Positions 1 through 64,000 of a stretch of DNA of 64,000 nt are shown here, piece after piece. Made by a program: the position numbers and the translations under genes. The notes beneath the pieces were generated by a model, which saw nothing but the letters and a program-made list of their open reading frames with translations, ran no database searches and was not told where the DNA came from. Every line of letters starts with the position of its first letter. The stretch's first letter is position 1. The DNA is from Clostridia bacterium. GTDB taxonomy: Bacteria; Bacillota; Clostridia; UMGS1810. The stretch lies in the NCBI GenBank assembly GCA_017481205.1, contig JAFUPN010000002.1, positions 1 to 64,000 on the forward strand, written 5' to 3'.

Positions 1-110
1 TATAAGTTTATCACTCAAGCGAGGGGTTCAGGGGACCGGTCCCCTGACGGGGGTTCCAGGGGCATCGAGCCCATGGGGGTTTTTGGTACTTTTTGACCTC
101 AAAAAGTACA
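1..110. repeat. GC-rich intergenic repeat with palindrome and hairpin
   Basis: The stretch holds a perfect 20-bp palindrome at 28-47 and a perfect 10-bp stem with a 4-nt loop at 86-109 (GTACTTTTTG / CAAAAAGTAC). No reading frame is supported. From general familiarity, this kind of GC-rich block followed by a GTAC hairpin occurs downstream of genes in many clostridial genomes; I could not check copy number. It may be the end of an upstream transcript or a dispersed repeat. Confidence 0.5.
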
Positions 111-210
111 TATAATAAATATTAAAGAGAAATATAAAAATTATGCTCAAATCAGGCGCACGCAATAAAGTAGCAATTATCCCGTTAATATTCCATTTAT
201 ATTATATCCT

Positions 211-385
211 CCCACCACCTTCGGTGGTCCCCCCTCCTTTAGGCAAGGAGGGCTCACGAGAAGTGCTGAACAGAGTGCTAAACTAAAATTTGAAGCTTTG
301 CAAATTTATTTTCGCGTGTGAGATGAATATCAGATATACTCCGCGAGAAAGGGTGCAGGCATCGCCTGCAAACTAAAATTTGAAA
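211..385. repeat. Intergenic hairpins and short direct repeat upstream of aroQ
   Basis: Two adjacent hairpins are visible: ACCACC/GGTGGT at 214-228 and CCCTCCTT/AAGGAGGG at 232-252. A 15-nt direct repeat AAACTAAAATTTGAA follows, near 282 and again at 371-385, flanking about 75 nt of non-coding sequence. The second copy lies just before the aroQ ribosome binding site, so an insertion or duplication in the 5' leader of the aro operon is possible. No clear promoter was found. Confidence 0.4.
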
Positions 386-406
386 ATATATGAAAGGCAT
401 GATACA

Positions 407-844
407 ATGAAAATTCTTGTTATAAACGGACCGAATATAAATATGCTGGGTACCAGAGAGCCGGGAATATACGGCGGCGATACCTACAGCGACCTGCTTA
501 ATCTGGTGCAGACTCACTGCAAGGCCAGAGATGTTGAGCTGGAGACCTACCAGTCAAACCACGAGGGAGACCTGGTAGACAAAATCCAGCAGGCATTCGG
601 CAAGGTTGACGGTATTGTTATAAACCCCGGTGCCTATACCCACACCAGCATTGCAATTCTCGATGCAGTGAAGGCGGTAAGCATTCCCACTGTTGAGGTT
701 CATATCTCAAAGGTTGAGGAACGAGAGGACTTCAGGCAGATAAGCTATATAAGGCTTGCCTGTGTCAAGACCATTACAGGCAAGGGTATACAGGGCTATA
801 CCGAGGCTATAGATTATCTTATTGAAGGCAGGGAGAGCAAATGA
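407..844 (+). CDS. aroQ: 3-dehydroquinate dehydratase, type II
   Basis: Converts 3-dehydroquinate to 3-dehydroshikimate in the shikimate pathway (cytosolic dodecamer in the family). The 145-residue product has the type II hallmarks: an N-terminal NGPNINMLGTREPGIYG segment carrying the catalytic tyrosine, NHEGDLVD, the INPGAYTHTS loop, and VEVHIS with the catalytic histidine. Length fits the family (about 145-150). I use ATG 407, with AAAGG 9 nt upstream; an in-frame TTG at 380 would add nine unconserved residues. The stop overlaps the aroA start as ATGA, so the two are translationally coupled. First gene of a four-gene aromatic operon. Confidence 0.95.
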   Translation: MKILVINGPNINMLGTREPGIYGGDTYSDLLNLVQTHCKARDVELETYQSNHEGDLVDKIQQAFGKVDGIVINPGAYTHTSIAILDAVKAVSIPTVEVHISKVEEREDFRQISYIRLACVKTITGKGIQGYTEAIDYLIEGRESK

Positions 845-2049
845 AGGTCAGAATAAACAAGTCAGCTTTGTCCGGTACCGTAACCGCTCCCCCGTCAAAA
901 AGCATGGCGCACAGAATGCTCATCAGCGCAGGTCTGTGCAAAGGTGAAAGCAAGGTGCACGGCATTGCACCCTCTGAGGATATACTGGCTACTCTCGATT
1001 GCCTGAAGGAAATTGGAGCCAGCTATACCTACGATGGCAATACCGTTATTATAAACGGAGCAGCCGACAAAGAGACCGAAGGGATGAGAGAGCTGTATTG
1101 CCGCGAAAGCGGAAGTACACTCAGATTTTTTATTCCTCTTTGTCTGCTTGACGGCAAAAAGACAGTTCTCAGCGGAACAGAAAAGCTTTTGTCAAGACCT
1201 CTCAGCGTCTATGAGAGCATCTGCAAGGCTCAGGGAATTGAATATACAAGCGACGGCAAAAAAATAATCCTACAGGGAACTCTTTCAAGCGGAAGCTATA
1301 AAATACAGGGTAATATAAGCAGCCAGTTTATCAGCGGACTTATGTTTGCGCTGCCGCTTCTTCCCGGAGACAGCACCATAGACATTATCCCGCCTATAGA
1401 GAGCTGCTCATACATAAATCTTACCATCCAGGCTCTGGGCGAGTTTGGGGTAAAAATAGAGTGGCTTGACGAAAGGACGTTGTTTATCCCCGGCTCACAG
1501 GTATATCAGCCCCGTGAAGTAACAGTTGAGGGCGATTATTCCAACGGAGCATTTTTTGAGGCATTTAATTACCTTGGCGACAGTGTGACCGTAGAAGGAC
1601 TGAGAGAGGACAGCATCCAGGGCGACAGGGTATACAGGGAGTATTTCCTTATGTTAGAAAAAGGCACACCCACAGTGCATTTGGCAGACTGCCCGGATTT
1701 GGGTCCCGTGCTCTTTGCACTGGCAGCTGCCAAAAACGGCGGAGTATTTACCGGCACACGCAGACTCCGCATCAAGGAAAGTGACCGCGGAGCTGCCATG
1801 GCTCAGGAACTGAAGAAATTCGGTGTTTCTGTAAAAGTGGAGGAGGATACCATCGTTGTTTATCCTGCCGAATTTCATGCTCCGGATGAAATACTCTGCG
1901 GACACAATGACCACCGCATAGTAATGTCACTGGCAATACTGCTTACCAAAACCGGCGGAATTATCGACGGAGCCGAAGCTGTGAAAAAGAGTATGCCCGA
2001 TTTTTTTGAAAAAATAATACAACTTGGAGCAGAGGTAGAAGAATTATGA
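841..2049 (+). CDS. aroA: 3-phosphoshikimate 1-carboxyvinyltransferase (EPSP synthase)
   Basis: Transfers the enolpyruvyl group of PEP to shikimate-3-phosphate. The 402-residue protein shows the two-domain EPSP synthase signatures in order: PPSKSMAHR near residues 17-25 (substrate-binding Lys/Ser), RESGSTLRFF near 87-96, the SSQFISGL segment near 160, KESDR near 312 and HNDHR near 355. Length is slightly short of the usual 420-430. ATGA overlaps at both ends couple it to aroQ and tyrA. Whether it belongs to the glyphosate-sensitive or tolerant class cannot be settled by eye. Confidence 0.95.
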   Translation: MKVRINKSALSGTVTAPPSKSMAHRMLISAGLCKGESKVHGIAPSEDILATLDCLKEIGASYTYDGNTVIINGAADKETEGMRELYCRESGSTLRFFIPLCLLDGKKTVLSGTEKLLSRPLSVYESICKAQGIEYTSDGKKIILQGTLSSGSYKIQGNISSQFISGLMFALPLLPGDSTIDIIPPIESCSYINLTIQALGEFGVKIEWLDERTLFIPGSQVYQPREVTVEGDYSNGAFFEAFNYLGDSVTVEGLREDSIQGDRVYREYFLMLEKGTPTVHLADCPDLGPVLFALAAAKNGGVFTGTRRLRIKESDRGAAMAQELKKFGVSVKVEEDTIVVYPAEFHAPDEILCGHNDHRIVMSLAILLTKTGGIIDGAEAVKKSMPDFFEKIIQLGAEVEEL

Positions 2050-2900
2050 TAAATCATGATAAAAAAATACTTATAGTTGGTCTCGGTCTCATAGGCGGAA
2101 GCTATGCCAGATCACTTACCAAAAAAGGCTTTTATGTAACAGCCATTACCAGAAGTCAGTCTTCCATTGACTATGCATTGAGCGAAAGGATGATTGCCAA
2201 GGGCTATTCTTATGTAAACGAAGAAGCCGTTGGCGAAGCGGATATTATAGTGTTTTCCCTTTATCCAAAGGTTTTTTCAAAGTGGATTGAGGATTATCAG
2301 CATCTTTTTAAGCCCGGTGCAATCATCACCGATGTTACCGGTGTCAAGAGCTGTCTGGTATATGAAATTCAGGATAAGCTCCGAGATGATGTAGAGTTTA
2401 TTGCAGCTCATCCCATGGCAGGACGTGAGGTATACGGAGTACAAAACAGCGATGACAGGATTTTTTACGGTGCCAACTATATTGTAGTTCCTACAGACAA
2501 AAACACCGACCATGCCATAAAAATATGCAAGGATTTGGGTATTCTCCTTGGCTTTGAGCGCATATCCACTCTCAGCCCCGAGGAGCATGACGAGATGATA
2601 GGCTTTGTATCCCAGCTTACTCACTGTATTGCGGTCAGCCTTATGACCTGTTGCGACAACGAGCATCTGGTGGCATATACCGGTGATTCCTTCCGCGATC
2701 TCACACGAATTGCAAGGATAAATGAGGATATGTGGAGCGAGCTGTTTATGCTCAATAAGGATGCTCTTATTGAACAGATGGATGTATTTTCAAAGGAATT
2801 TGCGGCAATACGAGATATGATAAAAAATGACGAAACAGAGCCGCTTAAGGAAAAAATGCGTCTTTCTACCAAGAGACGTGCACTTTTTGATAAAAAATAA
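2046..2900 (+). CDS. tyrA: Prephenate dehydrogenase
   Basis: Oxidative decarboxylation of prephenate to 4-hydroxyphenylpyruvate, the tyrosine branch. The 284-residue protein begins with a Rossmann nucleotide-binding motif, GLGLIGGSYARSL (residues 13-25), and carries AAHPMAGRE near residue 120, the conserved active-site histidine segment, and the alpha-helical C-terminal dimerisation domain (FRDLTRIA). No C-terminal ACT domain and no fused chorismate mutase are present, so tyrosine feedback through ACT is not expected. The start overlaps the aroA stop (ATGA). An arogenate-type specificity cannot be excluded from sequence alone. Confidence 0.9.
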   Translation: MINHDKKILIVGLGLIGGSYARSLTKKGFYVTAITRSQSSIDYALSERMIAKGYSYVNEEAVGEADIIVFSLYPKVFSKWIEDYQHLFKPGAIITDVTGVKSCLVYEIQDKLRDDVEFIAAHPMAGREVYGVQNSDDRIFYGANYIVVPTDKNTDHAIKICKDLGILLGFERISTLSPEEHDEMIGFVSQLTHCIAVSLMTCCDNEHLVAYTGDSFRDLTRIARINEDMWSELFMLNKDALIEQMDVFSKEFAAIRDMIKNDETEPLKEKMRLSTKRRALFDKK

Positions 2901-2924
2901 AACTACCGAAAGAAGGATAATATA

Positions 2925-3953
2925 ATGAATATGGAATTTGAAAGAAAGCTTCCCATACCTAAGGAGGTAAAGGAGCTTTACCCCTTGTCTGACGATTTGG
3001 TAAAAATCGTTGAAACAAGAAAGGCAGAAATTGCCGATATTTTCACAGGAAAGTCCGACAAGCTTGCGCTTATTATAGGACCCTGCTCTGCCGATAATGA
3101 GGACAGTGTTATTGATTACATCAGCAGACTTGCCAAGGTTCAGGAAAAGGTTGCAGATAAGGTTTATATAATCCCCCGAATTTATACAAACAAGCCTCGT
3201 ACCACAGGCGACGGCTACAAAGGTATGCTTCATCAGCCCGACCCCAACGAAAAGCCGGATATGTACAAGGGCATTGTTGCCATAAGAGAGCTTCACATGA
3301 GAGCTCTCAAGGAAACCGGCTTCTCCTGTGCTGATGAAATGCTCTATCCCGAAAACTACAGATACCTCAGCGATATTCTTGCATATGTTGCAATTGGTGC
3401 CCGCTCTGTAGAAAATCAGCAGCACAGACTCACCTCCAGCGGTCTTGATATCCCCGTAGGCATGAAAAATCCCACAGGCGGCGATATCTCGGTTATGATG
3501 AATTCAATCACAGCTGCTCAGCACAAGCATACATTTATATACAGAGGCTGGGAGGTTCACTCTCAGGGCAATCCTCTTGCCCATGCAATACTGCGCGGCT
3601 ATGTAAACAAGCACGGTCAGTCTCTTCCAAACTATCATTATGAAGACCTTCTCGGTCTGTATGAGACCTATGCTTCAAGCGGACTTGAAAACCCCGGTGT
3701 CGTGGTTGATACAAACCATGCAAACTCCGGCAAAAAGTACCTTGAGCAGGCTCGTATTGCCAAGGAGGTGCTCCATAGCTGCCGTTATAACCCCGATATC
3801 AAAAAGCTTGTCAAGGGCTTTATGATTGAAAGCTATATTGAGGACGGCGCACAAAAAATCGGTGAATGTATATACGGAAAGTCCATCACAGACCCCTGCC
3901 TGGGCTGGGAGAAGACCGAAAGACTCATTTACGATATTGCAGATTTGCTTTGA
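2925..3953 (+). CDS. aroF: 3-deoxy-7-phosphoheptulonate synthase (DAHP synthase, type I)
   Basis: Condenses PEP and erythrose-4-phosphate, the first step of the shikimate pathway. The 342-residue product resembles the AroF/AroG/AroH group: LIIGPCSA near residue 49, a PRTTGDGYKG phosphate/PEP loop, GARSVENQQHR, GMKNPTGGD and a DTNHANS metal-site segment. It lacks the ACT or chorismate mutase extensions of other DAHP synthases. AGAAGG lies upstream of ATG 2925, 24 nt after tyrA. It sits last in an operon that holds steps 1, 3 and 6 plus the tyrosine branch. The symbol aroF is a family-level choice; the isozyme class is not determined. Confidence 0.9.
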   Translation: MNMEFERKLPIPKEVKELYPLSDDLVKIVETRKAEIADIFTGKSDKLALIIGPCSADNEDSVIDYISRLAKVQEKVADKVYIIPRIYTNKPRTTGDGYKGMLHQPDPNEKPDMYKGIVAIRELHMRALKETGFSCADEMLYPENYRYLSDILAYVAIGARSVENQQHRLTSSGLDIPVGMKNPTGGDISVMMNSITAAQHKHTFIYRGWEVHSQGNPLAHAILRGYVNKHGQSLPNYHYEDLLGLYETYASSGLENPGVVVDTNHANSGKKYLEQARIAKEVLHSCRYNPDIKKLVKGFMIESYIEDGAQKIGECIYGKSITDPCLGWEKTERLIYDIADLL

Positions 3954-3956
3954 TAA

Positions 3957-3999
3957 CCAAAAATGCACGGCATCCAAAAAAGATACCGTGCATTTTTTC
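3957..3999. terminator. Bidirectional intrinsic terminator between aro operon and asnA
   Basis: A 10-bp perfect stem, AAATGCACGG (3961-3970) with CCGTGCATTT (3986-3995), is flanked by A-rich sequence on the left and a T run on the right. It lies between the convergent genes aroF (+) and asnA (-), so it can terminate both. Confidence 0.85.
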
Positions 4000-4002
4000 T
4001 CA

Positions 4003-5007
4003 TTAAAGCAGATGAATACTGTTTTTTTCACATTCGTCAATCATATCCTGTGGCCATACCGAGGATTGTACCTCGCCCACATGAGCCTTGTGCAGGAAGA
4101 ACATGCACATTCTTGACTGACCGATACCTCCGCCCATGGTGTAGGGGAGCTTGCCCTCAAGAAGTGCCTTCTGGAAGGGCAGGTTTTTGTTGCTTTCACA
4201 GCCTCTTACTGCGAGCTGGTTCAACAGTGCCGTTTCGTCTACACGTATACCCATAGATGAAAGCTCAAGGGCAATGTCAAGAACCGGATAATATACTATG
4301 ATATCGCCGTTGAGGGTCCAGTCGTCATAGTCGGGAGCACGTCCATCGTGAACCTGACCTGATTTCAGCTGACCGCCTATCTGCATGATAAACACAGCGC
4401 CCTTGTCCTTGGCGATTTTGTATTCTCTTTCCTTAGGAGAAAGGGCAGGATACAGGTCTTCCAGCTCCTGAGTTGTAATAAAGGTGATTTCATCAGGCAT
4501 AAATACATTTGCAAAGGAATAGTCGTTTGCAATAAATCTCTCAGTGTGCTTGAGTGAGTTATATATGCTTGTAACAGTTTTTTGCAGCATATCCATATTG
4601 CGGTCTTCTTTTGCAATTATCTTTTCCCAGTCCCACTGGTCAACAAATATGGAATGGATATTGTCCAGGTCCTCGTCTCGTCTGATAGCGTTCATATCAG
4701 TATACAAGCCCTCGTTGTGTCCAAAGCCGTAGCGCTTTAATGCCATTCTCTTCCATTTTGCCAGGGAGTGAACAATTTCATATCCGCCGGGCACATTTTT
4801 GATATCAAATTCAACAGGTCTTTCAACTCCGTTGAGTGTATCATTCAGTCCGCTGCTTTTTTCTACAAACAACGGAGCGGATACTCTCGTAAGATTCAGC
4901 TGGATGGAAAAATCCTTTTCAAAAAAGTCCTTTACCTTTTTGATTGCCAGCTCTGTCTGTCTGATGTTGAGCTCAGGCTTGTAGCCTGAGGGTATTAATA
5001 AGCTCAT
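4003..5007 (-). CDS. asnA: Aspartate--ammonia ligase
   Basis: ATP-dependent amidation of aspartate with free ammonia to make asparagine. The 334-residue length and sequence match the AsnA family, which has a class II aminoacyl-tRNA synthetase-like fold: LTRVSAPLFV near 40-50, SGLNDTLNGVERPV, SLAKWKRMAL near 80, the DMNAIRRDE segment, VDQWDWEK, and the C-terminal glycine-rich MGGGIGQSR motif 3. The start is preceded by AGAGGAA. The gene stands alone between a terminator and a secreted-protein gene. No T-box leader was found upstream. Confidence 0.95.
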   Translation of the reverse strand: MSLLIPSGYKPELNIRQTELAIKKVKDFFEKDFSIQLNLTRVSAPLFVEKSSGLNDTLNGVERPVEFDIKNVPGGYEIVHSLAKWKRMALKRYGFGHNEGLYTDMNAIRRDEDLDNIHSIFVDQWDWEKIIAKEDRNMDMLQKTVTSIYNSLKHTERFIANDYSFANVFMPDEITFITTQELEDLYPALSPKEREYKIAKDKGAVFIMQIGGQLKSGQVHDGRAPDYDDWTLNGDIIVYYPVLDIALELSSMGIRVDETALLNQLAVRGCESNKNLPFQKALLEGKLPYTMGGGIGQSRMCMFFLHKAHVGEVQSSVWPQDMIDECEKNSIHLL

Positions 5008-5082
5008 GTCTGTTCCTCTTTTCTATATATGAATATTGTTTTTGTATATAATAATGTCTTGATTTTTTATTTTATATAAATT

Positions 5083-5976
5083 TTATACACAAGGTATCAG
5101 CTCAATCTGAGCTTCGCCCTTTGTCCCGGCAGTATCTGCATCAAGGCAGGAATTGCCATCGTTTTTTGGATATATTCTGTATCTACCGTTATCTGCAGGC
5201 TCTATTATCCACTGATGTGACAGCTCACTGCACAGCCGCAGGCTTTCGGCTTCTTCCTCAGGCTTTGCCGGTTCTTTGGCTTGGTCGCCATCTGCGGTCT
5301 TTGTTTGCTTTTGTGTCTGCTGTTCGGATTGCAAATTCTCTTCTTCATTGGCATGACTGCAATATCCCATGGGGTTATACAGGTCGCTGAGACTGTATAT
5401 GTAATAGAGCCTTTGGGCGCTGTCTGCACATTCTATTGCCCACATAGCCTCCGGTGATGGTTCGGCAGATGCTTTAATTGCATTGTCAGCTGCCGTCAGG
5501 TAACCGCCGTTTGCCCCTTTAAGATAATATATGTTTTCCTGCGGGTCTGATGCCTTTTGGGAGGTTATATATACTGTACTTGTCTCGCCGTCCCAGTCTA
5601 CCTTGAATCCAAAGCCTTCGGATATTGCTCTTAGGGGTACATAGGTTCTGTCGTTGAGTTGCTGTGCCGGAGCCGGCATATATTGCATAGCGCCGTTTTT
5701 GTAGTAATCGTGGGAGCCAATGGTGAATTTTGTTATATCACTGCTGTATATTGCAGTGGCAGTTTTGCTGTCCTCTTCCCAGCTCACGGAGGCTCCGAGA
5801 GCTTCCATAATCGCTCTCATGGGAACCATGGTGTAGCCTTGGTTGAGATACGGCTGTGAATCAAAGACTATTCTGTTGTTGTCAACATACACGCTTATTG
5901 CCCGGCTGTCCTTTGCATAAGCAGATGAAAACACAACCGACAGTATAAGTATGCCTGATATCAGCTTTTTATACAT
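5083..5976 (-). CDS. Secreted protein with copper amine oxidase-like N domains and a lectin-like tail
   Basis: I place the start at ATG 5976, with AAGGAATT upstream, giving 297 residues beginning with a Sec signal peptide (MYKKLISGILILSVVFSSAYA). The next ~110 residues carry the pattern of the copper amine oxidase N-terminal stalk domain seen in Firmicute surface proteins (RIVFDSQPYLNQGYTMVPMR, then LNDRTYVPLRAISEGFG). The rest (LKGANGGYLTAADNAI ... HQWIIEPADNGRYRIYP ... SCLDADT) resembles a ricin-type beta-trefoil, interrupted by a low-complexity Gln/Glu/Lys stretch. Function is unknown; a cell-wall or carbohydrate-binding role is inferred. The longer in-frame upstream region lacks a signal and runs into a repeat. 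Confidence 0.7.
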   Translation of the reverse strand: MYKKLISGILILSVVFSSAYAKDSRAISVYVDNNRIVFDSQPYLNQGYTMVPMRAIMEALGASVSWEEDSKTATAIYSSDITKFTIGSHDYYKNGAMQYMPAPAQQLNDRTYVPLRAISEGFGFKVDWDGETSTVYITSQKASDPQENIYYLKGANGGYLTAADNAIKASAEPSPEAMWAIECADSAQRLYYIYSLSDLYNPMGYCSHANEEENLQSEQQTQKQTKTADGDQAKEPAKPEEEAESLRLCSELSHQWIIEPADNGRYRIYPKNDGNSCLDADTAGTKGEAQIELIPCV

Positions 5977-6007
5977 TATGTAATTCCTTTCTGAGAATAA
6001 ATCAATG

Positions 6008-6171
6008 TCAGGCTGTCGAATTATTACCATTTTTGCTCGCCACTCTATAGGGGATGGGGCGCTTTTGCACAGAAAATCAGGATTTTCTATGCAAAAAGGA
6101 TGCAAAGCATCTGACTGTCACCGTCCCTGAATGGCTATTTTGTGCGACAATTGAATCATTCGACAGTCTGA
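6008..6171. repeat. 164-bp MITE-like element with 14-bp terminal inverted repeats
   Basis: Ends are TCAGGCTGTCGAAT (6008-6021) and ATTCGACAGTCTGA (6158-6171), inverted with one mismatch. Inside is a strong hairpin at about 6063-6097 in which AGAAAATC/GATTTTCT is extended by TTTTGCA/TGCAAAA. No coding capacity is evident. It fills nearly the whole gap between the secreted protein gene and the deacetylase gene. A non-autonomous insertion element or an intergenic RNA hairpin are both possible. Confidence 0.55.
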
Positions 6172-6174
6172 TCT

Positions 6175-7020
6175 CTACTTTCTGTTAAGCCATTCAAGCA
6201 GAATTTCAGGGGTAACGCCTTCGTTCATATTATAACGGTTCAGCCTGTACAGACTTTCTTTGTCATATTTTCTTATATAGTTGGTACCAATAGTTGTAGA
6301 TACGGTTACTCTTATACCGAGACTTTTTGCAACAGCTTCCGAAAAAGCATTGTATCTGCCGCTGGGATATGCCAGCGCTATAACCGGAGCGCCTATCTGT
6401 CCTTCAAGCTTGCTTTTGCTTTCGGCAAAATCCTCCCTTACGGCACGGATATAGTCCATAAAGCTTTCACCCTCAAAGGGCATAACATTTTCTCTTACAG
6501 CATTGGTGTTTTCATACTGTTTTGACTGGTGCATATCGTGGGTATGGCTCTGCACCGATATGAACTTTGACAGGTTCATCTCCCTTGCCATATTGTAGTT
6601 GAAGTGTGGCTTTATAGGATTTTCTGTTTCCTTGTAGGTGGATTTGCCCACAGATGAACCTATGACAAATATTGTTGCCTTGCAGTTATATTTTTTCAGC
6701 AGGGGGAATGCGTGGGTATAGTTGTCCTCATAGCCGTCGTCAAAGGTGATAACCATCGGCTTGTCGGGAAGATTTTGGTCATTGTCAACATATTCTGTCA
6801 GCTCCTGAAAAAACACCGGTGTGAATCCCTTGTTCACAATAGTCTGCAGATGCTTTTCAAAGGACTCGGGGGTAATGGTGTACGGGTCGTCTGAATAGCC
6901 TATGGCATGATACATTATAACCGGCACCTTTACATAATCCCTGTAGTCTGCCATTGCAGTACTGCAGGATAAAATTATCAATAACGAAAGGAGCAGCGAT
7001 ATAAATTTTTTCATTTGCAA
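6175..7020 (-). CDS. Secreted polysaccharide deacetylase (NodB/CE4 family)
   Basis: Predicted to remove N- or O-acetyl groups from peptidoglycan or another polysaccharide outside the cell. The 281-residue protein has a signal peptide (MKKFISLLLSLLIILSCSTAMA). The CE4 core follows: VPVIMYHAIG, the ITFDDGYEDN motif 1 with the catalytic Asp and a metal Asp, a SHTHDMH motif 2 with the metal histidines, and ALAYPSGRYN. This arrangement matches the PdaA/YxkH-like clade with an N-terminal MYH motif. The start is TTG 7020 (AAAGG 6 nt away) or ATG 7014 two codons in; the difference does not affect the signal peptide. Transcribed alone between a repeat and the AEC permease. Confidence 0.88.
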   Translation of the reverse strand: MQMKKFISLLLSLLIILSCSTAMADYRDYVKVPVIMYHAIGYSDDPYTITPESFEKHLQTIVNKGFTPVFFQELTEYVDNDQNLPDKPMVITFDDGYEDNYTHAFPLLKKYNCKATIFVIGSSVGKSTYKETENPIKPHFNYNMAREMNLSKFISVQSHTHDMHQSKQYENTNAVRENVMPFEGESFMDYIRAVREDFAESKSKLEGQIGAPVIALAYPSGRYNAFSEAVAKSLGIRVTVSTTIGTNYIRKYDKESLYRLNRYNMNEGVTPEILLEWLNRK

Positions 7021-7057
7021 AATGTACCTTTCTTGCTTTGTATTATTCTCTTTCGGC

Positions 7058-7996
7058 TTACATGATGCCTAATTGTTTGAATAGGAATATCCACAAAAAT
7101 ACTGTTATTATACACAGGCTCGTGCCAAACACCACTATCTGTCCCGCCAGCTCGTCGTCGCCGTCCATTTGCTGTGCCATGGTAAACGATGATACTGCCG
7201 TAGGCGATGCAAAGACAGATATAAGTATTGCCATCTCGGCATTGCGGAAGCCCAGCAGTGCCGAGATTGATAGAAATACCGCCGGCACAATAACCAGTCT
7301 TGATGCAACGCATACTGCAAGCTGGCGCCCGTTGCCTTTTATTTTTGAAAAGTTTATGGAGCCGCCGAGGATTACCAGAGCCAGGGGTGTAGCGATTTTT
7401 GCCAGGTCGGAAACAGATTTTTCTATTATGCCCGGCAGCTTAAACCCGGTAAACAGAGTAATAAGTCCCAGTATGGATGAGATTATAAGCGGATTTGTTG
7501 CAATGCCCTTAAGGATTTTTACAATATCCGGCTTTCCCTTGCGGAATACCTCAAGAGATATTACCGCCAGGAAGTTGAATACAGGCACCACCACAGCAAT
7601 GAGCACCGCCGCCGAGCCTACGATTGAATCTCCGTATAAAGCCGCCGAAAGCGGGATTCCGAATATAACAAAATTGCTTCGGAATATGCCCTGAATCATA
7701 ACTCCCTTTTTGCGGTTGTCTTTTTCGGCAAAGGGGATTGTCAGCATAAGCACGGCAAACAGTATGAGAATACTTATCACACTGAATATAACCAGCTTTT
7801 TGTCAAAAATTTCGGATATTTCCGAGGTATATACATTGTAATATATCAGGCAGGGCAGAAAAGCCTTGAAGGTGGCTTTATTCATCTGCTTCAATGTTTT
7901 TTCATCAAGTATGCCCCAGTGGCGCAGTGCATATCCTGTCACCATAAGCAAAAACAGCGGCAGCACCACATTCGCAGATAATAGTAGATTGTTCAT
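7058..7996 (-). CDS. AEC family permease
   Basis: Integral membrane transporter of the auxin efflux carrier family; in bacteria members move dicarboxylates or other organic anions. The 312-residue protein has the two five-helix halves: an N-terminal bundle starting NNLLLSANVVLPLFLLMVTG, a polar central region, and a C-terminal bundle with ASRLVIVPAVF and ASPTAVSSFTMAQQM, the family's crossover proline segment. Start ATG 7996 has only a weak Shine-Dalgarno (AAGAAGTG). It lies 20 nt downstream of prmC on the same strand and may be co-transcribed from the yqhQ promoter. Substrate unknown. Confidence 0.85.
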   Translation of the reverse strand: MNNLLLSANVVLPLFLLMVTGYALRHWGILDEKTLKQMNKATFKAFLPCLIYYNVYTSEISEIFDKKLVIFSVISILILFAVLMLTIPFAEKDNRKKGVMIQGIFRSNFVIFGIPLSAALYGDSIVGSAAVLIAVVVPVFNFLAVISLEVFRKGKPDIVKILKGIATNPLIISSILGLITLFTGFKLPGIIEKSVSDLAKIATPLALVILGGSINFSKIKGNGRQLAVCVASRLVIVPAVFLSISALLGFRNAEMAILISVFASPTAVSSFTMAQQMDGDDELAGQIVVFGTSLCIITVFLWIFLFKQLGIM

Positions 7997-8016
7997 CAGA
8001 TGTCACTTCTTTTCCG

Positions 8017-8874
8017 TTATTCTGAGGTTATTCTAAGTGTGCCGTGCACAACTCTGTTTATTCCCGAAAGGTCTTTTTCAAAGCCTATATTGTCAAAATG
8101 TGTTTCCATAATACAGCCCACCTGCTCTGCCTGGTCGTGACCTACCTCATATACAAGGGTGCCCCCTGGCTTAAGCATATTTACTGCCTTTTCGGTAATA
8201 GCTCTGTAGAACATAAGCCCGTCTTTGCCGCCTTTAAGCGCCAGATGAGGCTCAAAGTCCCGTACATCCGGTTCGAGAGCTTCTACAACCTCATCCGGGA
8301 TATACGGAGGATTAGATACCACTGCGTCAAAGCCGGTGCCCGAATCTGCAGCCTTGAGAATGTCGGCGTTGATAAGACTTATTCTGTCAATCACCCCGTG
8401 GGAACGGGCGTTTTTTTCAGCAACGGATATGGCAGTTTTGCTTATATCAACTGCAGTTATGCGGCTGTCAGGCAGATATTTTGCCAGAGAAACCGCAATG
8501 GCACCCGAGCCTGTGCAAAGGTCAAGTATGCGGGCCGCTTTTCCCTCAAGCAGGCTTATTACATACTCCACCGTATGCTCTGTTTCGGGGCGGGGGATGA
8601 GTATTCCCGGCTCAACTGCAAAGTCCAGCCCCATAAACTCCCGATAGCCTGTTATATAGCTGACAGGCTCATTTTTACTGCGTCTGTTTATATATTCCGT
8701 GAATTTTGCAAAAATCTCTTCCGGGATATTATCGTTTCCGCAAAGGGTCAGTCCTAAAGTGTCCTTGCCTGAGGCATGGCACAGCAGCACTCTTGCATCG
8801 GTAGTGCCTTCGATGCCGCTTTTTCTCAGGATCTTGTTTCCCATAGCGAGAGCATCACGGTATGTCTTTACCAT
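8017..8874 (-). CDS. prmC: Peptide chain release factor N5-glutamine methyltransferase
   Basis: Methylates the GGQ glutamine of release factors RF1/RF2 using SAM. The 285-residue protein has the N-terminal helical release-factor-binding domain (about 1-75), the YITGYREFMGLDF segment, IPRPETE, the SAM motif I LDLCTGSGAIAVSLA near 118-132, and the diagnostic VSNPPYIP motif. The gene overlaps the upstream yqhQ by 7 nt, the usual clostridial pairing, which supports co-translation. prfA is not in the window. Confidence 0.95.
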   Translation of the reverse strand: MVKTYRDALAMGNKILRKSGIEGTTDARVLLCHASGKDTLGLTLCGNDNIPEEIFAKFTEYINRRSKNEPVSYITGYREFMGLDFAVEPGILIPRPETEHTVEYVISLLEGKAARILDLCTGSGAIAVSLAKYLPDSRITAVDISKTAISVAEKNARSHGVIDRISLINADILKAADSGTGFDAVVSNPPYIPDEVVEALEPDVRDFEPHLALKGGKDGLMFYRAITEKAVNMLKPGGTLVYEVGHDQAEQVGCIMETHFDNIGFEKDLSGINRVVHGTLRITSE

Positions 8875-9845
8875 TTGTCATCCTCTTTGTTGCCGGTGAG
8901 CACTGCGTTAAGAGCGGCTATGGCAACCTCTATCTGGCTTTCGTCAGGCTCTCTTGTGGTGAGCTTCTGGAGAAAAAGACCTGGCTTGGTGAGAAATTTT
9001 ACAATTCTGTTTTTGCTTTTGCCGGCAAACTTGAGTATCTCATAGGACACTCCTGCCACAACAGGCAAAAGAAGAAGTCTGTATACAATTCTCAGACCGA
9101 AATGTGTGTTTGCCCAGGGCAGACATGCATAAAAGATAATGGAGATTATCATTACTATAAGTAAAAAGCTTGTGCCGCATCTGGGATGGAGCCTGGAGCA
9201 TTTTGCCGCATTTTCGGGTGTGAGCTCCATGCCGCTTTCGTAGCAGGCAATGCTCTTGTGCTCTGCGCCGTGGTATTCAAACACTCGCTGTATATCCTTC
9301 ATACGGGATATGAGCAGGATGTATATCATAAATATAATCATCTTAACTGCGCCTTCAACAGTGTTGAGAATAACTGTGTTTGTGATAAACTTACCCACAA
9401 GACTTGATATAAAGTGGGGCAGCATCATAAATAATCCTACGCTGAACACAAGTGCAATTATTACCGAGAGATATATGGTTATATCTTTGATTTTGTCGCC
9501 GAGCTTTTCGTCCAGCCATTTTTCAAATTTTGAGGGCTCGTAGGAGTCGTCCTCCAGGTCGTACTGGTCTGCTGAGAACATGAGGCATTTTGTGCCCGTC
9601 ACCAGGGATGCAAAGAAGTTTACAACTCCTCTGAGCACGGGGATTTTGTTAAGCCTGTGTTTGGTAACGGTCTCGCTTATGGGGCGCCTGTCTATAACTA
9701 TCTCGCCGCTTGATTTGCGCACTGCGGTTGCAATTTCCTTGGGGCCTCTCATCATAACACCCTCAAGCACCGCCTGACCGCCTATACTGGTCATATGACA
9801 TTCTTTATTTTCAGCCGAAGCACAAGTGTTTTTTTCTTTATTCAT
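8868..9845 (-). CDS. yqhQ: DUF1385 membrane protein, YqhQ-like
   Basis: Conserved Firmicute membrane protein of unknown biochemical function. The 325-residue product starts with a soluble segment carrying the family signature SIGGQAVLEGVMMRGP. Several hydrophobic helices follow (about residues 105-130, 140-165 and 205-250) around a conserved EYHGAEHKSIACYE motif and HPRCGTSFLL. An AAGGAAGGTG ribosome site precedes ATG 9845 and a strong promoter lies at 9890-9918. It overlaps prmC, an arrangement repeated in many Clostridia. I cannot assign a function beyond the family. Confidence 0.88.
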   Translation of the reverse strand: MNKEKNTCASAENKECHMTSIGGQAVLEGVMMRGPKEIATAVRKSSGEIVIDRRPISETVTKHRLNKIPVLRGVVNFFASLVTGTKCLMFSADQYDLEDDSYEPSKFEKWLDEKLGDKIKDITIYLSVIIALVFSVGLFMMLPHFISSLVGKFITNTVILNTVEGAVKMIIFMIYILLISRMKDIQRVFEYHGAEHKSIACYESGMELTPENAAKCSRLHPRCGTSFLLIVMIISIIFYACLPWANTHFGLRIVYRLLLLPVVAGVSYEILKFAGKSKNRIVKFLTKPGLFLQKLTTREPDESQIEVAIAALNAVLTGNKEDDKW

Positions 9846-9889
9846 AGGTATACACCTTCCTTTGTTTACATCAATCTCTTCCAGCTAAC

Positions 9890-9918
9890 ATTATACTATG
9901 TTTTTGCTCAATAGTCAA
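9890..9918 (-). promoter_or_regulatory. Sigma-A promoter for yqhQ-prmC
   Basis: Read on the minus strand: TTGACT (9918-9913), 17-bp spacer, TATAAT (9895-9890), 45 nt upstream of the yqhQ start. Confidence 0.85.
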
Positions 9919-9990
9919 CTGTTTCCCGCAACAATGAGGCTTCCATTCACAATTTATTCATTATTTATTCATTTTTTTCGACAAAAACTA

Positions 9991-10018
9991 TTGACATTTG
10001 CGTAAAAACATGTATAAT
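9991..10018 (+). promoter_or_regulatory. Sigma-A promoter for the glycine riboswitch leader
   Basis: TTGACA (9991-9996), 16-bp spacer, TATAAT (10013-10018). Transcription would begin near 10025, just before the riboswitch, giving a leader of about 270 nt. Confidence 0.9.
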
Positions 10019-10063
10019 AGATTTATTAGTCCGTTGAAGCTTTTGGAATTTGATAGAAACCGA

Positions 10064-10162
10064 AAGCGGAGGACACTCCGGAGAATCTCATTTTATGGGT
10101 GCCGAAGGTGCAAGGTGCTTTGTAAGCACTGAATCTCTCAGGCAAAAGGACGGAGCAGACTT
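10064..10162 (+). ncRNA. Glycine riboswitch aptamer (singlet, with likely ghost-aptamer stem)
   Basis: The region contains the glycine aptamer core in order: a GGAGAATCTC-type P1/P2 strand, GTGCCGAAGGTGCAA, a variable P3b hairpin, then CTCTCAGGCAAAAGGACGGAGC. Only one full aptamer is visible. The small hairpin CGGAG/CTCCG at 10066-10079 in front resembles the ghost-aptamer stem known from singlet glycine riboswitches. A terminator follows at 10207 and the regulated gene is an alanine/glycine symporter. In the family, transporter genes are usually switched off by glycine, which I infer here. Confidence 0.9.
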
Positions 10163-10206
10163 CATGAATTGTATGTCATTTTAAATACGTCTGCATGTCT
10201 ATCCGG

Positions 10207-10241
10207 AGCCGCTGAGTTTTCAGCGGCTGTTGTATTTTCCG
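10207..10241 (+). terminator. Terminator of the glycine riboswitch expression platform
   Basis: Stem AGCCGCTGA (10207-10215) with TCAGCGGCT (10220-10228), 4-nt loop, followed by a U-rich tail (GTTGTATTTT). An upstream pairing GCAGAC (10157-10162) with GTCTGC (10189-10194) may be the competing element that starts in the aptamer 3' strand. Confidence 0.75.
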
Positions 10242-10294
10242 AATAAAACTTCTGCAGTTATCCGGAAAAATAAAATTTTAGGAGGTATTTTAAA

Positions 10295-11719
10295 ATGCAG
10301 GAAACAATTCTCAGCCTTGTTCAGAAGGCAAACGGTATTCTGGCGGATTATATCCTTATAATCCTTCTGGTTGGTACCGGTCTTTGGTTCACTATCAAAA
10401 CAAGATTCGTTCAGGTGCGCTGCTTCAAGGAAGGTATGAAGGCGGTATTCGGCAACTTCAGTCTCCGCGGCGGCAGGCAGGAGGGCGGCTTAAGCTCGTT
10501 CCAAGCCTTAGCAACAGCTATTGCAGCTCAGGTTGGTACAGGTAACATAGTAGGTGCTTCCGGTGCAATTCTCATCGGAGGTCCAGGTGCTATCTTCTGG
10601 ATGTGGATTATCGCATTCCTGGGTATGGCTACTATCTATGCCGAGGCAACTCTTGCTCAGGAAACAAGAATTATCGACAAAGATGGTGAGGTTCACGGCG
10701 GTCCTGTTTATTATATGAAAAAAGCATTCCCCAACGGCTTTGGTACATTTCTCTCAGTATTCTTTGCAATAGCTACCACATTGGCACTCGGTTTCATGGG
10801 CTCCATGGTACAGTCAAACTCCATTGCAGAATCATGTAACACAGCATTTGGTATCGAAGGTTGGATTGTTGGTCTTATCATCGCGGTTATTGCAGCATTT
10901 ATCTTCCTCGGCGGTATTCAGAGAATTGCTTCTGTTACAGAAAAGATGGTTCCCTTTATGGCAGGTATCTTCCTCCTTGGCGGACTCATTGTTCTCATCA
11001 TCCGTATCAAGTATATCCCCGAGACAATCGGCATGATATTCAGGTATGCATTCACACCCAATGCTCTTATTGCTGGCGGTATCGGTTATGCTCTTAAGAC
11101 AGCAATCAGCCAGGGTGCAAAGAGAGGTCTCTTCTCCAACGAAGCAGGTATGGGTTCAACTCCCCATGCTCACGCTATGGCAAAGGTTGCAAAGCCCCAC
11201 GACCAGGGTGTTGTTGCTATGATAGGTGTGTTTATTGATACATTCGTTGTACTCACCATGACAGCTCTTGTTGTTATCTCCTGTCTCTATGCAGGCGACG
11301 GTGTGCTCAATGCATCTCTCGTATCTCCCGAAGCATACAGCGCTGCTACATCCGGTGTTGAGGCTCTGGTAAGCAAGACAAATGCAATGCAGATGGCTGT
11401 TACAAGTGCATTCCCCGAGTCATTCGGAAACTTTGGTAACATATTTGTTGCTGTATGTCTGCTCTTCTTTGCATATTCAACCATCATCGGCTGGAACTTC
11501 TTTGGTAAGATTAACGTGCAGTACCTTACCAAAAACAGCAAGGCTGCTACAGTTATCTACTCTGTAATTGCGATTGCATTTATCTTTATGGGCTCACTGC
11601 TTTCAAACGACCTAGTATGGGAGCTCACAGACTTCTTCAACTACCTGATGGTGCTTCCTAACGTTATCGCTCTGATAGCTCTGTGGAAGATTGTTGCTAA
11701 GAATGCCAACAATAAATAA
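10295..11719 (+). CDS. agcS: Alanine/glycine:cation (Na+) symporter, AGCS family
   Basis: Sodium-coupled uptake of glycine and/or alanine across the membrane. The 474-residue protein has the AGCS signatures: TRFVQVRCFKEGMK near 34-48, SSFQALATAIAAQVGTGNI near 68-86, FWMWIIAFLGMATIYAEATLAQ, GGPVYYMKK, LFSNEAGMGSTPHAHA and FAYSTIIGWNFFG. About ten hydrophobic helices are visible. AGGAGG lies upstream of ATG 10295. The glycine riboswitch in its leader supports glycine as a physiological substrate. A terminator follows, so it is monocistronic. Confidence 0.95.
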   Translation: MQETILSLVQKANGILADYILIILLVGTGLWFTIKTRFVQVRCFKEGMKAVFGNFSLRGGRQEGGLSSFQALATAIAAQVGTGNIVGASGAILIGGPGAIFWMWIIAFLGMATIYAEATLAQETRIIDKDGEVHGGPVYYMKKAFPNGFGTFLSVFFAIATTLALGFMGSMVQSNSIAESCNTAFGIEGWIVGLIIAVIAAFIFLGGIQRIASVTEKMVPFMAGIFLLGGLIVLIIRIKYIPETIGMIFRYAFTPNALIAGGIGYALKTAISQGAKRGLFSNEAGMGSTPHAHAMAKVAKPHDQGVVAMIGVFIDTFVVLTMTALVVISCLYAGDGVLNASLVSPEAYSAATSGVEALVSKTNAMQMAVTSAFPESFGNFGNIFVAVCLLFFAYSTIIGWNFFGKINVQYLTKNSKAATVIYSVIAIAFIFMGSLLSNDLVWELTDFFNYLMVLPNVIALIALWKIVAKNANNK

Positions 11720-11733
11720 TAATTGAATTATAT

Positions 11734-11771
11734 AAAAAGCTTTCTCAATTAAATTTGGGAGAGCTTTTTTA
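11734..11771 (+). terminator. Intrinsic terminator after agcS
   Basis: AAAAAGCTTTCTC on the left pairs with GGGAGAGCTTTTTT on the right across a short A/T loop, followed by T residues. It lies 15 nt after the agcS stop. Confidence 0.8.
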
Positions 11772-11834
11772 TGAAATATTGTATTTCTGGTTGCTAAGGC
11801 TATATAACGAAATAAATATAACAGGAGGCAGATT

Positions 11835-12692
11835 ATGTCAGTTACCATTAAATCAGATAAGCTCACTGCGGTAATCAGCTCTATGGGTGCTGAGCTGCGA
11901 AGTGTTAAGGATAACAGCGGAAATGAATTTATGTGGGAGGGCAATCCCGCATACTGGGAGGGTGTTTCGCCTGTTTTGTTCCCCATATGCAGCGGTCTTA
12001 AGGGAAATAAATATAAATATATGGGTAAAGAATATACTCTCGGTAAGCATGGCTTTGCTCAGCACAGCAAATTTGAGATAGAGTCTCACAGCGACAGCCG
12101 TGCGGTGCTTCTGCTTAAATCCACACCTGAGACAAAAGAGGTATATCCCTTTGATTTTGAATTTCGGGTTGTTTTTGAGCTTGCAGGAAATGTGCTGAAA
12201 ACAGACTATTGCATAAAAAACCTTGGCGGTAGCACCATGTATTTTGAAGTGGGCGCACATGAGGGCTATGCAACACCTGAGGGCATTGAGGAATATGATA
12301 TAGTTTTTGACACACCTCAGACTCTTGATACATATATTCTTGACGGAGACGTGCTTTCCTATAACAGTGCCAATGTAATCACTGATTCAAAGGTTCTGCC
12401 TCTTAAGGAGGATTGGTTCAGGGTTGACGCTCTTATATTTCCTGGGATAAAGGCAAGAGCCGCAACCTTGGTGCACAGAAACGGTACCCGTAAAATAAGG
12501 GTTGATTTCAGCTCATTTGAGAATATGCTGGTATGGCATGTATGCGGTGGAAAATATATTTGCATTGAGCCCTGGAACGGTATTACAGACAGACCTGACT
12601 GTACCGGAAATATAGAGGACAAATATTCCATGAGGCATCTGGCTCCCGGAGCGGAATATGAGGCACATCATTCTATTGAATTTAATCTATAG
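11835..12692 (+). CDS. Aldose 1-epimerase family protein (LacX-like)
   Basis: A galactose mutarotase-fold protein expected to interconvert sugar anomers or bind hexoses. The 285-residue sequence starts ELRSVKDNSGNEFMWEGNPAYWEGVSP in broken form, typical of the LacX/YihR branch, then has GLKGNKYKYMGKEYTLGKHGF, a FEVGAHEGYATPEG segment with the likely catalytic histidine, and CIEPWNGITD near the C-terminus with the likely catalytic glutamate. GGAGGCAG precedes ATG 11835. It is bounded by terminators on both sides, so it is expressed alone. Physiological sugar unknown. Confidence 0.85.
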   Translation: MSVTIKSDKLTAVISSMGAELRSVKDNSGNEFMWEGNPAYWEGVSPVLFPICSGLKGNKYKYMGKEYTLGKHGFAQHSKFEIESHSDSRAVLLLKSTPETKEVYPFDFEFRVVFELAGNVLKTDYCIKNLGGSTMYFEVGAHEGYATPEGIEEYDIVFDTPQTLDTYILDGDVLSYNSANVITDSKVLPLKEDWFRVDALIFPGIKARAATLVHRNGTRKIRVDFSSFENMLVWHVCGGKYICIEPWNGITDRPDCTGNIEDKYSMRHLAPGAEYEAHHSIEFNL

Positions 12693-12698
12693 TCAGTT

Positions 12699-12743
12699 AA
12701 TAAATGCACATGACGTTTACCTGTCTGTGCATTTATTTTTTTA
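12699..12743 (+). terminator. Intrinsic terminator after the aldose epimerase
   Basis: AATAAATGCACA (12699-12710) pairs with TGTGCATTTATT (12726-12737) and is followed by a T run. Confidence 0.85.
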
Positions 12744-12753
12744 AAAATTACTA

Positions 12754-12794
12754 TTGACAAATCAACATAAGTGTGTTATAACTGTATTAACACA
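12754..12794 (+). promoter_or_regulatory. Promoter with candidate YtrA operator
   Basis: TTGACA (12754-12759), 17-bp spacer, TATAAC (12777-12782). A perfect inverted repeat, TGTGTTA (12772-12778) and TAACACA (12788-12794) with 9 nt between, covers the -10 box. GntR/YtrA repressors commonly autoregulate through such sites, so binding by the product of the next gene is inferred. Confidence 0.75.
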
Positions 12795-12857
12795 GATAAT
12801 ACAGTTGCGATTCCGGAAGCGTGCTGTATTATAAAATTATATAACGGAGGTGTTGTC

Positions 12858-13235
12858 ATGATAAGCTTGGACTACAAGGACGGCAGGTCGCTGCATGAGC
12901 AGATTGAGAGCGGTCTCAAGGAGCTTATGGTAAGCGGTATATTGGCTTCAGACGAGCAGTTGCCTTCTGTGCGGGAGCTGGCGGTGAGTCTCACTGTCAA
13001 TCCCAATACTGTTCAGCGGGCATACAAGCAGCTTGAGGCAGACGGCTTTATATACAGCGTCAAGGGCAAGGGCAGCTTTGTTGCATCCGTAGCCTCGGCA
13101 AGGGATGCCGCCCATACAGAAGAGCTGTATGCAAGCCTGACTTCAATAGTCAAGGAGCTGATGTATCTGGGCGAAGAAAAAACAACTGTCGAAAACATAA
13201 TAACTAATGTATTCAGCGAGAAGGAGGGAATGTGA
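12858..13235 (+). CDS. GntR family transcriptional regulator, YtrA subfamily
   Basis: Small DNA-binding regulator, 125 residues: an N-terminal winged HTH (SLHEQIESGLKELMVSG ... LPSVRELAVSLTVNPNTVQRAYKQLE ... GFIYSVKGKGSFVA) plus a short helical dimerisation tail typical of the YtrA group, with no large effector domain. ATG 12858 has GGAGG 7 nt upstream; longer in-frame versions overlap the promoter and are rejected. The family pattern is a cotranscribed regulator-ATPase-permease set induced by cell-envelope antibiotics; the next two genes fit this. The inverted repeat at 12772-12794 is its likely target. Confidence 0.88.
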   Translation: MISLDYKDGRSLHEQIESGLKELMVSGILASDEQLPSVRELAVSLTVNPNTVQRAYKQLEADGFIYSVKGKGSFVASVASARDAAHTEELYASLTSIVKELMYLGEEKTTVENIITNVFSEKEGM

Positions 13236-14134
13236 TGATAAGAGTTTCTGGAGTCACAAAGCATTTTGATAAATTCAGGGTGCTTGACGAAATGAATATA
13301 AATGTGCCCAAGGGCACGATATACGGGTTGATTGGACCAAACGGTGCAGGAAAGACCACTGTTATAAATCATATAACAGGCATGCTTAAGCCCGAGTGCG
13401 GCACTATAGCTATAGCCGGCGAGCCTGTGTTTGAAAACGAAAAGGTAAAGCAGCGTGTACTTAGCATTGCCGATGATTGGTTTTATTTCAGCACTGCTAC
13501 AATCAGGGAGATGGCAAAATTTTATGAAAGCATATACAAGGGCTTCAGCCGTGAGAGATATGAGGCAATCAAAGGTATTTTCGATATAGACGAAAAGCGT
13601 CAGATACGCAAGCTGTCAAAGGGTATGAAAAAACAGGTTGCCTTCTGGCTCAGTCTGTCTGCAATGCCCGATGTGCTCATACTTGATGAGCCACTGGACG
13701 GGCTTGACCCGGTAATGCGCAAGCAGGTGCTTAACCTGGTTATTGCCGATGTGGCAGACAGAGAGATGACCGTGCTTGTATCCTCTCACAATCTCCGTGA
13801 GCTGGAGGATATATGCGACTGGGTAGGCATTATACATAAGGGCAGGATGATTATAGAAAAACCCCTTGATGACCTTAAGGGAAGCGTGCAGAAATATCAG
13901 CTGGTTATGGATGAGGAATTTGCAAAGGAGCTTGAAGAGGATGAGGATATACTCCATATTTCCAAAACCGGTTCGGTATACAGTATAATAGTAAGAGGCA
14001 CTGCTGCAGAGACAGAGCCGAGAATGAAAAAACTGTCATCGGTTCTCTGTGAGCGTATAAGCCTCACCTTAGAAGAGGTTTTCATTTATGAGTTAGGAGG
14101 TCTGGGATATGATTTCAAGAGCATCATTGTTTAA
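13235..14134 (+). CDS. ABC transporter ATP-binding protein
   Basis: Energises the exporter encoded with the next gene. The ~299-residue protein has Walker A GPNGAGKTT near residue 38, a signature KLSKGMKKQVAFWLSLS, Walker B VLILDEPLDGLD, and an H-loop VSSHNLRELE. The degenerate signature is typical of YtrB/BcrA-type ATPases. I use ATG 13235, which overlaps the regulator's stop and lies 7 nt from AAGGAGG; a GTG at 13232 is an alternative. The C-terminus overlaps the permease start by 26 nt. A role in antibiotic or peptide response is inferred from the YtrA-type regulator. Confidence 0.9.
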   Translation: MIRVSGVTKHFDKFRVLDEMNINVPKGTIYGLIGPNGAGKTTVINHITGMLKPECGTIAIAGEPVFENEKVKQRVLSIADDWFYFSTATIREMAKFYESIYKGFSRERYEAIKGIFDIDEKRQIRKLSKGMKKQVAFWLSLSAMPDVLILDEPLDGLDPVMRKQVLNLVIADVADREMTVLVSSHNLRELEDICDWVGIIHKGRMIIEKPLDDLKGSVQKYQLVMDEEFAKELEEDEDILHISKTGSVYSIIVRGTAAETEPRMKKLSSVLCERISLTLEEVFIYELGGLGYDFKSIIV

Positions 14135-16166
14135 TAAAGGTATATACAAGTCAACTGTCAGGCGCAATATATGGGGCTCGGTGCTGTATTTTATACTGCT
14201 GTTTCTCATGACATCAATGCCGCTTATATCCGATCTTGACACACCCACAAGCTATCTGTTTCAGGCAGGGAGACCGGCAGTGTACAGAAGTTCCTTTATG
14301 CAGTCTGTTATCGTAGTGGCAATCATTGTGCCCACTGTTGTGGCAATGCTGGTATACAGATTTATTCATTCCAAAAAGACATCTGTGTTTATGCACAGCC
14401 TCCCTGTCAGCAGGACTGCCAATTATATATCCACATTGGCGGCGGCATTTACACTCATGGCAGCTCCCGTAGTTGTAAACGGTATAGTTCTGGCAGTGCT
14501 TTCTCTGGCAGCATATTCAAACAATTACAGTATTGTCAATTGTCTGGTATGGGTTGGCATGAATCTGATGTGCCAGTTTGTTATGTTCTCTCTGGCAACC
14601 TTTTCGGCAATGATTACCGGCAATACCTTTGCCACACCGGTGCTTAATATATTGCTTCACGTATTTCCCATAACTGTTGTATCGTGCTTATCCGTTGTGT
14701 CCCAGAACTTCCTTTTCGGATATTCCACAGACAATTCGGTTATAAATGCCGTTGCAGAGGCAAATCCGGCAATGTGGATTGGCTCACTGGCGACAAGACT
14801 TGGAGGTACGGGAGCAGCAGCGGCCGCCTCCAGAGCAAAGCTTATATCAAAAATACCGTGGTATATAGTCGGTTCAGTGGTGCTGTATGTATGCTCATGG
14901 CTGCTTTATAAAAAACGCGGTATGGAGACCGCTGAGGATGTCGCGGCATTCAAGGTGCTCAATCCTGTATTCAGATATTCGGTAACTGCCGTCGGCACAC
15001 TGGCGGTATATGCTGTATTCAACACCTTTTTCTATGAAAATATGGCAGTGTTCTGGACGATACTTATTATTCTCAGTGCAGTTATATATTTCGCCGGCGA
15101 AATGCTCCTGAAAAAATCTCTCAGAGTATGGAAGGCATATAAGGGATATCTCGGCTTCGGCGTTGTTTTTGCGGCGGTACTTTGTGTATTTGCTTTTACA
15201 AGCTTTTTTGGCTACGAAACCAATGTGCCCAAAGCCGATGAGGTTGAAAAGGTGGCTCTGTACAGCTACTATTACAACGAAGAGCCGCCGTATGTGGATA
15301 ATCCGGAAATTATAGAGTATATTGTTAATACCCACGGCAAACTTGTGTCCGAGGAAAACATAACTGCCTTTGACCGGCAGGAGTATGATACCAGAATTCA
15401 TTTTAACTATAAATTAAAAAACGGAAAAACTCTTTCCAGAGCATACAAGGTAAAAAACGATGTTAACTACAAGGCTATGACTGACCTGTACAGATATGAC
15501 GAATATGTAAGGGCAAATGAAGGCATATTCAGAGAAGAGGAGCTCAACAGAATTTCATTGCATAATGCCGATATCGAAATTACCGATAAGGCAAAGGCAA
15601 AGGAGCTGTTAGCCTGCATTCAAAAGGATATGCTTGAGCTGGAATACAAGGAGATTAATGTAAATGTCAGCCATTGGGAGCTGTCTCTTGAAGCGGCTTA
15701 CGAGCTGCCGGAGAATGATGGCACTGAGGCAGCTGTTGCTGTTGAATATGCAGATACGTACTATGAGCGCTCTGCAAGGCTCACCTTTGAGCATGTGTCC
15801 GTCAATGCAAACTATACCAATACAATCAACTGGCTGAGAACCAACGGCTATGAGGATGCTTTACGGCTGACAATCAATGCACCTGTGCATATCGTGGATA
15901 TGAGTGATTATAACAGCGAAGAAATTACAGATAAAACCCTGACAGAATATGCTGCCGAGTCTTTGGATTACACAGAAATTTCCGACCCGGAGAAGCTGAA
16001 ACTGCTTAGCGATTTTGTTGTTGATACAAAGATGGTTAACGACGCAGAACGTACTTATGAATATATAATATACAAAGATGAGCTTAACGGCAACAATGAT
16101 ATTAATGTCATTACAAGAATGGATGAAGAAAATATTCAAAAGCTCATGGAAATAATAGGCGGATAA
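14109..16166 (+). CDS. ABC transporter permease with large extracytoplasmic domain
   Basis: Membrane partner of the preceding ATPase. The 685-residue protein has an N-terminal ABC-2-like block of about six helices (residues ~18-265: FILLFLMTSMPLI, VIVVAIIVPTVVAML, AAFTLMAAPVVVNGIVLAVL and others). Three further helices lie at about 290-370. A soluble C-terminal region of about 310 residues follows, rich in acidic and Tyr residues (KVALYSYYYNEEPPY onward). This matches the long permeases, DUF6449-like, often paired with YtrA regulators. AGGAGG at 14096 fits ATG 14109 inside the previous gene. The transported molecule is unknown. Confidence 0.85.
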   Translation: MISRASLFNKGIYKSTVRRNIWGSVLYFILLFLMTSMPLISDLDTPTSYLFQAGRPAVYRSSFMQSVIVVAIIVPTVVAMLVYRFIHSKKTSVFMHSLPVSRTANYISTLAAAFTLMAAPVVVNGIVLAVLSLAAYSNNYSIVNCLVWVGMNLMCQFVMFSLATFSAMITGNTFATPVLNILLHVFPITVVSCLSVVSQNFLFGYSTDNSVINAVAEANPAMWIGSLATRLGGTGAAAAASRAKLISKIPWYIVGSVVLYVCSWLLYKKRGMETAEDVAAFKVLNPVFRYSVTAVGTLAVYAVFNTFFYENMAVFWTILIILSAVIYFAGEMLLKKSLRVWKAYKGYLGFGVVFAAVLCVFAFTSFFGYETNVPKADEVEKVALYSYYYNEEPPYVDNPEIIEYIVNTHGKLVSEENITAFDRQEYDTRIHFNYKLKNGKTLSRAYKVKNDVNYKAMTDLYRYDEYVRANEGIFREEELNRISLHNADIEITDKAKAKELLACIQKDMLELEYKEINVNVSHWELSLEAAYELPENDGTEAAVAVEYADTYYERSARLTFEHVSVNANYTNTINWLRTNGYEDALRLTINAPVHIVDMSDYNSEEITDKTLTEYAAESLDYTEISDPEKLKLLSDFVVDTKMVNDAERTYEYIIYKDELNGNNDINVITRMDEENIQKLMEIIGG

Positions 16167-16184
16167 TAATTATCCCGTCATATC

Positions 16185-16440
16185 AAAGGGGATGTAAAAA
16201 AGATGCAGAATGAGCAAACTGAACTCAAATGAGGCAACCGCCTCATTTGAGGGTACCCGAAGCTGTATATAGATACAGCGAGAGGTGAAGTTTGCTTATA
16301 GCTTATAGGCTATGATAAATGAGAAATCTGCAAAAAATGCAGATTTCTACATAATTTTATTGGTTTGTTAGTCAATTTGCGTTATGACAAATCAGTATAC
16401 AAGCCTATAAGCGCTCTGCGCTTTATTTTACATCCCCTTT
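16185..16440 (+). repeat. Structured repeat element, copy 1 (256 bp)
   Basis: Bounded by a perfect 15-bp inverted repeat, AAAGGGGATGTAAAA (16185-16199) and TTTTACATCCCCTTT (16426-16440). The core at 16214-16295 forms P1 GCAAACT/AGTTTGC, P2 (12 bp, 16224-16235 with 16240-16251) and P3 CTGTAT/ATACAG (16263-16278), joined by the conserved strings ACCCGAAG and CGAGAGGTGAAG. Downstream are a 10-bp hairpin (16323-16347) and an 11-bp nested inverted repeat, GCTTATAGGCT (16301) with AGCCTATAAGC (16402). A second copy at 52580 keeps this architecture with different stem sequences. No protein is encoded. It fills the gap before clpE; I do not recognise it as a known family. Confidence 0.8.
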
Positions 16441-16489
16441 TATTTAATGACTTTTCTGTTAACATTTTATACGGTTTTAAATGTGAAGG

Positions 16490-16518
16490 TTGATTTTGGA
16501 TAATCTTTGTGGTATACT
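16490..16518 (+). promoter_or_regulatory. Promoter for clpE
   Basis: TTGATT (16490-16495), 17-bp spacer, TATACT (16513-16518), 53 nt before the clpE start. No CtsR or HrcA box was recognised nearby. Confidence 0.7.
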
Positions 16519-16570
16519 GTATCTTGGTGACCATTAGTAAAATGGATACACAGAAAGGAAGATAAGATTT

Positions 16571-18859
16571 ATGAAAATGTGTGCTGTATGCAAAAGGCAG
16601 CCTGCTGTCGTATTTGTCAGCAAATCCGACGGTAAGAATATTATAAACGAAGGTTACTGCTTAAAGTGTGCTATAGATACAGGGGTAACACCCATTAATC
16701 AGCTTGCAAGCCAGTTTCAGATAGACCCTGAGGAGCTTAAGAGCATGGTTTCAAGCATGGAGGAAATGCTCTCTGATGAAAATATAAACGATGCTTTTAT
16801 GGATATTCTCGGCGGAGGCAATCTTATGATGCCACAGGGTGAGGATGACGCCGGCAATGACGCAGATGCGCCTCACGGCGAGCCTATTGGCAATATTTTC
16901 GGCGACGGAGCAGGTGCTCCCAAGCGAAAGAAGGGCAAAAAGAGCGCTCTTGACACCTTTGGTGTAAACCTTACCGAAAAGGCTAAGAATGACCTGCTTG
17001 ACCGCGTTATCGGCAGAGAAAAGGAGATTGAGCGTGCTATCCAGATTCTTAACCGCCGCTCAAAGAACAATCCTGTTCTCCTGGGTGCTCCCGGTGTTGG
17101 TAAAACCGCCATTGCCGACGGTATTGCCATAAGGATTGCATCAAAGGATGTTCCGGAAAAGCTTGCCGGAGCCCAGGTATATCTTCTTGACTTGGCAAAT
17201 ATTGTTGCAGGTACTCAGTACAGAGGACAGTTTGAGAGCCGCCTTAAGAATATTGTTGATGAAGCAAAAAGAGGAAATGTAATTCTTGTTATAGACGAAA
17301 TCCACTCCATAGTCAGCGCAGGCGATGCTGACGGTGCCATGAATGCCGCAAATATCCTCAAGCCTGCACTTTCCAAAGGTGATATTCAGGTTATCGGTGC
17401 AACCACCTTGGAGGAATACCGCAAGTATATTGAGAAGGACGCAGCCCTGGAACGCCGCTTCCAGCCTGTGATTATTGACGAGCCCTCCATGGAGGAGACT
17501 ATAGAAATTCTCAAGGGTACAAAGGATTATTATGAAAGCTTTCATAATGTGACAATAGATGATTTTATTATCCGTGAGGCGGTAGTGCTTTCGCAGAAAT
17601 ATATTCACGACAGATATCAGCCTGACAAATCTATTGATGTTATAGATGAGGCGGCTTCAAAGCTTAATATTGATTCGCCGTATTCTGCCCGTATTATCTC
17701 TGCCAAGGAGTCTTTGCAGCTTGCCGAGGCAAAGCTGGCAGAGCTTGAGGGTGAGGATAATGCGGAAAATCCGCCCTATGAGGAAATTGCCAGAGCCAAG
17801 TCAGATAAAATGCGCCTTGAGAGCGAGCTGCAAGCCTTGCGCACTCAGCAGAGACAGACCAAGGTGACTGTGGATGATGTGGCAAGGGTAATTGAGCTGT
17901 GGACAGGTATTCCGGTTAAAAACATAACCGAGACAGACAAGCACAAGCTCCTTAACCTTGAGGAGCGTCTGCACAGACGTATTGTAGGACAGGACAAGGC
18001 TGTTGAGGGAGTTGCAAGAGCAGTACGACGCAACCGTGCCCTTAAGCTCAGTAAGAAGCGTCCTGTATCATTTATATTTGTCGGTCCCACCGGTGTGGGT
18101 AAAACAGAGCTTGTAAAGGCTCTTGCACAGTGTCTCTTTGATGACGAAAGCGCTCTTGTGCGTATAGATATGAGCGAATATATGGAGAAGCACACCGTGT
18201 CAAAGCTTATCGGTGCACCTCCGGGATATGTAGGCTATGACGATGCAGGTCAGCTTACGGAAAAAATCCGCAGAAAGCCCTATTCGGTAATTTTGTTGGA
18301 TGAAATTGAAAAAGCTCATGCAGATGTGTTTAATATCCTTTTGCAGATTCTTGATGACGGCAGAATAACAGATTCTCAGGGCAGAGTGGTTAATTTTGAA
18401 AATACAATTATCATCATGACATCAAATGCCGGCACAAGTGTGGGCTCCTCCTCGGGCTTTGGCTTTATGAATGGTGCCGGAGAAATAAGCAGCCGTGTGG
18501 ATGCCGCTCTCAAGGAGCTTTTTCGTCCGGAATTTTTAAACCGTGTTGATGAGATAATAGAGTTCAATCCTTTAACTGCGGAGCAGCTGCTTAAGATTGT
18601 TGACCTTATGCTTGCGGATGTGGTATCCGAGCTTAAGGAAATGGGCTTGGGATTCAGAATTTCAGAAGCCGCAAAGCAGCTGATTGTGGATAACAGCTAC
18701 AACCCACGTATGGGAGCCAGACCCATTCGCCGTGAAATCCAGACTACGGTTGAGGATGAGATTTCAAACATACTTCTGGCAGGGGATATCCCCGAAAATG
18801 CAACTGTGTCGGTAGATGTGACCGACGGCAGACTGACAACGGCTCTGATAAAGCTTTGA
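16571..18859 (+). CDS. clpE: ATP-dependent Clp protease ATP-binding subunit, ClpE type
   Basis: AAA+ unfoldase that feeds proteins to ClpP or disaggregates them. The 762-residue protein has an N-terminal zinc finger (Cys4, Cys7, Cys30, Cys33) in place of the double Clp_N repeat, which is diagnostic of ClpE. AAA-1 follows with Walker A GAPGVGKT and Walker [11 protein letters not shown]. Next are a middle coiled-coil (about 375-430) and AAA-2 with [19 protein letters not shown] and the sensor-2 [10 protein letters not shown] region. AAGGAAG precedes ATG 16571. The linker around 95-125 is rich in Asp, Gly and Lys. A stress-inducible role is inferred from the family. Confidence 0.92.
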
Positions 18860-18894
18860 TAAGTATTATATCTGCTGCAAAGGAGGACATTTGA

Positions 18895-19827
18895 ATGAAT
18901 ATACAGCATTTAAGATATGCACTGGAAGTGGAAAAAACAGGCTCCATATCCAAGGCAGCGGAAAATCTGTATCTCAATCAGCCTCATCTGAGTAAGGCAA
19001 TCCGCGACCTTGAAGAAAACATAGGCATAACTGTTTTTAACAGAACCTCAAAGGGAGTTGTCCCTACCAAAAAAGGCTCTGAATTTCTTGTCTATGCGCG
19101 CAACATTGTATCCCAGGTAGAAGAGGTTGAAAATCTCTATAAGCACGGAGAATCCGACAGTCACAACTTCAATGTGTCTGTGCCCATGGCGTGCTATGTT
19201 GCCCAGGCATTTATAGAGTTTGTAAAGGACATTGCCGGCAGTGACAATATGTGCATACATTATCACGAGACAAACTCCATTGTAGCAATAAACAGTGTTA
19301 CTAATCATGAAAATAATATTGCAATAATCAGATATCAGACTGTCTACGAAAAGTATTTTCTTCAATTTCTTGAGGAGCGTGACCTGGATGTTGACCCCTT
19401 GTGGGAATTCAGCTATCAGCTGATTATGTCTATACATAATCCTCTTGCTATGAAAAAAGCCATCAATGTTTCAGACCTGGAGGATTATATCGAGATAACC
19501 CACGGCTACCTTACCATTCCGTCCATACCCGCTTCAAAGGCAAGAGAAATCCGCATGAATGAGGGTGCAAAAAGGGAGATTGCAGTGTATGAGCGCGAAA
19601 GCCAGTTTATGCTGCTGAGAAATATCCACAAGACCTATATGTGGGCATCGCCTACTCCCGCAAGCATTATGGACACCATGCCCCTTATTGAGAAAAAATG
19701 TAATATGAAAAATAATAAATATAAGGATGTAATTATCTGCCGTAAGGGCTATCGGATGACAAGCCAGGAAAAGCTTTTTGTGGAAAAAGTGAGAAAAGAA
19801 ATAGAGAAGCTTAATAATGTCGATTGA
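18895..19827 (+). CDS. LysR family transcriptional regulator
   Basis: A 310-residue regulator with the N-terminal LysR winged HTH (MNIQHLRYALEVEKTGSISK ... NLYLNQPHLSKAIRDLE, FNRTSKGVVPTKKGSEFL, residues 1-65) and a periplasmic-binding-protein-like effector domain from about 90. GGAGGAC lies before ATG 18895. It is 35 nt downstream of clpE and may be read from the same transcript. The neighbours give no clear regulon and the inducer is unknown. A terminator follows. Confidence 0.88.
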   Translation: MNIQHLRYALEVEKTGSISKAAENLYLNQPHLSKAIRDLEENIGITVFNRTSKGVVPTKKGSEFLVYARNIVSQVEEVENLYKHGESDSHNFNVSVPMACYVAQAFIEFVKDIAGSDNMCIHYHETNSIVAINSVTNHENNIAIIRYQTVYEKYFLQFLEERDLDVDPLWEFSYQLIMSIHNPLAMKKAINVSDLEDYIEITHGYLTIPSIPASKAREIRMNEGAKREIAVYERESQFMLLRNIHKTYMWASPTPASIMDTMPLIEKKCNMKNNKYKDVIICRKGYRMTSQEKLFVEKVRKEIEKLNNVD

Positions 19828-19830
19828 TAA

Positions 19831-19868
19831 AGAGCTTGCTTATGAGTTTTCATAGGTAAGCTTTTTGA
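19831..19868 (+). terminator. Intrinsic terminator after the LysR gene
   Basis: An imperfect stem with G-U pairs joins AGCTTGCTTATGA (from 19833) and TCATAGGTAAGCT, followed by TTTTT. Confidence 0.65.
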
Positions 19869-19949
19869 TTTTATACTTGAAATATTCCGCCAAATATAGT
19901 ATACTGTTAAATGACTAATTATGTTCATAAACAAAAGGAAATGAATAAT

Positions 19950-21089
19950 ATGGAAGTTTATCTTGATAACAGTGCCACAACCCGTCCTTATGACGAGGTT
20001 GTAAGGACTGTCTGCGATACAATGCTTGAAACTTACGGCAATCCCTCCTCCCTGCACCGTATGGGAAAAAGGGCAGAGGATTTGCTGGATAATGCAAGAG
20101 AAATTATTTCGAGTACTGTTTATTGTACACCTGATGAGCTATACTTTACATCAGGAGGGACAGAGAGCGATAATCTTGCCATCATCGGCTATGCCATGGC
20201 AAACCGCCGCAGAGGCAGCAAAATCATCACTCAGCCCACAGAGCACAAGGCAGTTCTCGAGAGCTTTGAATATCTGTCAAAAAACGGCTTTGAGGTGTGT
20301 ATGCTTCCTGTTGACGGGCAGGGAATTGTGGATATGGATTCTTTTGAAAAAGAGCTGGATGACAACACGATCCTTGTGAGCATCATGGCAGTAAACAATG
20401 AGACAGGCTCCGTAATGCCCATTGACAAAATTTCGTCAAAAATCAACCACAGCAAATGTGCTTTTCATGTGGATGCAGTACAGGCATACGGCAAAATCAA
20501 AATTAATGTAAAAAAACAGAATATAGATATGCTCACAATTTCAGCACACAAGATTCACGGTCCCAACGGGGCAGGAGCCTTGTATGTGCGCAAGGGCCTC
20601 AGGCTTGAACCAAGATTTCTCGGCGGTCAGCAGGAAAAGACCATGCGCTCCGGTACAGAGAATCTGGCGGCCATAGCAGGCTTTGCCAAGGCTGCGGAAA
20701 TAAAATTTGCTTCCTTTGATGAATGTGCGGTTAAGGTAGGCAGCCTTAAGGACAGGCTGATAAAAGGCGTACAGGCAATAGAGGGAGCTGTGATAAATTC
20801 TCCGGAGGACAGTGTGTACAGTGTTGTTAACATATCCTTTACGGGAGTGCGCTCCGAGGTGCTGCTTCATGTGCTGGAGTCCAAGGGCATATATGTGTCT
20901 GCCGGCAGTGCCTGCAATTCAAAAAAAGATAAATACAGCTATGTTTTAAAGGCAATGGGACTTCCGGTGGCTGTGATAGACAGTGCGCTGAGGTTTTCTC
21001 TCTCAGAGCTTAATACCGAAGAGGAAATTGATTATACCTGCTCGGTGCTTGCAAGGGAAGTGCCCATACTTCAAAAAATAATGAAATAG
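19950..21089 (+). CDS. Cysteine desulfurase (NifS/IscS-like)
   Basis: PLP enzyme that removes sulfur from cysteine and passes it as a persulfide. The 379-residue protein starts MEVYLDNSATTRP and has GGTESDN near residue 72, NNETGS, the HVDAVQAYGK segment, the PLP lysine in SAHKIHGPNGAG, RSGTEN, and the mobile loop with the catalytic cysteine in SAGSACNS. I use ATG 19950, with AAGGAA 9 nt upstream, rather than earlier in-frame ATGs that are too close to it. It is 12 nt before thiI, so donation of sulfur to ThiI for tRNA 4-thiouridine is the likely job. Confidence 0.92.
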   Translation: MEVYLDNSATTRPYDEVVRTVCDTMLETYGNPSSLHRMGKRAEDLLDNAREIISSTVYCTPDELYFTSGGTESDNLAIIGYAMANRRRGSKIITQPTEHKAVLESFEYLSKNGFEVCMLPVDGQGIVDMDSFEKELDDNTILVSIMAVNNETGSVMPIDKISSKINHSKCAFHVDAVQAYGKIKINVKKQNIDMLTISAHKIHGPNGAGALYVRKGLRLEPRFLGGQQEKTMRSGTENLAAIAGFAKAAEIKFASFDECAVKVGSLKDRLIKGVQAIEGAVINSPEDSVYSVVNISFTGVRSEVLLHVLESKGIYVSAGSACNSKKDKYSYVLKAMGLPVAVIDSALRFSLSELNTEEEIDYTCSVLAREVPILQKIMK

Positions 21090-21101
21090 GAGATTTTAAC
21101 A

Positions 21102-22265
21102 TTGAAAAGACTCATAATGGCAAGATACGGCGAGATTATCCTCAAGGGGCTTAACCGTCCTGTTTTTGAAGACGCTCTCGTAAAGAATATAAAGGGTGCC
21201 CTTCGCCACTGCGGAGAGGTTAATATCCATAAAGCTCAGGCAAATATATATATAGAGCCTGCCGATGATGAAAAAACAGACGAAATGGTGGAAATCCTCA
21301 GGCATGTTTTCGGTGTTGTTTCCATCATAGTAGCCTATGAGGTTGAAAAGGATATCAACGCAATACAGGCAGCCTGTGTTGAGGTTTTTGAAAGTGCTCT
21401 GTCCTCTGCAAAGACCTTCAAGGTTGAGGCAAAGCGTGCAGATAAGCGCTTTCCCCTTAAATCCCCCGAAATATGCATGGAGGTAGGCGGCTATATTCTT
21501 GAGCACTATCATAATCTCTCGGTTGATGTGCATAATCCTGAAGTTACGGTTAATGTGGATATCCGCGAGGATAAGGCATATATCCATACCGGCAGGATAA
21601 AGGGTGCAGGCGGTATGCCCGCAGGTACCAACGGCAGGGCAATGCTGCTTCTGTCCGGCGGTATAGACAGCCCCGTGGCGGGATATATGATAGCAAAGCG
21701 AGGCGTAAGGCTTGAGGCAGTGCATTTCTTCAGCTATCCCTACACAAGCGACCGCGCCAAGGATAAGGTTATGAAGCTTGCAAAAATCCTTGCAAGCTAC
21801 ACAGGCGGTATGAAGGTGCATATTGTGCCGTTTACGGATATTCAGCTGGAAATCCGTGACAAATGCCCCGAGGAATATATGACTCTGATTATGCGCCGCT
21901 TTATGATGCAGATTGCCCAGCGTGTTGCCGAAAAGCGTGACTGCAAGGCTCTGGTTACCGGCGAGAGCATAGGTCAGGTGGCAAGCCAGACCATGAATGC
22001 ACTGGCAGTTACCGACGATGCGGTAAGTATGCCCGTATTCCGCCCGGTTATCGGTAATGACAAAGAGGAGATTGTAGAGATTTCCCGCAGGATAGGCACC
22101 TTTGAAACTTCCATTCTTCCATATGAGGATTGCTGTACGGTATTTACACCCAAGCATCCCAGCACCAAGCCGATTATCGAAAAGATAGTCAGTGCTCAGG
22201 AGGTGCTTGATGTGGAAAGACTTATAAACGAAGCAGTTGACGGTGTAGAGACACTTTGGGTGTAG
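21102..22265 (+). CDS. thiI: tRNA 4-thiouridine synthase ThiI
   Basis: Adenylates U8 of tRNA and inserts sulfur to make s4U. The 387-residue protein has an N-terminal ferredoxin-like plus THUMP region (about 1-165, with PADDEKTDEM and AKRADKRFP), then the PP-loop pyrophosphatase motif SGGIDSPVAGYM near 184, and LVTGESIGQVASQT near 284. There is no C-terminal rhodanese domain, as in Bacillus-type ThiI, which depends on a dedicated NifS partner like the one just upstream. The start is TTG 21102, supported by AGGAG 9 nt away. Confidence 0.93.
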   Translation: MKRLIMARYGEIILKGLNRPVFEDALVKNIKGALRHCGEVNIHKAQANIYIEPADDEKTDEMVEILRHVFGVVSIIVAYEVEKDINAIQAACVEVFESALSSAKTFKVEAKRADKRFPLKSPEICMEVGGYILEHYHNLSVDVHNPEVTVNVDIREDKAYIHTGRIKGAGGMPAGTNGRAMLLLSGGIDSPVAGYMIAKRGVRLEAVHFFSYPYTSDRAKDKVMKLAKILASYTGGMKVHIVPFTDIQLEIRDKCPEEYMTLIMRRFMMQIAQRVAEKRDCKALVTGESIGQVASQTMNALAVTDDAVSMPVFRPVIGNDKEEIVEISRRIGTFETSILPYEDCCTVFTPKHPSTKPIIEKIVSAQEVLDVERLINEAVDGVETLWV

Positions 22266-22365
22266 TCGAAGCAACCAATACTTAAGACGCCTCAAAGGTT
22301 GAGTTTTCGGCCAAGCTTTCCGGCTACGGCATAATATTTGATTTAATACGGTTTTAATGAAAGTA

Positions 22366-22374
22366 TGATATAAT
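22366..22374 (+). promoter_or_regulatory. Extended -10 promoter for recA
   Basis: TGATATAAT at 22366-22374 is an extended -10 element 21 nt before the recA start; no convincing -35 or SOS box (CGAAC-N4-GTTCG) was seen. Confidence 0.55.
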
Positions 22375-22395
22375 TTATTGAAAGGAATGATACAA

Positions 22396-23499
22396 ATGGC
22401 AAAAGCAACTACAAAACCTGAAAAAATGGAAAAGCCTTCTGATGCAGAGGGAAAGGCAAAAGCGATTGAAGCAGCCCTTGCCCAGATTGAAAAGGATTAT
22501 GGCGAAGGCTCAATCATGCGTCTCGGCAAGGCTCCCAAGATTGATATAGATGTTATCCCCACAGGCTCACTTGCCCTTGATATGGCGCTGGGTATAGGTG
22601 GACTGCCCAGAGGCAGAATCACCGAGATATACGGACCGGAATCCTCCGGTAAAACAACCCTTACTCTCCATGTTATTGCAGAGGCTCAGAAGATGGGCGG
22701 TGAGGTTGCTTTTATAGATGCGGAGCATGCTCTTGACCCTATATATGCAAGAAATCTAGGTGTTGATATCGACAAGCTCATTGTTTCTCAGCCGGATACG
22801 GGCGAGCAGGCTCTTGAGATTGCCGAGGCTCTTGCGCGAAGCAATGCTATTGATGTAATTATTATTGACTCTGTTGCGGCTCTGGTTCCCAAGGCAGAGA
22901 TTGCCGGTACCATGGGTGATTCTCATGTGGGGCTCCATGCGAGACTCATGTCTCAGGCTCTGCGTAAGCTCACCGGTGTTATCCATAAGTCAAATACCGT
23001 TGTTGTATTTATCAACCAGCTCCGTGAGAAGGTTGGTGTTATCTACGGAAATCCCGAGGTTACCACAGGCGGACGTGCTCTCAAGTTTTATTCCTCAGTG
23101 CGTATAGAAATCCGCAGGATTGAGGCTATCAAGGACGGCTCCAATATCCTTGGTAACAGAACCAGAGCAAAGGTTGTAAAGAACAAAATGGCTCCTCCCT
23201 TCAAGGAAGCTGAATTTGACATTATGTTCGGCGAGGGTATATCCAAGGAGGGCAATATCCTTGACACTGCAGTTGACTTCGGCATAGTTGCCAAGGGCGG
23301 CTCCTGGTATTCCTATGAGGGCGAGCGCCTGGGTCAGGGCAGAGACAAGGTTAAGGAATATATGAAGGAAAATCCTGACTTTACTCAGATGCTCTATGAT
23401 ATGATAATGCAGAAAATTGCCGAGCAGCGTGCAGAGAAGGAACGTCAGAAGAACGATAAGGCAGAGCCGGCAAATGTGCCTGCATCTGATGAAGAATAA
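22396..23499 (+). CDS. recA: Recombinase RecA
   Basis: Strand-exchange ATPase and coprotease for LexA. The 367-residue protein has the RecA core: [37 protein letters not shown] (given here in family terms; Walker A is GPESSGKT near residue 76), the conserved [23 protein letters not shown] (Walker B) and the L2-adjacent [11 protein letters not shown]. The C-terminus is acidic and Lys-rich. I use ATG 22396, with AAAGGA 9 nt upstream; the in-frame TTG at 22378 would include the Shine-Dalgarno itself. It is followed directly by recX. Confidence 0.97.
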
Positions 23500-24125
23500 T
23501 GAAGGTTACCGACATAACTCAGCAAAAGCATAATAAAAGCAGAGTGAGCGTCTATCTCGACGGGAAATATGCATTTTCCCTGGATGAGGTAGACGCCTAT
23601 CGGCTTAAAATAAAAATCGGCGCTGTTCTTACAGAGGCAGATGTAGAAAAATGCAATATGGAATCAAACCTTTCAAAGGCGATTGCAAAGGCGGCGGATA
23701 TTCTCTCCCGCAAGCCCGCCACAAAGAAAGAGATAACAGACAAGCTCCGGGAAAAAGGCTATGACGATCCGGTTATATCCGTTGCAGTAAACGAGCTTGA
23801 GGAGCTTGGCTATATCAATGACTATGACTATGCCCGTCTGTACATGGACTATGCCGCCGAAAAATGCTACGGCGAAAAGAAAATTCGCTATGAGCTGGAA
23901 AATAAGGGTATTGACCCATTTATTACAGAAGATGTACTTGCCGAAAGAAGCACTCCCGACATCTCAGACCTGGCAGCACGTATTTATGCCAGATACGGCT
24001 CTGTGGATATGCAGGATATTAAGGTTAAGCAGAGGGTAAGCAGATACCTTGCTTCAAGGGGCTTTGACTTTTCGGCAATAAACGACGCCGTAAGGGCGTA
24101 TATAAGAGAATATCAGGAGGATTGA
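23499..24125 (+). CDS. recX: Regulatory protein RecX
   Basis: Modulator of RecA filaments. The 208-residue, all-helical protein has three-helix repeats typical of RecX: KAADILSRKPATKKEITDKL, the next repeat with NELEELGYINDYDYARLYMD, and YGEKKIRYELENKGI. Its ATG shares one base with the recA stop (TAATG), so it is coupled to recA, the commonest arrangement in Firmicutes. AGGAGG at its 3' end serves the next gene. Confidence 0.9.
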   Translation: MKVTDITQQKHNKSRVSVYLDGKYAFSLDEVDAYRLKIKIGAVLTEADVEKCNMESNLSKAIAKAADILSRKPATKKEITDKLREKGYDDPVISVAVNELEELGYINDYDYARLYMDYAAEKCYGEKKIRYELENKGIDPFITEDVLAERSTPDISDLAARIYARYGSVDMQDIKVKQRVSRYLASRGFDFSAINDAVRAYIREYQED

Positions 24126-24131
24126 TACAGC

Positions 24132-25472
24132 GTGAATAAGCAAAAGAAAATCGGTTTTGTGTCTCTTGGCTGTGCCAAAAACCTTACCGATACCGAAACC
24201 ATGCTTGGCATACTTGACAATGCCGGCTATGCAATCACAGCAGACCCGGCGGATGCTGAGATAATCGTTGTAAATACCTGCGGCTTTATTGACAGCGCCA
24301 AGGAGGAATCCATAAATACTCTGCTGGAAATGGCGCAGTATAAGGAAGGGAAATGTGAGCTTCTTGTGGCAGCAGGCTGTCTTGCCCAGCGCTACAGCGG
24401 GGAAATAGAGGAACAACTGCCTGAGGTGGATATCATCATAGGTACCTCGGATTACGGCTCAATTGCTGCTATACTGGATGAATATTACAACAAGGGTGAA
24501 AAACAGACTCTGGTGGGAGACCCCAACAGGCTTGTCAGCGACAGCCTGCCCAGAATACGCAGTACACCCCGGTACAGTGCATATCTCAAGATTGCCGACG
24601 GCTGCGACAATCACTGCACCTACTGCATAATCCCCCAGCTTCGCGGAAAATTCCATAGCCGCGATGAAGAAAGCATCCTTGCCGAGGCACGTGCTATGGC
24701 GGCAGAGGGTGTAAAGGAGCTTATCCTTGTGGCACAGGACACCGCATATTACGGCATGGACAGCGGCACTCACCGCCTTCCCGGTCTGCTGCGCAGCCTT
24801 TCCGAAATTGACGGTATAGAGTGGATAAGACTGCAGTACTGCTACCCGGAGAATATTACCGACGGTCTGGTGGAGGAAATCGCCTCCAATCCCAAGGTGG
24901 TAAAATATCTGGATATGCCTCTGCAGCATGTAAGCGATAATGTGCTTAAAAGAATGGGCAGACGAAGCAGGAATGAGGAGATAAAGGAGCTTATAAATAA
25001 GCTTCGCTCCGCAATTCCCGGTCTGGTTATCAGAACCTCTCTTATTGTGGGCTTCCCCGGTGAGACAGAAGAGGATTTTGAAACTCTTCTTAGCTTTATA
25101 GGCGAGTACAGGCTCAATAAGGTTGGTGTGTTTACCTATTCTCCCGAGGAGGGCACTCCTGCGTGTAGCTATGACGGGCAGATTGACGAGGAAATTGCGG
25201 TACAGCGCCGCAGCCGTATTATGGAGCTACAGAGAGATGTTTCCTCTGCACTCAATGCTCAAGCGGTAGGCAGTACAATTTCCGTTATAATCGAAGGCTA
25301 TGATGAGGACGAATTCTGCTATGTGGGCAGGAGCAGCACCGATACCCCCGAGGTGGACGGAATCGCCTATGTATACAGCGAGGATGAGTTAGAGGCAGGG
25401 CAGATAGTAGCTGCTGTTGTTATAGATTACGATGAGTATGATGTTATTTGCAAAATATCGACGAAAGGATGA
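24132..25472 (+). CDS. rimO: Ribosomal protein S12 methylthiotransferase RimO
   Basis: Radical-SAM enzyme that methylthiolates Asp88 of ribosomal protein S12. The 446-residue protein has the N-terminal UPF0004 domain with three Fe-S cysteines (LGCAKNLTDTE, VNTCGFI, AAGCLAQRY). The radical-SAM motif DGCDNHCTYCIIPQ follows near 155, and then a C-terminal TRAM domain. GTG 24132 is the start, with AGGAGG 11 nt before. It sits 6 nt after recX and before pgsA, a familiar clostridial order. Confidence 0.95.
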   Translation: MNKQKKIGFVSLGCAKNLTDTETMLGILDNAGYAITADPADAEIIVVNTCGFIDSAKEESINTLLEMAQYKEGKCELLVAAGCLAQRYSGEIEEQLPEVDIIIGTSDYGSIAAILDEYYNKGEKQTLVGDPNRLVSDSLPRIRSTPRYSAYLKIADGCDNHCTYCIIPQLRGKFHSRDEESILAEARAMAAEGVKELILVAQDTAYYGMDSGTHRLPGLLRSLSEIDGIEWIRLQYCYPENITDGLVEEIASNPKVVKYLDMPLQHVSDNVLKRMGRRSRNEEIKELINKLRSAIPGLVIRTSLIVGFPGETEEDFETLLSFIGEYRLNKVGVFTYSPEEGTPACSYDGQIDEEIAVQRRSRIMELQRDVSSALNAQAVGSTISVIIEGYDEDEFCYVGRSSTDTPEVDGIAYVYSEDELEAGQIVAAVVIDYDEYDVICKISTKG

Positions 25473-25480
25473 TAGTAAAG

Positions 25481-26029
25481 ATGAATTTACCCAACAAAAT
25501 TTCACTGGCAAGAATTTGCCTTATTCCTGTTTTTCTGATAGTGCTTATGACCGAGAGTATTCCATACCGTGACACCTGGGCGGCTGTTATTTTTGCGGTT
25601 GCATCTCTTACCGATGGGATAGACGGACACATTGCCCGCAAATACAATCTTATTACGGATTTCGGCAAGTTTCTCGACCCCCTTGCGGATAAGCTGTTGG
25701 TTTCAACTGCGCTCATATGCTTTGTAGAGCTTGGCAGGATGCCTGCATGGATGGCAGTTGTCATAATTGCAAGAGAATTTATTGTAACAGGTCTGCGTTC
25801 TGTTGCCGCTTCAAAGGGCGTTGTCCTTGCGGCAATAATGACAGGCAAAATCAAGACCTGCACTCAGATTGCGGCTTCGCTTCTTATGTTCTTTGTATAC
25901 GGGGACAAATTTGTGTTCGGCGGTTATTCCATAGCATGGTACGGTATGCTTATTGCAACTTTGTTTACTGTATATTCCGGCTGGGAATATCTCTATAAAA
26001 ACAGAAAGCTTCTGTTGGAGTCAAAATAA
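25481..26029 (+). CDS. pgsA: CDP-diacylglycerol--glycerol-3-phosphate 3-phosphatidyltransferase
   Basis: Makes phosphatidylglycerophosphate, the first committed step to phosphatidylglycerol. The 182-residue membrane protein begins MNLPNKISLARICLIPVF and has the CDP-alcohol phosphotransferase motif DGIDGHIARK-N5-FGKFLDPLADK near residues 47-74 with all conserved Asp residues. Four further hydrophobic helices follow. I use ATG 25481 with AAAGGA 11 nt upstream. Its stop overlaps the next ATG by one base. Confidence 0.92.
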   Translation: MNLPNKISLARICLIPVFLIVLMTESIPYRDTWAAVIFAVASLTDGIDGHIARKYNLITDFGKFLDPLADKLLVSTALICFVELGRMPAWMAVVIIAREFIVTGLRSVAASKGVVLAAIMTGKIKTCTQIAASLLMFFVYGDKFVFGGYSIAWYGMLIATLFTVYSGWEYLYKNRKLLLESK

Positions 26030-26895
26030 TGGATTTGCTTAATAAAATAATAGAATTTTTTATTGCCCTGTTAATGGCTTTGGGTATAAGTACCGGTGCT
26101 GATGATAAGCTTGTTTCCGATACGGATACTGCAAAGGTTGCAGAGACAACTCTTACAGTGCATTGTATAGATGTAGGTCAGGCGGACAGCACTTATATTA
26201 AATTGCCAAATGGAGAAAATATGCTTATAGATGCCGGCGAAAGCGGAGACGCTCAGCTTGTGGCAGATTATCTTGACAAGCAGGGTGTCAGCAGGCTTGA
26301 TTATGTGGTAGGCACCCATCCTCATGCAGACCATATAGGCGGCATGGCATATGTTGTAAATAACTTTGATATAGGTATCTTCTATATGCCCGATGCGTAT
26401 TCAAATACAAAAACCTTCGAATCGCTGTTGGATGCACTTGAGGATAAAGCTGTGGATGTAAGACAGGCAAAAAGCGGTGTAAGTATTCTTAAGGCTGATG
26501 AACTTAGTATAGAGCTTCTTTCGCCTGTGTCGGCAGAATATGACGAAACCAATGACTATAGTGCCGTTGTGCGCATTGAGTACGGCGATACTTCATTTTT
26601 GTTTATGGGCGATGCAGAAAAGCTTGTTGAGCAGGAGCTTCTTGATATGGGAGCACAACTGCAGTCCGATGTACTCAGGGTGGGACATCACGGCTCGTCC
26701 ACCTCAAGCAGCAAGGCTTTTATCAGAGAGGTTAATCCTTCTCTTGCTGTTATATCCGTGGGCAAAGACAACAGCTACGGTCACCCTCACAGCGAAACCC
26801 TGAGCCTGCTTAAAGAGCGAGATACAACCATTCTTCGCACAGATAAGCTCGGTACTGTTGTGATAGGTTCCAACGGAAAAGATATTGTTTATTGA
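26029..26895 (+). CDS. ComEC/Rec2-like metallo-beta-lactamase-fold hydrolase, exported
   Basis: A 288-residue protein with one N-terminal hydrophobic helix (about 5-22) and an MBL domain: HCIDVGQADSTYI, LIDAGESGDAQ, the metal-binding THPHADHIGGM near 102, FMGDAEK, and VGHHGSSTSSS. This is the stand-alone ComEC hydrolase domain found in Firmicutes as exported proteins; ComEC relatives degrade one DNA strand or another phosphoester substrate. It overlaps pgsA by one base and is followed by its usual DUF3006 partner. Substrate not known. Confidence 0.88.
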   Translation: MDLLNKIIEFFIALLMALGISTGADDKLVSDTDTAKVAETTLTVHCIDVGQADSTYIKLPNGENMLIDAGESGDAQLVADYLDKQGVSRLDYVVGTHPHADHIGGMAYVVNNFDIGIFYMPDAYSNTKTFESLLDALEDKAVDVRQAKSGVSILKADELSIELLSPVSAEYDETNDYSAVVRIEYGDTSFLFMGDAEKLVEQELLDMGAQLQSDVLRVGHHGSSTSSSKAFIREVNPSLAVISVGKDNSYGHPHSETLSLLKERDTTILRTDKLGTVVIGSNGKDIVY

Positions 26896-26908
26896 TGGCG
26901 GTGATGTT

Positions 26909-27106
26909 ATGAAAATTACTGTTGACAGAATAGAGGGCAGCTTTATTGTTGCCGAGCTGCCGGACGGCTCCTTTGGCAATTTGCCCCTTATTTTTGCGCC
27001 CGATGCAAGGGAGGGGGATATCATCAGTATCGAGACAGACAAAGAAGAGTCACAGCAGCGTTCTGAGGAGATAAAATCCCGTATGAGCAGGCTGTTTAAT
27101 AAATAG
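26909..27106 (+). CDS. DUF3006 small protein
   Basis: A 65-residue protein with the DUF3006 pattern KITVDRIEGSFIVAELPDG, then a small acidic/basic C-terminal helix. I use ATG 26909, preceded by GGCGG; a longer in-frame version starts inside the MBL gene. DUF3006 proteins sit next to ComEC-like MBL hydrolases in many Firmicutes, so a partner role is inferred. Biochemical function unknown. Confidence 0.8.
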   Translation: MKITVDRIEGSFIVAELPDGSFGNLPLIFAPDAREGDIISIETDKEESQQRSEEIKSRMSRLFNK

Positions 27107-27119
27107 GAGAAAACAAATT

Positions 27120-27950
27120 ATGGATAATACGAATTTAACATTGCAGGTGCTTATTGCTGCAATGAATGAAAACGATTTTTCCCTGGTTAAAAATATGAAT
27201 ATTCATTGTGACTGCATTATGGCAAATCAGACCGATAATTCGTCCAAGGGTGATTTTGATATAGGTGGAAACAGCATAAAGGTTATCAACAGTACCTTTG
27301 TGGGGCTGGGTGCAAACAGAAATCTTGCTTTAGACAATGCTTCGGCAGACATTGTGCTTTTTGCAGATGATGATTTGGTTTATGCCGATGATATGCCGGA
27401 AGGCGTGCTTTCTGCATTTGAGACCAATCCAAGGGCGGATGTGATTTTATTTTCCTGTACCGAAACCGACAGCGAGGGTCAGGTGGTATACAACTATGCT
27501 CCCGGTCAGGGAAGGCGGTATATGTTTAACTCATTAAAATTTCCAACCTATGTTATTGCCGCCAGAACCAAAAGCTTAAAACGAAAAAAAATCAGATTTT
27601 CCGCCATGTTCGGAGCAGGCAGCAGCTACAGCTTCGGCGAGGATACAGTATTCCTTGCAGACTGTTTCAAGGCAGGGCTTAAGGTATACGGCAGTGACTT
27701 TAATATAGGCACCAGCACCAAGGAGCTCCACTGGTTTGAAGGCTATACGGACAGCTTCTTTATAACTAAGGGCGCTGTGTATAAATGTATTTTTGGTAAA
27801 TCAGCCCCTGTTTATGGCTTGCATTTTGCAAAAAAGTATGCTAAAATGTCAGGTATCGACAAAAAATTAATCTATGAGCTTATGGAAAAGGGCATGGAGG
27901 ATTATCAGAAGAAGATTAAAACCAATAATTTGCATTCAACGGGTCTTTGA
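27120..27950 (+). CDS. Family 2-like glycosyltransferase
   Basis: A 276-residue GT-A fold protein: LQVLIAAMNEN at the start, a GLGANRNLALDNASADIVLFADDD region near 62-85 in which the DDD triad would bind the nucleotide-sugar metal, and FSFGEDTVFLADCFKAG-type residues (SYSFGEDTVFLADC) near 170 that resemble the ED acid/base motif. No membrane helix is visible, so it is cytosolic. It shares a strand with the preceding genes (13-nt gap) but its acceptor is unknown. A role in surface polysaccharide synthesis is inferred. Confidence 0.75.
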   Translation: MDNTNLTLQVLIAAMNENDFSLVKNMNIHCDCIMANQTDNSSKGDFDIGGNSIKVINSTFVGLGANRNLALDNASADIVLFADDDLVYADDMPEGVLSAFETNPRADVILFSCTETDSEGQVVYNYAPGQGRRYMFNSLKFPTYVIAARTKSLKRKKIRFSAMFGAGSSYSFGEDTVFLADCFKAGLKVYGSDFNIGTSTKELHWFEGYTDSFFITKGAVYKCIFGKSAPVYGLHFAKKYAKMSGIDKKLIYELMEKGMEDYQKKIKTNNLHSTGL

Positions 27951-28016
27951 TTTCGCAGAATGCTGATTATACACAACGGGGAGACCCGAAATTTACTTTT
28001 CAGGAGGACAAAAGAA

Positions 28017-29126
28017 ATGAAGAAGATGAATCTTTTTGTTTGCATTTGCGTTATTTTTTGCATGATTTTCTCAATGACAGCATTTGCAGACGAAGCTGCA
28101 GTAGCAGAAGAAACAACTGCAGTTGAAGAGACTGCGGAAGAAATCGCAGAGGAAGTTACTGAAGAAGCAACAGAAGAAGCTGCTGAGGAAACAAGCGAAG
28201 CAGCAGAAGAGACTGCAGAAGAAACCGCAGAAGAAGTTACTGAAGAAGTAACAGAAGAAGCTGCAGAAGTAACTGAAGAAACAACAGAGGAAACAGCTGA
28301 AGAGACAGAAGAAGCAGTTGAGGAAACTGAAGAAGCTGCTCAGCCCAAAAATTATGATGACGAATCTGCTTTTGACAGACTCAGAGCCTATGAAATAATG
28401 CAGGGCGACGAAAACGGAAACCTCAATCTTGAGGACGATGTTACACGTGCAGAAATGGCACAGTTTATCATCAATGCAAATAACATGAAGAAGATTGAAT
28501 ACACAGTTCCTGCCGATGAGGAGCTCTTTACAGACGTTCCTGCTGAGCACTGGGCATACAATACGATTTATCTTGCAAAGAGCCTTGGCATAATCAACGG
28601 TCACGGTGACGGCACATTTGAGCCCGAGGGCAAGGTTACATATGAACAGGCTGTTAAGATGATTGTAAGCCTTCTCGGCTATACCCCCGAAGCAGAAGCA
28701 AAGGGCGGCTATCCCAACGGCTTTATTGCAGTAGCTGCAGAAATCGGTCTTACACAGTATGTAGAATTTGACCAGACTGCAAATGCAATCCGCAAGGATA
28801 TTGCAATCATGCTCGATACAGCTCTCGATATCCCTGTTATGGTACAGATTGCATATGGTTCACAGCCCGAATATCAGATTCTTAACGGTGAAAATGAATC
28901 TGAGCTTGTAACTCTCGAAAAGGAATTCCTTCCTGCAGAAGAAGTAACAGAAGAGGTTACTGAGGAAACTACTGAAGAAGTAACTGAAGAAACAACAGAA
29001 GAAACTGCTGAGGAAGTAACTGAAGAAACAACAGAAGAAACTGCTGAGGAAGTAACCGAAGAGGCAACAGAGGAAGCTGCTGAAGAAACAACCGAAGAAG
29101 CAGTGGAAGAAGCAACAGAGGAATAA
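28017..29126 (+). CDS. Secreted SLH-domain protein with Glu/Thr-rich repeat arms
   Basis: The 369-residue product has a signal peptide (MKKMNLFVCICVIFCMIFSMTAFA), an acidic low-complexity arm of about 85 residues built on (T/A)EE units, and a central block of two to three S-layer homology motifs (RLRAYEIMQGDENGN ... TRAEMAQFI; FTDVPAEHWAYNTIYLAKSLG ... VTYEQAVKMI; then a third, weaker). A second acidic arm of about 65 residues follows. SLH domains bind pyruvylated wall polymers, so wall anchoring is inferred. AGGAGG supports ATG 28017. The net charge is extremely negative, which is unusual outside the SLH block. A terminator follows. Confidence 0.85.
   Translation: MKKMNLFVCICVIFCMIFSMTAFADEAAVAEETTAVEETAEEIAEEVTEEATEEAAEETSEAAEETAEETAEEVTEEVTEEAAEVTEETTEETAEETEEAVEETEEAAQPKNYDDESAFDRLRAYEIMQGDENGNLNLEDDVTRAEMAQFIINANNMKKIEYTVPADEELFTDVPAEHWAYNTIYLAKSLGIINGHGDGTFEPEGKVTYEQAVKMIVSLLGYTPEAEAKGGYPNGFIAVAAEIGLTQYVEFDQTANAIRKDIAIMLDTALDIPVMVQIAYGSQPEYQILNGENESELVTLEKEFLPAEEVTEEVTEETTEEVTEETTEETAEEVTEETTEETAEEVTEEATEEAAEETTEEAVEEATEE
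28977..29048 (+). repeat. 36-bp perfect tandem duplication inside the SLH gene
   Basis: Positions 28977-29012 and 29013-29048 are identical 36-mers encoding a 12-residue Glu/Thr unit. Flanking units are diverged copies, so the arm grows or shrinks by unequal recombination or slippage in frame. Confidence 0.9.
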
Positions 29127-29180
29127 TTCCCTTGAATATACAAAATAAGCCTGTCTGATAATGTGGCTTAAATAAAGAAT

Positions 29181-29226
29181 AAAACCTCCAAAATCAGTAT
29201 TAAATCTGAGCTTGGAGGTTTTTTAT
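29181..29226 (+). terminator. Intrinsic terminator after the SLH gene
   Basis: AAAACCTCCAA (from 29181) pairs with TTGGAGGTTTT (to 29222), followed by T residues. It may also act on the convergent MATE gene. Confidence 0.85.
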
Positions 29227-29261
29227 TATGCAGAAAAAGTTGCTTTGATTACTGTGTAATT

Positions 29262-30626
29262 TTAGTCTGCCGGTTCTTGCTTTTTTATTTTTCGTATCAT
29301 CGCAAAGAGCATTATTGTATTTACCAATGCAGTGAGCACCCATGTGATAGGGTAGGATATATACAGTGTTTCCAGTGAGGGGTAGTGAGGGAAGAGTGTG
29401 AGTATCCATATAATACGGAATCCGCATATACCCGCTATGGATACAATCATCGGCAGTATAGATTTTCCCAATCCTCTCATAGCTGCTGTGGCAACGCCGT
29501 TAATTCCGCCGAAGGCAGATATGTATTTAAACATAATGAGATATTTCAGTCCGTACATGGCAACCTCGGCATTGCCCGGTGCATATATACCTATCAGCTG
29601 TGTGGCAAACTGCGCACTGATAAATCCCAGCACCGTGCCGATTACAATGACATTTGCATAGCACACCATTGTAGATTTTACCACTCTGTCTATCTTGCGT
29701 GCTCCGTAGTTCTGAGCTGAATATACTATTGCCGCTGTTGCAAAGGAATCCATGGTTACACTCACAAAGTTGAGTATGTTTGCACCTGCAGTAAATCCTG
29801 ACATGGCATGGGCTCCGAAGGAGTTTACACTGCTTTGTATAAGTATGTTTGATATAGAGTAGGTGCATGACTGGATGCCGGCAGGCAGACCGATAAGTAT
29901 AATATGCTTAAGCTCCTGCATATGCACGCGGATTTTGCCCGGAATCAGACGACATGCATTGTCCGTACGGATAAGTGTTATTACCACAAGTGCTGCCGAT
30001 ATGTACTGGCTTATGATGGTTGCAAGGGCAACACCTGCTACATTCATTTTAAATACTATAACAAAAAACAGGTTAAGAACTACATTTATCAGTCCTGCTG
30101 CAGTAAGAAAATACAGCGGTCTTTTGGTATCGCCCATGGAGCGTAGTACCGCCGCACTGAAGTTGTACAGCAGATTGGCGGGTACCCCGGCAAATATAAT
30201 CTGCATATATACAACTGAATAGTCAATAACATTATCCGGTGTGCCCATCCAGGTGAGCAGGGTTCTTGAGGCAAATATGCCGAACAGTGCAATTATAATA
30301 CCGAATAGCAAGCTTATTGCAACCGAGGTGTGCACCGCTTTTGATGTTTTTTCAAAATCCTCGGCGCCTATATACCGTGATACTATGGCACTTACACCTG
30401 CACCCATACCGATAAACAGACCCACAATGAGGTTTGTGATGGAGCTCGTGGCACCTACCGCCGCCAGACATATATCTCCGGCATATCTTCCCACTATAAT
30501 CATATCTGCTGCGTTGTACAGAGTCTGCAGTATATTTGTCAGTATGACCGGCAGTGTAAACAGCAGTATGCCCGACTGCATCGGACCGTTGGTAATGTCT
30601 ATGTCATATTTTCTGAACAGCTTCAT
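29262..30626 (-). CDS. MATE family efflux transporter
   Basis: Cation-coupled exporter of drugs or metabolites. The 454-residue protein has two repeats of six helices: the N-lobe opens with NGPMQSGILLFTLPVILTNILQTLYNAADMIIVGRYAG, recognisable as the MATE entry motif, and the C-lobe repeats it from about residue 240 (IGLPAGIQSCTYSISNILIQ). AAGGAG precedes ATG 30626, with a clear promoter at 30689-30717. It is divergent from the ABC importer operon. Substrate unknown. Confidence 0.92.
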   Translation of the reverse strand: MKLFRKYDIDITNGPMQSGILLFTLPVILTNILQTLYNAADMIIVGRYAGDICLAAVGATSSITNLIVGLFIGMGAGVSAIVSRYIGAEDFEKTSKAVHTSVAISLLFGIIIALFGIFASRTLLTWMGTPDNVIDYSVVYMQIIFAGVPANLLYNFSAAVLRSMGDTKRPLYFLTAAGLINVVLNLFFVIVFKMNVAGVALATIISQYISAALVVITLIRTDNACRLIPGKIRVHMQELKHIILIGLPAGIQSCTYSISNILIQSSVNSFGAHAMSGFTAGANILNFVSVTMDSFATAAIVYSAQNYGARKIDRVVKSTMVCYANVIVIGTVLGFISAQFATQLIGIYAPGNAEVAMYGLKYLIMFKYISAFGGINGVATAAMRGLGKSILPMIVSIAGICGFRIIWILTLFPHYPSLETLYISYPITWVLTALVNTIMLFAMIRKIKKQEPAD

Positions 30627-30688
30627 AAATTCTCCTTAATTTTCCGACACTATGTCAAATTTATACAACTTTGTTTGGGCTAATATAT

Positions 30689-30717
30689 ATTGTATAACTT
30701 TGGAGAACAAAAGTCAA
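30689..30717 (-). promoter_or_regulatory. Promoter for the MATE gene
   Basis: On the minus strand: TTGACT (30717-30712), 17-bp spacer, TACAAT (30694-30689), 63 nt upstream of the start. Confidence 0.8.
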
Positions 30718-30735
30718 TGTTAAGCGAAAAAAATG

Positions 30736-30764
30736 TTGTAAAATTATTCTTTCTGTGATATACT
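30736..30764 (+). promoter_or_regulatory. Promoter for the ABC importer operon
   Basis: TTGTAA (30736-30741), 17-bp spacer, TATACT (30759-30764) with an extended TG at 30756. The leader contains a terminator-like hairpin (AGGGCG at 30823, CGCCCT at 30839) followed by TTTTT, so transcription attenuation is possible. Confidence 0.7.
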
Positions 30765-30854
30765 TATTTCAGTAAAAGTGATGAAAGCGGTGTTGTGATG
30801 AGAATTCTTATTGCAGATATTCAGGGCGGCAGATACAGCGCCCTTTTTTACTGT

Positions 30855-32387
30855 ATGAAAAAAATTATTTTATTGATTATTGCATTTATTTTGGTGCTTG
30901 CATTTTCAGCCTGTACCGGTGATACCTTAAGCGGAACCACTCTTACATATGGCAGCAGTGATATTGTACGCATAAATCCTGCCATGGATGAGCACGGCGA
31001 AATAAATCCGCTGTTGTTTGACGGGCTCACGGACAGGGACAAAAATAATGAGATTATACCCTGCCTGGCTGAGTCGTGGGTGTATGATGAAAGCAATTAT
31101 ACATACACCTTCAGCCTGAGAGATGATGTTAAATGGCATGATGGCGAGCGCTTTACTGCCCATGATGTTAAATTTACCTTTGAGGCAATTATGAATCCTG
31201 ATAACCATTCGGAAATCGCTTCAAACTATGAGGAGGTTGAGTCCATAACGGTTGCAGATGATTTTACCGTTTCTTTCAGGCTGTCTGCTCCCAATTTTGC
31301 TTTTCTTGACTATATGACCATGCCCATTCTGCCCGAGCATCTGCTGGCGGGCGAAAATATGCAGACCTCGGATTTTTTTCTTGCGCCTGTGGGTACCGGT
31401 CCTTACGTTATAAAGGAACGTGAAGAGGGTCAGGCGATAATTCTCACCAAGAACGAAGGTTATTTCCTCGGCGCGGCTGCTATTGACAATATTGTATTCA
31501 GAATTGTGGGAGACGATATTTCAAAGGCGCTTATGCTTAAATCCGGCGAGTTGGACCTTGCGCAGGTGAGCCCCGCAGATGCACAGGGCATTAAGGAAGA
31601 GCCGGGTCTGACTGTATATCGTATGAAAACTGCAGATTACCGCGGTATTATGTATAACTTTGCCAACGAATACTGGCAGCGCAATGCAGACCTTATACCT
31701 GCCATAAATTATGCCGTAGACAGGCAGTCTATAGCGGATTCCGTACTGCTTGGCTGCGGACAGCCGGCTTACAGTCCCATTCAGCTGAATAAGTATAATT
31801 ATGACGGAGTCGAAAAATATGAATATAATCCTGCCAGGGCTGAGCAGCTGCTTTTAAGCGCAGGCTGTGTTAAAAGGGAAGACGGCTTCTGCTACCGTAA
31901 CGGTGAAAAAATAGGCTTTACGGTGAATGTCAATGCCGATGACAGAGTGCGCATTGATATGGCAATGGCGGCATCCCAGCAGCTTCGGGCAATAGGCGTG
32001 GATATGAAGGTAGCAATCCCCGAGACAGTGGACTGGTCAGCTCAGGAGGCATATCTTATCGGCTGGGGAAGCCCCTTTGATGCCGATGACCATACCTACA
32101 AGGTTTTCGGTACGGGAAAGGGAGCTAATTATTCATCCTATTCCAATCCTGCAGCAGACCGATATCTTACCGAAGCCAGAAGAACCTCTGATGAAGCCCT
32201 CCGTGCCGATGCGTACAAAAATTTTCAGATTGAGTTTGCAAATAATCCCGCCTATACCTTACTTTGCTATATAGATGCACTGTATGCGGCGAGGGACAAC
32301 ATCTCGGGAATAGATAAGGATGTGGTACTCGGTCATCATGGAGTTGGTATTTTTAACAATATAACCGAATGGACTATAAATAACTAA
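30855..32387 (+). CDS. ABC transporter substrate-binding lipoprotein, family 5
   Basis: Extracytoplasmic receptor for peptides, nickel complexes or similar ligands. From ATG 30855 the product is 510 residues with a lipoprotein signal (MKKIILLIIAFILVLAFSAC; lipobox cysteine at residue 20). SBP_bac_5 hallmarks follow: NPLLFDGLTDRDKNNE, LAESWVYDE, TYTFSLRDDVKWHDGERFTA, and GTGPYVIKE. No Shine-Dalgarno fits 30855. An in-frame ATG at 30798 is nearer the promoter and would add 19 residues, so the start is uncertain. First gene of a four-gene importer operon. Confidence 0.88.
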   Translation: MKKIILLIIAFILVLAFSACTGDTLSGTTLTYGSSDIVRINPAMDEHGEINPLLFDGLTDRDKNNEIIPCLAESWVYDESNYTYTFSLRDDVKWHDGERFTAHDVKFTFEAIMNPDNHSEIASNYEEVESITVADDFTVSFRLSAPNFAFLDYMTMPILPEHLLAGENMQTSDFFLAPVGTGPYVIKEREEGQAIILTKNEGYFLGAAAIDNIVFRIVGDDISKALMLKSGELDLAQVSPADAQGIKEEPGLTVYRMKTADYRGIMYNFANEYWQRNADLIPAINYAVDRQSIADSVLLGCGQPAYSPIQLNKYNYDGVEKYEYNPARAEQLLLSAGCVKREDGFCYRNGEKIGFTVNVNADDRVRIDMAMAASQQLRAIGVDMKVAIPETVDWSAQEAYLIGWGSPFDADDHTYKVFGTGKGANYSSYSNPAADRYLTEARRTSDEALRADAYKNFQIEFANNPAYTLLCYIDALYAARDNISGIDKDVVLGHHGVGIFNNITEWTINN

Positions 32388-32401
32388 AGTTGGTATTTTG
32401 T

Positions 32402-34102
32402 ATGAACAAGCTTCTTGAAATAAAAAATCTGTCTGTAGCTATTGATACTCACTATGGCAAAAAAGATGTGCTGAGGGATATATGCCTTGAGGTGTACCCG
32501 GGTGAGGTGTTGGCTGTCATAGGTGAGTCCGGATGCGGCAAGACTATGCTTTGCAAAAGTATTATGAGGCTGCTGCCAAGGTCTGCAAAAATTGTGAGTG
32601 GAAGCATAATTGCCGATGGAGAGGATATAACAGGATATTCTGATAGAAAAATGCAGTCTCTCAGAGGCAGACTGCTTTCAATGACTTTTCAGGATTCTCT
32701 CTCTGCGCTTAATCCCGCCTTGTCTGTAGGACATCAGATAGGAGAGGCAGTCAGCCTTCACAGACCGGGACTTCCCAAAGCTCAGGTCAGAGAGCGTGTT
32801 ATTGAACTTCTTGAGTCGGTAGAGATACACAATCCGGAACAGGTATACATTATGTATCCCCACAGCCTGTCAGGTGGTATGCGTCAGCGATGCGTCATTG
32901 CCATGGCGCTGGCATCAGAAGCAAAAATTCTCCTGGCAGACGAGCCTGCCACGGCTCTTGATGTGACGGTGCAGGCAAGGATATTGCAGCTGCTTAAAAA
33001 AATTCAGAAAGAGCGTGATATGGCTGTGGTATTGGTGAGCCATGACCCGGGAGTTGTAGCGGGCATTGCTCACAGGGTGGCAGTTATGCAGGAGGGAAGG
33101 ATTGTGGAAAACGGCATAACAAAGGATATTTTCGCTGTGCCACGCCATCCCTGCACCAAGAGCCTTTTGAAGAATAAGCCTGACTTTTCAAAGAAAAGCG
33201 AAATATCAGGGGAAACTTTGTTGGAGGTAAAAAATCTGACTCATGATTTTGTGATAAATAAGCACAGTGTTATCCGTGCGGTAGACAATGTTTCTTTTTC
33301 GGTCAGAAAAGGAGAGATTTTCGGACTGGTAGGTGAGTCAGGCTGCGGAAAATCCACCCTTGCACGCTGTATTATGAATATATATAAGCCTTATGCCGGA
33401 GAAATATTATATAAGGGCATTAATGTATGCGATAAGGCGGATTTTCGCTCAAACAGAAAAATCCTTCAGACCAAAAGGCAGATTATATTTCAGGATTCAT
33501 CATCAAGCCTTAATCACAGCATGAGAGTAGCGGATATCATTGCCGAGCCCATGCGTCTGTGCGGTATTTCGCCCAAGCGGGGTACTTATCTTAAGGAGGC
33601 TGAGTTTCAGTTGTATCATGTGGGACTTAATTCTGACTTCCTGTGGAAAAAGCCTGCCGAGCTTTCCGGCGGTCAGCGTCAGCGTGTGGCAATTGCAAGG
33701 GCGCTGTCTGTGGAGCCGGAGCTGCTTGTTGCAGATGAGCCCCTCTCCTCTCTTGATGCGGCAGTACAGGCTCAGATTGTAAATCTGTTTAATCACCTCA
33801 GGGATGAGCATGGTTTTTCCTTTGTTTTCATAAGCCATGATTTGTCTATGGTAAAATATCTTTGCCATCGGGCTGGGGTTATGTATAAGGGCAGATTGGT
33901 AGAACTTGCACCTGTTGATGAGCTGTTTTCAAATCCGCTTCATCCCTACACACGTACTCTGATTTCCTCTGTTCCCGATACCGACCCGGCTTCAGACTGG
34001 CTTGACAGGTTTGACCGGAGCGGGCAGGACAGCTTCTGCACAGAAGGTATTTTTACAGAGGTATCCGCCGGGCATTTTGTACTCATGGAGGTGCATACAT
34101 GA
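32402..34102 (+). CDS. Fused double ATPase of an oligopeptide/nickel-type ABC importer
   Basis: Both nucleotide-binding domains on one chain (566 residues), equivalent to DppD plus DppF. Domain 1 (about 1-250): Walker [10 protein letters not shown], signature LSGGMRQRC, Walker [12 protein letters not shown]. Domain 2 (about 275-540): Walker [10 protein letters not shown], signature LSGGQRQRV, Walker [12 protein letters not shown]. Each is followed by an H-loop (VSHDPG, ISHDLS). The oligopeptide-type C-terminal extension is present after domain 2 ([16 protein letters not shown]). I use ATG 32402. The stop overlaps the permease start (ATGA). Confidence 0.92.
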
Positions 34103-35085
34103 AATCAGCCGTTGTTTATGCAGTAAAAAAGCTGTTGATATTTTTTGCCGGAATTTTTGTACTTTCGATAATTGTATTTGTTATGTCCCGTATTGCCCCC
34201 GGTGACCCTCTTGTATCCTATTACGGCGACAGGGCAGAGAAAATGTCTGCTTCCGAGAAGGCAGCTGCAAGAGAACGCCTGGGTCTTGACAGTTCCGTAT
34301 ATATTCAGTACATACGTTGGGTCGGGAATGCTGCCCGGGGTAATTTCGGCATTTCTTATAAATACAGGCAGGATGTGTCTGAGGTTATATCACGTAGATT
34401 GGGAAATACCCTTATGTTGGGCGGTATAAGCTTTGCACTTGTTTTCATCCTGGCTTTGCTGCTTGGATGGTTTTGTGCACGGTTTGAGGATAGGCTTCCG
34501 GACAGGATTTTGTGCAAGACGGGCACGTTTGTCAGCTGCATACCTGAGTTCTGGCTGTCTCTGGTTCTTATTTTTGTATTTGCCGTTACCCTTGGTGTTT
34601 TGCCGGGCGGCGGGGCATATGACCCTGGACATAGTGGCGATGCTTTAAACAGGCTCCGGCATCTTGTATTGCCAGTTGCTGTTCTTGTGATGAGCCATTT
34701 TTGGTATTATGCATATCCGGTGCGCAATATGCTTCTTGAGCAGACCCATGCAGATTACGTGCTTACTGCAAAAGCAAAAGGTATGTCATCCGGAGCAGTA
34801 ATGCTTAAGCATTGTATACCCAATATCATACCCTCATATATCAGCTTTATGGCGGTATCTGTTCCTCATATCCTGAGCGGAACATATATTGTCGAGGCGG
34901 TATTCAGCTATCCGGGGCTTGGCACTCTTGCATACGAAAGCGCCCGCTATGGTGATTACAATCTGCTTATGGTTATTTGCCTGCTGACCGGTACGGCAGT
35001 AATACTGAGCAATATGACAGGACAGGCGATTATGGAAAAAATCAATCCGGCAATCTCAGCCCAAAAACGAGGTGAAAATTTATGA
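34099..35085 (+). CDS. ABC importer permease, DppB/NikB type
   Basis: First inner-membrane permease, 328 residues: N-terminal helix (FFAGIFVLSIIVFVMSRIAPGDP, the classic DppB start), a periplasmic segment GLDSSVYIQYIRWVGNAARGNFGISY, five more helices, and the EAA loop TAKAKGMSSGAVMLKHCIPN that docks on the ATPase. ATGA overlaps at both ends couple it to the ATPase and the second permease. Confidence 0.92.
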   Translation: MKSAVVYAVKKLLIFFAGIFVLSIIVFVMSRIAPGDPLVSYYGDRAEKMSASEKAAARERLGLDSSVYIQYIRWVGNAARGNFGISYKYRQDVSEVISRRLGNTLMLGGISFALVFILALLLGWFCARFEDRLPDRILCKTGTFVSCIPEFWLSLVLIFVFAVTLGVLPGGGAYDPGHSGDALNRLRHLVLPVAVLVMSHFWYYAYPVRNMLLEQTHADYVLTAKAKGMSSGAVMLKHCIPNIIPSYISFMAVSVPHILSGTYIVEAVFSYPGLGTLAYESARYGDYNLLMVICLLTGTAVILSNMTGQAIMEKINPAISAQKRGENL

Positions 35086-35969
35086 GCCACAGAGAATTAT
35101 TTGATGCTGAAGCTGTTTCACAAACGGCGCCGGGGTCTTTTGCAAAAAAGCTTGCAGACAGCGGATTCCCTGTATTATCTGCTGCATTGCTGGGAATCAT
35201 TGTTCTGTTGTGTATGGGAGCAGAGCTCATTATGACCAAGGACCCTTCATATATGCATCTTGAAAGCATACATCAGCCTCCCTGCAGAGAATTTATTTTT
35301 GGTACAGATTCCATGGGGAGAGATATTTTTTCGGCTTTGTGGTACGGCGGCAGGATATCTGTGCTTATCGGCGTTCTTTCAGCAGTTATATCCGCTCTGA
35401 TAGCGGTGCTTTACGGTGCTGCCGCAGATGTGGCTCCGTCTGGGATAGATACTGCGATGATGAGACTTGCAGATATTCTGCTGAGTATTCCCTCTCTCCT
35501 TGCGGTTTTGTTTTTGCAGGCAATACTTGGCAGGGCGGATGTTCTTTCTCTTTCTTTTGTAATCGGAGTAACATCTTGGCCTGCTATTGCCAAGGTGGTT
35601 CGATCCGAGGTTCGCCGTCTGCAAAGCTGCGAATATGTTATTGCCTCAAGGTGTATGGGAGGCGGCTTTTTTCATATTCTCAAAATGCATTTTCTGCCAA
35701 ATCTGCTTCCGACAGTTATGTTTATGGTAGTTATGAATATCCGCGGAGCAATAGTTGCTGAGTCTACACTGAGCTTCCTGGGGCTTGGTCTGCCTCTTGA
35801 TGTAATCTCCTGGGGCAGTATGCTGTCCCTTGCAGAAAAATCTCTCCTGGCTTCCGGTTGGTGGGCAATTGTTATTCCGGGAGTTTTTCTCATCACCCTG
35901 CTTATGTGCATAACCAATATAGGCAATTGGCTCAGAAAGAGCTTTTCGGCGGGGGAAAACAATGTTTAG
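35082..35969 (+). CDS. ABC importer permease, DppC/NikC type
   Basis: Second permease, 295 residues: a hydrophilic N-terminus, helix at about 27-47, the DppC signature FGTDSMGRDIFSALWYGGRIS near 77-96, five more helices, and the EAA loop IASRCMGGGFFHILKMHFLPN. Completes the importer. The ligand is not predictable: dipeptides, oligopeptides, nickel or opines are all compatible. Confidence 0.92.
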   Translation: MSHRELFDAEAVSQTAPGSFAKKLADSGFPVLSAALLGIIVLLCMGAELIMTKDPSYMHLESIHQPPCREFIFGTDSMGRDIFSALWYGGRISVLIGVLSAVISALIAVLYGAAADVAPSGIDTAMMRLADILLSIPSLLAVLFLQAILGRADVLSLSFVIGVTSWPAIAKVVRSEVRRLQSCEYVIASRCMGGGFFHILKMHFLPNLLPTVMFMVVMNIRGAIVAESTLSFLGLGLPLDVISWGSMLSLAEKSLLASGWWAIVIPGVFLITLLMCITNIGNWLRKSFSAGENNV

Positions 35970-36053
35970 CCGTGTGGCGGTCTTAGCCGAAGCATAGGAT
36001 TTTCTGTACGGATAATTCTTTTTCAAAAAAACAAAATATTTTTCAAAAAAGTC

Positions 36054-36082
36054 TTGACAGAACCGATTTTGCGTGGTATTAT
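36054..36082 (+). promoter_or_regulatory. Promoter for the tRNA-Ser genes
   Basis: TTGACA (36054-36059), 17-bp spacer, TATTAT (36077-36082), 29 nt before the first tRNA. Confidence 0.8.
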
Positions 36083-36110
36083 ATATAGGTAGCTTATGAG
36101 CGCTACACAC

Positions 36111-36197
36111 GGAGAGGTGTCCGAGTGGTTTAAGGAGCTAGTCTTGAAAACTAGTGATGCGAAAGCACCCAGAGTTCGAATCTCTGCCTCTCCGCCA
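36111..36197 (+). tRNA. tRNA-Ser (UGA)
   Basis: Full class II cloverleaf: acceptor GGAGAGG with CCTCTCC (36187-36193), discriminator G and encoded CCA. The anticodon stem CTAGT/ACTAG has loop CTTGAAA (anticodon TGA). A long variable arm is present, and the T-loop is GTTCGAATC. It reads UCA and probably other UCN codons. Confidence 0.97.
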
Positions 36198-36258
36198 TTT
36201 TTTTATTAATATTTTGGAGTAGGATTTGCCCATGCATCGACAGGCAGATTCCCTTTAC

Positions 36259-36349
36259 GGAGAAGTACTCAAGAGGTCGAAGAGGCGCCCCTGCTAAGGG
36301 TGTAGGTCGTTAACGCGGCGCGAGAGTTCAAATCTCTCCTTCTCCGCCA
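36259..36349 (+). tRNA. tRNA-Ser (GCU), integration target
   Basis: Acceptor GGAGAAG with CTTCTCC, discriminator G and encoded CCA; anticodon loop CTGCTAA (anticodon GCT) in a CCC/GGG-closed stem; long variable arm; T-loop GTTCAAATC. It reads AGC/AGU. Its last 14 nt (36336-36349, CTCCTTCTCCGCCA) recur at 48391, and the last 11 recur at 42447 and 43671, marking it as the integration site of the island downstream. Confidence 0.97.
36336..36349 (+). other. attL-like core at the tRNA 3' end
   Basis: CTCCTTCTCCGCCA forms the end of tRNA-Ser(GCU). The tRNA stays intact, so the incoming DNA replaced its 3' end with an identical copy. The island begins at 36350. Confidence 0.75.
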
Positions 36350-36423
36350 ATCATTCAATACTCTACTTTGCAAACGAGAAGTATTGAACAATCAGGAATT
36401 GAGAACATTACTTAGGTTAGGAA

Positions 36424-38070
36424 CTAAGCAATGTTCTCTTTTTTTGCGTCTGTTTCTTCGTCTTGCAACAGATTACCTATAAATCTGTATCTTATGTCTA
36501 TCGACTGCTCCCACTTGCCATTGACCTTTTGACGGTCTGAAACAGTGATGCTTTCTATAAGCTCGCAGACAATAGCCCTTGTCAGTGTTTCAATGTTTGT
36601 GAAATCGCTGATAAGATTAAGCCATTCATTAACCTCGTCTGTCGCTGTGCTTATCTGTTCAAGTTCATCATGCAGTCTTGGGATTTGATTTTCAAGGTCG
36701 CTTTGTTCCTTTAAGAAATCTTCCATCATTGACTTAAACACTTCTTCGGGTAAATTTCCGCTACATTTATCAATATAAAGGTTTTTGATAGTAGTTTTGA
36801 TTACCGCAAGTCTGTTTTCTGCATTGGAAATTTGACCTCTTATAACCTTTGTTTCAGCCATTGCGTGCTTACTTTTCAATGTCAAAAGTTTGTTTGCAAT
36901 GGTTTCTTTTTCATTCTCCGCAATTATAGCATAGCGTCTAATATCGCTTAAAACAATTTCACAAAGATCATTTTCCTCAATATAATGAGTGCCGCAAGCA
37001 TTTGAACCATTATTGTTATAGCGACTGCAACGATAAAGACCTTTTTCTCCATTTGCAAGTTTCTTACGCATATATGCAAGAGGGGAATCGCAATCAGCAC
37101 ATCTTAAAATTCCGGCGAACATTCCTACAGTCTTTTCTTTGGTCTTTGCTACTCTGGAATTTGTTCTCATCCGACTATGTACCTTGTCCCAAAGTTCACG
37201 CTCTACGATAGGTTCGTGAGTGTTTTCGACCACAATCCAATTATCAGGACTTACCTGACGCATCTTCTTTGTTTTAAAAGATACTGTTTTTCGTTTTCCC
37301 TGAACCATATTGCCTATATAGACTTGATTGCGTAACAACTGCAACACCGTGGCACTGCCCCAGACATTCTTTTCCTCTGTAAGCGGATTAACTCTGCCCA
37401 TTTTTGCATAATGATAAAATCTTGGACTGTCAATATGCTCTTCGTTAAGTCTGTCAGCAATCTGTCTTGCAGTATCACCTGATGCAAATTCACTGAATAA
37501 TCTTTTGATTATCAATGCCGGTTCATCGTCTATAATAAGAATATGCTTATCCTCTGGCGATTTCTTGTAACCATAAGGTGCTTGACTTCCCATAAACATT
37601 CCTTGTTCAGCACTCTTACGCTTAACCTGACGCACCTTTTTTGATACCTGCTTTGGGTAAATTTCATTCAGCACGTGATGAAATGCAGTCATATCGTTAT
37701 CGTCATTGATGGTGTCTATACTGTCATTTATGGCGATATAACGGATGTCATTTTCAGGGAAGAACTCGTCGGTGTAGTAGCCTGCCTGAACATAGTTTCT
37801 GCCAAGTCTTGATAAGTCTTTTGTAATGATACAGTTGATTTTGCCGTTTAAGGCATCATCAATCATCCTTTTAAAACTCGGTCTTTCAAAATTTGTACCT
37901 GTCCAGCCGTCGTCAACATATTCTTCAACCAATTTCCAGCCCTTTTCAAGAACATAATCTTTAAGTAACTGCCTTTGATTGCTTATGCTCATGCTCTCCA
38001 AATGCCCGTTGTTATCGTCTTTTGATAGTCTTAAATAAATTCCTACATCGTATGTGTTATCTATATTCAT
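36424..38070 (-). CDS. Large serine recombinase
   Basis: Catalyses integration and excision of the island or part of it. The 548-residue protein has an N-terminal resolvase domain (GIYLRLSKDD with the catalytic serine near residue 15, KDLSRLGRNY near 100), a recombinase DNA-binding domain (about 165-280, PYGYKK ... GSATVLQLLRNQVYIGNMVQ), a zinc-ribbon (CADCDSPLAYM ... YRCSRYNNNGSNACGTHYI), and a coiled-coil C-terminal part (about 390-480). It points toward the tRNA and is the last gene of a minus-strand operon. Large serine recombinases usually prefer protein-coding or other targets, so its use of a tRNA end is not proven. Confidence 0.92.
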   Translation of the reverse strand: MNIDNTYDVGIYLRLSKDDNNGHLESMSISNQRQLLKDYVLEKGWKLVEEYVDDGWTGTNFERPSFKRMIDDALNGKINCIITKDLSRLGRNYVQAGYYTDEFFPENDIRYIAINDSIDTINDDNDMTAFHHVLNEIYPKQVSKKVRQVKRKSAEQGMFMGSQAPYGYKKSPEDKHILIIDDEPALIIKRLFSEFASGDTARQIADRLNEEHIDSPRFYHYAKMGRVNPLTEEKNVWGSATVLQLLRNQVYIGNMVQGKRKTVSFKTKKMRQVSPDNWIVVENTHEPIVERELWDKVHSRMRTNSRVAKTKEKTVGMFAGILRCADCDSPLAYMRKKLANGEKGLYRCSRYNNNGSNACGTHYIEENDLCEIVLSDIRRYAIIAENEKETIANKLLTLKSKHAMAETKVIRGQISNAENRLAVIKTTIKNLYIDKCSGNLPEEVFKSMMEDFLKEQSDLENQIPRLHDELEQISTATDEVNEWLNLISDFTNIETLTRAIVCELIESITVSDRQKVNGKWEQSIDIRYRFIGNLLQDEETDAKKENIA

Positions 38071-38172
38071 TATATTTTACCTCCTATGATTATAGCAAAA
38101 TAACACGATATAGTTGATTGCCCCTCTATTATATCGTAACAGAGGGGCAATGTCTATATTCAGAATGTTATT

Positions 38173-38322
38173 TTATGCAGCATTACTTTCTATATTTTTA
38201 CTGATGATTTGATATATAAGTTCAGAAATCGGTGCGTCATTTGAAAAATGGCTGTTTACAACAATCTTGCCTTTGGGCTTTTCATATGTCCGCTGTTTTG
38301 TGAATACTATCTTTTTTTCCAT
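38173..38322 (-). CDS. Small conserved-looking protein upstream of the recombinase
   Basis: A 49-residue reading frame begins MEKKIVFTKQRTYEKPKGK and ends KNIESNAA. Its ATG (38322) has GAGGGGG 7 nt upstream and overlaps the end of the preceding gene by 16 nt, which argues for real, coupled translation. It lies 102 nt before the recombinase start. Clostridial mobile elements often carry a small basic protein here; a recombination accessory role is a guess. No family recognised. Confidence 0.6.
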   Translation of the reverse strand: MEKKIVFTKQRTYEKPKGKIVVNSHFSNDAPISELIYQIISKNIESNAA

Positions 38323-38912
38323 ATGTGATGCCCCCTCTTTCCAAAGTCGTTAATAATGGTTTTGGGTTCAAGTTTACCGATGTACTCTGCCATATTCCAC
38401 AACTGTTCAGTAGAATACTTACACACACCTTGATACCAATTCATATAATCGTCATGCTTAATATCAGCATCAATCATAGCATTCCACTTTTTGAACAAAA
38501 AGGTTCGTGTTTCTTTTGTAAATCCACGCAAATTCATCGCTTTAATTTCTCTTGTTGTTCCTTCTAATACAAAAGTAAAAAAGGCGTTATTATCATTATT
38601 CATATATTCAAGAAGTTCTTTCTTGCAAGGAACCGGGTTGAAGACAAATTCCTGAACCAAGTTGCCGAATTTACATAAAATAATGCCATAAATTTTGTTT
38701 TCTCCTGTACCAGCAAGATATCTGAACTCCATTGGCTGATGTGCTTCAAAATTAGCAAGTTCATCAGGTGTAATATCTCCCATGCTTATTATAAAGCTGG
38801 GGTTTCCGAGTAATTCCATTCTGCAAATATCAGTAGGAAGAAAACTCATATCAAGGGGAAATCTCTTTCCTACCATAACTTCCATGCTATTTTTATTTCT
38901 ATCTTTCATCAT
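38307..38912 (-). CDS. Hypothetical protein of the mobile element
   Basis: A 201-residue soluble protein with no recognised domain. Visible features are an aromatic, acidic C-terminal half (DYMNWYQGVCKYSTEQLWNMAEYIG) and no signal or membrane helix. I use ATG 38912 (the second of two adjacent ATGs is equally possible), with AAGGAG 9 nt upstream. The gene overlaps the zinc-finger gene by 14 nt and the 49-residue gene by 16 nt, so it is part of the element's recombination operon. Confidence 0.7.
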   Translation of the reverse strand: MMKDRNKNSMEVMVGKRFPLDMSFLPTDICRMELLGNPSFIISMGDITPDELANFEAHQPMEFRYLAGTGENKIYGIILCKFGNLVQEFVFNPVPCKKELLEYMNNDNNAFFTFVLEGTTREIKAMNLRGFTKETRTFLFKKWNAMIDADIKHDDYMNWYQGVCKYSTEQLWNMAEYIGKLEPKTIINDFGKRGHHIWKKR

Positions 38913-39390
38913 TGTCAAAATCTCCTTTTCTACTTCTTATTTGTGCATTTTGGCGAGACATTCTCGCCAGTCTCATTTTTTCTTGCAGTCTTAAAGTCTT
39001 ACCCAATCGCAAATGAGTATCACCGGGTTTTAATCGTGTGTTTGCGCCTGTTATCCTTAACTGTTCGGGCATATTGTACTGATAAGCATAATTACGCATC
39101 GTTTGTGAGTATGTACGCTCTGTGGTTTTGGTATTATTGCAAAGACCAAAGAGCTCTTTATATTCCTTTATGAGTAAATCATGCATTTGATATGTGTGTG
39201 CTCCGAGTTTCTTATATGCCTTACCGCAAATATGACACACAACATAGCCTCTGTTGTCATATCCGATTGTTCCGGGTTCGGGCAGAGGATTTATCTCTCC
39301 GCCCTCATTAAAATATTTTAAGCATGTTTGACACAAGCCATCTACAAGCTGTTTCCTATCAAAGTCTCTATTACAAGAAGTGCAAATCAT
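38899..39390 (-). CDS. Zinc-finger protein with MucR/Ros-like domain
   Basis: A 163-residue protein with two zinc-binding patterns: an N-terminal CTSCNRDF ... CQTC pair (Cys3, Cys6, then near 19-22) and a MucR-type finger VCHICGKAYKKLGAHTYQMHDL followed by the EYKELFGL helix. The C-terminal 60 residues are Arg/Lys-rich. Such proteins occur as DNA-binding regulators on clostridial elements. AAAGGAAC lies upstream of ATG 39390. It is co-oriented and overlaps the next gene. Confidence 0.75.
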   Translation of the reverse strand: MICTSCNRDFDRKQLVDGLCQTCLKYFNEGGEINPLPEPGTIGYDNRGYVVCHICGKAYKKLGAHTYQMHDLLIKEYKELFGLCNNTKTTERTYSQTMRNYAYQYNMPEQLRITGANTRLKPGDTHLRLGKTLRLQEKMRLARMSRQNAQIRSRKGDFDNDER

Positions 39391-39394
39391 AATA

Positions 39395-39670
39395 TCAGTT
39401 CCTTTCTATGTTTAATATGTAATCTACCGCTTTTTCAGCCTTACTGCTCGCCTTAAATACCAAGCGTTCATCATTCTCCAATGCTTCAAGCCAGCTTTTG
39501 ATATATGCTGCTGAATTTTCAAATGCATCGGGGGTTTCTACATTGCAGTTGTGACAGAGTGCCGCAGCACCTATTTCTGCAACGAGCTCCTCTTTTGCAT
39601 ATTTGTCCCTGTCATTTAATAAAGCACCATTAACGAGCCTGTTCAATCTGTCCTTATGTCCGGTATTCGT
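39395..39670 (-). pseudogene. ArdC-like antirestriction protein, C-terminal remnant
   Basis: The frame reads NTGHKDRLNR, then YAKEELVAEIGAAALC and NSAAYIKSWLEALENDERLV. This matches the C-terminal part of the zincin-like metallopeptidase of ArdC-type polyvalent proteins, including the end of the HxTGH-type metal motif and the downstream catalytic-helix glutamate. The N-terminal DNA-binding part and the HELxH half are missing. The frame is open back to a stop at 39671-39673, where it runs into the neighbouring SLOG gene, so a deletion joined two genes out of frame. A TTG at 39646 could give 83 residues, but a functional protein is unlikely. Confidence 0.75.
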
Positions 39671-39905
39671 TTATATCAGATGTTAAATATGGAATAACAA
39701 GATTTATTTGAATATCAGGATGTTTTTCTTTTAAGCATCTAACAGCTTTTGCAGAAAGTCCATCAAAATTCCCGTAGTTGCCAACCCAGAACTCCGACAC
39801 ATTTTCTTCAATGATTAACCTTTCAATAAGATTAACCAAATTATCGTATATTTCATCAATATGATAGATTTTACTATGCCCGGCAAAACAGCAGCGCCTA
39901 CTCAT
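39654..39905 (-). pseudogene. SLOG/DUF1273-like protein, truncated
   Basis: An 83-residue frame: RRCCFAGHSKIY, the opening motif of small nucleotide-binding SLOG (DUF1273-like) proteins, then FWVGNYGNFDGLSAKAVRCL and INLVIPYLTSDINEYR. Relatives continue for roughly 70 more residues, but here the frame ends at 39654 within the ArdC remnant. GAGGTG precedes ATG 39905. It is first in the minus-strand operon, so the promoter and 5' end survive although the product is shortened. Confidence 0.65.
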
Positions 39906-39975
39906 TACACTTTACACCTCTTGAATTGCCTTTGCAATGAAAAGTGTGATTATACAGCCTATTAAGTTGCAAAAG

Positions 39976-40020
39976 CAATCAATTTGATTGTATTATACCA
40001 TATTTTGAATAAAATTGCAA
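39976..40020 (-). promoter_or_regulatory. Promoter and palindromic operator of the recombinase operon
   Basis: Minus strand: TTGCAA (40020-40015), 17-bp spacer, TATAAT (39997-39992). Immediately downstream is a perfect palindrome CAATCAATTTGATTG (39976-39990) that would cover the transcription start. The divergent XRE gene at 40106 is the obvious candidate repressor. Confidence 0.7.
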
Positions 40021-40105
40021 TCATATTGTTCGCATTTGAGAAAATTCTGATTGTCGATAATGACAGAAATTCCGAATATAATATATATTATAGAGGTGAG
40101 TGCGA

Positions 40106-40333
40106 ATGAAAAATAAAAATTTTGATGTCTGGTTAGCAATCGGACTTAATATTTTACATTATAGAAAAGAGCAGGGTTTAACACAGATAGAACTGGCAGA
40201 AAAATGTGATATAAGCAGAACGTATATGCAGAAAATTGAAACTGCCGCTTGTTCCTGTACCTTAGATACCTTAATAGATATTGCAGATGCACTTAACATT
40301 CCGCTTAAAAAATTATTTGAATTCAAAGATTAA
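40106..40333 (+). CDS. XRE family transcriptional regulator
   Basis: A 75-residue protein that is essentially one HTH_3 domain: IGLNILHYRKEQGLTQIELAEKCDISRTYMQKIETAACSCTLDTL, split here as helix 2 LTQIELAEKC and recognition helix ISRTYMQKIE. ATG 40106 is preceded by GAGGTGAG. It is divergent from the recombinase operon and probably represses it through the palindrome at 39976-39990. A hairpin (CAGAGACCT 40341 / AGGTCTCTG 40364) follows the stop. Confidence 0.85.
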   Translation: MKNKNFDVWLAIGLNILHYRKEQGLTQIELAEKCDISRTYMQKIETAACSCTLDTLIDIADALNIPLKKLFEFKD

Positions 40334-41054
40334 AATGAAACAGAGACCTTTCCAATAACGGAGAGGTCTCTGCTGTTCTATAAGCGGGTAATGTTGTCAA
40401 ACAGACACCCCTTACAGCAACCGTATTCAATACACAAATGAAAGGATGATTCCACATGTCATTTTTATTATACCGCATATTTTGATGCTTGTCAGCTATT
40501 TTTTATTAGTTTTCAGAAAGAAAAAAGCAACCTAACCTTAATTAGATTGCCATTTTCCGTTTTTAATACATTTCAATACACTCCCATTTATAAAACGGGA
40601 GACAGACGGCAATAAGCTCTATTGCCCATACATATAAATTACATAATTCTTAAATTAAAAATTCTCGAACATGTATATAGTACCGCAAGATGTTTTTTGT
40701 GTCAATATATAAAAAGACAACCTGAAATTTGAAATCAGATTGTCTTTATGAGGTGATTTTGGAAATTTGGAGCACTCTTTTGTAGTATGCTCCAAATTTT
40801 CTGTTGAAAGTTGATCCTAATGAAAGGTGATAATTTATATTTATGTACAGTTCGGTATAATCCTTTTTTATTTCTATCAAAAATTCCTTTTTATAACATT
40901 ATTAAAGTTCGGAAGGTAATTTGACCTTGAATAGAATAAAATGCGATACAAGTCGTTTTAGGTGCGTTTGTGACCGTTGTAAACAACAGAATTATAATTT
41001 TATATATTTTATTCCGTTATCGGCATAAAAATATAATAAATTATTCTAATTCTA
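40334..41054. other. Non-coding stretch with hairpins
   Basis: No gene is supported in about 720 bp. Three hairpins are visible: 40341-40372 (9-bp stem after the XRE gene), about 40525-40552 (GCAA/TTGC type), and 40713-40747, where AAAGACAA/TTGTCTTT is extended by CTGA/TCAG. The last two share a sequence pattern. The base composition is very AT-rich. Some of this may be debris of a lost gene. Confidence 0.5.
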
Positions 41055-41083
41055 TTGATTTTGTTCCTATAATGTGGTATAAT
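41055..41083 (+). promoter_or_regulatory. Promoter for Fic gene 1
   Basis: TTGATT (41055-41060), 17-bp spacer, TATAAT (41078-41083), 25 nt before the start; AGGAG at 41097. Confidence 0.85.
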
Positions 41084-41108
41084 ATAAACAGATGTTAGGA
41101 GTGAGTTC

Positions 41109-42005
41109 ATGAACTATTTATCTGTATCTCAAATGGCGAAAAAATGGAATATGTCCGAGCGTGGGGTTAGAAAATACTGTGCTGAGAATAAAATACCCGG
41201 AGCATTCTTGACGGGTAAAACTTGGAACATACCCGAAAATGCCGAAAAACCTGAAAGAATAAATAAAAAAAGCGATGAGCCGCAAAATCTTCTTGAAAGA
41301 TTAAGAACAGAGAAAAAATCTTCTCTCAAAGGCGGAATTTATCACAAAATACAGATTGAACTTACCTATAATTCAAATCATATTGAGGGTAGCAAATTAA
41401 CCCATGACCAGACAAGATATATTTTTGAAACTAATACTATTGGTGTGGAAAATGATGCTTTGAATGTTGATGATATTATAGAAACTGCAAATCATTTCAA
41501 GTGTATTGATATGATAATTGATAACGCAACATATAAGCTCACAGAAAAATTTATAAAAGAACTGCACTTTACTTTAAAGTCCGGCACTTCCGATTCAAGA
41601 AAAGATTGGTTTAATGTTGGGGAGTATAAAAAACTTCCGAATGAAGTTGGAGGAAAAGAAACTGCAAGTCCTGAAACTGTGGCACAAAAAATTAAAGAAC
41701 TTTTAAAATCGTATAATCAAAAGAATGAGCATACTTTGGAAGAAATAATAGATTTCCATTATCAGTTTGAAACTATACACGCATTTCAGGATGGCAATGG
41801 TCGTGTTGGCAGACTTATTATGTTTAAGGAATGTCTCAAAAATAACATTGTTCCATTTATAATTGATGATAGTCTGAAAATGTTCTATTACAGAGGTTTG
41901 TCTGAGTGGAACAACGAAAAAGGCTATTTATTTGATACCTGCCTATCGGCACAGGATAAGTTTAAAAAATATTTGGAGTATTTTAAAGTGCCGTATAATG
42001 ATTAG
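41109..42005 (+). CDS. Fic family protein with N-terminal HTH, copy 1
   Basis: Likely transfers AMP or another nucleotide moiety to a target protein. The 298-residue protein has an N-terminal excisionase/MerR-like HTH (YLSVSQMAKKWNMSERGVRKYC, then IPGAFLTGKTWNIPE, residues 1-45). The sequence NSNHIEG near 89-95 fits the (S/T)xxxE(G/N) inhibitory helix of class II Fic proteins. The catalytic motif is HAFQDGNGRVGR near 235, with all key residues. The canonical Pro of HPFxxGNGR is replaced by Ala. Downstream lies an AbiH-like fragment, which suggests a defence or toxin role. Nearly the same protein is encoded at 42608. Confidence 0.9.
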   Translation: MNYLSVSQMAKKWNMSERGVRKYCAENKIPGAFLTGKTWNIPENAEKPERINKKSDEPQNLLERLRTEKKSSLKGGIYHKIQIELTYNSNHIEGSKLTHDQTRYIFETNTIGVENDALNVDDIIETANHFKCIDMIIDNATYKLTEKFIKELHFTLKSGTSDSRKDWFNVGEYKKLPNEVGGKETASPETVAQKIKELLKSYNQKNEHTLEEIIDFHYQFETIHAFQDGNGRVGRLIMFKECLKNNIVPFIIDDSLKMFYYRGLSEWNNEKGYLFDTCLSAQDKFKKYLEYFKVPYND

Positions 42006-42030
42006 AATAGCAATGAAGGAGAAAAATAAT

Positions 42031-42426
42031 ATGTCATATAACTCAATTTTAATAGGAAACGGGTTCGATATTCAAGTTGGTGGAGATGATTATTTAAATA
42101 AATGGATATTGGTACGGTTACTGATAAAAGCGAAAATGGGGAAATACAATCAATTATTTATGGACGAAGAAGGTGATCCCATTATAACAGGCGATGAAAT
42201 TGTCGCATTATTTACTAATATTATTCCTATTGCGAACAGAGCAATAAATAAAGAATTTGATGATTTGGCTGCTAAACACGACGATGCCGATTTAGTATCA
42301 GCATTAAATGATTTTAAAAAGAATCATTCTAATAAAATATATAGTTTTGAACAAGTTGGTATGGAAGATTGGTTATTAGTATTTATGTTGTATTTAATCG
42401 AACAACAAGATATACTATCTCTTTAG
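42031..42426 (+). pseudogene. AbiH-like protein, N-terminal fragment
   Basis: From ATG 42031 (AAGGAG upstream) a 131-residue frame opens MSYNSILIGNGFDIQVGG, the characteristic start of the AbiH abortive-infection family (LIIGNGFD). Family members are about 300-400 residues; here the frame stops at a TAG that lies inside the repeated right-end sequence of the element (42423-42457). The gene therefore appears cut by the element boundary. It follows Fic copy 1 by 25 nt and was probably co-transcribed. A small intact protein cannot be excluded. Confidence 0.6.
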
Positions 42427-42457
42427 GATATTAAAAGAAGTCTTAACTTCTCCGCCA
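42423..42457 (+). other. Right-end repeat R1 with tRNA-derived att core
   Basis: These 35 nt recur at 43646-43681 with one extra A. They begin TTAGGATATTAAAAGAAGTC and end in CTTCTCCGCCA (42447-42457), which is the last 11 nt of tRNA-Ser(GCU). Confidence 0.85.
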
Positions 42458-42481
42458 CCCGTATGCACAATCATACGGAAC

Positions 42482-42513
42482 AAAAAACGTAGTGAAATCC
42501 ACTACGTTTTTTT
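42482..42513 (+). terminator. Intrinsic terminator between the two Fic genes
   Basis: AAAACGTAGTG (42484-42494) and CACTACGTTTT (42500-42510), 5-nt loop, flanked by A and T runs. It follows the att core by 24 nt, as a tRNA terminator would, so this may be carried-over flank of a former integration site. Confidence 0.85.
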
Positions 42514-42607
42514 AAACTATTTATCGGCAAGTTATAGAGGAAATTGTTGTATTTTGTGCACTGTTCTTGCCGATGGCGGCGAAATATATTATTATGGAGG
42601 AGTGTTA

Positions 42608-43504
42608 ATGATGTATTTATCAGTTACCGATATAGCAAAAAAGTGGAATATGTCAGAACGCACTGTCAGAAATTATTGCGCTCAAAATAAAATACCAGGT
42701 GCCTTTTTGACTGGTAAGACCTGGAATATTCCTGAAAATGCAGAAAAACCTGAAAGAATAAATAAAAAAAGCGATGAACCGCAAAATCTTCTCGAAAGAC
42801 TTAGGATGGAGAAAAAGTCTTCCTTAAAAGGCGGAATTTATCACAAAATTCAAATAGAACTTACCTATAATTCAAATCATATTGAAGGTAGCACTCTAAC
42901 TCATGACCAGACAAAATATATTTTTGAAACCAATACTATCGGAGCGGAAAATGATGCCTTAAATGTTGACGATATTATAGAAACGGCAAATCATTTCAAA
43001 TGTATTGATATGATAATTGACAATGCAACATATAAGCTCACAGAAAAACTTATAAAAGAACTGCACTTTACTTTAAAGTCCGGCACATCAGATTCAAGGA
43101 AAGACTGGTTTAATGTAGGTGAATATAAAAAACTTCCTAATGAAGTTGGCGGAAAAGAAACTGCAAGTCCTGAAACTGTCGCACAAAAAATTAAGCACTT
43201 GTTAAAATCTTATAATCAAAAGAACGAGCATACTTTGGAAGAAATAATAGATTTCCATTATCAGTTTGAAACTATACACGCATTTCAAGACGGCAATGGT
43301 CGTGTAGGCAGACTGATAATGTTTAAGGAATGTCTGAAAAATAATATTGTTCCGTTTATTATTGATGACAGTCTTAAAATGTTCTATTACAGAGGATTAT
43401 CCGAATGGAACGACGAGAGAGGTTATTTACTTGACATCTGCCTGTCGGCACAGGATAAGTTTAAAAAGTATTTGGATTATTTTAAAGTGCCGTATATCGA
43501 ATAA
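42608..43504 (+). CDS. Fic family protein with N-terminal HTH, copy 2
   Basis: A 298-residue homologue of the Fic protein at 41109, with about 20 amino acid differences (about 93% identity by eye). Ten of these fall in the first 115 residues, eight of them in the HTH or the linker just after it. The inhibitory NSNHIEG and catalytic HAFQDGNGRVGR motifs are unchanged. Many synonymous differences show that this is not a very recent duplication. GGAGG lies 7 nt before ATG 42608. No AbiH-like gene follows; about 140 nt later comes the same right-end repeat as in segment 1. The changed HTH suggests a different DNA site or partner. Confidence 0.9.
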   Translation: MMYLSVTDIAKKWNMSERTVRNYCAQNKIPGAFLTGKTWNIPENAEKPERINKKSDEPQNLLERLRMEKKSSLKGGIYHKIQIELTYNSNHIEGSTLTHDQTKYIFETNTIGAENDALNVDDIIETANHFKCIDMIIDNATYKLTEKLIKELHFTLKSGTSDSRKDWFNVGEYKKLPNEVGGKETASPETVAQKIKHLLKSYNQKNEHTLEEIIDFHYQFETIHAFQDGNGRVGRLIMFKECLKNNIVPFIIDDSLKMFYYRGLSEWNDERGYLLDICLSAQDKFKKYLDYFKVPYIE

Positions 43505-43645
43505 TATAATTTATCGTTTACTTGCACTTTTGTTATAAATGTGATTATACTAATATCAATATATGGGTAAAGATATATCCTCATATTGCCGTATGAGGAG
43601 TTACAATCAAACTAAATCGTGTATTTTGCATGTTGTTTTGGATGA

Positions 43646-43681
43646 TTAGGATATTAAAAGAAGTCTTAAACTTCTCCGCCA
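43646..43681 (+). other. Right-end repeat R2 with tRNA-derived att core
   Basis: A 36-nt near-copy of R1 (one inserted A), ending in CTTCTCCGCCA at 43671-43681. It closes segment 2, which contains only the second Fic gene and no recombinase. Confidence 0.85.
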
Positions 43682-44385
43682 AAAATCGACAACTAATGAT
43701 TAATTGCATATAATAAAAGTATGAGTCAGGCTCGACACGCCTCTTAACAATGCGTACCAGGTCGGGCTGCTTTTTTTATACAGAGAAATAAAAATGAAAG
43801 AAACAAAAAACAGCTACCATTAGCGAACAAGTTGATAGATTGATTGCTGGTGGTCCGATAATCGAAAGCAGCGAATCTGTTATACATTACAGATACATCC
43901 TCGCTTCTTTCTTCGTGAATATCATCAACTAAATTTGGTGTTTTTCCTATTATCATTATATTAAATTTATCTAAAACCATTAGACTACCGATTTCACCAA
44001 TAATTGCACTAATTATTAATGTGTTCGTTCAAATATATGTAAAGGTCTTTCGCTTAATGACTGCTATTGGATTGCTGACACAAATTTTACAGAGAGCTTT
44101 GCAAAAATCAATCTTTATGACAATCATTTCAGTCGTACACTTTCATAGATAGCTTTTACCGGATACGGTAGCTCGGTCAAATCAACCTTCCGTTTATCAC
44201 CGGAATTCACAACCAATGGTATGCTTGCTTTTTTTGCATTTATATTCTTCAAATATTCTATGGGAAATTTGGGAGTATAACCATTGGGTTTAAGATGAAT
44301 TGTCATTATAAAATATGAAAGCAATTATGTAGATTTTGTATGTAAAAAAATCTTAGTACAAACTGACGAAAATATTCTCAAACTA
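43682..44385. other. Degraded stretch upstream of the TetR gene
   Basis: About 700 AT-rich bp with no confident gene. A terminator-like hairpin with a T7 tail lies near 43725-43778 (GCTCGAC / GTCGGGC arms). Minus-strand frames at 43744-43980 and 44124-44324 (66 codons, ending KAIYESVRLK) lack convincing ribosome sites and known motifs; the second has protein-like composition and could be the tail of a decayed gene. Confidence 0.4.
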
Positions 44386-44414
44386 TTGACATTGGAAAAA
44401 TTATCTGATATATT
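44386..44414 (+). promoter_or_regulatory. Promoter for tetR-amylase
   Basis: TTGACA (44386-44391), 17-bp spacer, TATATT (44409-44414) with an upstream TG at 44406. Confidence 0.8.
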
Positions 44415-44486
44415 TATTGTAATATGTATTGCGATACGCTTTTGAGGTTATGTCGAAAAACGTTAATAAAAGTGGAGGTGGATATA

Positions 44487-45167
44487 TTGGGTAATATCGG
44501 ACACGGTGAAAAGTATGAGGAAATGCGTAAAAAACTTCTTCACACTGCGGCTGTTTTGTTTTTGCAAAAAGGCTATTCAATGACATCGTTGAAGGAAATT
44601 GCAGCCGAAGCCGGAACAAATACAGGAGTATTGAACAGAACAGTCGGCAGCAAAGACAATATTCTTGCATTTCTTGTGGAATTTGTCCTTGGAGAACAGT
44701 TTACGAATACAACAGAATTATTAAAAGATAAAACAGACGATAAAATTTTATACTATGCCGTAGAAACTGTTTTGCAGTTGCATATAGTAGAATCGGACGA
44801 ACGTATACGCGAATTGTATGCAGCCGCATATTCTTTGCCGAAAACCACAGAGATTATACAAAATATAGTTACGGAAAAACTGGAATATATTTTTCAGGAA
44901 CACCTGCCGCATCTGGAAAGTAAGAATTTCTATGAACGCGAAATTGCATCCGGCGGAATTATGAGAGGCTTTATGACAATTCCGTGTGACAGATATTTCA
45001 CTATGGAACGAAAAGTTGCGGCATTTCTCGAAACTACCCTATTGGTTTATGAAGTACCAAGGAAAAAAATCAAAGAAGCTATTGAATTTGTTTCACAATT
45101 TGACTTTGAACAAATAGCAAAAGATTTGGTACAATCGATGCTTTTTAAAATCAGAAACGAGAAATGA
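44487..45167 (+). CDS. TetR/AcrR family transcriptional regulator
   Basis: A 226-residue regulator with an N-terminal TetR HTH (RKKLLHTAAVLFLQKGYSMT, SLKEIAAEAGTNTGVLNRTVGSKDNILAFLV, given as two parts of residues ~14-65) and an all-helical ligand domain. The best start is TTG 44487, with GGAGGTG 6 nt upstream; longer frames run through the ribosome site. It is 16 nt before the amylase gene and should be co-transcribed with it from 44386. The inducer is unknown; control by a starch-derived sugar is only a guess. Confidence 0.85.
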   Translation: MGNIGHGEKYEEMRKKLLHTAAVLFLQKGYSMTSLKEIAAEAGTNTGVLNRTVGSKDNILAFLVEFVLGEQFTNTTELLKDKTDDKILYYAVETVLQLHIVESDERIRELYAAAYSLPKTTEIIQNIVTEKLEYIFQEHLPHLESKNFYEREIASGGIMRGFMTIPCDRYFTMERKVAAFLETTLLVYEVPRKKIKEAIEFVSQFDFEQIAKDLVQSMLFKIRNEK

Positions 45168-45183
45168 GAAAGGGGAAGCTAAA

Positions 45184-48100
45184 ATGAAATTTAAAAGAAT
45201 TTTATCCACAGTAATTGCGGTGACAATGGCGGTAGTACTTATACCGAATTTATCATTCGCATCGGAAACGGAAAATTCCGATATGGTCACAACCACCAAC
45301 ATTTTCGAAGCAACAAGAACAGATTTCAGAGATGAGTCTGTTTACAGCTTGCTTATAACACGTTTTTATGACGGTGACTCAGGCAATAATGTGCATTGCT
45401 GGGACGATGCACAGGCGGGAAATCCTGATGATGATCCGGCGTGGCGTGGAGATTTTAAAGGACTGATTGAAAAGCTCGACTACATAAAAGCGCTCGGCTT
45501 CACTGCGGTACAGCTGAACACGGTGGCACAGAACGCCTCAGGCTACGATTATCATGGCGAACATCCTGTTGACCAGATGAGAATAGATGTCCGTTATGGT
45601 TCGGAAAAGGAAGGCTATACTTATGAGGACCTTATAAATGCCTGCCATTCAAAAGGACTTAAGGTTATCCAGAATGTTCAGATAAACAGCTCTTCCAACT
45701 TTGGTGACACATATCTTTCTCATATGTTCGACATAAATACATCTGCGGATGCAGATTTAGGTACTATTGAAGGTATGATGGTGCCGAAGAAGGATTTTCT
45801 CGATGCATTTGGCTTATCAAGTGCTGATGAGTATTGGGCACAGAAACCGGCAACGCAATATCAGCAAAGAGTCAATTATATGAAAAACACTACATACACC
45901 AGCGCAGAATCAAACACATACGGCAGTCTGCCCGGCGATGCTGATTACGCCGAAACAAAGCTTTCTTCATCAGATGTGTATAATCCAAATAATTACTATC
46001 ATTCAGGTTATTTTCAAAGTCTCAACTGGGATGACTGGTCATGCAAATATGCTCAGCTTGCTGCAGATTCAGTGGATATCAATACCGAAAATTATATTGT
46101 GGGGCAGTATCTTGCCGAAGCATGCAAAATGTACGCTGATTACGGAGTAGATGCCATATATATTGATGATGCACGTCATATGAACCGTCTTTCTTTGAAT
46201 CTTAATATTATCGAACCGTTGAAGAAAATGCTTGCTGACGAGGGTCTGCATATGGACATTTTTGCTGAGGTTGTAACCAGATATTCTCAAACCTGGTACA
46301 GAGACCATGCAACCGAGTCTACACCGTTTTACACATGGGCAGATGATGATAAGTGGGAAACTAAGTGGAAATATGACGGCTCTGCAGAGTCTGTGAACAA
46401 TAATATGAACGTCAGCTTTGACTTCATAAAGGAAAACGATGATGTTACCAATCAGCCTACAAGCGATAACGCTTTCCTTAACGGCATAGAGTATCATGCT
46501 CCTGACTATACCAAATCATCAGGGGTAAATGTTTTTGACTTTACAATGCATCGTGTATTCGCCAGCGCTAGCAACGCCTTCGGTATCGCAAAATCAGGAG
46601 ATCGCTACTACAACGATTCCACCTGGAATATAACTGGCGTTGAGACACAGGATTATTCGCCTGAAATCCCGGATGAAAAAACAAGATTTTCAGGCGGTAC
46701 AGACACTTGGCTTGAAAATCTTACACTTATGTTCACCTTCAGAGGTATTCCGAGAATTTTGTACGGAACCGAGGTCGAGTTCCAGAAGGAATCCGTTATT
46801 GATATAGGTCCTAACACACCGCTTAGCAATACAGGGCGTGCATATTATGGTGATAATATAGAAGGCAAGGTTACAACTACCAACTTTGGCGAATATAATG
46901 CAAGCGGTACCGTTGCAGAAACCCTCAGTGCCCCCATTTCAACCCGTCTTCGTCAGCTTAACGAAATCCGTCAAAAGGTTCCTGCTCTGAGAAAGGGACA
47001 GTACACAACTGACAGTAAATATGTAAGCGGTGATATGGCATTTATACGCCGATATACCGACGAAGCAGTAGACAGCCTTGCGCTTGTTGCGATTTCAGGC
47101 GATGCACAATTTAACAATATCCCCAACGGCAGATATGTTGATGCTGTAACAGGAAATGAAGTATATGTAACCGACAACACACTTTCTGTAAATTTAGAAC
47201 AAGGCGATTTTGCAGTATATGTATGCAGTGCCGATGGCTTTATGTCTCTTGATGCAGAGCTGGAAGTCAGCGGTAGCTACTCGGTAGCCTTTGATGCCAA
47301 CGGCGGAGAAGGAACTATGCAGAACGTAACAAGCTCATACGAACTTGTAAAGCTACCGAAATGTACATTTATGCCACCGGAAGGCAAAACCTTTAAGGCG
47401 TGGAGTATAGGCGATAAAGAATACAGTGCCGGCAGTTATATAGAGCTTACAGAAGACGTAACTGCAAAAGCAATATGGCGTGATGCAGGGCCTTATGATG
47501 TGTCATTTGCATCAGACGGCGGAATCGGTGATATGCCGTCGATATCAGTTGCCGATGGTGACTATGTACTTCCAAAGTGCAGCTTTAATGCTCCATTTGG
47601 TAAATCCTTTAAAGCATGGAGCATAGGCGATAGCGAATATTCTGCAGGAGAAACGGTGGAAATCATCGCCGATACAGAAATTAAAGCATTGTGGCAGGAT
47701 ATAACCATTTCTCTTACAGCACAGTCGGTAAAAGCTACCGGCTTGCCGAAAAGTGCAAAGCTTATCCTTTCAAGCTATTTGGGCAAAGAACTGATAGATA
47801 TAAAATCATTTGATGTCTCAGGCAGTTTTGATAAAACAATAGCCGAAGCAGGCTTAAATATAACGGATGCCGATACAGTAAAAGCCTTTTTGTGGAAGGA
47901 TACTGTAAATATTTTTCCGCTGTGTTATTTCGAAACAGTTTCGATCAATGCTGAGGAACCGATAGTTGACGGAAAGATATACTTTGAAAATAGTGACGGC
48001 TGGGCTAAAGTAAACGTATATTACTGGTCAAGCTCTAACACCTCTTTTGTATCCTGGCCCGGAACCGCAATGGAAAATATCAGCGGAACAAATATCTGGA

Positions 48101-48234
48101 GCTACAAGCTTCCGGAAGGTGTAACTTATGTCATTTTCAATAACGGTTCCACACAGACAAGCGATTTGTTGATTCCTGCAGACGGCAGTAATCTTTATTC
48201 ATATGGTTCAGGCTCGTGGTCGAAATATCAATAA
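45184..48234 (+). CDS. Secreted alpha-amylase family (GH13) enzyme with InlB repeats and CBM26
   Basis: Extracellular starch-active enzyme of 1016 residues. Order: signal peptide (1-26), GH13 catalytic barrel (about 50-600), C-terminal beta domain, two InlB-type B-repeats (699-765 and 771-837, each ending KAxW-like), a small beta domain (843-922), and a CBM26 starch-binding module (929-1016). Catalytic residues inferred by alignment: Asp328 in GVDAIYIDDARH, Glu362 in DIFAEVV, Asp490 in GVETQD. The normally near-invariant Arg two before the nucleophile is Tyr326, the region I His is absent (NVQINSSS), and the region IV His is Gln. It carries no sorting signal. Cargo of island segment 3, downstream of a TetR regulator. 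Confidence 0.9.
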   Translation: MKFKRILSTVIAVTMAVVLIPNLSFASETENSDMVTTTNIFEATRTDFRDESVYSLLITRFYDGDSGNNVHCWDDAQAGNPDDDPAWRGDFKGLIEKLDYIKALGFTAVQLNTVAQNASGYDYHGEHPVDQMRIDVRYGSEKEGYTYEDLINACHSKGLKVIQNVQINSSSNFGDTYLSHMFDINTSADADLGTIEGMMVPKKDFLDAFGLSSADEYWAQKPATQYQQRVNYMKNTTYTSAESNTYGSLPGDADYAETKLSSSDVYNPNNYYHSGYFQSLNWDDWSCKYAQLAADSVDINTENYIVGQYLAEACKMYADYGVDAIYIDDARHMNRLSLNLNIIEPLKKMLADEGLHMDIFAEVVTRYSQTWYRDHATESTPFYTWADDDKWETKWKYDGSAESVNNNMNVSFDFIKENDDVTNQPTSDNAFLNGIEYHAPDYTKSSGVNVFDFTMHRVFASASNAFGIAKSGDRYYNDSTWNITGVETQDYSPEIPDEKTRFSGGTDTWLENLTLMFTFRGIPRILYGTEVEFQKESVIDIGPNTPLSNTGRAYYGDNIEGKVTTTNFGEYNASGTVAETLSAPISTRLRQLNEIRQKVPALRKGQYTTDSKYVSGDMAFIRRYTDEAVDSLALVAISGDAQFNNIPNGRYVDAVTGNEVYVTDNTLSVNLEQGDFAVYVCSADGFMSLDAELEVSGSYSVAFDANGGEGTMQNVTSSYELVKLPKCTFMPPEGKTFKAWSIGDKEYSAGSYIELTEDVTAKAIWRDAGPYDVSFASDGGIGDMPSISVADGDYVLPKCSFNAPFGKSFKAWSIGDSEYSAGETVEIIADTEIKALWQDITISLTAQSVKATGLPKSAKLILSSYLGKELIDIKSFDVSGSFDKTIAEAGLNITDADTVKAFLWKDTVNIFPLCYFETVSINAEEPIVDGKIYFENSDGWAKVNVYYWSSSNTSFVSWPGTAMENISGTNIWSYKLPEGVTYVIFNNGSTQTSDLLIPADGSNLYSYGSGSWSKYQ

Positions 48235-48390
48235 CAAAAGTGTACTTCAATATCGTAAGTCAGTAAAATTGAATTTAACAGGCAGAAAACACAAACGAGT
48301 CTCCCCAATATAAGCTCATGAGGCTCAATAATTTGCAATACATCAATATACATAAGGCATCAGAAGGAATTGTGCATATGAGTGGCAGCG

Positions 48391-48404
48391 CTCCTTCTCC
48401 GCCA
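48391..48404 (+). other. attR-like core at the right end of the island
   Basis: CTCCTTCTCCGCCA, identical to the last 14 nt of tRNA-Ser(GCU) at 36336-36349, followed at once by a terminator. This is what the original 3' flank of the tRNA would look like, so it is taken as the right boundary of the 12-kb island. Confidence 0.75.
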
Positions 48405-48438
48405 CAAAAAGAGCATCCCATCGGGATGCTTTTTTGTG
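48404..48438 (+). terminator. Intrinsic terminator, probably the displaced tRNA terminator
   Basis: AGCATCCC (48412-48419) with GGGATGCT (48423-48430), flanked by A and T runs that extend the stem. It starts directly after the att core. Confidence 0.85.
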
Positions 48439-48646
48439 CATAAAATAAGAGAGATTTGAACTCCAAGGGGGCAAAAAGCGTAAAGAAAAAGTTTCCGGTG
48501 GCAGGTTTTTCAGCTTTTTGTTGCGCAGACCGGTACCGACATGCGAAGCATTTGGGTGGTCAAGCAGGGCAGATTGCAAAGCAATATGCATTTTCTCCAC
48601 CATTTAATACAATTATTTGAATGTTTTTTCTATGCAATACAAAAGC
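48439..48646. other. Non-coding flank with an inverted tRNA T-arm match
   Basis: No gene is supported. Positions 48449-48463 are the exact reverse complement of 15 nt of the tRNA-Ser(GCU) T-arm region (36324-36338). The rest shows no recognisable structure. A minus-strand frame through this region and the terminator is judged spurious. Confidence 0.45.
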
Positions 48647-49648
48647 TTATATGAACGGTCTTCTGTCCAATACATTTTTTAGCGGTATTGTTGATTTTAT
48701 TTCACCTGGAAGTGCTATCTGGAGTTCGGCAAGAGCACATACCACTCCAAAAAGCAAATGCAAATCGTCAAATTTTATTTTATATGTACTTTCTATATCT
48801 TTTTCGAGGAAAGGAATGTAAAACAAAGCAAATTCACGGATGCACTCCAGTACCTCGGCACGACGGTGACCTGTCTGCATTGATGCACGGTTGATAAGAT
48901 ACAGCCAATCTATCTCGTAGAATGTGATTCTTTTTCCGAGATAAGGATCTTCATTTTCACGATTACGGAAAAAATCTATCATAGCATCTATACATTTTTC
49001 GGCGTTGAGGATGGGGCGGTGTGCATAGGTATGATTGAACACATTATGAAACCAGCTTGCAAGGTGAAACAGCATGTTGCGCTGACCGTTTTGTGCTCCC
49101 TCTACATTGACGCCATTGGTTTTGTCTATATGCTGTGCAAACCAGTCGAAATATGCATCGTGCCATTCCATCGGCATATCGCAGCATATAGCCATAGCAG
49201 AGTAAAAACCGGCACTTTTGTGTGCCTGCCATACATCGTTTGACCAGTCACCGCCCGACAAAAACTCTGACACCTGTTGGGGTGTACCGAAATTTGTAAG
49301 GTGATATGTAAGGGGCTTTGCCGGTGATGCATCAAAAAGCTCTAAAGCGGCAACACAATGAGCAGTTGTATGGAGCGGATGATGTGTAGGCTCCTCAAAT
49401 GTGCCATTATCCTTCTGAAAGCTCTGCAGCTCCTTAATGCAGGCTACTCTTTCGTTAATATCACGCGGGAATTTACCTATTGTATAAAGAATGTTTGCCG
49501 CATCTGCACATCCGTATTCGGACGAGTCAAGATTTAGTGTGCCTTCAGCATTCTGGATTTTCCAGCGGGCATATTTGCCGGGAGCCAGTTTGTGTTCTTT
49601 TACGGTTTTTTCGATATACATTAGTAAAGAATCAATATTTATGTTCAT
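48647..49648 (-). CDS. Putative alpha/alpha-toroid protein (terpenoid cyclase-like fold)
   Basis: A 333-residue cytosolic protein without signal or membrane helices. Repeated helix-pair patterns with GGDWSNDVWQAHKSAGFYSAM, KDNGTFEEPTHHPLHTTAHCVAALELF and DWLYLINRAS resemble the alpha-toroid repeats of prenyltransferase/squalene-hopene cyclase-like proteins and unsaturated-glycan hydrolases; I do not see a definite catalytic motif. GGAGG lies before ATG 49648. It is a single gene, divergent from pflB. Function unknown. Confidence 0.7.
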   Translation of the reverse strand: MNINIDSLLMYIEKTVKEHKLAPGKYARWKIQNAEGTLNLDSSEYGCADAANILYTIGKFPRDINERVACIKELQSFQKDNGTFEEPTHHPLHTTAHCVAALELFDASPAKPLTYHLTNFGTPQQVSEFLSGGDWSNDVWQAHKSAGFYSAMAICCDMPMEWHDAYFDWFAQHIDKTNGVNVEGAQNGQRNMLFHLASWFHNVFNHTYAHRPILNAEKCIDAMIDFFRNRENEDPYLGKRITFYEIDWLYLINRASMQTGHRRAEVLECIREFALFYIPFLEKDIESTYKIKFDDLHLLFGVVCALAELQIALPGEIKSTIPLKNVLDRRPFI

Positions 49649-50112
49649 TTTAACCTCCGATAAGCATTTTGTTTTTTCATATTAAAAAGCCTTTTCTTCC
49701 GAAATAATTGTATATTTCATAATTATGTGCTGAAAACCATATAACCATAAAATCAGGTTACTATACCATTACTTATAACTTTGTTGAAAAGCTTTGAAAG
49801 TCAGAGTTTGGCCGAATATGGCAGACATATTATAATGAATAAAGTATAGCTTATTCATTATAGCATAATTAATTTCAAAGGTAAAGAGATTTGAAAATTT
49901 TCGGCAAAGTGCATAACATAAGCAAATACTACCCCCTCTGTGCAATGCTAAAAGACGATTTTTGCTTTTGATACAATGATTTTTTTGATGTCCTGAATTA
50001 TATATGTGTGATATATCCTTTTGGAATAAAGGTATTCCAAATTGGATATTTCCTATTGACAAATTTTGTGATAATATATAAAGTATAGAAGAATTGTTGG
50101 CATAGTTGTATA
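49649..50112. other. Long AT-rich region upstream of pflB
   Basis: No gene is supported in the 464 bp. A strong inverted repeat with 12-bp perfect arms, TATAATGAATAA (49831-49842) and TTATTCATTATA (49851-49862), may be an operator or a terminator. A possible second promoter for pflB lies near 50056 (TTGACA with a poorly spaced TATAAA). Confidence 0.45.
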
Positions 50113-50141
50113 TTGACAACCACTATATGTTGTGGTACAAT
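50113..50141 (+). promoter_or_regulatory. Promoter for pflB with internal inverted repeat
   Basis: TTGACA (50113-50118), 17-bp spacer, TACAAT (50136-50141). The spacer contains ACCAC ... GTGGT (50119-50136), which could be an operator. Confidence 0.75.
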
Positions 50142-50205
50142 TTTAGATAATGGTGATATATATCTTTTGACTGACGGAAAATTATGCAGAAAGGATGTTG
50201 TTAAT

Positions 50206-52434
50206 ATGGCAGAAGCTTGGAGAAGTTTTAAAACAGGTAAATGGAATACCGAAATCAATGTAAGAGATTTTATAGTGAATAACTACACTCCCTACGACGG
50301 TGATGAGGAATTTTTAGAGGGCCCCACACAGAATACCACCGATCTCTGGAACGAGGTTCTGGAGCTCTCAAAGCAGGAGAGAGCAGCAGGCGGTGTTCTT
50401 GATATGGACACAAAGGTTATTTCAACAATAACCTCCCATGGTGCAGGCTATATAGATAAGGAAAAGGAAAAAATCGTTGGTTTTCAGACAGATAAACCCT
50501 TTAAACGTGCACTTCAGCCCTACGGCGGTATAAGAATGGCGGTTAAGGCATGCAAGGATAATGGTTATGAGGTTGACCCAGAGATTGTGGACTTCTTCTC
50601 AACTCACAGAAAGACACATAATGCAGGTGTGTTTGACGTATACAACACAGAAATGAGAAAATGTCGTACAAACCATATTATAACAGGTCTTCCCGATGCA
50701 TACGGCAGAGGTCGTATTATCGGCGACTACAGAAGAGTTGCTCTTTACGGCATCGACAAGCTTATTGAGGATAAGCGCGTACAGAAGCATTTTGCCGGCA
50801 GAACCATGACTGCAGACAATATTAGAAATATTGAGGAAATTTCCGAGCAGATAAAAGCACTCCAGATGCTGGCTGAGCTGGCAAATATCTACGGATGTGA
50901 TATTACCAAGCCCGCAACCAATGTTCAGGAGGCAATACAGGCGCTTTATTTTGGTTATCTTGCCGCAGTTAAGGAACAGAACGGCGCAGCAATGAGCTTG
51001 GGAAGAACCTCCACCTTCCTTGATATATATGCAGAAAGAGACCTTAAGGAAGGCACCTTTACAGAAAGTGAAATCCAGGAATTTGTTGATCAGTTTATCA
51101 TGAAGCTCCGTCTGGTTAAGTTTGCAAGAACTCCCGAGTACAACCAGCTTTTTGCAGGTGACCCCACATGGGTTACAGAGTCCTTGGGCGGTGTTGGTAT
51201 CGACGGCAGACACATGGTTACCAAGATGACCTACAGATATCTTAATACTCTGGATAATATAGGTGCTGCTCCCGAGCCAAATCTGACAGTTCTTTGGTCT
51301 GTAAATCTTCCTCAGAACTTCAAGGAATACTGTGCAAAGATTTCTATCAGACACTCTGCTATCCAGTATGAAAACGACGATATGATGAGAATCAGTCATG
51401 GCGATGACTATGGTATCGCTTGCTGCGTATCCTCCATGAGAATCGGCAAGGAAATGCAGTTCTTCGGCGCAAGAGCAAACCTTGCAAAATGTCTGCTTTA
51501 TGCTATCAACGGCGGTGTTGACGAAGTAAGCGGCGATCAGGTAGGTCCCAAGTACAGAGCCTGCGAGGGTGAATACCTGGATTATGATGATGTTATTGAA
51601 AAATACTATGCAATGATGAAATGGCTTGCGGGTGTTTACGTAAATACTCTCAATGTTATTCACTATATGCATGACAAATATTGCTACGAGAGACTCCAGA
51701 TGGCACTCCACGACAAGGATGTCACCAGATGGTTTGCTACCGGTATTGCCGGAATGTCTGTTGTTGCAGACTCACTCTCTGCCATTAAGTATGCAAAGGT
51801 TAAACCTATCCGTAACGAGCAGGGCATAGCTGTTGATTTTGAAATTGAAGGAGATTTCCCGAAATACGGAAACGATGATGACAGAGTTGACCTTATTGCA
51901 AACGATGTGCTTAAGAAATTTATCGGATATCTCAGAGGCTTTAATGCATACCGTGATGGTATCATAACAACTTCGGTTCTTACCATTACCTCAAACGTAA
52001 CCTATGGTAAGAATACAGGTGCAACCCCTGACGGAAGAAAATTCGGCGAAGCCTTTGCTCCCGGTGCCAATCCAATGCACGGCAGAGACAAAAACGGTGC
52101 TGTTGCTTCTCTTGCATCAGTTGCAAAGCTTGACTTCAACTATGCTCAGGACGGTATCTCCAATACCTTCTCAATAGTGCCCGAAGCACTCGGCAAGGAT
52201 GATGAATCAAAGGTTTCAAACCTCATTGCCCTTCTCGACGGTTACAATCAGAAGATGGGTCACCACCTGAATGTAAACGTATTCAGCAAGGAGCTGCTCC
52301 TTGACGCTCAGAAGCACCCTGAAAACTATCCTCAGCTTACAATCCGTGTATCCGGCTATGCAGTTAACTTTATCAAGCTTACTAAGGCACAGCAGGATGA
52401 GGTTATATCGCGTACCTTCCACGAAAAAGTCTGA
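50206..52434 (+). CDS. pflB: Formate acetyltransferase (pyruvate formate-lyase)
   Basis: Glycyl-radical enzyme splitting pyruvate with CoA into acetyl-CoA and formate. The 742-residue protein has the catalytic Cys-Cys pair in [13 protein letters not shown] near 402-414 and the radical glycine in RVSGYAVNF near the C-terminus. Conserved PFL blocks such as [26 protein letters not shown] and [19 protein letters not shown]-type sequence are present. I use ATG 50206 with AAAGGATG upstream. The activase gene lies 484 nt downstream on the same strand, separated by two structured repeats. It indicates a fermentative anaerobe. Confidence 0.97.
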
Positions 52435-52541
52435 TATGACAGACAAAAATTGCCGCATACTTCGTTGTGGCTCCTTGCCGTATACCCCGATACTGTCTGC
52501 GGAGCCGCGCCTTGTCTGCGACAATTTTTGAACTGTCATAT
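52434..52541. repeat. Long-hairpin intergenic repeat after pflB
   Basis: ATATGACAGACAAAAATTG (52434-52452) is the imperfect inverse of 52522-52541, and inner segments (TTGCCGCA / TGCGACAA) continue the pairing, giving a foldback of about 108 nt. It shares the string TGCGACAATT with the MITE-like element at 6008. It starts at the last base of pflB and may act in transcript processing or termination. Confidence 0.6.
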
Positions 52542-52579
52542 GTATAGTGATGAGGCAAGGTGAAATTATAATACATTAA

Positions 52580-52865
52580 AAAGAGGGTGTAAAAATACTT
52601 TATATTTTTACACCCCTCACTTTTGTGGGGATAGGAAAAAATGATTAAGAACGGACAAACTGAGCCCGAGCTTGGCTCGGGGAAACCCGAAGACGTACAA
52701 AGGTACGTCGAGAGGCGAAGTTTGTTTGTAGCAAAAAAGAATAAATTCTTGAAAAAACCAAAAATATTGATTTTTTCTACAACAAATTACAAAAAATTCA
52801 TTTTAACAACGCCGGTATTATTTATAGTTTGTTTTTTGCGGTCTGGACTTTTTTACATCCTCTTT
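52580..52865 (+). repeat. Structured repeat element, copy 2 (286 bp)
   Basis: Terminal inverted repeats AAAGAGGGTGTAAAA (52580-52594) and TTTTACATCCTCTTT (52851-52865), one mismatch. The core at 52655-52725 has P1 ACAAACT/AGTTTGT, P2 CCCGAGC/GCTCGGG (52665-52681) and P3 ACGTAC/GTACGT (52693-52708), with linkers AAACCCGAAG and CGAGAGGCGAAG as in copy 1. A hairpin at 52751-52777 matches the position of one in copy 1, and both are followed by TACA. Unlike copy 1 it has an added hairpin at the left end (52585-52615) that could terminate pflB. It sits between pflB and pflA. Confidence 0.8.
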
Positions 52866-52918
52866 ATCCTTAATTAATTTCGGCGAAATTCAATTCATTA
52901 AAAATATTGGAGGTATAT

Positions 52919-53641
52919 ATGAAAGGTTATATTCATTCCTTAGAATCCTTCGGTGCGGTAGATGGTCCAGGAGTTCGCTATGTGGTGTTTTTTCAGGGCT
53001 GTCCCATGCGCTGCACATACTGCCATAATCCTGATACATGGGAATTTAATTCCGGGACTGAAACAGATACCGACGAAATTGTAGAAAAATTCATGCGAAA
53101 CCGTAGCTTTTATACCAGCGGCGGAGTCACGGCAACCGGCGGTGAGCCTATGGCACAGATTGATTTTCTCACCGAGCTTTTTGAAAAGCTTACGGAGCAA
53201 GGGATACATACCTGCCTGGATACCTCCGGCATTATGTTCAATCCTGAAAATACGGAGAAGGTTGACAGACTTCTTAAATCCACAAGCCTTGTAATGCTGG
53301 ATATCAAGCATATTGACGACAAATGTCACAGAGAGCTTACAGGACATTCAAACAAAAATATTTTAGAATTTGCAAAATATATTGATTCCAAAAACATCCC
53401 TTTGTGGATAAGGCATGTTATTGTACCGGGATTGACCGATACGGATGAGGAAAACAGACTTCTGGGAGAATTTCTCTCTGAATTTAATAATATCCAGAAA
53501 ATCGAAGCACTGCCATATCATTCTCTGGCAAAGCCAAAGTATGAAAATTTGGGTATGGACTATCCCATGAAGGACACTCCCGACTGCACCAAGGAAGCGG
53601 CAGCCAGAGCTAAAGAACGTATTGAAAATTATATAAAATAA
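52919..53641 (+). CDS. pflA: Pyruvate formate-lyase-activating enzyme
   Basis: Radical-SAM enzyme that installs the glycyl radical on PflB. The 240-residue protein has the GPGVRYVVFFQGCPMRC-type N-terminus with the CxxxCxxC cluster motif (CPMRCTYC) near 30-37, NPDTWE, GGVTATGGEP near 68-77, and DIKHIDD. GGAGG precedes ATG 52919. A terminator follows. Its distance from pflB, with a structured element between, suggests separately tuned expression. Confidence 0.95.
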   Translation: MKGYIHSLESFGAVDGPGVRYVVFFQGCPMRCTYCHNPDTWEFNSGTETDTDEIVEKFMRNRSFYTSGGVTATGGEPMAQIDFLTELFEKLTEQGIHTCLDTSGIMFNPENTEKVDRLLKSTSLVMLDIKHIDDKCHRELTGHSNKNILEFAKYIDSKNIPLWIRHVIVPGLTDTDEENRLLGEFLSEFNNIQKIEALPYHSLAKPKYENLGMDYPMKDTPDCTKEAAARAKERIENYIK

Positions 53642-53648
53642 AATGGTA

Positions 53649-53697
53649 TATAATAAAAGGAAAATTCGCCCGAAAAGCGGATTTTCCTTTTATTATA
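53649..53697. terminator. Bidirectional intrinsic terminator after pflA
   Basis: A 17-bp stem (53649-53665 with 53681-53697) rich in A and T, closed by CGC/GCG. It separates the convergent pflA (+) and ETF fusion (-) genes. Confidence 0.85.
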
Positions 53698-53730
53698 TGT
53701 CATTAAACTATTTTGCCTAACTTGCATATA

Positions 53731-55086
53731 TTATTTAAAATCTGCTACTAATCCATAGTCTGCGTATTCAAAAATTCTTGCATTTTTGTCGGGATTTATG
53801 GCAATTACGGTATCTGCTCCCTCTATTGCACAGGTGTGATGTACCGCACCGGAAATACCTATGGCAATATATATCTTCGGACTGACGGTTTTTCCTGTAA
53901 GCCCTACCTGACGGTCATAGGGGAGCTTTCCTGTGTCTACAAGTCCTCTTGAGGCTGCAAGCTCAGCATCAAGCTCATTGGCAAAAGATATAAGTCGGTC
54001 TGTATTATTAGCAATTCCCTTGCCTCCGGCAACTATTATATCAGAGCTCTCTGTCTTTGTTCTTACAGTTGCCATCTGAGGCATAGTCAGGCATTTTATC
54101 TTTGCATATATGTTTCCTCCCTGAGCGGGACGGTACATAATAAGCTTGCCTTCTTCGGCTTCAAGCTGTGTGCAGTCTGCACACAGTCCTGTGTTAAGAA
54201 TTGCCGCGGCTATGGGAGCGTTTTTTCTTCCCCATAAATCCGCATTCCAGAGTATCACCTCAGGCTTTTCTTCTATTGCTTTTTGTACAATAGTTCTGAT
54301 ATCAGAATTTTCTATCAAAACTACATTCTCTGCAATTTCCTTAGCTCTTTCTGCAGCTTCTTCGCCGACAGCCCATACAGATTTTAGCCTGTCTGTGTTT
54401 TCTATGTGTTTTTCCTCTGAAGGCTGTTTTTTGAGCAATTCTTCAATCAGCGGTTTTAGCTCTTGCTGTGTGATAAACCGGCAGTGACGTTTTCCCTGTT
54501 GGTTTTCAAAGGCTTGTATAACTCGTGTAGGGGAGCCCTGCAGACCACATTGCTCCGGCGGACATTTCAGCTCGTCGTTGGAGATAGTCTGTATCTCTCC
54601 CGGCTTGGAAAAGATGCTTGGAAACCTGAGTATATATCCCCGCTCCACAGTTACAAGTGCCGGCAACTGCATGCCCTGCTCTCCAAGACGTGTATCTGCA
54701 TATACACTGCTTTCGTCCGCTTTTACTTTAAGCGCATTGGTGATAAGGGGTATATCCAGCATTTGCGATATCATAGGACCTACCTGAGCTGTGTCTCCGT
54801 CTATGCTCTGTCTGCCGCAGAGTATTAAGTCATAGTCCATGGTCTTTATGGCTGCAGACAGAATTTTTGATGTAGCGAGGGTATCAGAGCCCGCAAAAGC
54901 TCTGTCGCTGATAAGAATAACCTTTGCTCCAAGTCTTGTCAGGGGGATAAGTGCATTTTTTGTGCTTTCGGGTCCCATTGACACAACGGTAACGTCCTTT
55001 GACAGCCGCAGTGCACATTCCAAAGCGGATTCGTCAAAGGGATTGACTTCACCTTTAATTATTTTTACACATACTAAAATTTTCAT
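53731..55086 (-). CDS. Electron transfer flavoprotein, fused beta-alpha subunits
   Basis: A single 451-residue chain combining EtfB and EtfA, normally two proteins. The EtfB part (about 1-230) has MKILVCVKIIKGE, GPESTKNAL, CGRQSIDGDTAQVGPM and the ETF-beta signature RLGEQGMQLPALVTVE. A linker near 235-275 leads to a shortened EtfA domain I (VWAVGEEAAERAKEIAENV) and the FAD domain (RPAQGGNIYAKIKCLTMPQMATVRT, then QVGLTGKTVSPKIYIAIGISGAVHH and INPDKNARIFEYADYGLVAD). The FAD-stacking QTGKTV is LTGKTV here. ATG 55086 is chosen because the longer frame overlaps the FGGY gene. Last gene of the sugar operon; it probably accepts electrons from the GlcD-like oxidase. Confidence 0.88.
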   Translation of the reverse strand: MKILVCVKIIKGEVNPFDESALECALRLSKDVTVVSMGPESTKNALIPLTRLGAKVILISDRAFAGSDTLATSKILSAAIKTMDYDLILCGRQSIDGDTAQVGPMISQMLDIPLITNALKVKADESSVYADTRLGEQGMQLPALVTVERGYILRFPSIFSKPGEIQTISNDELKCPPEQCGLQGSPTRVIQAFENQQGKRHCRFITQQELKPLIEELLKKQPSEEKHIENTDRLKSVWAVGEEAAERAKEIAENVVLIENSDIRTIVQKAIEEKPEVILWNADLWGRKNAPIAAAILNTGLCADCTQLEAEEGKLIMYRPAQGGNIYAKIKCLTMPQMATVRTKTESSDIIVAGGKGIANNTDRLISFANELDAELAASRGLVDTGKLPYDRQVGLTGKTVSPKIYIAIGISGAVHHTCAIEGADTVIAINPDKNARIFEYADYGLVADFK

Positions 55087-55096
55087 GGCTGTTGTC

Positions 55097-56572
55097 TCAA
55101 AAATCCTCGTTATTATATATAGGCTCCAGAGCCTTCTGTATGGCTTTGTATTTCCTGAAAAGCTTGCTGTATGCAGCGGTGTTTTCTTCATTCGGAAGTG
55201 TTTCTGATATCACTTCATTGCATAGAGCCACAGCCCGGGCAGGACTTTCAAAAATTCCTGTTGCTATACCAGCAAGCATAGCACTGCCAAAGGATGAATC
55301 TGCATGCTTCATCTCAAAGAGCTTTATTCCCAGTGCATCGGAAATCATCTGCCGCCAAAGGGGGCTTTTGCTTCCGCCTCCGATGATTACAGCGCTGTCA
55401 TTGTGAGGGATATCTAGCTTATCCAGAGCGGTCTTGCAGTCCAGCATACTCATGGTAACTCCCTCCAGCACCGCTCTTGCGAAATGAGCTTTTGTGTGGG
55501 ATGACCTTACTCCGACAAAATCTGCGCACAGATTTGGATTTGCATATGGAGTGAGCTCTCCGTTGAGGTACGGATGAAACACCATACCGTCACAGCCTAT
55601 AGGTATTGAAGCCGCCTTTTTGTTAAGCTCTTCGTAATCCTCACCAAAGGTATCGCGGAACCAGCGGTAGGATGCTGCACAGGATTTTGTGGCAGTGCCG
55701 GGATAAAACAGCCCCGGCACTATGTGAGAATAGTTTATAAGAGTGATATCCGGATAGGCTTTGTCTGTAATAACGCATATTCTGCCTGCTGTTGCAAGCT
55801 TGAGAGTCATCTGTCCTTTGGATACCGCTCCCGAGGCAAATACCTCCATAACAGTGTCTGTGGTTCCACAGAGCACCGGTGTACCTTCTGTGAGACCGGT
55901 CAGCTCAGCTGCAGACCTTGTGATATTGCCTGCTATATCTGTGGGAGCTTTAATCTCCGGCATCATATCTGTGGGGATATCCAGTATGCCGCACAGCTCT
56001 CTACTCCAGCTCATTGTGTTTATATCAAACATCATGGAGCCCTCTGCCTCGATATAATCTGTCACATAGTCGCCTGTAAGGCAGTGACGTACATAATCCT
56101 TTGCAAACAGGATTTTTTTGACTTTTGACCAGTTTTCCGGTTCGTTGTTTTTTATCCACATAAGCTCCGGCAGTGACCAGATGGTATCAGCTTTGTGCAG
56201 AACCTGTCTGTCTATGATATCAGAAAAATTCTCGCGCAGATATTGCACCTCAGCAGTACTGCGTGTATCTGTCCAGTATATTGCCGGGCGGATTATATTG
56301 AAATTCTCATCCATGATTACGGCAGTATGGGTAGCCGCATCAAGCGACAGTGCCGCTATGTTTTCGGGAGAGACTCCGCTTTTTTCCAATACTGATTTTA
56401 TATTGATACAGGTTGCTTTAACCCAATCCAGGGGGGCCTGCTCTGCATATCCGGGGCATGGGTAGCTTGTAGGATATTCATAAGCAGCGGTAGCACATAT
56501 TTCGCCTTTTTCGCTGAGCAGTGTTGCCTTGGAGGCTCCGCCTCCGAAATCTATTCCCAGAAGATATTTCAT
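55097..56572 (-). CDS. FGGY family carbohydrate kinase (xylulokinase-like)
   Basis: ATP-dependent phosphorylation of a pentulose, hexulose or polyol. The 491-residue protein has the FGGY N-lobe start YLLGIDFGGGASKATL, YPTSYPCPGYAEQAPLDWVKA near 36-56, the LSLDAATHTAV catalytic-region segment, WTDTRS, CGTTDTVMEVF near 238, and the C-lobe VIIGGGSKSPLWRQMISDALG. Substrate class within FGGY (xylulose, ribulose, erythritol and so on) is not readable. It lies between DUF4867 and the ETF fusion with a 10-nt gap to the latter. Confidence 0.9.
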   Translation of the reverse strand: MKYLLGIDFGGGASKATLLSEKGEICATAAYEYPTSYPCPGYAEQAPLDWVKATCINIKSVLEKSGVSPENIAALSLDAATHTAVIMDENFNIIRPAIYWTDTRSTAEVQYLRENFSDIIDRQVLHKADTIWSLPELMWIKNNEPENWSKVKKILFAKDYVRHCLTGDYVTDYIEAEGSMMFDINTMSWSRELCGILDIPTDMMPEIKAPTDIAGNITRSAAELTGLTEGTPVLCGTTDTVMEVFASGAVSKGQMTLKLATAGRICVITDKAYPDITLINYSHIVPGLFYPGTATKSCAASYRWFRDTFGEDYEELNKKAASIPIGCDGMVFHPYLNGELTPYANPNLCADFVGVRSSHTKAHFARAVLEGVTMSMLDCKTALDKLDIPHNDSAVIIGGGSKSPLWRQMISDALGIKLFEMKHADSSFGSAMLAGIATGIFESPARAVALCNEVISETLPNEENTAAYSKLFRKYKAIQKALEPIYNNEDF

Positions 56573-56590
56573 ATTTTCTGCCTCGCTTTA

Positions 56591-57199
56591 TCAGAATTTG
56601 TAGTTTTCGCCGTATATACCGCCCACACAGCCCTTTTTCAGGAGATTTTCACATTCTTCGTGAGCTAAAAGCCATTTGTTTTTTGCTGTTATAAGCTTAT
56701 TGCCGCCGTTATCGTCTATTGGAGTGTTTGTACCTTCGGGGAGCACAACAACGCATCTGAAGCCGTCTTTTCCTGTATGTATGGGGCAGTAATGCAGTGT
56801 TGTGGAATACATCTCTACAGCTTCTCCCGCTTTCATAAGAAATGCCTTTACATTGGCAGAGTCATATCTGTTGTTCTCCACATCCTGAAGTCTGCCAAGC
56901 AGCAAAATCATATCTGTAACAGCAATATTTACCTCGGAGTTCTTGTGCCATTCCAGAGCATTCATAGTGTCATTATAGCCCCAGCAGTAGCCCATCTGTA
57001 TGGGCATTGAGCCGAACACCTCAAGCTTCATTTGCGAGGCAATTGCCAGTGGTTCAAATTCCGCCTGAGAGGGCACATATTTTGAGCCTTCCTCGGGCAT
57101 GGGGATTTTTTCGGCTGTTTCGATTATTTCAGCTGTATCGAAGTTTAAAACAGCTCCGTATTCTTCAAATTCCTTATCTGTCACTCTGTATATATGCAT
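56591..57199 (-). CDS. DUF4867 family protein
   Basis: A 202-residue cytosolic protein of the DUF4867 type (cupin-like): FEEYGAVLNFDTAEIIE, QMGYCWGYNDTMNALEWHKNSEVN near 68-91, YSTTLHYCPIH, and FRCVVVLPEGTN. The histidine and glutamate in ALEWHKNSE and the LHYCPIH segment look like metal ligands. AAGGAG precedes ATG 57199. In clostridial genomes the family tends to occur in sugar or inositol catabolic clusters, as here beside iolB. An isomerase or epimerase role is plausible but not shown. Confidence 0.8.
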   Translation of the reverse strand: MHIYRVTDKEFEEYGAVLNFDTAEIIETAEKIPMPEEGSKYVPSQAEFEPLAIASQMKLEVFGSMPIQMGYCWGYNDTMNALEWHKNSEVNIAVTDMILLLGRLQDVENNRYDSANVKAFLMKAGEAVEMYSTTLHYCPIHTGKDGFRCVVVLPEGTNTPIDDNGGNKLITAKNKWLLAHEECENLLKKGCVGGIYGENYKF

Positions 57200-57230
57200 G
57201 GTGGGTCTCCTTTGTATTATACTCTTTCGG

Positions 57231-58019
57231 CTAAGCGTTCAACCATTTGTGCTCTTCGTCGGTTGTCATATAGAAGCCTCTGTCCTCGCCTGCCATTATC
57301 CACAGATAGTAGTTGTCATATCCCGGTGCAGTATGGAAGGGGTGGTAGCCTCTGGGGATTTCTACAAAGTCGCCTGATTTAACAGTGTATGTTTCATCAA
57401 TGTCGCCTTCCATTGTGTATACCTTCTGTATACCGAAGCCCTGGGGCTTTTTGAATTCATAGTAGTATATCTCTTCTGTTTCTGCCTCGGTGGGCATATT
57501 GTCGTCATCATGCTTGTGGGGAGGATAGCTTGCCCATTGACCACCCTTTACAAAAGCTTCGCCTATGTAGAGCATGGTTGAGTTTACTCTTTCGTCAAGG
57601 ATAAAGTGGGCTTCTCTTTCCCAGCCGGGCTTGCCCAGGTTTTTGATAACAACATCCTCAGGATTTATAATTGCAGGCTCATAGTCTGCTTTAGAGGGAG
57701 ATTTGCACACTGCTATGGCAACCTCGCCCACACCTGCTACCTTAAATGGCTTGTTTGCAGGGATATAAATGCAGGTTGCCGCCCCGTCAAATACGTTTTC
57801 TCTTTTTCCTGCTTCCTTAAATTCAAAGCCCTCACCGCTTACGGTACATTTACCGCCCAGGATTACGAGAGCGTATTCCTTGTCAGCCTCTCTGTATGAT
57901 TTTACATCGCCGTCGGCAAGACGTAGCATATCCATTTCAACCTTTTTGCAGGTACTGTTTGCCTTGGTGATGATTTCGGATTTTCCGTACTTTTTATTCC
58001 AGTGTTTCTTCAAATTCAT
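57231..58019 (-). CDS. iolB: 5-deoxy-glucuronate isomerase (IolB)
   Basis: Cupin-fold isomerase that in the myo-inositol pathway turns 5-deoxy-glucuronate into 5-dehydro-2-deoxy-gluconate. The 262-residue protein has both cupin halves, with the C-terminal metal site PPHKHDDDN ... EEIYYYEFKKPQGFG near 168-195 and the HPFHTAPGYDNYYLW segment. I use ATG 58019 because AAGGAG lies 10 nt away; a GTG at 58028 is too close to it. It overlaps the kinase gene by 26 nt. The rest of the inositol pathway (iolG, iolE, iolD) is absent from the window, so the true substrate may be a related sugar acid. Confidence 0.88.
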   Translation of the reverse strand: MNLKKHWNKKYGKSEIITKANSTCKKVEMDMLRLADGDVKSYREADKEYALVILGGKCTVSGEGFEFKEAGKRENVFDGAATCIYIPANKPFKVAGVGEVAIAVCKSPSKADYEPAIINPEDVVIKNLGKPGWEREAHFILDERVNSTMLYIGEAFVKGGQWASYPPHKHDDDNMPTEAETEEIYYYEFKKPQGFGIQKVYTMEGDIDETYTVKSGDFVEIPRGYHPFHTAPGYDNYYLWIMAGEDRGFYMTTDEEHKWLNA

Positions 58020-58923
58020 TATAGCCACGCTCCTTTAAAAATTTTATTACCTCATCCGATGTGGGTGCCGCCGCTCTTGCTCCGGTTTTGGTGCATTTGA
58101 GGGCTGACACCGCCGAGGAAAATATACATGCTTTATTATAATCCATTTTTTGTGTAATTGCAAATGCAAATGCCCCGTGAAATACATCGCCGGCCCCGTT
58201 TGAATCCACACCATCCACAGAGAATGCTTTATATTTGTTTATGCTCTGTCCGTCATAGATAATCCCGCCTTCCTTTCCGCAGGTTATTACAAGGATTTCA
58301 GGTGAGTATCTGCCGAAAAGAGCTTTTGCCGCTTCTTCTGTATTTGTACAGCCGGTGTGACCGAGTGAAAATTCCTCCGAGGGAATCAGAATGTCTGCAT
58401 AGGGCAGGAGCTTTTCCACTCCTTCATAGAGACCGCCTGCATCATAGAGAATCTTTGTTCCGTTTGCCTTTGCTATCTCTGCCGCCTCAAGTGCGGTGGT
58501 CATACTGTTTCCGTCTATCATCAGGATATCTGCATTTTTTATTGCATTTATCTGTTCTTCATCCAATGGTTCTTCGGGTACATCGCCCTTATGAAAAACG
58601 CAGGTTCTGGATGTACTGTCCTCTGCAAGCCATATGTATGAAGAAAAAGAGGTATAGCCGGGCTTTATCCGTACATGGTCTGCAGATACTCCGTATTTTG
58701 TAAGGTCATTTACAAGAAATTGCCCGGCACTGTCATCTGTGAGATTTCCTATATACGCACAGTCTGCTCCAAGCTTTGATGCTGCACAAAGTCCTGTTGC
58801 ACAGGGACCGCCTCCGCTCATCATAATTTCTGAGGCGCGCATTTTTGTGTCTTCGGCAGGATAGTGGGGGAGTGTTATCAGAGTGTCACATACATTTGCA
58901 CCTATTCCGACTATTTTGCTCAT
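57994..58923 (-). CDS. PfkB family carbohydrate kinase (IolC-like)
   Basis: Ribokinase-fold sugar kinase, 309 residues from ATG 58923 (AAAGGATTGG upstream). Features: IGANVCDTLITLPHYP, a GGPCATGLCAASKLGADCAYIG sugar-binding region near 40-60, LMIDGNSM, and the C-terminal signature GVDSNGAGDVFHGAFAFA with the catalytic Asp near residue 250. In context with IolB and an aldolase it may do the IolC step, 5-dehydro-2-deoxy-gluconate phosphorylation. Other ketose or sugar-acid substrates remain possible. Overlaps iolB by 26 nt. Confidence 0.87.
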   Translation of the reverse strand: MSKIVGIGANVCDTLITLPHYPAEDTKMRASEIMMSGGGPCATGLCAASKLGADCAYIGNLTDDSAGQFLVNDLTKYGVSADHVRIKPGYTSFSSYIWLAEDSTSRTCVFHKGDVPEEPLDEEQINAIKNADILMIDGNSMTTALEAAEIAKANGTKILYDAGGLYEGVEKLLPYADILIPSEEFSLGHTGCTNTEEAAKALFGRYSPEILVITCGKEGGIIYDGQSINKYKAFSVDGVDSNGAGDVFHGAFAFAITQKMDYNKACIFSSAVSALKCTKTGARAAAPTSDEVIKFLKERGYNEFEETLE

Positions 58924-58960
58924 ATTTATAACCAATCCTTTCTGACCATACTGCCTGAAT

Positions 58961-59797
58961 TTATTCAACCTTATTATCGGCTCCCAGAAGCTTGATTTTT
59001 TCTATTGCAAAGTCTTTTACACTTGCCACAGCATCTTTCATAAACAGGTCGATACCTACATTTTCTCTTGAGCTTTCAAATACTTTGTCAAGGAATGCAT
59101 AGCACAGGTCTGTGCCGAAGTTGATTTTTCTGATGCCGGCTTTTATTGCGGCTTTGATTTCCTCATCGGGTACACCGCTTCCTCCGTGGAGCACCAGTGC
59201 AGCATCAACAGCTTTGTGGATTTCTGCGATTCTGTCTATGGCAAGCTTAGGTGCTTTTTTGTATCTGCCGTGTGCTGTTCCCACCATTATTGCGAGAGCT
59301 GCAACACCTGTTTCTTCGACATATTTAACTGCATCTTCAACAGTGGTGTAGTCGGTGCTTGCTTCATCGCCGTTGCTTGCCGCCCCGATATGACCCAGCT
59401 CACCTTCTATTTTTATACCTATTGCGTTGCACAGGTCTGCAATTCTTTTTGTTTCGGCAACGTTTTCTTCAAGAGATAGGGTTGATTTGTCAATCATAAT
59501 ACCCGTAGCTCCGCTGCGAACTGCTCTCATTACTTCAACCTCACTTGCTCCGTGGTCGAGATGGAAGCATACGGGAACGGTTGCTTTTTCTGCTGCAGCT
59601 ATAATAATAGGTGCGCAGTAATAGCCTTCGCCGTTGGTAAAGAGTCTGGAGTAGTTCTGAAGTATAATCGGCGCTCTCATTTCTTCTGCTGCCTTAATTA
59701 CACCCATAACTGTTTCCATATTGTATACATTGAATGCCGGAATGGCAAATTCACCTTTTTCGGCAATATCGAGAATTTCTTTAAAGCTTACAAGCAT
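58961..59797 (-). CDS. Class II aldolase (FbaA/IolJ-like)
   Basis: Zinc-dependent aldolase cleaving a ketose phosphate. The 278-residue protein has the class II metal and substrate motifs: PAFNVYNMETV, VCFHLDHGAS near 76-85, EGELGHIG, GTAHGRYK, LVLHGGSGVPDEE and KINFGTDLCYAF. In this neighbourhood an IolJ-type cleavage (6-phospho-5-dehydro-2-deoxy-gluconate to DHAP and malonate semialdehyde) is the closest known reaction; tagatose- or fructose-bisphosphate cleavage is the alternative. GGAGG lies 9 nt before ATG 59797, which overlaps the Fe-S gene stop by 10 nt. Confidence 0.88.
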   Translation of the reverse strand: MLVSFKEILDIAEKGEFAIPAFNVYNMETVMGVIKAAEEMRAPIILQNYSRLFTNGEGYYCAPIIIAAAEKATVPVCFHLDHGASEVEVMRAVRSGATGIMIDKSTLSLEENVAETKRIADLCNAIGIKIEGELGHIGAASNGDEASTDYTTVEDAVKYVEETGVAALAIMVGTAHGRYKKAPKLAIDRIAEIHKAVDAALVLHGGSGVPDEEIKAAIKAGIRKINFGTDLCYAFLDKVFESSRENVGIDLFMKDAVASVKDFAIEKIKLLGADNKVE

Positions 59798-60858
59798 TTT
59801 GCTACAACCTCCTCAAGCTTGAGTAATTCCATACCCTCGGGTTTTGTTTTGCTGAGCAGTTCATATTCTGCTGTGCTGGCTGTTACCAGAATTTTTGTGT
59901 CTGCATTTTTTGCATTGAACCATCTTTTTTCTGCAACCATTTCCATTACCTGAGGCATATATTCGTTCATTATGAGATTTCCTGCAAGAACTGTATATTC
60001 ACGGTTAAGAAGCATTTCATTTACCTCTCCGCAGGCAGAGAGAATATCGCGCATAGGTTGAGTTTCCTCTATGTCACGTGCAAGGAGCGGGCTGTCCTGG
60101 GGAGTGAGCACCATATCTCCTTTTTTTACCTTAAGTGCACCGGATTTGATAAGCTCTGCTACAAATGCAGTAAAGGTTACAACCTCAGCCTTAAGGACAA
60201 TACCCCATTCCTTGTATTCTCTGAGCATTACCTTTGCATCGGCAGGGTCATAGCATATAACCCTTTTGTAGCTGCTGAGCACATTTGCACAGTTTTCCAT
60301 AACTGCTTTTGTTTCAGCAGCGGCACCTATAAGAAAATCCATAGAATATCCGCTGGAGGGTTCGTTTTCAAGTATGGCAAATTCAATACCGGCTTTTTTG
60401 AGGATTTCTATCGCATATTTTGCGCATCCTTTTGCACGGGTATCTTCACCAAGGAAAAACAGTGTATCGCTGTTTTCAAAAACGGGTATATTTGGGTTCT
60501 TGTCTGCGCCGTATATATTGCCCTTTTCCTGAAGATTATTTATCATTGTCAGTACATAGTCGGGGAGTATGCCGTCCAGAGCGGCGCCGAGACGTGCCTC
60601 CTTGGTAAACATAACCGGATCCCAGCCTGTCACACAGTCTGTCATACAGCCGCCGCAGAGGGAGCATTCGTATACATTGCTTACTATATCGTCAGAATAT
60701 TCAACAGCGCCTCTTTCTACCATAGAAAGTCCCAGTGCTCTTGCACGGGCAGTGTTTCTCTCAAGACCTGTTGCATTGCCGATGGGGCACACATGGTGGC
60801 ACATCCAACAGAAACGGCATGAATTTATATGTTCGGTTGATTTTTGTGAAAATTGCAT
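59788..60858 (-). CDS. Iron-sulfur oxidoreductase subunit (GlcF/GlpC-like)
   Basis: Likely electron-transfer partner of the adjacent flavin oxidase. The 356-residue protein has two N-terminal cluster motifs, CRFCWMCHHVCP (residues 14-25) and CSLCGGCMTDCV (near 64-75), consistent with two [4Fe-4S] clusters. The C-terminal CCG-like region is degenerate: typical CCG motifs of GlcF/heterodisulfide reductases are not seen. GGAGGT precedes ATG 60858, 15 nt after the oxidase gene. Confidence 0.85.
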   Translation of the reverse strand: MQFSQKSTEHINSCRFCWMCHHVCPIGNATGLERNTARARALGLSMVERGAVEYSDDIVSNVYECSLCGGCMTDCVTGWDPVMFTKEARLGAALDGILPDYVLTMINNLQEKGNIYGADKNPNIPVFENSDTLFFLGEDTRAKGCAKYAIEILKKAGIEFAILENEPSSGYSMDFLIGAAAETKAVMENCANVLSSYKRVICYDPADAKVMLREYKEWGIVLKAEVVTFTAFVAELIKSGALKVKKGDMVLTPQDSPLLARDIEETQPMRDILSACGEVNEMLLNREYTVLAGNLIMNEYMPQVMEMVAEKRWFNAKNADTKILVTASTAEYELLSKTKPEGMELLKLEEVVAKCL

Positions 60859-60873
60859 TATAATTACCTCCTC

Positions 60874-62298
60874 TTACAGACCCAACTTAAAGGGATTCAT
60901 GATTCCGTTGGGGTCAAGCTGTTTTTTGATACCTTCAAATACCTGCATAGCAGGACCGTACTGTTCCTTCATAAGTCTGCCCAGCTTGATACCTACACCA
61001 TGGTGGTCGTTTACAACACCGCCGTTGGCAAGAGCTGTTCTTACACCGCAGTTCCATATTGCCTGATGGAGTCTGAATGCCTCGTGAGGATCCTGAGGAA
61101 CATCCTTGCCGTCTACAATGAATCTGTCGTAAATCATACAGCCCCATTCATACCAGTGGGAGAAGTGTGCTATATATTTTGCCTGGGGGAAGTTGGTTTC
61201 GATAGCCTCTTTCATTGCCCAGTATATCTTTTCTATTTTGTCATAGGGTGCGATGGTATCCATTGTACCGAAGCACTGAGGAATATCCATCATATGACCG
61301 GGATAGAAGAAGGTGATTTTTTCCTTCCACCATTTTTCACCGTATTCGCTTCCAAGGTCTTCTGCACCGTATTTTCCAAAGGTTTCCAGAAGGATTTTTT
61401 CCTCAAGGTCAACCATTTCAGCAACACCCTCGATAGCAATATTCATAAATGCGCCTTTTTTCTCTACACCTACAATTTTTTTGATAAGTGTTGAGGTTTC
61501 GGCTTCGTCGTACATTCTCATTACGGAGGGTTTGAATTTCTGCAGGAGCTCTCTGCCTGCGTTAAAAGCATCTGTTATATTGTGGAACAGGAAGCCTCTG
61601 AACTTTCTTGATTCAGGCTGCTCGTATATTCTCATCTGAGCCTTTGTAATAACACCTAAGGTTCCCTCAGAGCCTATGAAAATCTGGTTAAGGTCGGGAC
61701 CCGCAGCATGTTTGGGAGCAGGAGAGGTTTCTATAATATCACCGTTTGGAAGAACAACCTCCATCTGGAGTACCATGTCGTCGATTTTTCCGTATTTTGT
61801 AGAGGAAACGCCTATACCTCTGTGTGCCAGGAAGCCGCCAACTGTTGAGCAGGTTAGAGATGAGGGATAGTGCATTGTAGCATAGCCTCTTTCGTTTGCA
61901 GCCCATTCAATGTGCTTGTATATGGAGCCGGTACCGCACTCTATGTACATTCCCTGTTCGTTTACATCGTAAATCTTGTTCATTCTCTTGGTGTCAAGAA
62001 CAATACCGCCGCATACGGGTATTGCACCACCCTGAGTACCGCCGCCGGCGCCCCATGTGGTTACGGGGATTTTATAATAGTTTGCAATCTTGAGTACTGC
62101 AGAAACCTCCTTTGCATCCTTGGGAGCAACGATAAAGTCGCCCTCGGGCATTCTCAGTCCTCTGTCTGCCCACATTCTGGAGAGCCAGAAATAGTCAACA
62201 CTGTGTGATATTTTGTCGATGGTTCTTGTAGAGCAGTTTTCTCTGCCTACAGCATCTTCAAGCTCTGTTGCAATTACGTCAAACAAAAAATCTGTCAT
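60874..62298 (-). CDS. FAD-binding oxidase, GlcD/LctD-like
   Basis: Predicted to oxidise a 2-hydroxy acid or similar substrate. The 474-residue protein has the PCMH-type FAD domain (FIVAPKDAKEVSAVLKIAN near 55, VTTWGAGGGTQGGAIP near 80-95, YPSSLTCSTVGGFLAHRGIG near 145-165, GSEGTLGVITKAQMRI) and the C-terminal FAD-oxidase domain ending VVNDHHGVGIKLG ... LDPNGIMNPFKLGL. Together with the Fe-S protein and the fused ETF it recalls the ETF-linked lactate dehydrogenases of anaerobes. AAGGAA precedes ATG 62298. Confidence 0.9.
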   Translation of the reverse strand: MTDFLFDVIATELEDAVGRENCSTRTIDKISHSVDYFWLSRMWADRGLRMPEGDFIVAPKDAKEVSAVLKIANYYKIPVTTWGAGGGTQGGAIPVCGGIVLDTKRMNKIYDVNEQGMYIECGTGSIYKHIEWAANERGYATMHYPSSLTCSTVGGFLAHRGIGVSSTKYGKIDDMVLQMEVVLPNGDIIETSPAPKHAAGPDLNQIFIGSEGTLGVITKAQMRIYEQPESRKFRGFLFHNITDAFNAGRELLQKFKPSVMRMYDEAETSTLIKKIVGVEKKGAFMNIAIEGVAEMVDLEEKILLETFGKYGAEDLGSEYGEKWWKEKITFFYPGHMMDIPQCFGTMDTIAPYDKIEKIYWAMKEAIETNFPQAKYIAHFSHWYEWGCMIYDRFIVDGKDVPQDPHEAFRLHQAIWNCGVRTALANGGVVNDHHGVGIKLGRLMKEQYGPAMQVFEGIKKQLDPNGIMNPFKLGL

Positions 62299-62337
62299 TT
62301 TTTATATTCCTTCTTTCTATATAGTATACAAAATAAA

Positions 62338-63738
62338 TTATTCTACGGGATCAAAAGTAATACCGGGAACGAATTTGCAGAACTCCTCCAGTATATCCGA
62401 GTAGTCTCCGAATATCTCGCTCATATGGTGAATATAGGGACCTTCTATCATTTTGCGTTCAACCTTTGCCCAGTCCTTGAATTCAGCCCACATATATGTG
62501 CCGAAGGTAAGAGGACCGTCAGTTGTTTTGAATTTGCCTCCAAGGAGAGTATAGCTTCCCGCATCCCCCTGAAAACGTGCGATGGTATATTCGCCGTCCT
62601 TTGCCTTAAAGCTGGGCTTTGTATTAAAAAGCTTTGCCTTGACATTTTCGTCCTTTACCGAGTAGGGGAAGGGGCCGCAGTGCCACAGAAGCTCTGCGTT
62701 TTTGTTTTCGGGATGTCTTACGGTAAATTCGCCGAAGGTGGGAGCTGCTTTTCCGCGGGCGGCACACATAAGCAGTGCATTGGTGATTGCTCCGTGAACA
62801 TCGGATTCGCAGGTTACTATGTATCCCATATCGTAGAGTATGCTCATGGCGAGACACGGGTTTGCCCCAAAGGCAATGGGCATGGATGTCCAGCATTCGC
62901 TTGCCAGTACATCGGCACCGGTATCCTCGAATATTTCCTTGTACACGTGAACAAAGTTCATCATCTTTGCAAGGAGAGTGTCGTCAAGACCTGCAGTGTC
63001 ATATCTTTCCTTGAGCCATGCTACTTCCTTAGCAAGCTCATCCTGCTTTTCTTCAAAGCTTTTTTGGAATTTATCTTCAACAACCGACATATTTACATTG
63101 TTGAGGTTGATACCGAATTTTTCTGTAAGCTCAAGCTCGTTGTACATAACGCTCTTGAAGGGTGAAAGACGTGTGCCCACCATTGTAACCCGGAGATTTT
63201 TGAAATTTTTAATCATTGTCACAACGGACAAAAACTTTTTGAGTCCCCGGGAAAAAGCTTCGCTTTCAACAGGGCAGTTTTCTATGTATGAGAAGGGCAC
63301 CTTGTAGCGTCTCAGCTGCTTGCTTATGGCAAACAAACCGCACTGAGCGTCGGTATAGCGCTGACCGTTTTCCTCAAAGACCATATCCTGAGGCCCCCAG
63401 AGCAGCACAGGCAGACCCATCTTGCGGGCAATCTGACCGCATACCTCTTCGTTGCCGAAGTTGCAGTTGATAATGAATATTGCATCTGCTTGTTCTTTTC
63501 TGAGATATTCACACACGGTATCGCAGTCGGAATTTTTGTATACCACTCCAAGCTCATTGAGCCATTCAAGGTCACAAAATTCGGTTATGTCATCCTGAAA
63601 GTTATTTTTGATATAATCCACAACCTTATTTTTGCTTTCTACACCCTTTGCAGGTTCAAATATACCTTTTCGTGTAGAAAAATCAAATAAATCGCGTACA
63701 TCGGGCACAAGTCCTATTTTGATTTTGTAATTAAGCAT
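62338..63738 (-). CDS. L-fucose/L-arabinose isomerase family protein
   Basis: Predicted metal-dependent aldose-ketose isomerase (COG2407-like), 466 residues. Visible family features are the N-terminal Rossmann-like half (ADAIFIINCNFGNEEVCGQIARKMGLPVLLWGPQD in family terms, residues ~85-120), ASECWTSMP near 283, CESDVHGAITNALLM near 312, and a C-terminal GPYIHHMSEI. These supply the Glu, Asp and His expected as metal ligands. AGAGGTG precedes ATG 63738. First gene of the operon, expressed from 63790-63818. The aldose is unknown. Confidence 0.85.
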   Translation of the reverse strand: MLNYKIKIGLVPDVRDLFDFSTRKGIFEPAKGVESKNKVVDYIKNNFQDDITEFCDLEWLNELGVVYKNSDCDTVCEYLRKEQADAIFIINCNFGNEEVCGQIARKMGLPVLLWGPQDMVFEENGQRYTDAQCGLFAISKQLRRYKVPFSYIENCPVESEAFSRGLKKFLSVVTMIKNFKNLRVTMVGTRLSPFKSVMYNELELTEKFGINLNNVNMSVVEDKFQKSFEEKQDELAKEVAWLKERYDTAGLDDTLLAKMMNFVHVYKEIFEDTGADVLASECWTSMPIAFGANPCLAMSILYDMGYIVTCESDVHGAITNALLMCAARGKAAPTFGEFTVRHPENKNAELLWHCGPFPYSVKDENVKAKLFNTKPSFKAKDGEYTIARFQGDAGSYTLLGGKFKTTDGPLTFGTYMWAEFKDWAKVERKMIEGPYIHHMSEIFGDYSDILEEFCKFVPGITFDPVE

Positions 63739-63789
63739 AACAGCACCTCTTGAAAAATATTTTCATTTTTTAATTATAAATACAAGTTG

Positions 63790-63818
63790 ATTGTATCATA
63801 AAAAGAAAATAATTTCAA
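63790..63818 (-). promoter_or_regulatory. Promoter of the sugar-ETF operon
   Basis: Minus strand: TTGAAA (63818-63813), 17-bp spacer, TACAAT (63795-63790), 52 nt upstream of the isomerase start. Confidence 0.8.
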
Positions 63819-63845
63819 TAGTTTTTTGCATTTTTATTTGTGTAG

Positions 63846-63925
63846 CCGAAAAAGAATAATCCGAACCACGATTTTCAAATGTGGAATTTCGCTGTTTAAG
63901 GCGGGTTCGGATTATTCTCTTTCGG
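63846..63925. repeat. 22-bp inverted repeat upstream of the sugar operon
   Basis: Arms at 63846-63867 and 63904-63925 are inverted copies with one mismatch, each beginning CCGAAA and ending in CCGAACC, separated by 36 nt. It lies 28 nt upstream of the -35 box. A terminator of a gene beyond the window, an operator, or a small non-autonomous element are all possible. Confidence 0.6.
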
Positions 63926-63964
63926 TTATGATATTAAATTTTTCAATTTGAATTGTATATACAA

Positions 63965-64000
63965 AAAGGGGATGTAAAAAAAGATGCAGAATGAGCAAAC
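63965..64000 (+). repeat. Structured repeat element, copy 3 (left end only)
   Basis: AAAGGGGATGTAAAA (63965-63979), then AAAGATGCAGAATGAGCAAAC to the last base (in broken form: AGATGCAGAATG and AGCAAAC). This equals the left 35 nt of copy 1 with one extra A. The element continues past the window edge. Confidence 0.8.

Follow-up and report, generated by a model that had tools for sequence, protein, structure and literature searches.

A conserved operon of gut Clostridia that joins an AGPS-like flavoprotein and a fused ETF to enzymes of a putative sugar or sugar-acid route

Which compound is consumed by an operon that encodes two kinases, two types of isomerase and an aldolase together with a flavoprotein, an Fe-S protein and an ETF? 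Such an operon occupies the minus strand at one end of a 64,000 nt stretch of a contig from a Clostridia bacterium (hereafter the window). All nine open reading frames are intact and follow each other with gaps of at most 39 nt or with short overlaps (Table 1). The families assigned in an earlier note on this DNA were recovered by profile searches, and its proposal of a single transcript is likely to be right. A promoter-like site lies ∼50 nt 5′ of the first start codon of the operon. The ETF gene probably starts at the ATG at 55086 rather than at 55191, and the IOLB gene likely starts at the ATG at 58019. In the window no transporter specific to the operon was found adjoining it. A pyruvate formate-lyase-like gene (50113-52434) and the gene of its activating enzyme (52907-53641) are convergent with the 3′ end of the operon.

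Table 1. Coordinates of the operon genes and of the promoter-like site in the window.
Feature	Position	Strand	Remarks
ISO, aldose-ketose isomerase, 466 aa	62338..63738	-	L-arabinose-isomerase fold (predicted), distant SftI relative
FAD, VAO/PCMH-type flavoprotein dehydrogenase, 474 aa	60874..62298	-	PF01565 (FAD_binding_4) + PF02913 (FAD-oxidase_C); AGPS-like active site
FES, ferredoxin-type protein	59788..60858	-	Fer4_8; two 4Fe-4S motifs
ALD, class II ketose-(bis)phosphate aldolase, DHAP-type	58961..59797	-	PF01116, TIGR00167
PFK, PfkB-family sugar kinase	57994..58923	-	PF00294
IOLB, KduI/IolB-type cupin isomerase	57231..58028	-	above TIGR04378 cut-off
DUF4867 cupin, SftX/SqvB family	56591..57199	-	PF16161, 257 bits
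FGGY carbohydrate kinase, xylulokinase-like	55097..56572	-	TIGR01312 380.7 bits
ETF, single-chain EtfB-EtfA fusion, 451 aa	53731..55086	-	PF01012 (ETF domain) + PF00766 (ETF_alpha)
Promoter-like site TTGAAA-17-TACAAT, extended -10	63790..63818	-	consensus match only

A first search with DUF4867 against 147 relatives showed that the same operon is present in other families. Scanning with the oxidase, we retrieved the 80 best-scoring named loci, which all come from uncultured MAGs, mostly of rumen or hindgut Clostridia; identities within this set are biased upward because the loci are best-scoring matches. Downstream genes were counted where 8.5 kb or more of sequence follows FAD (47 loci). FES, FGGY and IOLB were present in all 47, ALD and PFK in 46 and ETF in 44, as compared to 32/47 for ISO and 25/47 for DUF4867. 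Thus, the core consists of the seven genes FAD, FES, ALD, PFK, IOLB, FGGY and ETF, with ISO and DUF4867 as accessory genes. The neighbourhood comparison suggested in the earlier note revealed an identical gene order across dozens of genomes, and since synonymous sites are saturated between them the clustering is not due to chance. Both the cluster and its wide conservation are therefore well supported. A divergent RpiR regulator of the sugar type was seen in 32 of the 66 loci with upstream sequence. In a class-level sample of 391 Clostridia-class genomes, which was not picked by score, 28 (∼7%) had an oxidase match, 26 of them at 450 bits or more (the window's own counted) and two being distant relatives near 245 bits; most matches exceeded ∼1028 bits and few were intermediate. 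A carbon source that is possibly common among ruminant gut bacteria may thus be unassigned. Two oxidase copies on separate contigs were seen in three cases (L082/L083, L090/L120 and G061 C40/C50), reflecting either duplication or a binning artefact, and one complete operon (L133, JAUNSU010000005.1) lies on a contig labelled Planctomycetia that may be mis-binned or have been transferred.

FAD was initially described as a GlcD-like oxidase. This is only partly right, as its nearest relatives in the PDB, by sequence as well as by predicted fold, are AGPS, with the D-lactate dehydrogenases ranking behind. Against the GlcD equivalog, with a cut-off of 568, it scores 198 bits. FAD has the AGPS fold and conserves the H-x-S-H-x-Y and HHG positions of the AGPS active site: H378, S380, H381, Y383, H432 and H433 are invariant in 28 diverse members, even at 30–35% identity. 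Unlike AGPS, it is accompanied by Fe-S and ETF partners, which makes a dehydrogenase role likelier than alkyl exchange; with such partners, alkyl-acyl exchange on acyl-DHAP would not be expected. The HxGDGN motif of the D-2-hydroxyacid dehydrogenases (LDHD/GlcD/LctD) is absent, and HFSHWYEWG is found at the position of HVGDGN in mouse LDHD. Together with the AGPS-like active site, this weakens the initial suggestion that a 2-hydroxyacid such as glycolate or lactate is oxidised.

FAD is also far more constrained than the rest of the operon. It is 84–97% identical across families, and in loci with all seven core genes its mean pairwise identity is 0.89, compared to 0.53–0.67 for the others. The median dN relative to the window is 0.092 for FAD and 0.33–0.52 for the other eight genes, while all nine genes are close to saturation at synonymous sites, so that FAD evolves ∼4–5 times more slowly than its operon partners. 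It is more conserved than RecA: identity to the window's FAD is 97% in G004, 96% in G001 and G074, 94% in G126 and 89% in G015, and RecA from the same genomes is 61–80% identical to the window's RecA, with 66–80% where FAD has 89–97%. Recent horizontal transfer was rejected as the source of the FAD identity because third-codon identity is 50–62% and pS is ∼0.74, near the values of the neighbouring genes. Our guess is that the constraint is due to a multi-protein assembly.

Of the putative redox partners, FES retains both 4Fe-4S Cys motifs in 71 orthologues. ETF lacks ∼20 residues near the EtfB N-terminus. Bifurcating ETFs invariably have the glycine that is Gly123 in Acidaminococcus fermentans EtfB (PMC12630350), and the aligned Gly97 of ETF is invariant in 46 of 46 orthologues. 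This glycine strengthens the earlier suggestion of electron confurcation, which we regard as plausible from the sequence. The closest known arrangement is Ldh-Etf (LctBCD) of Acetobacterium woodii and related lactate clusters, which likewise combines a VAO-type flavoprotein with an ETF carrying the bifurcating-type glycine. The present operon differs from it in the AGPS-like active site, the extra Fe-S protein, the fused and shortened ETF and the sugar enzymes.

The putative isomerases, DUF4867 and the aldolase retain catalytic or metal motifs as well. ISO gave no match in a Pfam search, and hhalign with single AraA or FucI sequences gave poor scores. Its AF2 model (pLDDT 92) matches L-arabinose isomerase in Foldseek (TM 0.83, E 6e-25), and the AraA metal ligands, which we take to be E306, E333, H350 and H450 in E. 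coli numbering, align with E311, E337, H353 and H438 of ISO, all invariant in 31 orthologues. By fold and ligands, ISO thus appears to be an enzyme of the L-arabinose/L-fucose isomerase superfamily with the L-arabinose-isomerase fold; the profile alignment score is weak. In DUF4867 the ExHxxxE + His metal site, described for SqvB (PMC11968277), is invariant in 29 orthologues, in keeping with a PF16161 protein with two His and two Glu ligands. IOLB conserves its PPHKHD and GYH motifs in 59 orthologues. ALD scores 242 bits against TIGR00167 (cut-off 215.6) and conserves the motifs HLDHG, GE.GH.G, aHG.Y, LHGGsG and N..Td.

Further clues to the substrate come from variant loci. One of them (L152) carries a TRAP DctP system inside the operon along with an Fe-ADH of the glycerol/glycolaldehyde type and an IolB of 185 bits, below the TIGR04378 cut-off. 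AEC-type carriers were found inside or beside the operon in L108 and L041 by Pfam and, judged by their similarity to the L108 carrier, in L115 and L138. These acid transporters, which occur in a minority of loci and outside the window, favour an acidic substrate or product; among the loci examined, no transporter or glycosidase was consistently linked to the operon. An Ldh_2-family gene follows ETF in four loci. In L044 a related PFK-ISO-ALD-DUF4867 block shares one gene run with an aldehyde dehydrogenase, a glycerate 2-kinase and an enolase paralogue, which suggests glyceraldehyde as the aldolase product there; KDPG aldolase, Ldh_2-like, NagA-like and NagB-like genes are found in the same run. 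A minority of loci have NagA/NagB-like genes within the operon, and in the operon variant at L048 such genes flank a GKRP-like SIS-domain protein (6834-8528). The long gene run made up of L212 (7303-14673) and L044 (2185-10328; G057:C15), which encodes Gfo/Idh, NagA-like, NagB-like, Ldh_2-like, KDPG aldolase, SDR, AKR, glycerate 2-kinase, enolase paralogue, ALDH, PfkB, isomerase, aldolase and DUF4867 proteins, seems to represent a further undescribed pathway for a sugar acid.

As originally proposed, the gene content is most naturally read as a route for a sugar or sugar acid that includes cleavage by an aldolase. We put at about an even chance that the operon encodes a catabolic route, for a sugar or sugar acid of an unusual kind, in which ETF-linked oxidation, isomerisation, phosphorylation and retro-aldol cleavage yield DHAP; the substrate class, the step order and the electron acceptors are inferred. 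FAD, together with FES and ETF, would oxidise the substrate at a secondary alcohol (or lactol) and hand the electrons on to ETF, with confurcation being probable. Aldose and ketose forms of this oxidised intermediate would be interconverted by the IolB-type cupin, both kinases (PfkB and FGGY) would phosphorylate the intermediate, and the class II aldolase would then release DHAP and a short aldehyde. The accessory ISO and DUF4867, the latter as ring-opener or mutarotase, may channel an accompanying aldose into the pool of ketoses. We favour this explanation because the seven-gene core is kept together with its catalytic and metal motifs and the ETF glycine, and because of the divergent RpiR, the acid transporters and Fe-ADH of the variants, the Ldh_2 genes and the L044 block. 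Against it, the two kinases and the two types of isomerase may reflect a pair of routes running in parallel rather than a single line, and we found no characterised dehydrogenase with exactly this kind of AGPS-like active site. ETF is shortened in its EtfB N-terminal region, and a single residue is a thin basis for a bifurcating ETF. More tentatively, and with rather low confidence, we suggest that in FAD-FES-ETF an AGPS-like flavoprotein may form the basis of a new type of confurcating sugar dehydrogenase. It would catalyse the entry step of an undescribed catabolic pathway of gut Clostridia, and an obligate multi-enzyme assembly would account for the constraint on FAD. An AGPS-like flavoprotein that is unusually conserved and tied to an ETF could serve to test ideas on flavin-based energy conservation in sugar metabolism. 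No match to the gene combination of the operon turned up in literature searches.

Several of the enzymes resemble those of sulfoglycolysis (sulfo-SFT and sulfo-EMP2, with SftI and SftX/SqvB). The best PDB relative of PFK is the sulfofructose kinase YihV (102 bits), that of ALD is YdjI, ISO is a distant relative of SftI and DUF4867, which gains a new gene neighbourhood here, belongs to the SftX/SqvB family. In contrast to sulfoglycolysis, the operon lacks a sulfoquinovosidase, a sulfolactaldehyde reductase and a transaldolase, and ISO reaches 117 bits against NF048012 (SftI) with a cut-off of 700. The likeness would fit a uronate version of the pathway, in which IOLB (with ISO) converts a hexuronate to a keto-uronate, PfkB phosphorylates C1, ALD yields DHAP and tartronate semialdehyde, and the acid so formed is then the substrate of FAD-FES-ETF. 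The acid transporters of the variants agree with this scheme. We nevertheless consider it unlikely, as the operon has neither a tartronate semialdehyde reductase nor uronate enzymes and the similarity scores are distant. GH67 α-glucuronidase was found in 0 of 23 operon-bearing genomes (2 of 27 others), which also leaves 4-O-methylglucuronate from xylan, released via GH67, unsupported as the substrate.

A pentose route is somewhat less probable again. ISO and DUF4867 would generate xylulose, which is either converted to xylulose-5-P by FGGY or split via PfkB and ALD into DHAP and glycolaldehyde, with FAD-FES-ETF oxidising glycolate as the earlier note suggested. An operon of Clostridium saccharobutylicum combines xylB, DUF4867 and a FucI-like isomerase, and its xylB is needed for growth on xylose (PMC6158908). 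Its isomerase, DUF4867 and FGGY kinase are of the same broad families as those described here. The sequences are probably distant, as other DUF4867-FGGY loci are ∼22% and 30% identical, and the present operon adds the oxidase, Fe-S protein, ETF, IolB, PfkB and aldolase. FGGY scores just above the TIGR01312 XylB cut-off of 380.25 bits, but the MHG of E. coli XylB is replaced by ATHT, which is invariant in 49 orthologues. The glycolaldehyde-reductase-like Fe-ADH of L152 would suit a pentose; the missing hydroxyacid dehydrogenase motif in FAD would not. Moreover, ISO shares only ∼22% identity with the isomerases that accompany other DUF4867-FGGY pairs and is missing in 15 of the 47 loci, and the scheme leaves IolB without a role.

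IOLB itself passes the TIGR04378 equivalog cut-off (245.9 bits, cut-off 205), which raises the question of inositol. The operon shares with the lower half of myo-inositol catabolism (IolB-IolC-IolJ) an IolB-type isomerase, a PfkB kinase and a class II aldolase with DHAP as the expected product; it adds FAD-FES-ETF and FGGY, and its cluster has no IolG. PFK was rejected as an IolC, scoring 97 bits against TIGR04382 with a cut-off of 300. An IolCatGC is defined by at least three of iolB, iolC, iolD and iolE within 10 kb (PMC9430895), of which IolB alone passes its cut-off here. The contig (C5) ends at 66217 with no inositol genes beyond 64000; methylthiotransferase-like and HAD-like genes, their families read from the sequence, lie in that part. 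No IolD above the cut-off was found in the 23 operon-bearing genomes, an absence that extends to 16 genomes with a completeness of 90% or more and a contamination of 5% or less, and no IolE above the cut-off was found in the window's genome, a MAG of 71% completeness. Judged from genome content, and within the limits of draft MAGs, the canonical inositol route is thus excluded, and the earlier reading that this is not the standard inositol set holds. A cyclitol or inosose route that enters at IolB and uses substitutes for IolG/E/D would agree with the IOLB score and with the Gfo/Idh and TIM-barrel (AP_endonuc_2) neighbours in L151 (similar in L193 by eye), but is very unlikely given the missing IolD and IolE, the distance of PFK from IolC and a cluster without malonate-semialdehyde dehydrogenase. 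Separate from the operon, a KduI paralogue (C18:10603) neighbours a KduD-like gene. In L004 (G000:C18:1-20000) a KduI-family protein with an N-terminal extension of ∼280 aa adjoins a KduD-like dehydrogenase and ABC permeases, probably for pectin or uronate breakdown.

Least probable of all is that FAD-FES-ETF is a general redox unit that just happens to be co-transcribed with the genes of one or two ordinary sugar routes, as might be read from distant FAD-FES pairs without sugar genes, some beside glycerol-kinase-like genes; in the orthologous group, however, the sugar genes are almost never lost (46–47 of 47 loci).

Elsewhere in the window, a near-identical tandem pair of Fic/DOC-like genes (41109-42005 and 42554-43504, plus strand) lies a few kb from a serine recombinase gene (36424-38070) and resembles a mobile or recently duplicated segment. 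An SLH-like surface protein with long Glu/Thr-rich repeats is encoded at 27960-29126, with a Cys/Phe-rich antisense ORF.
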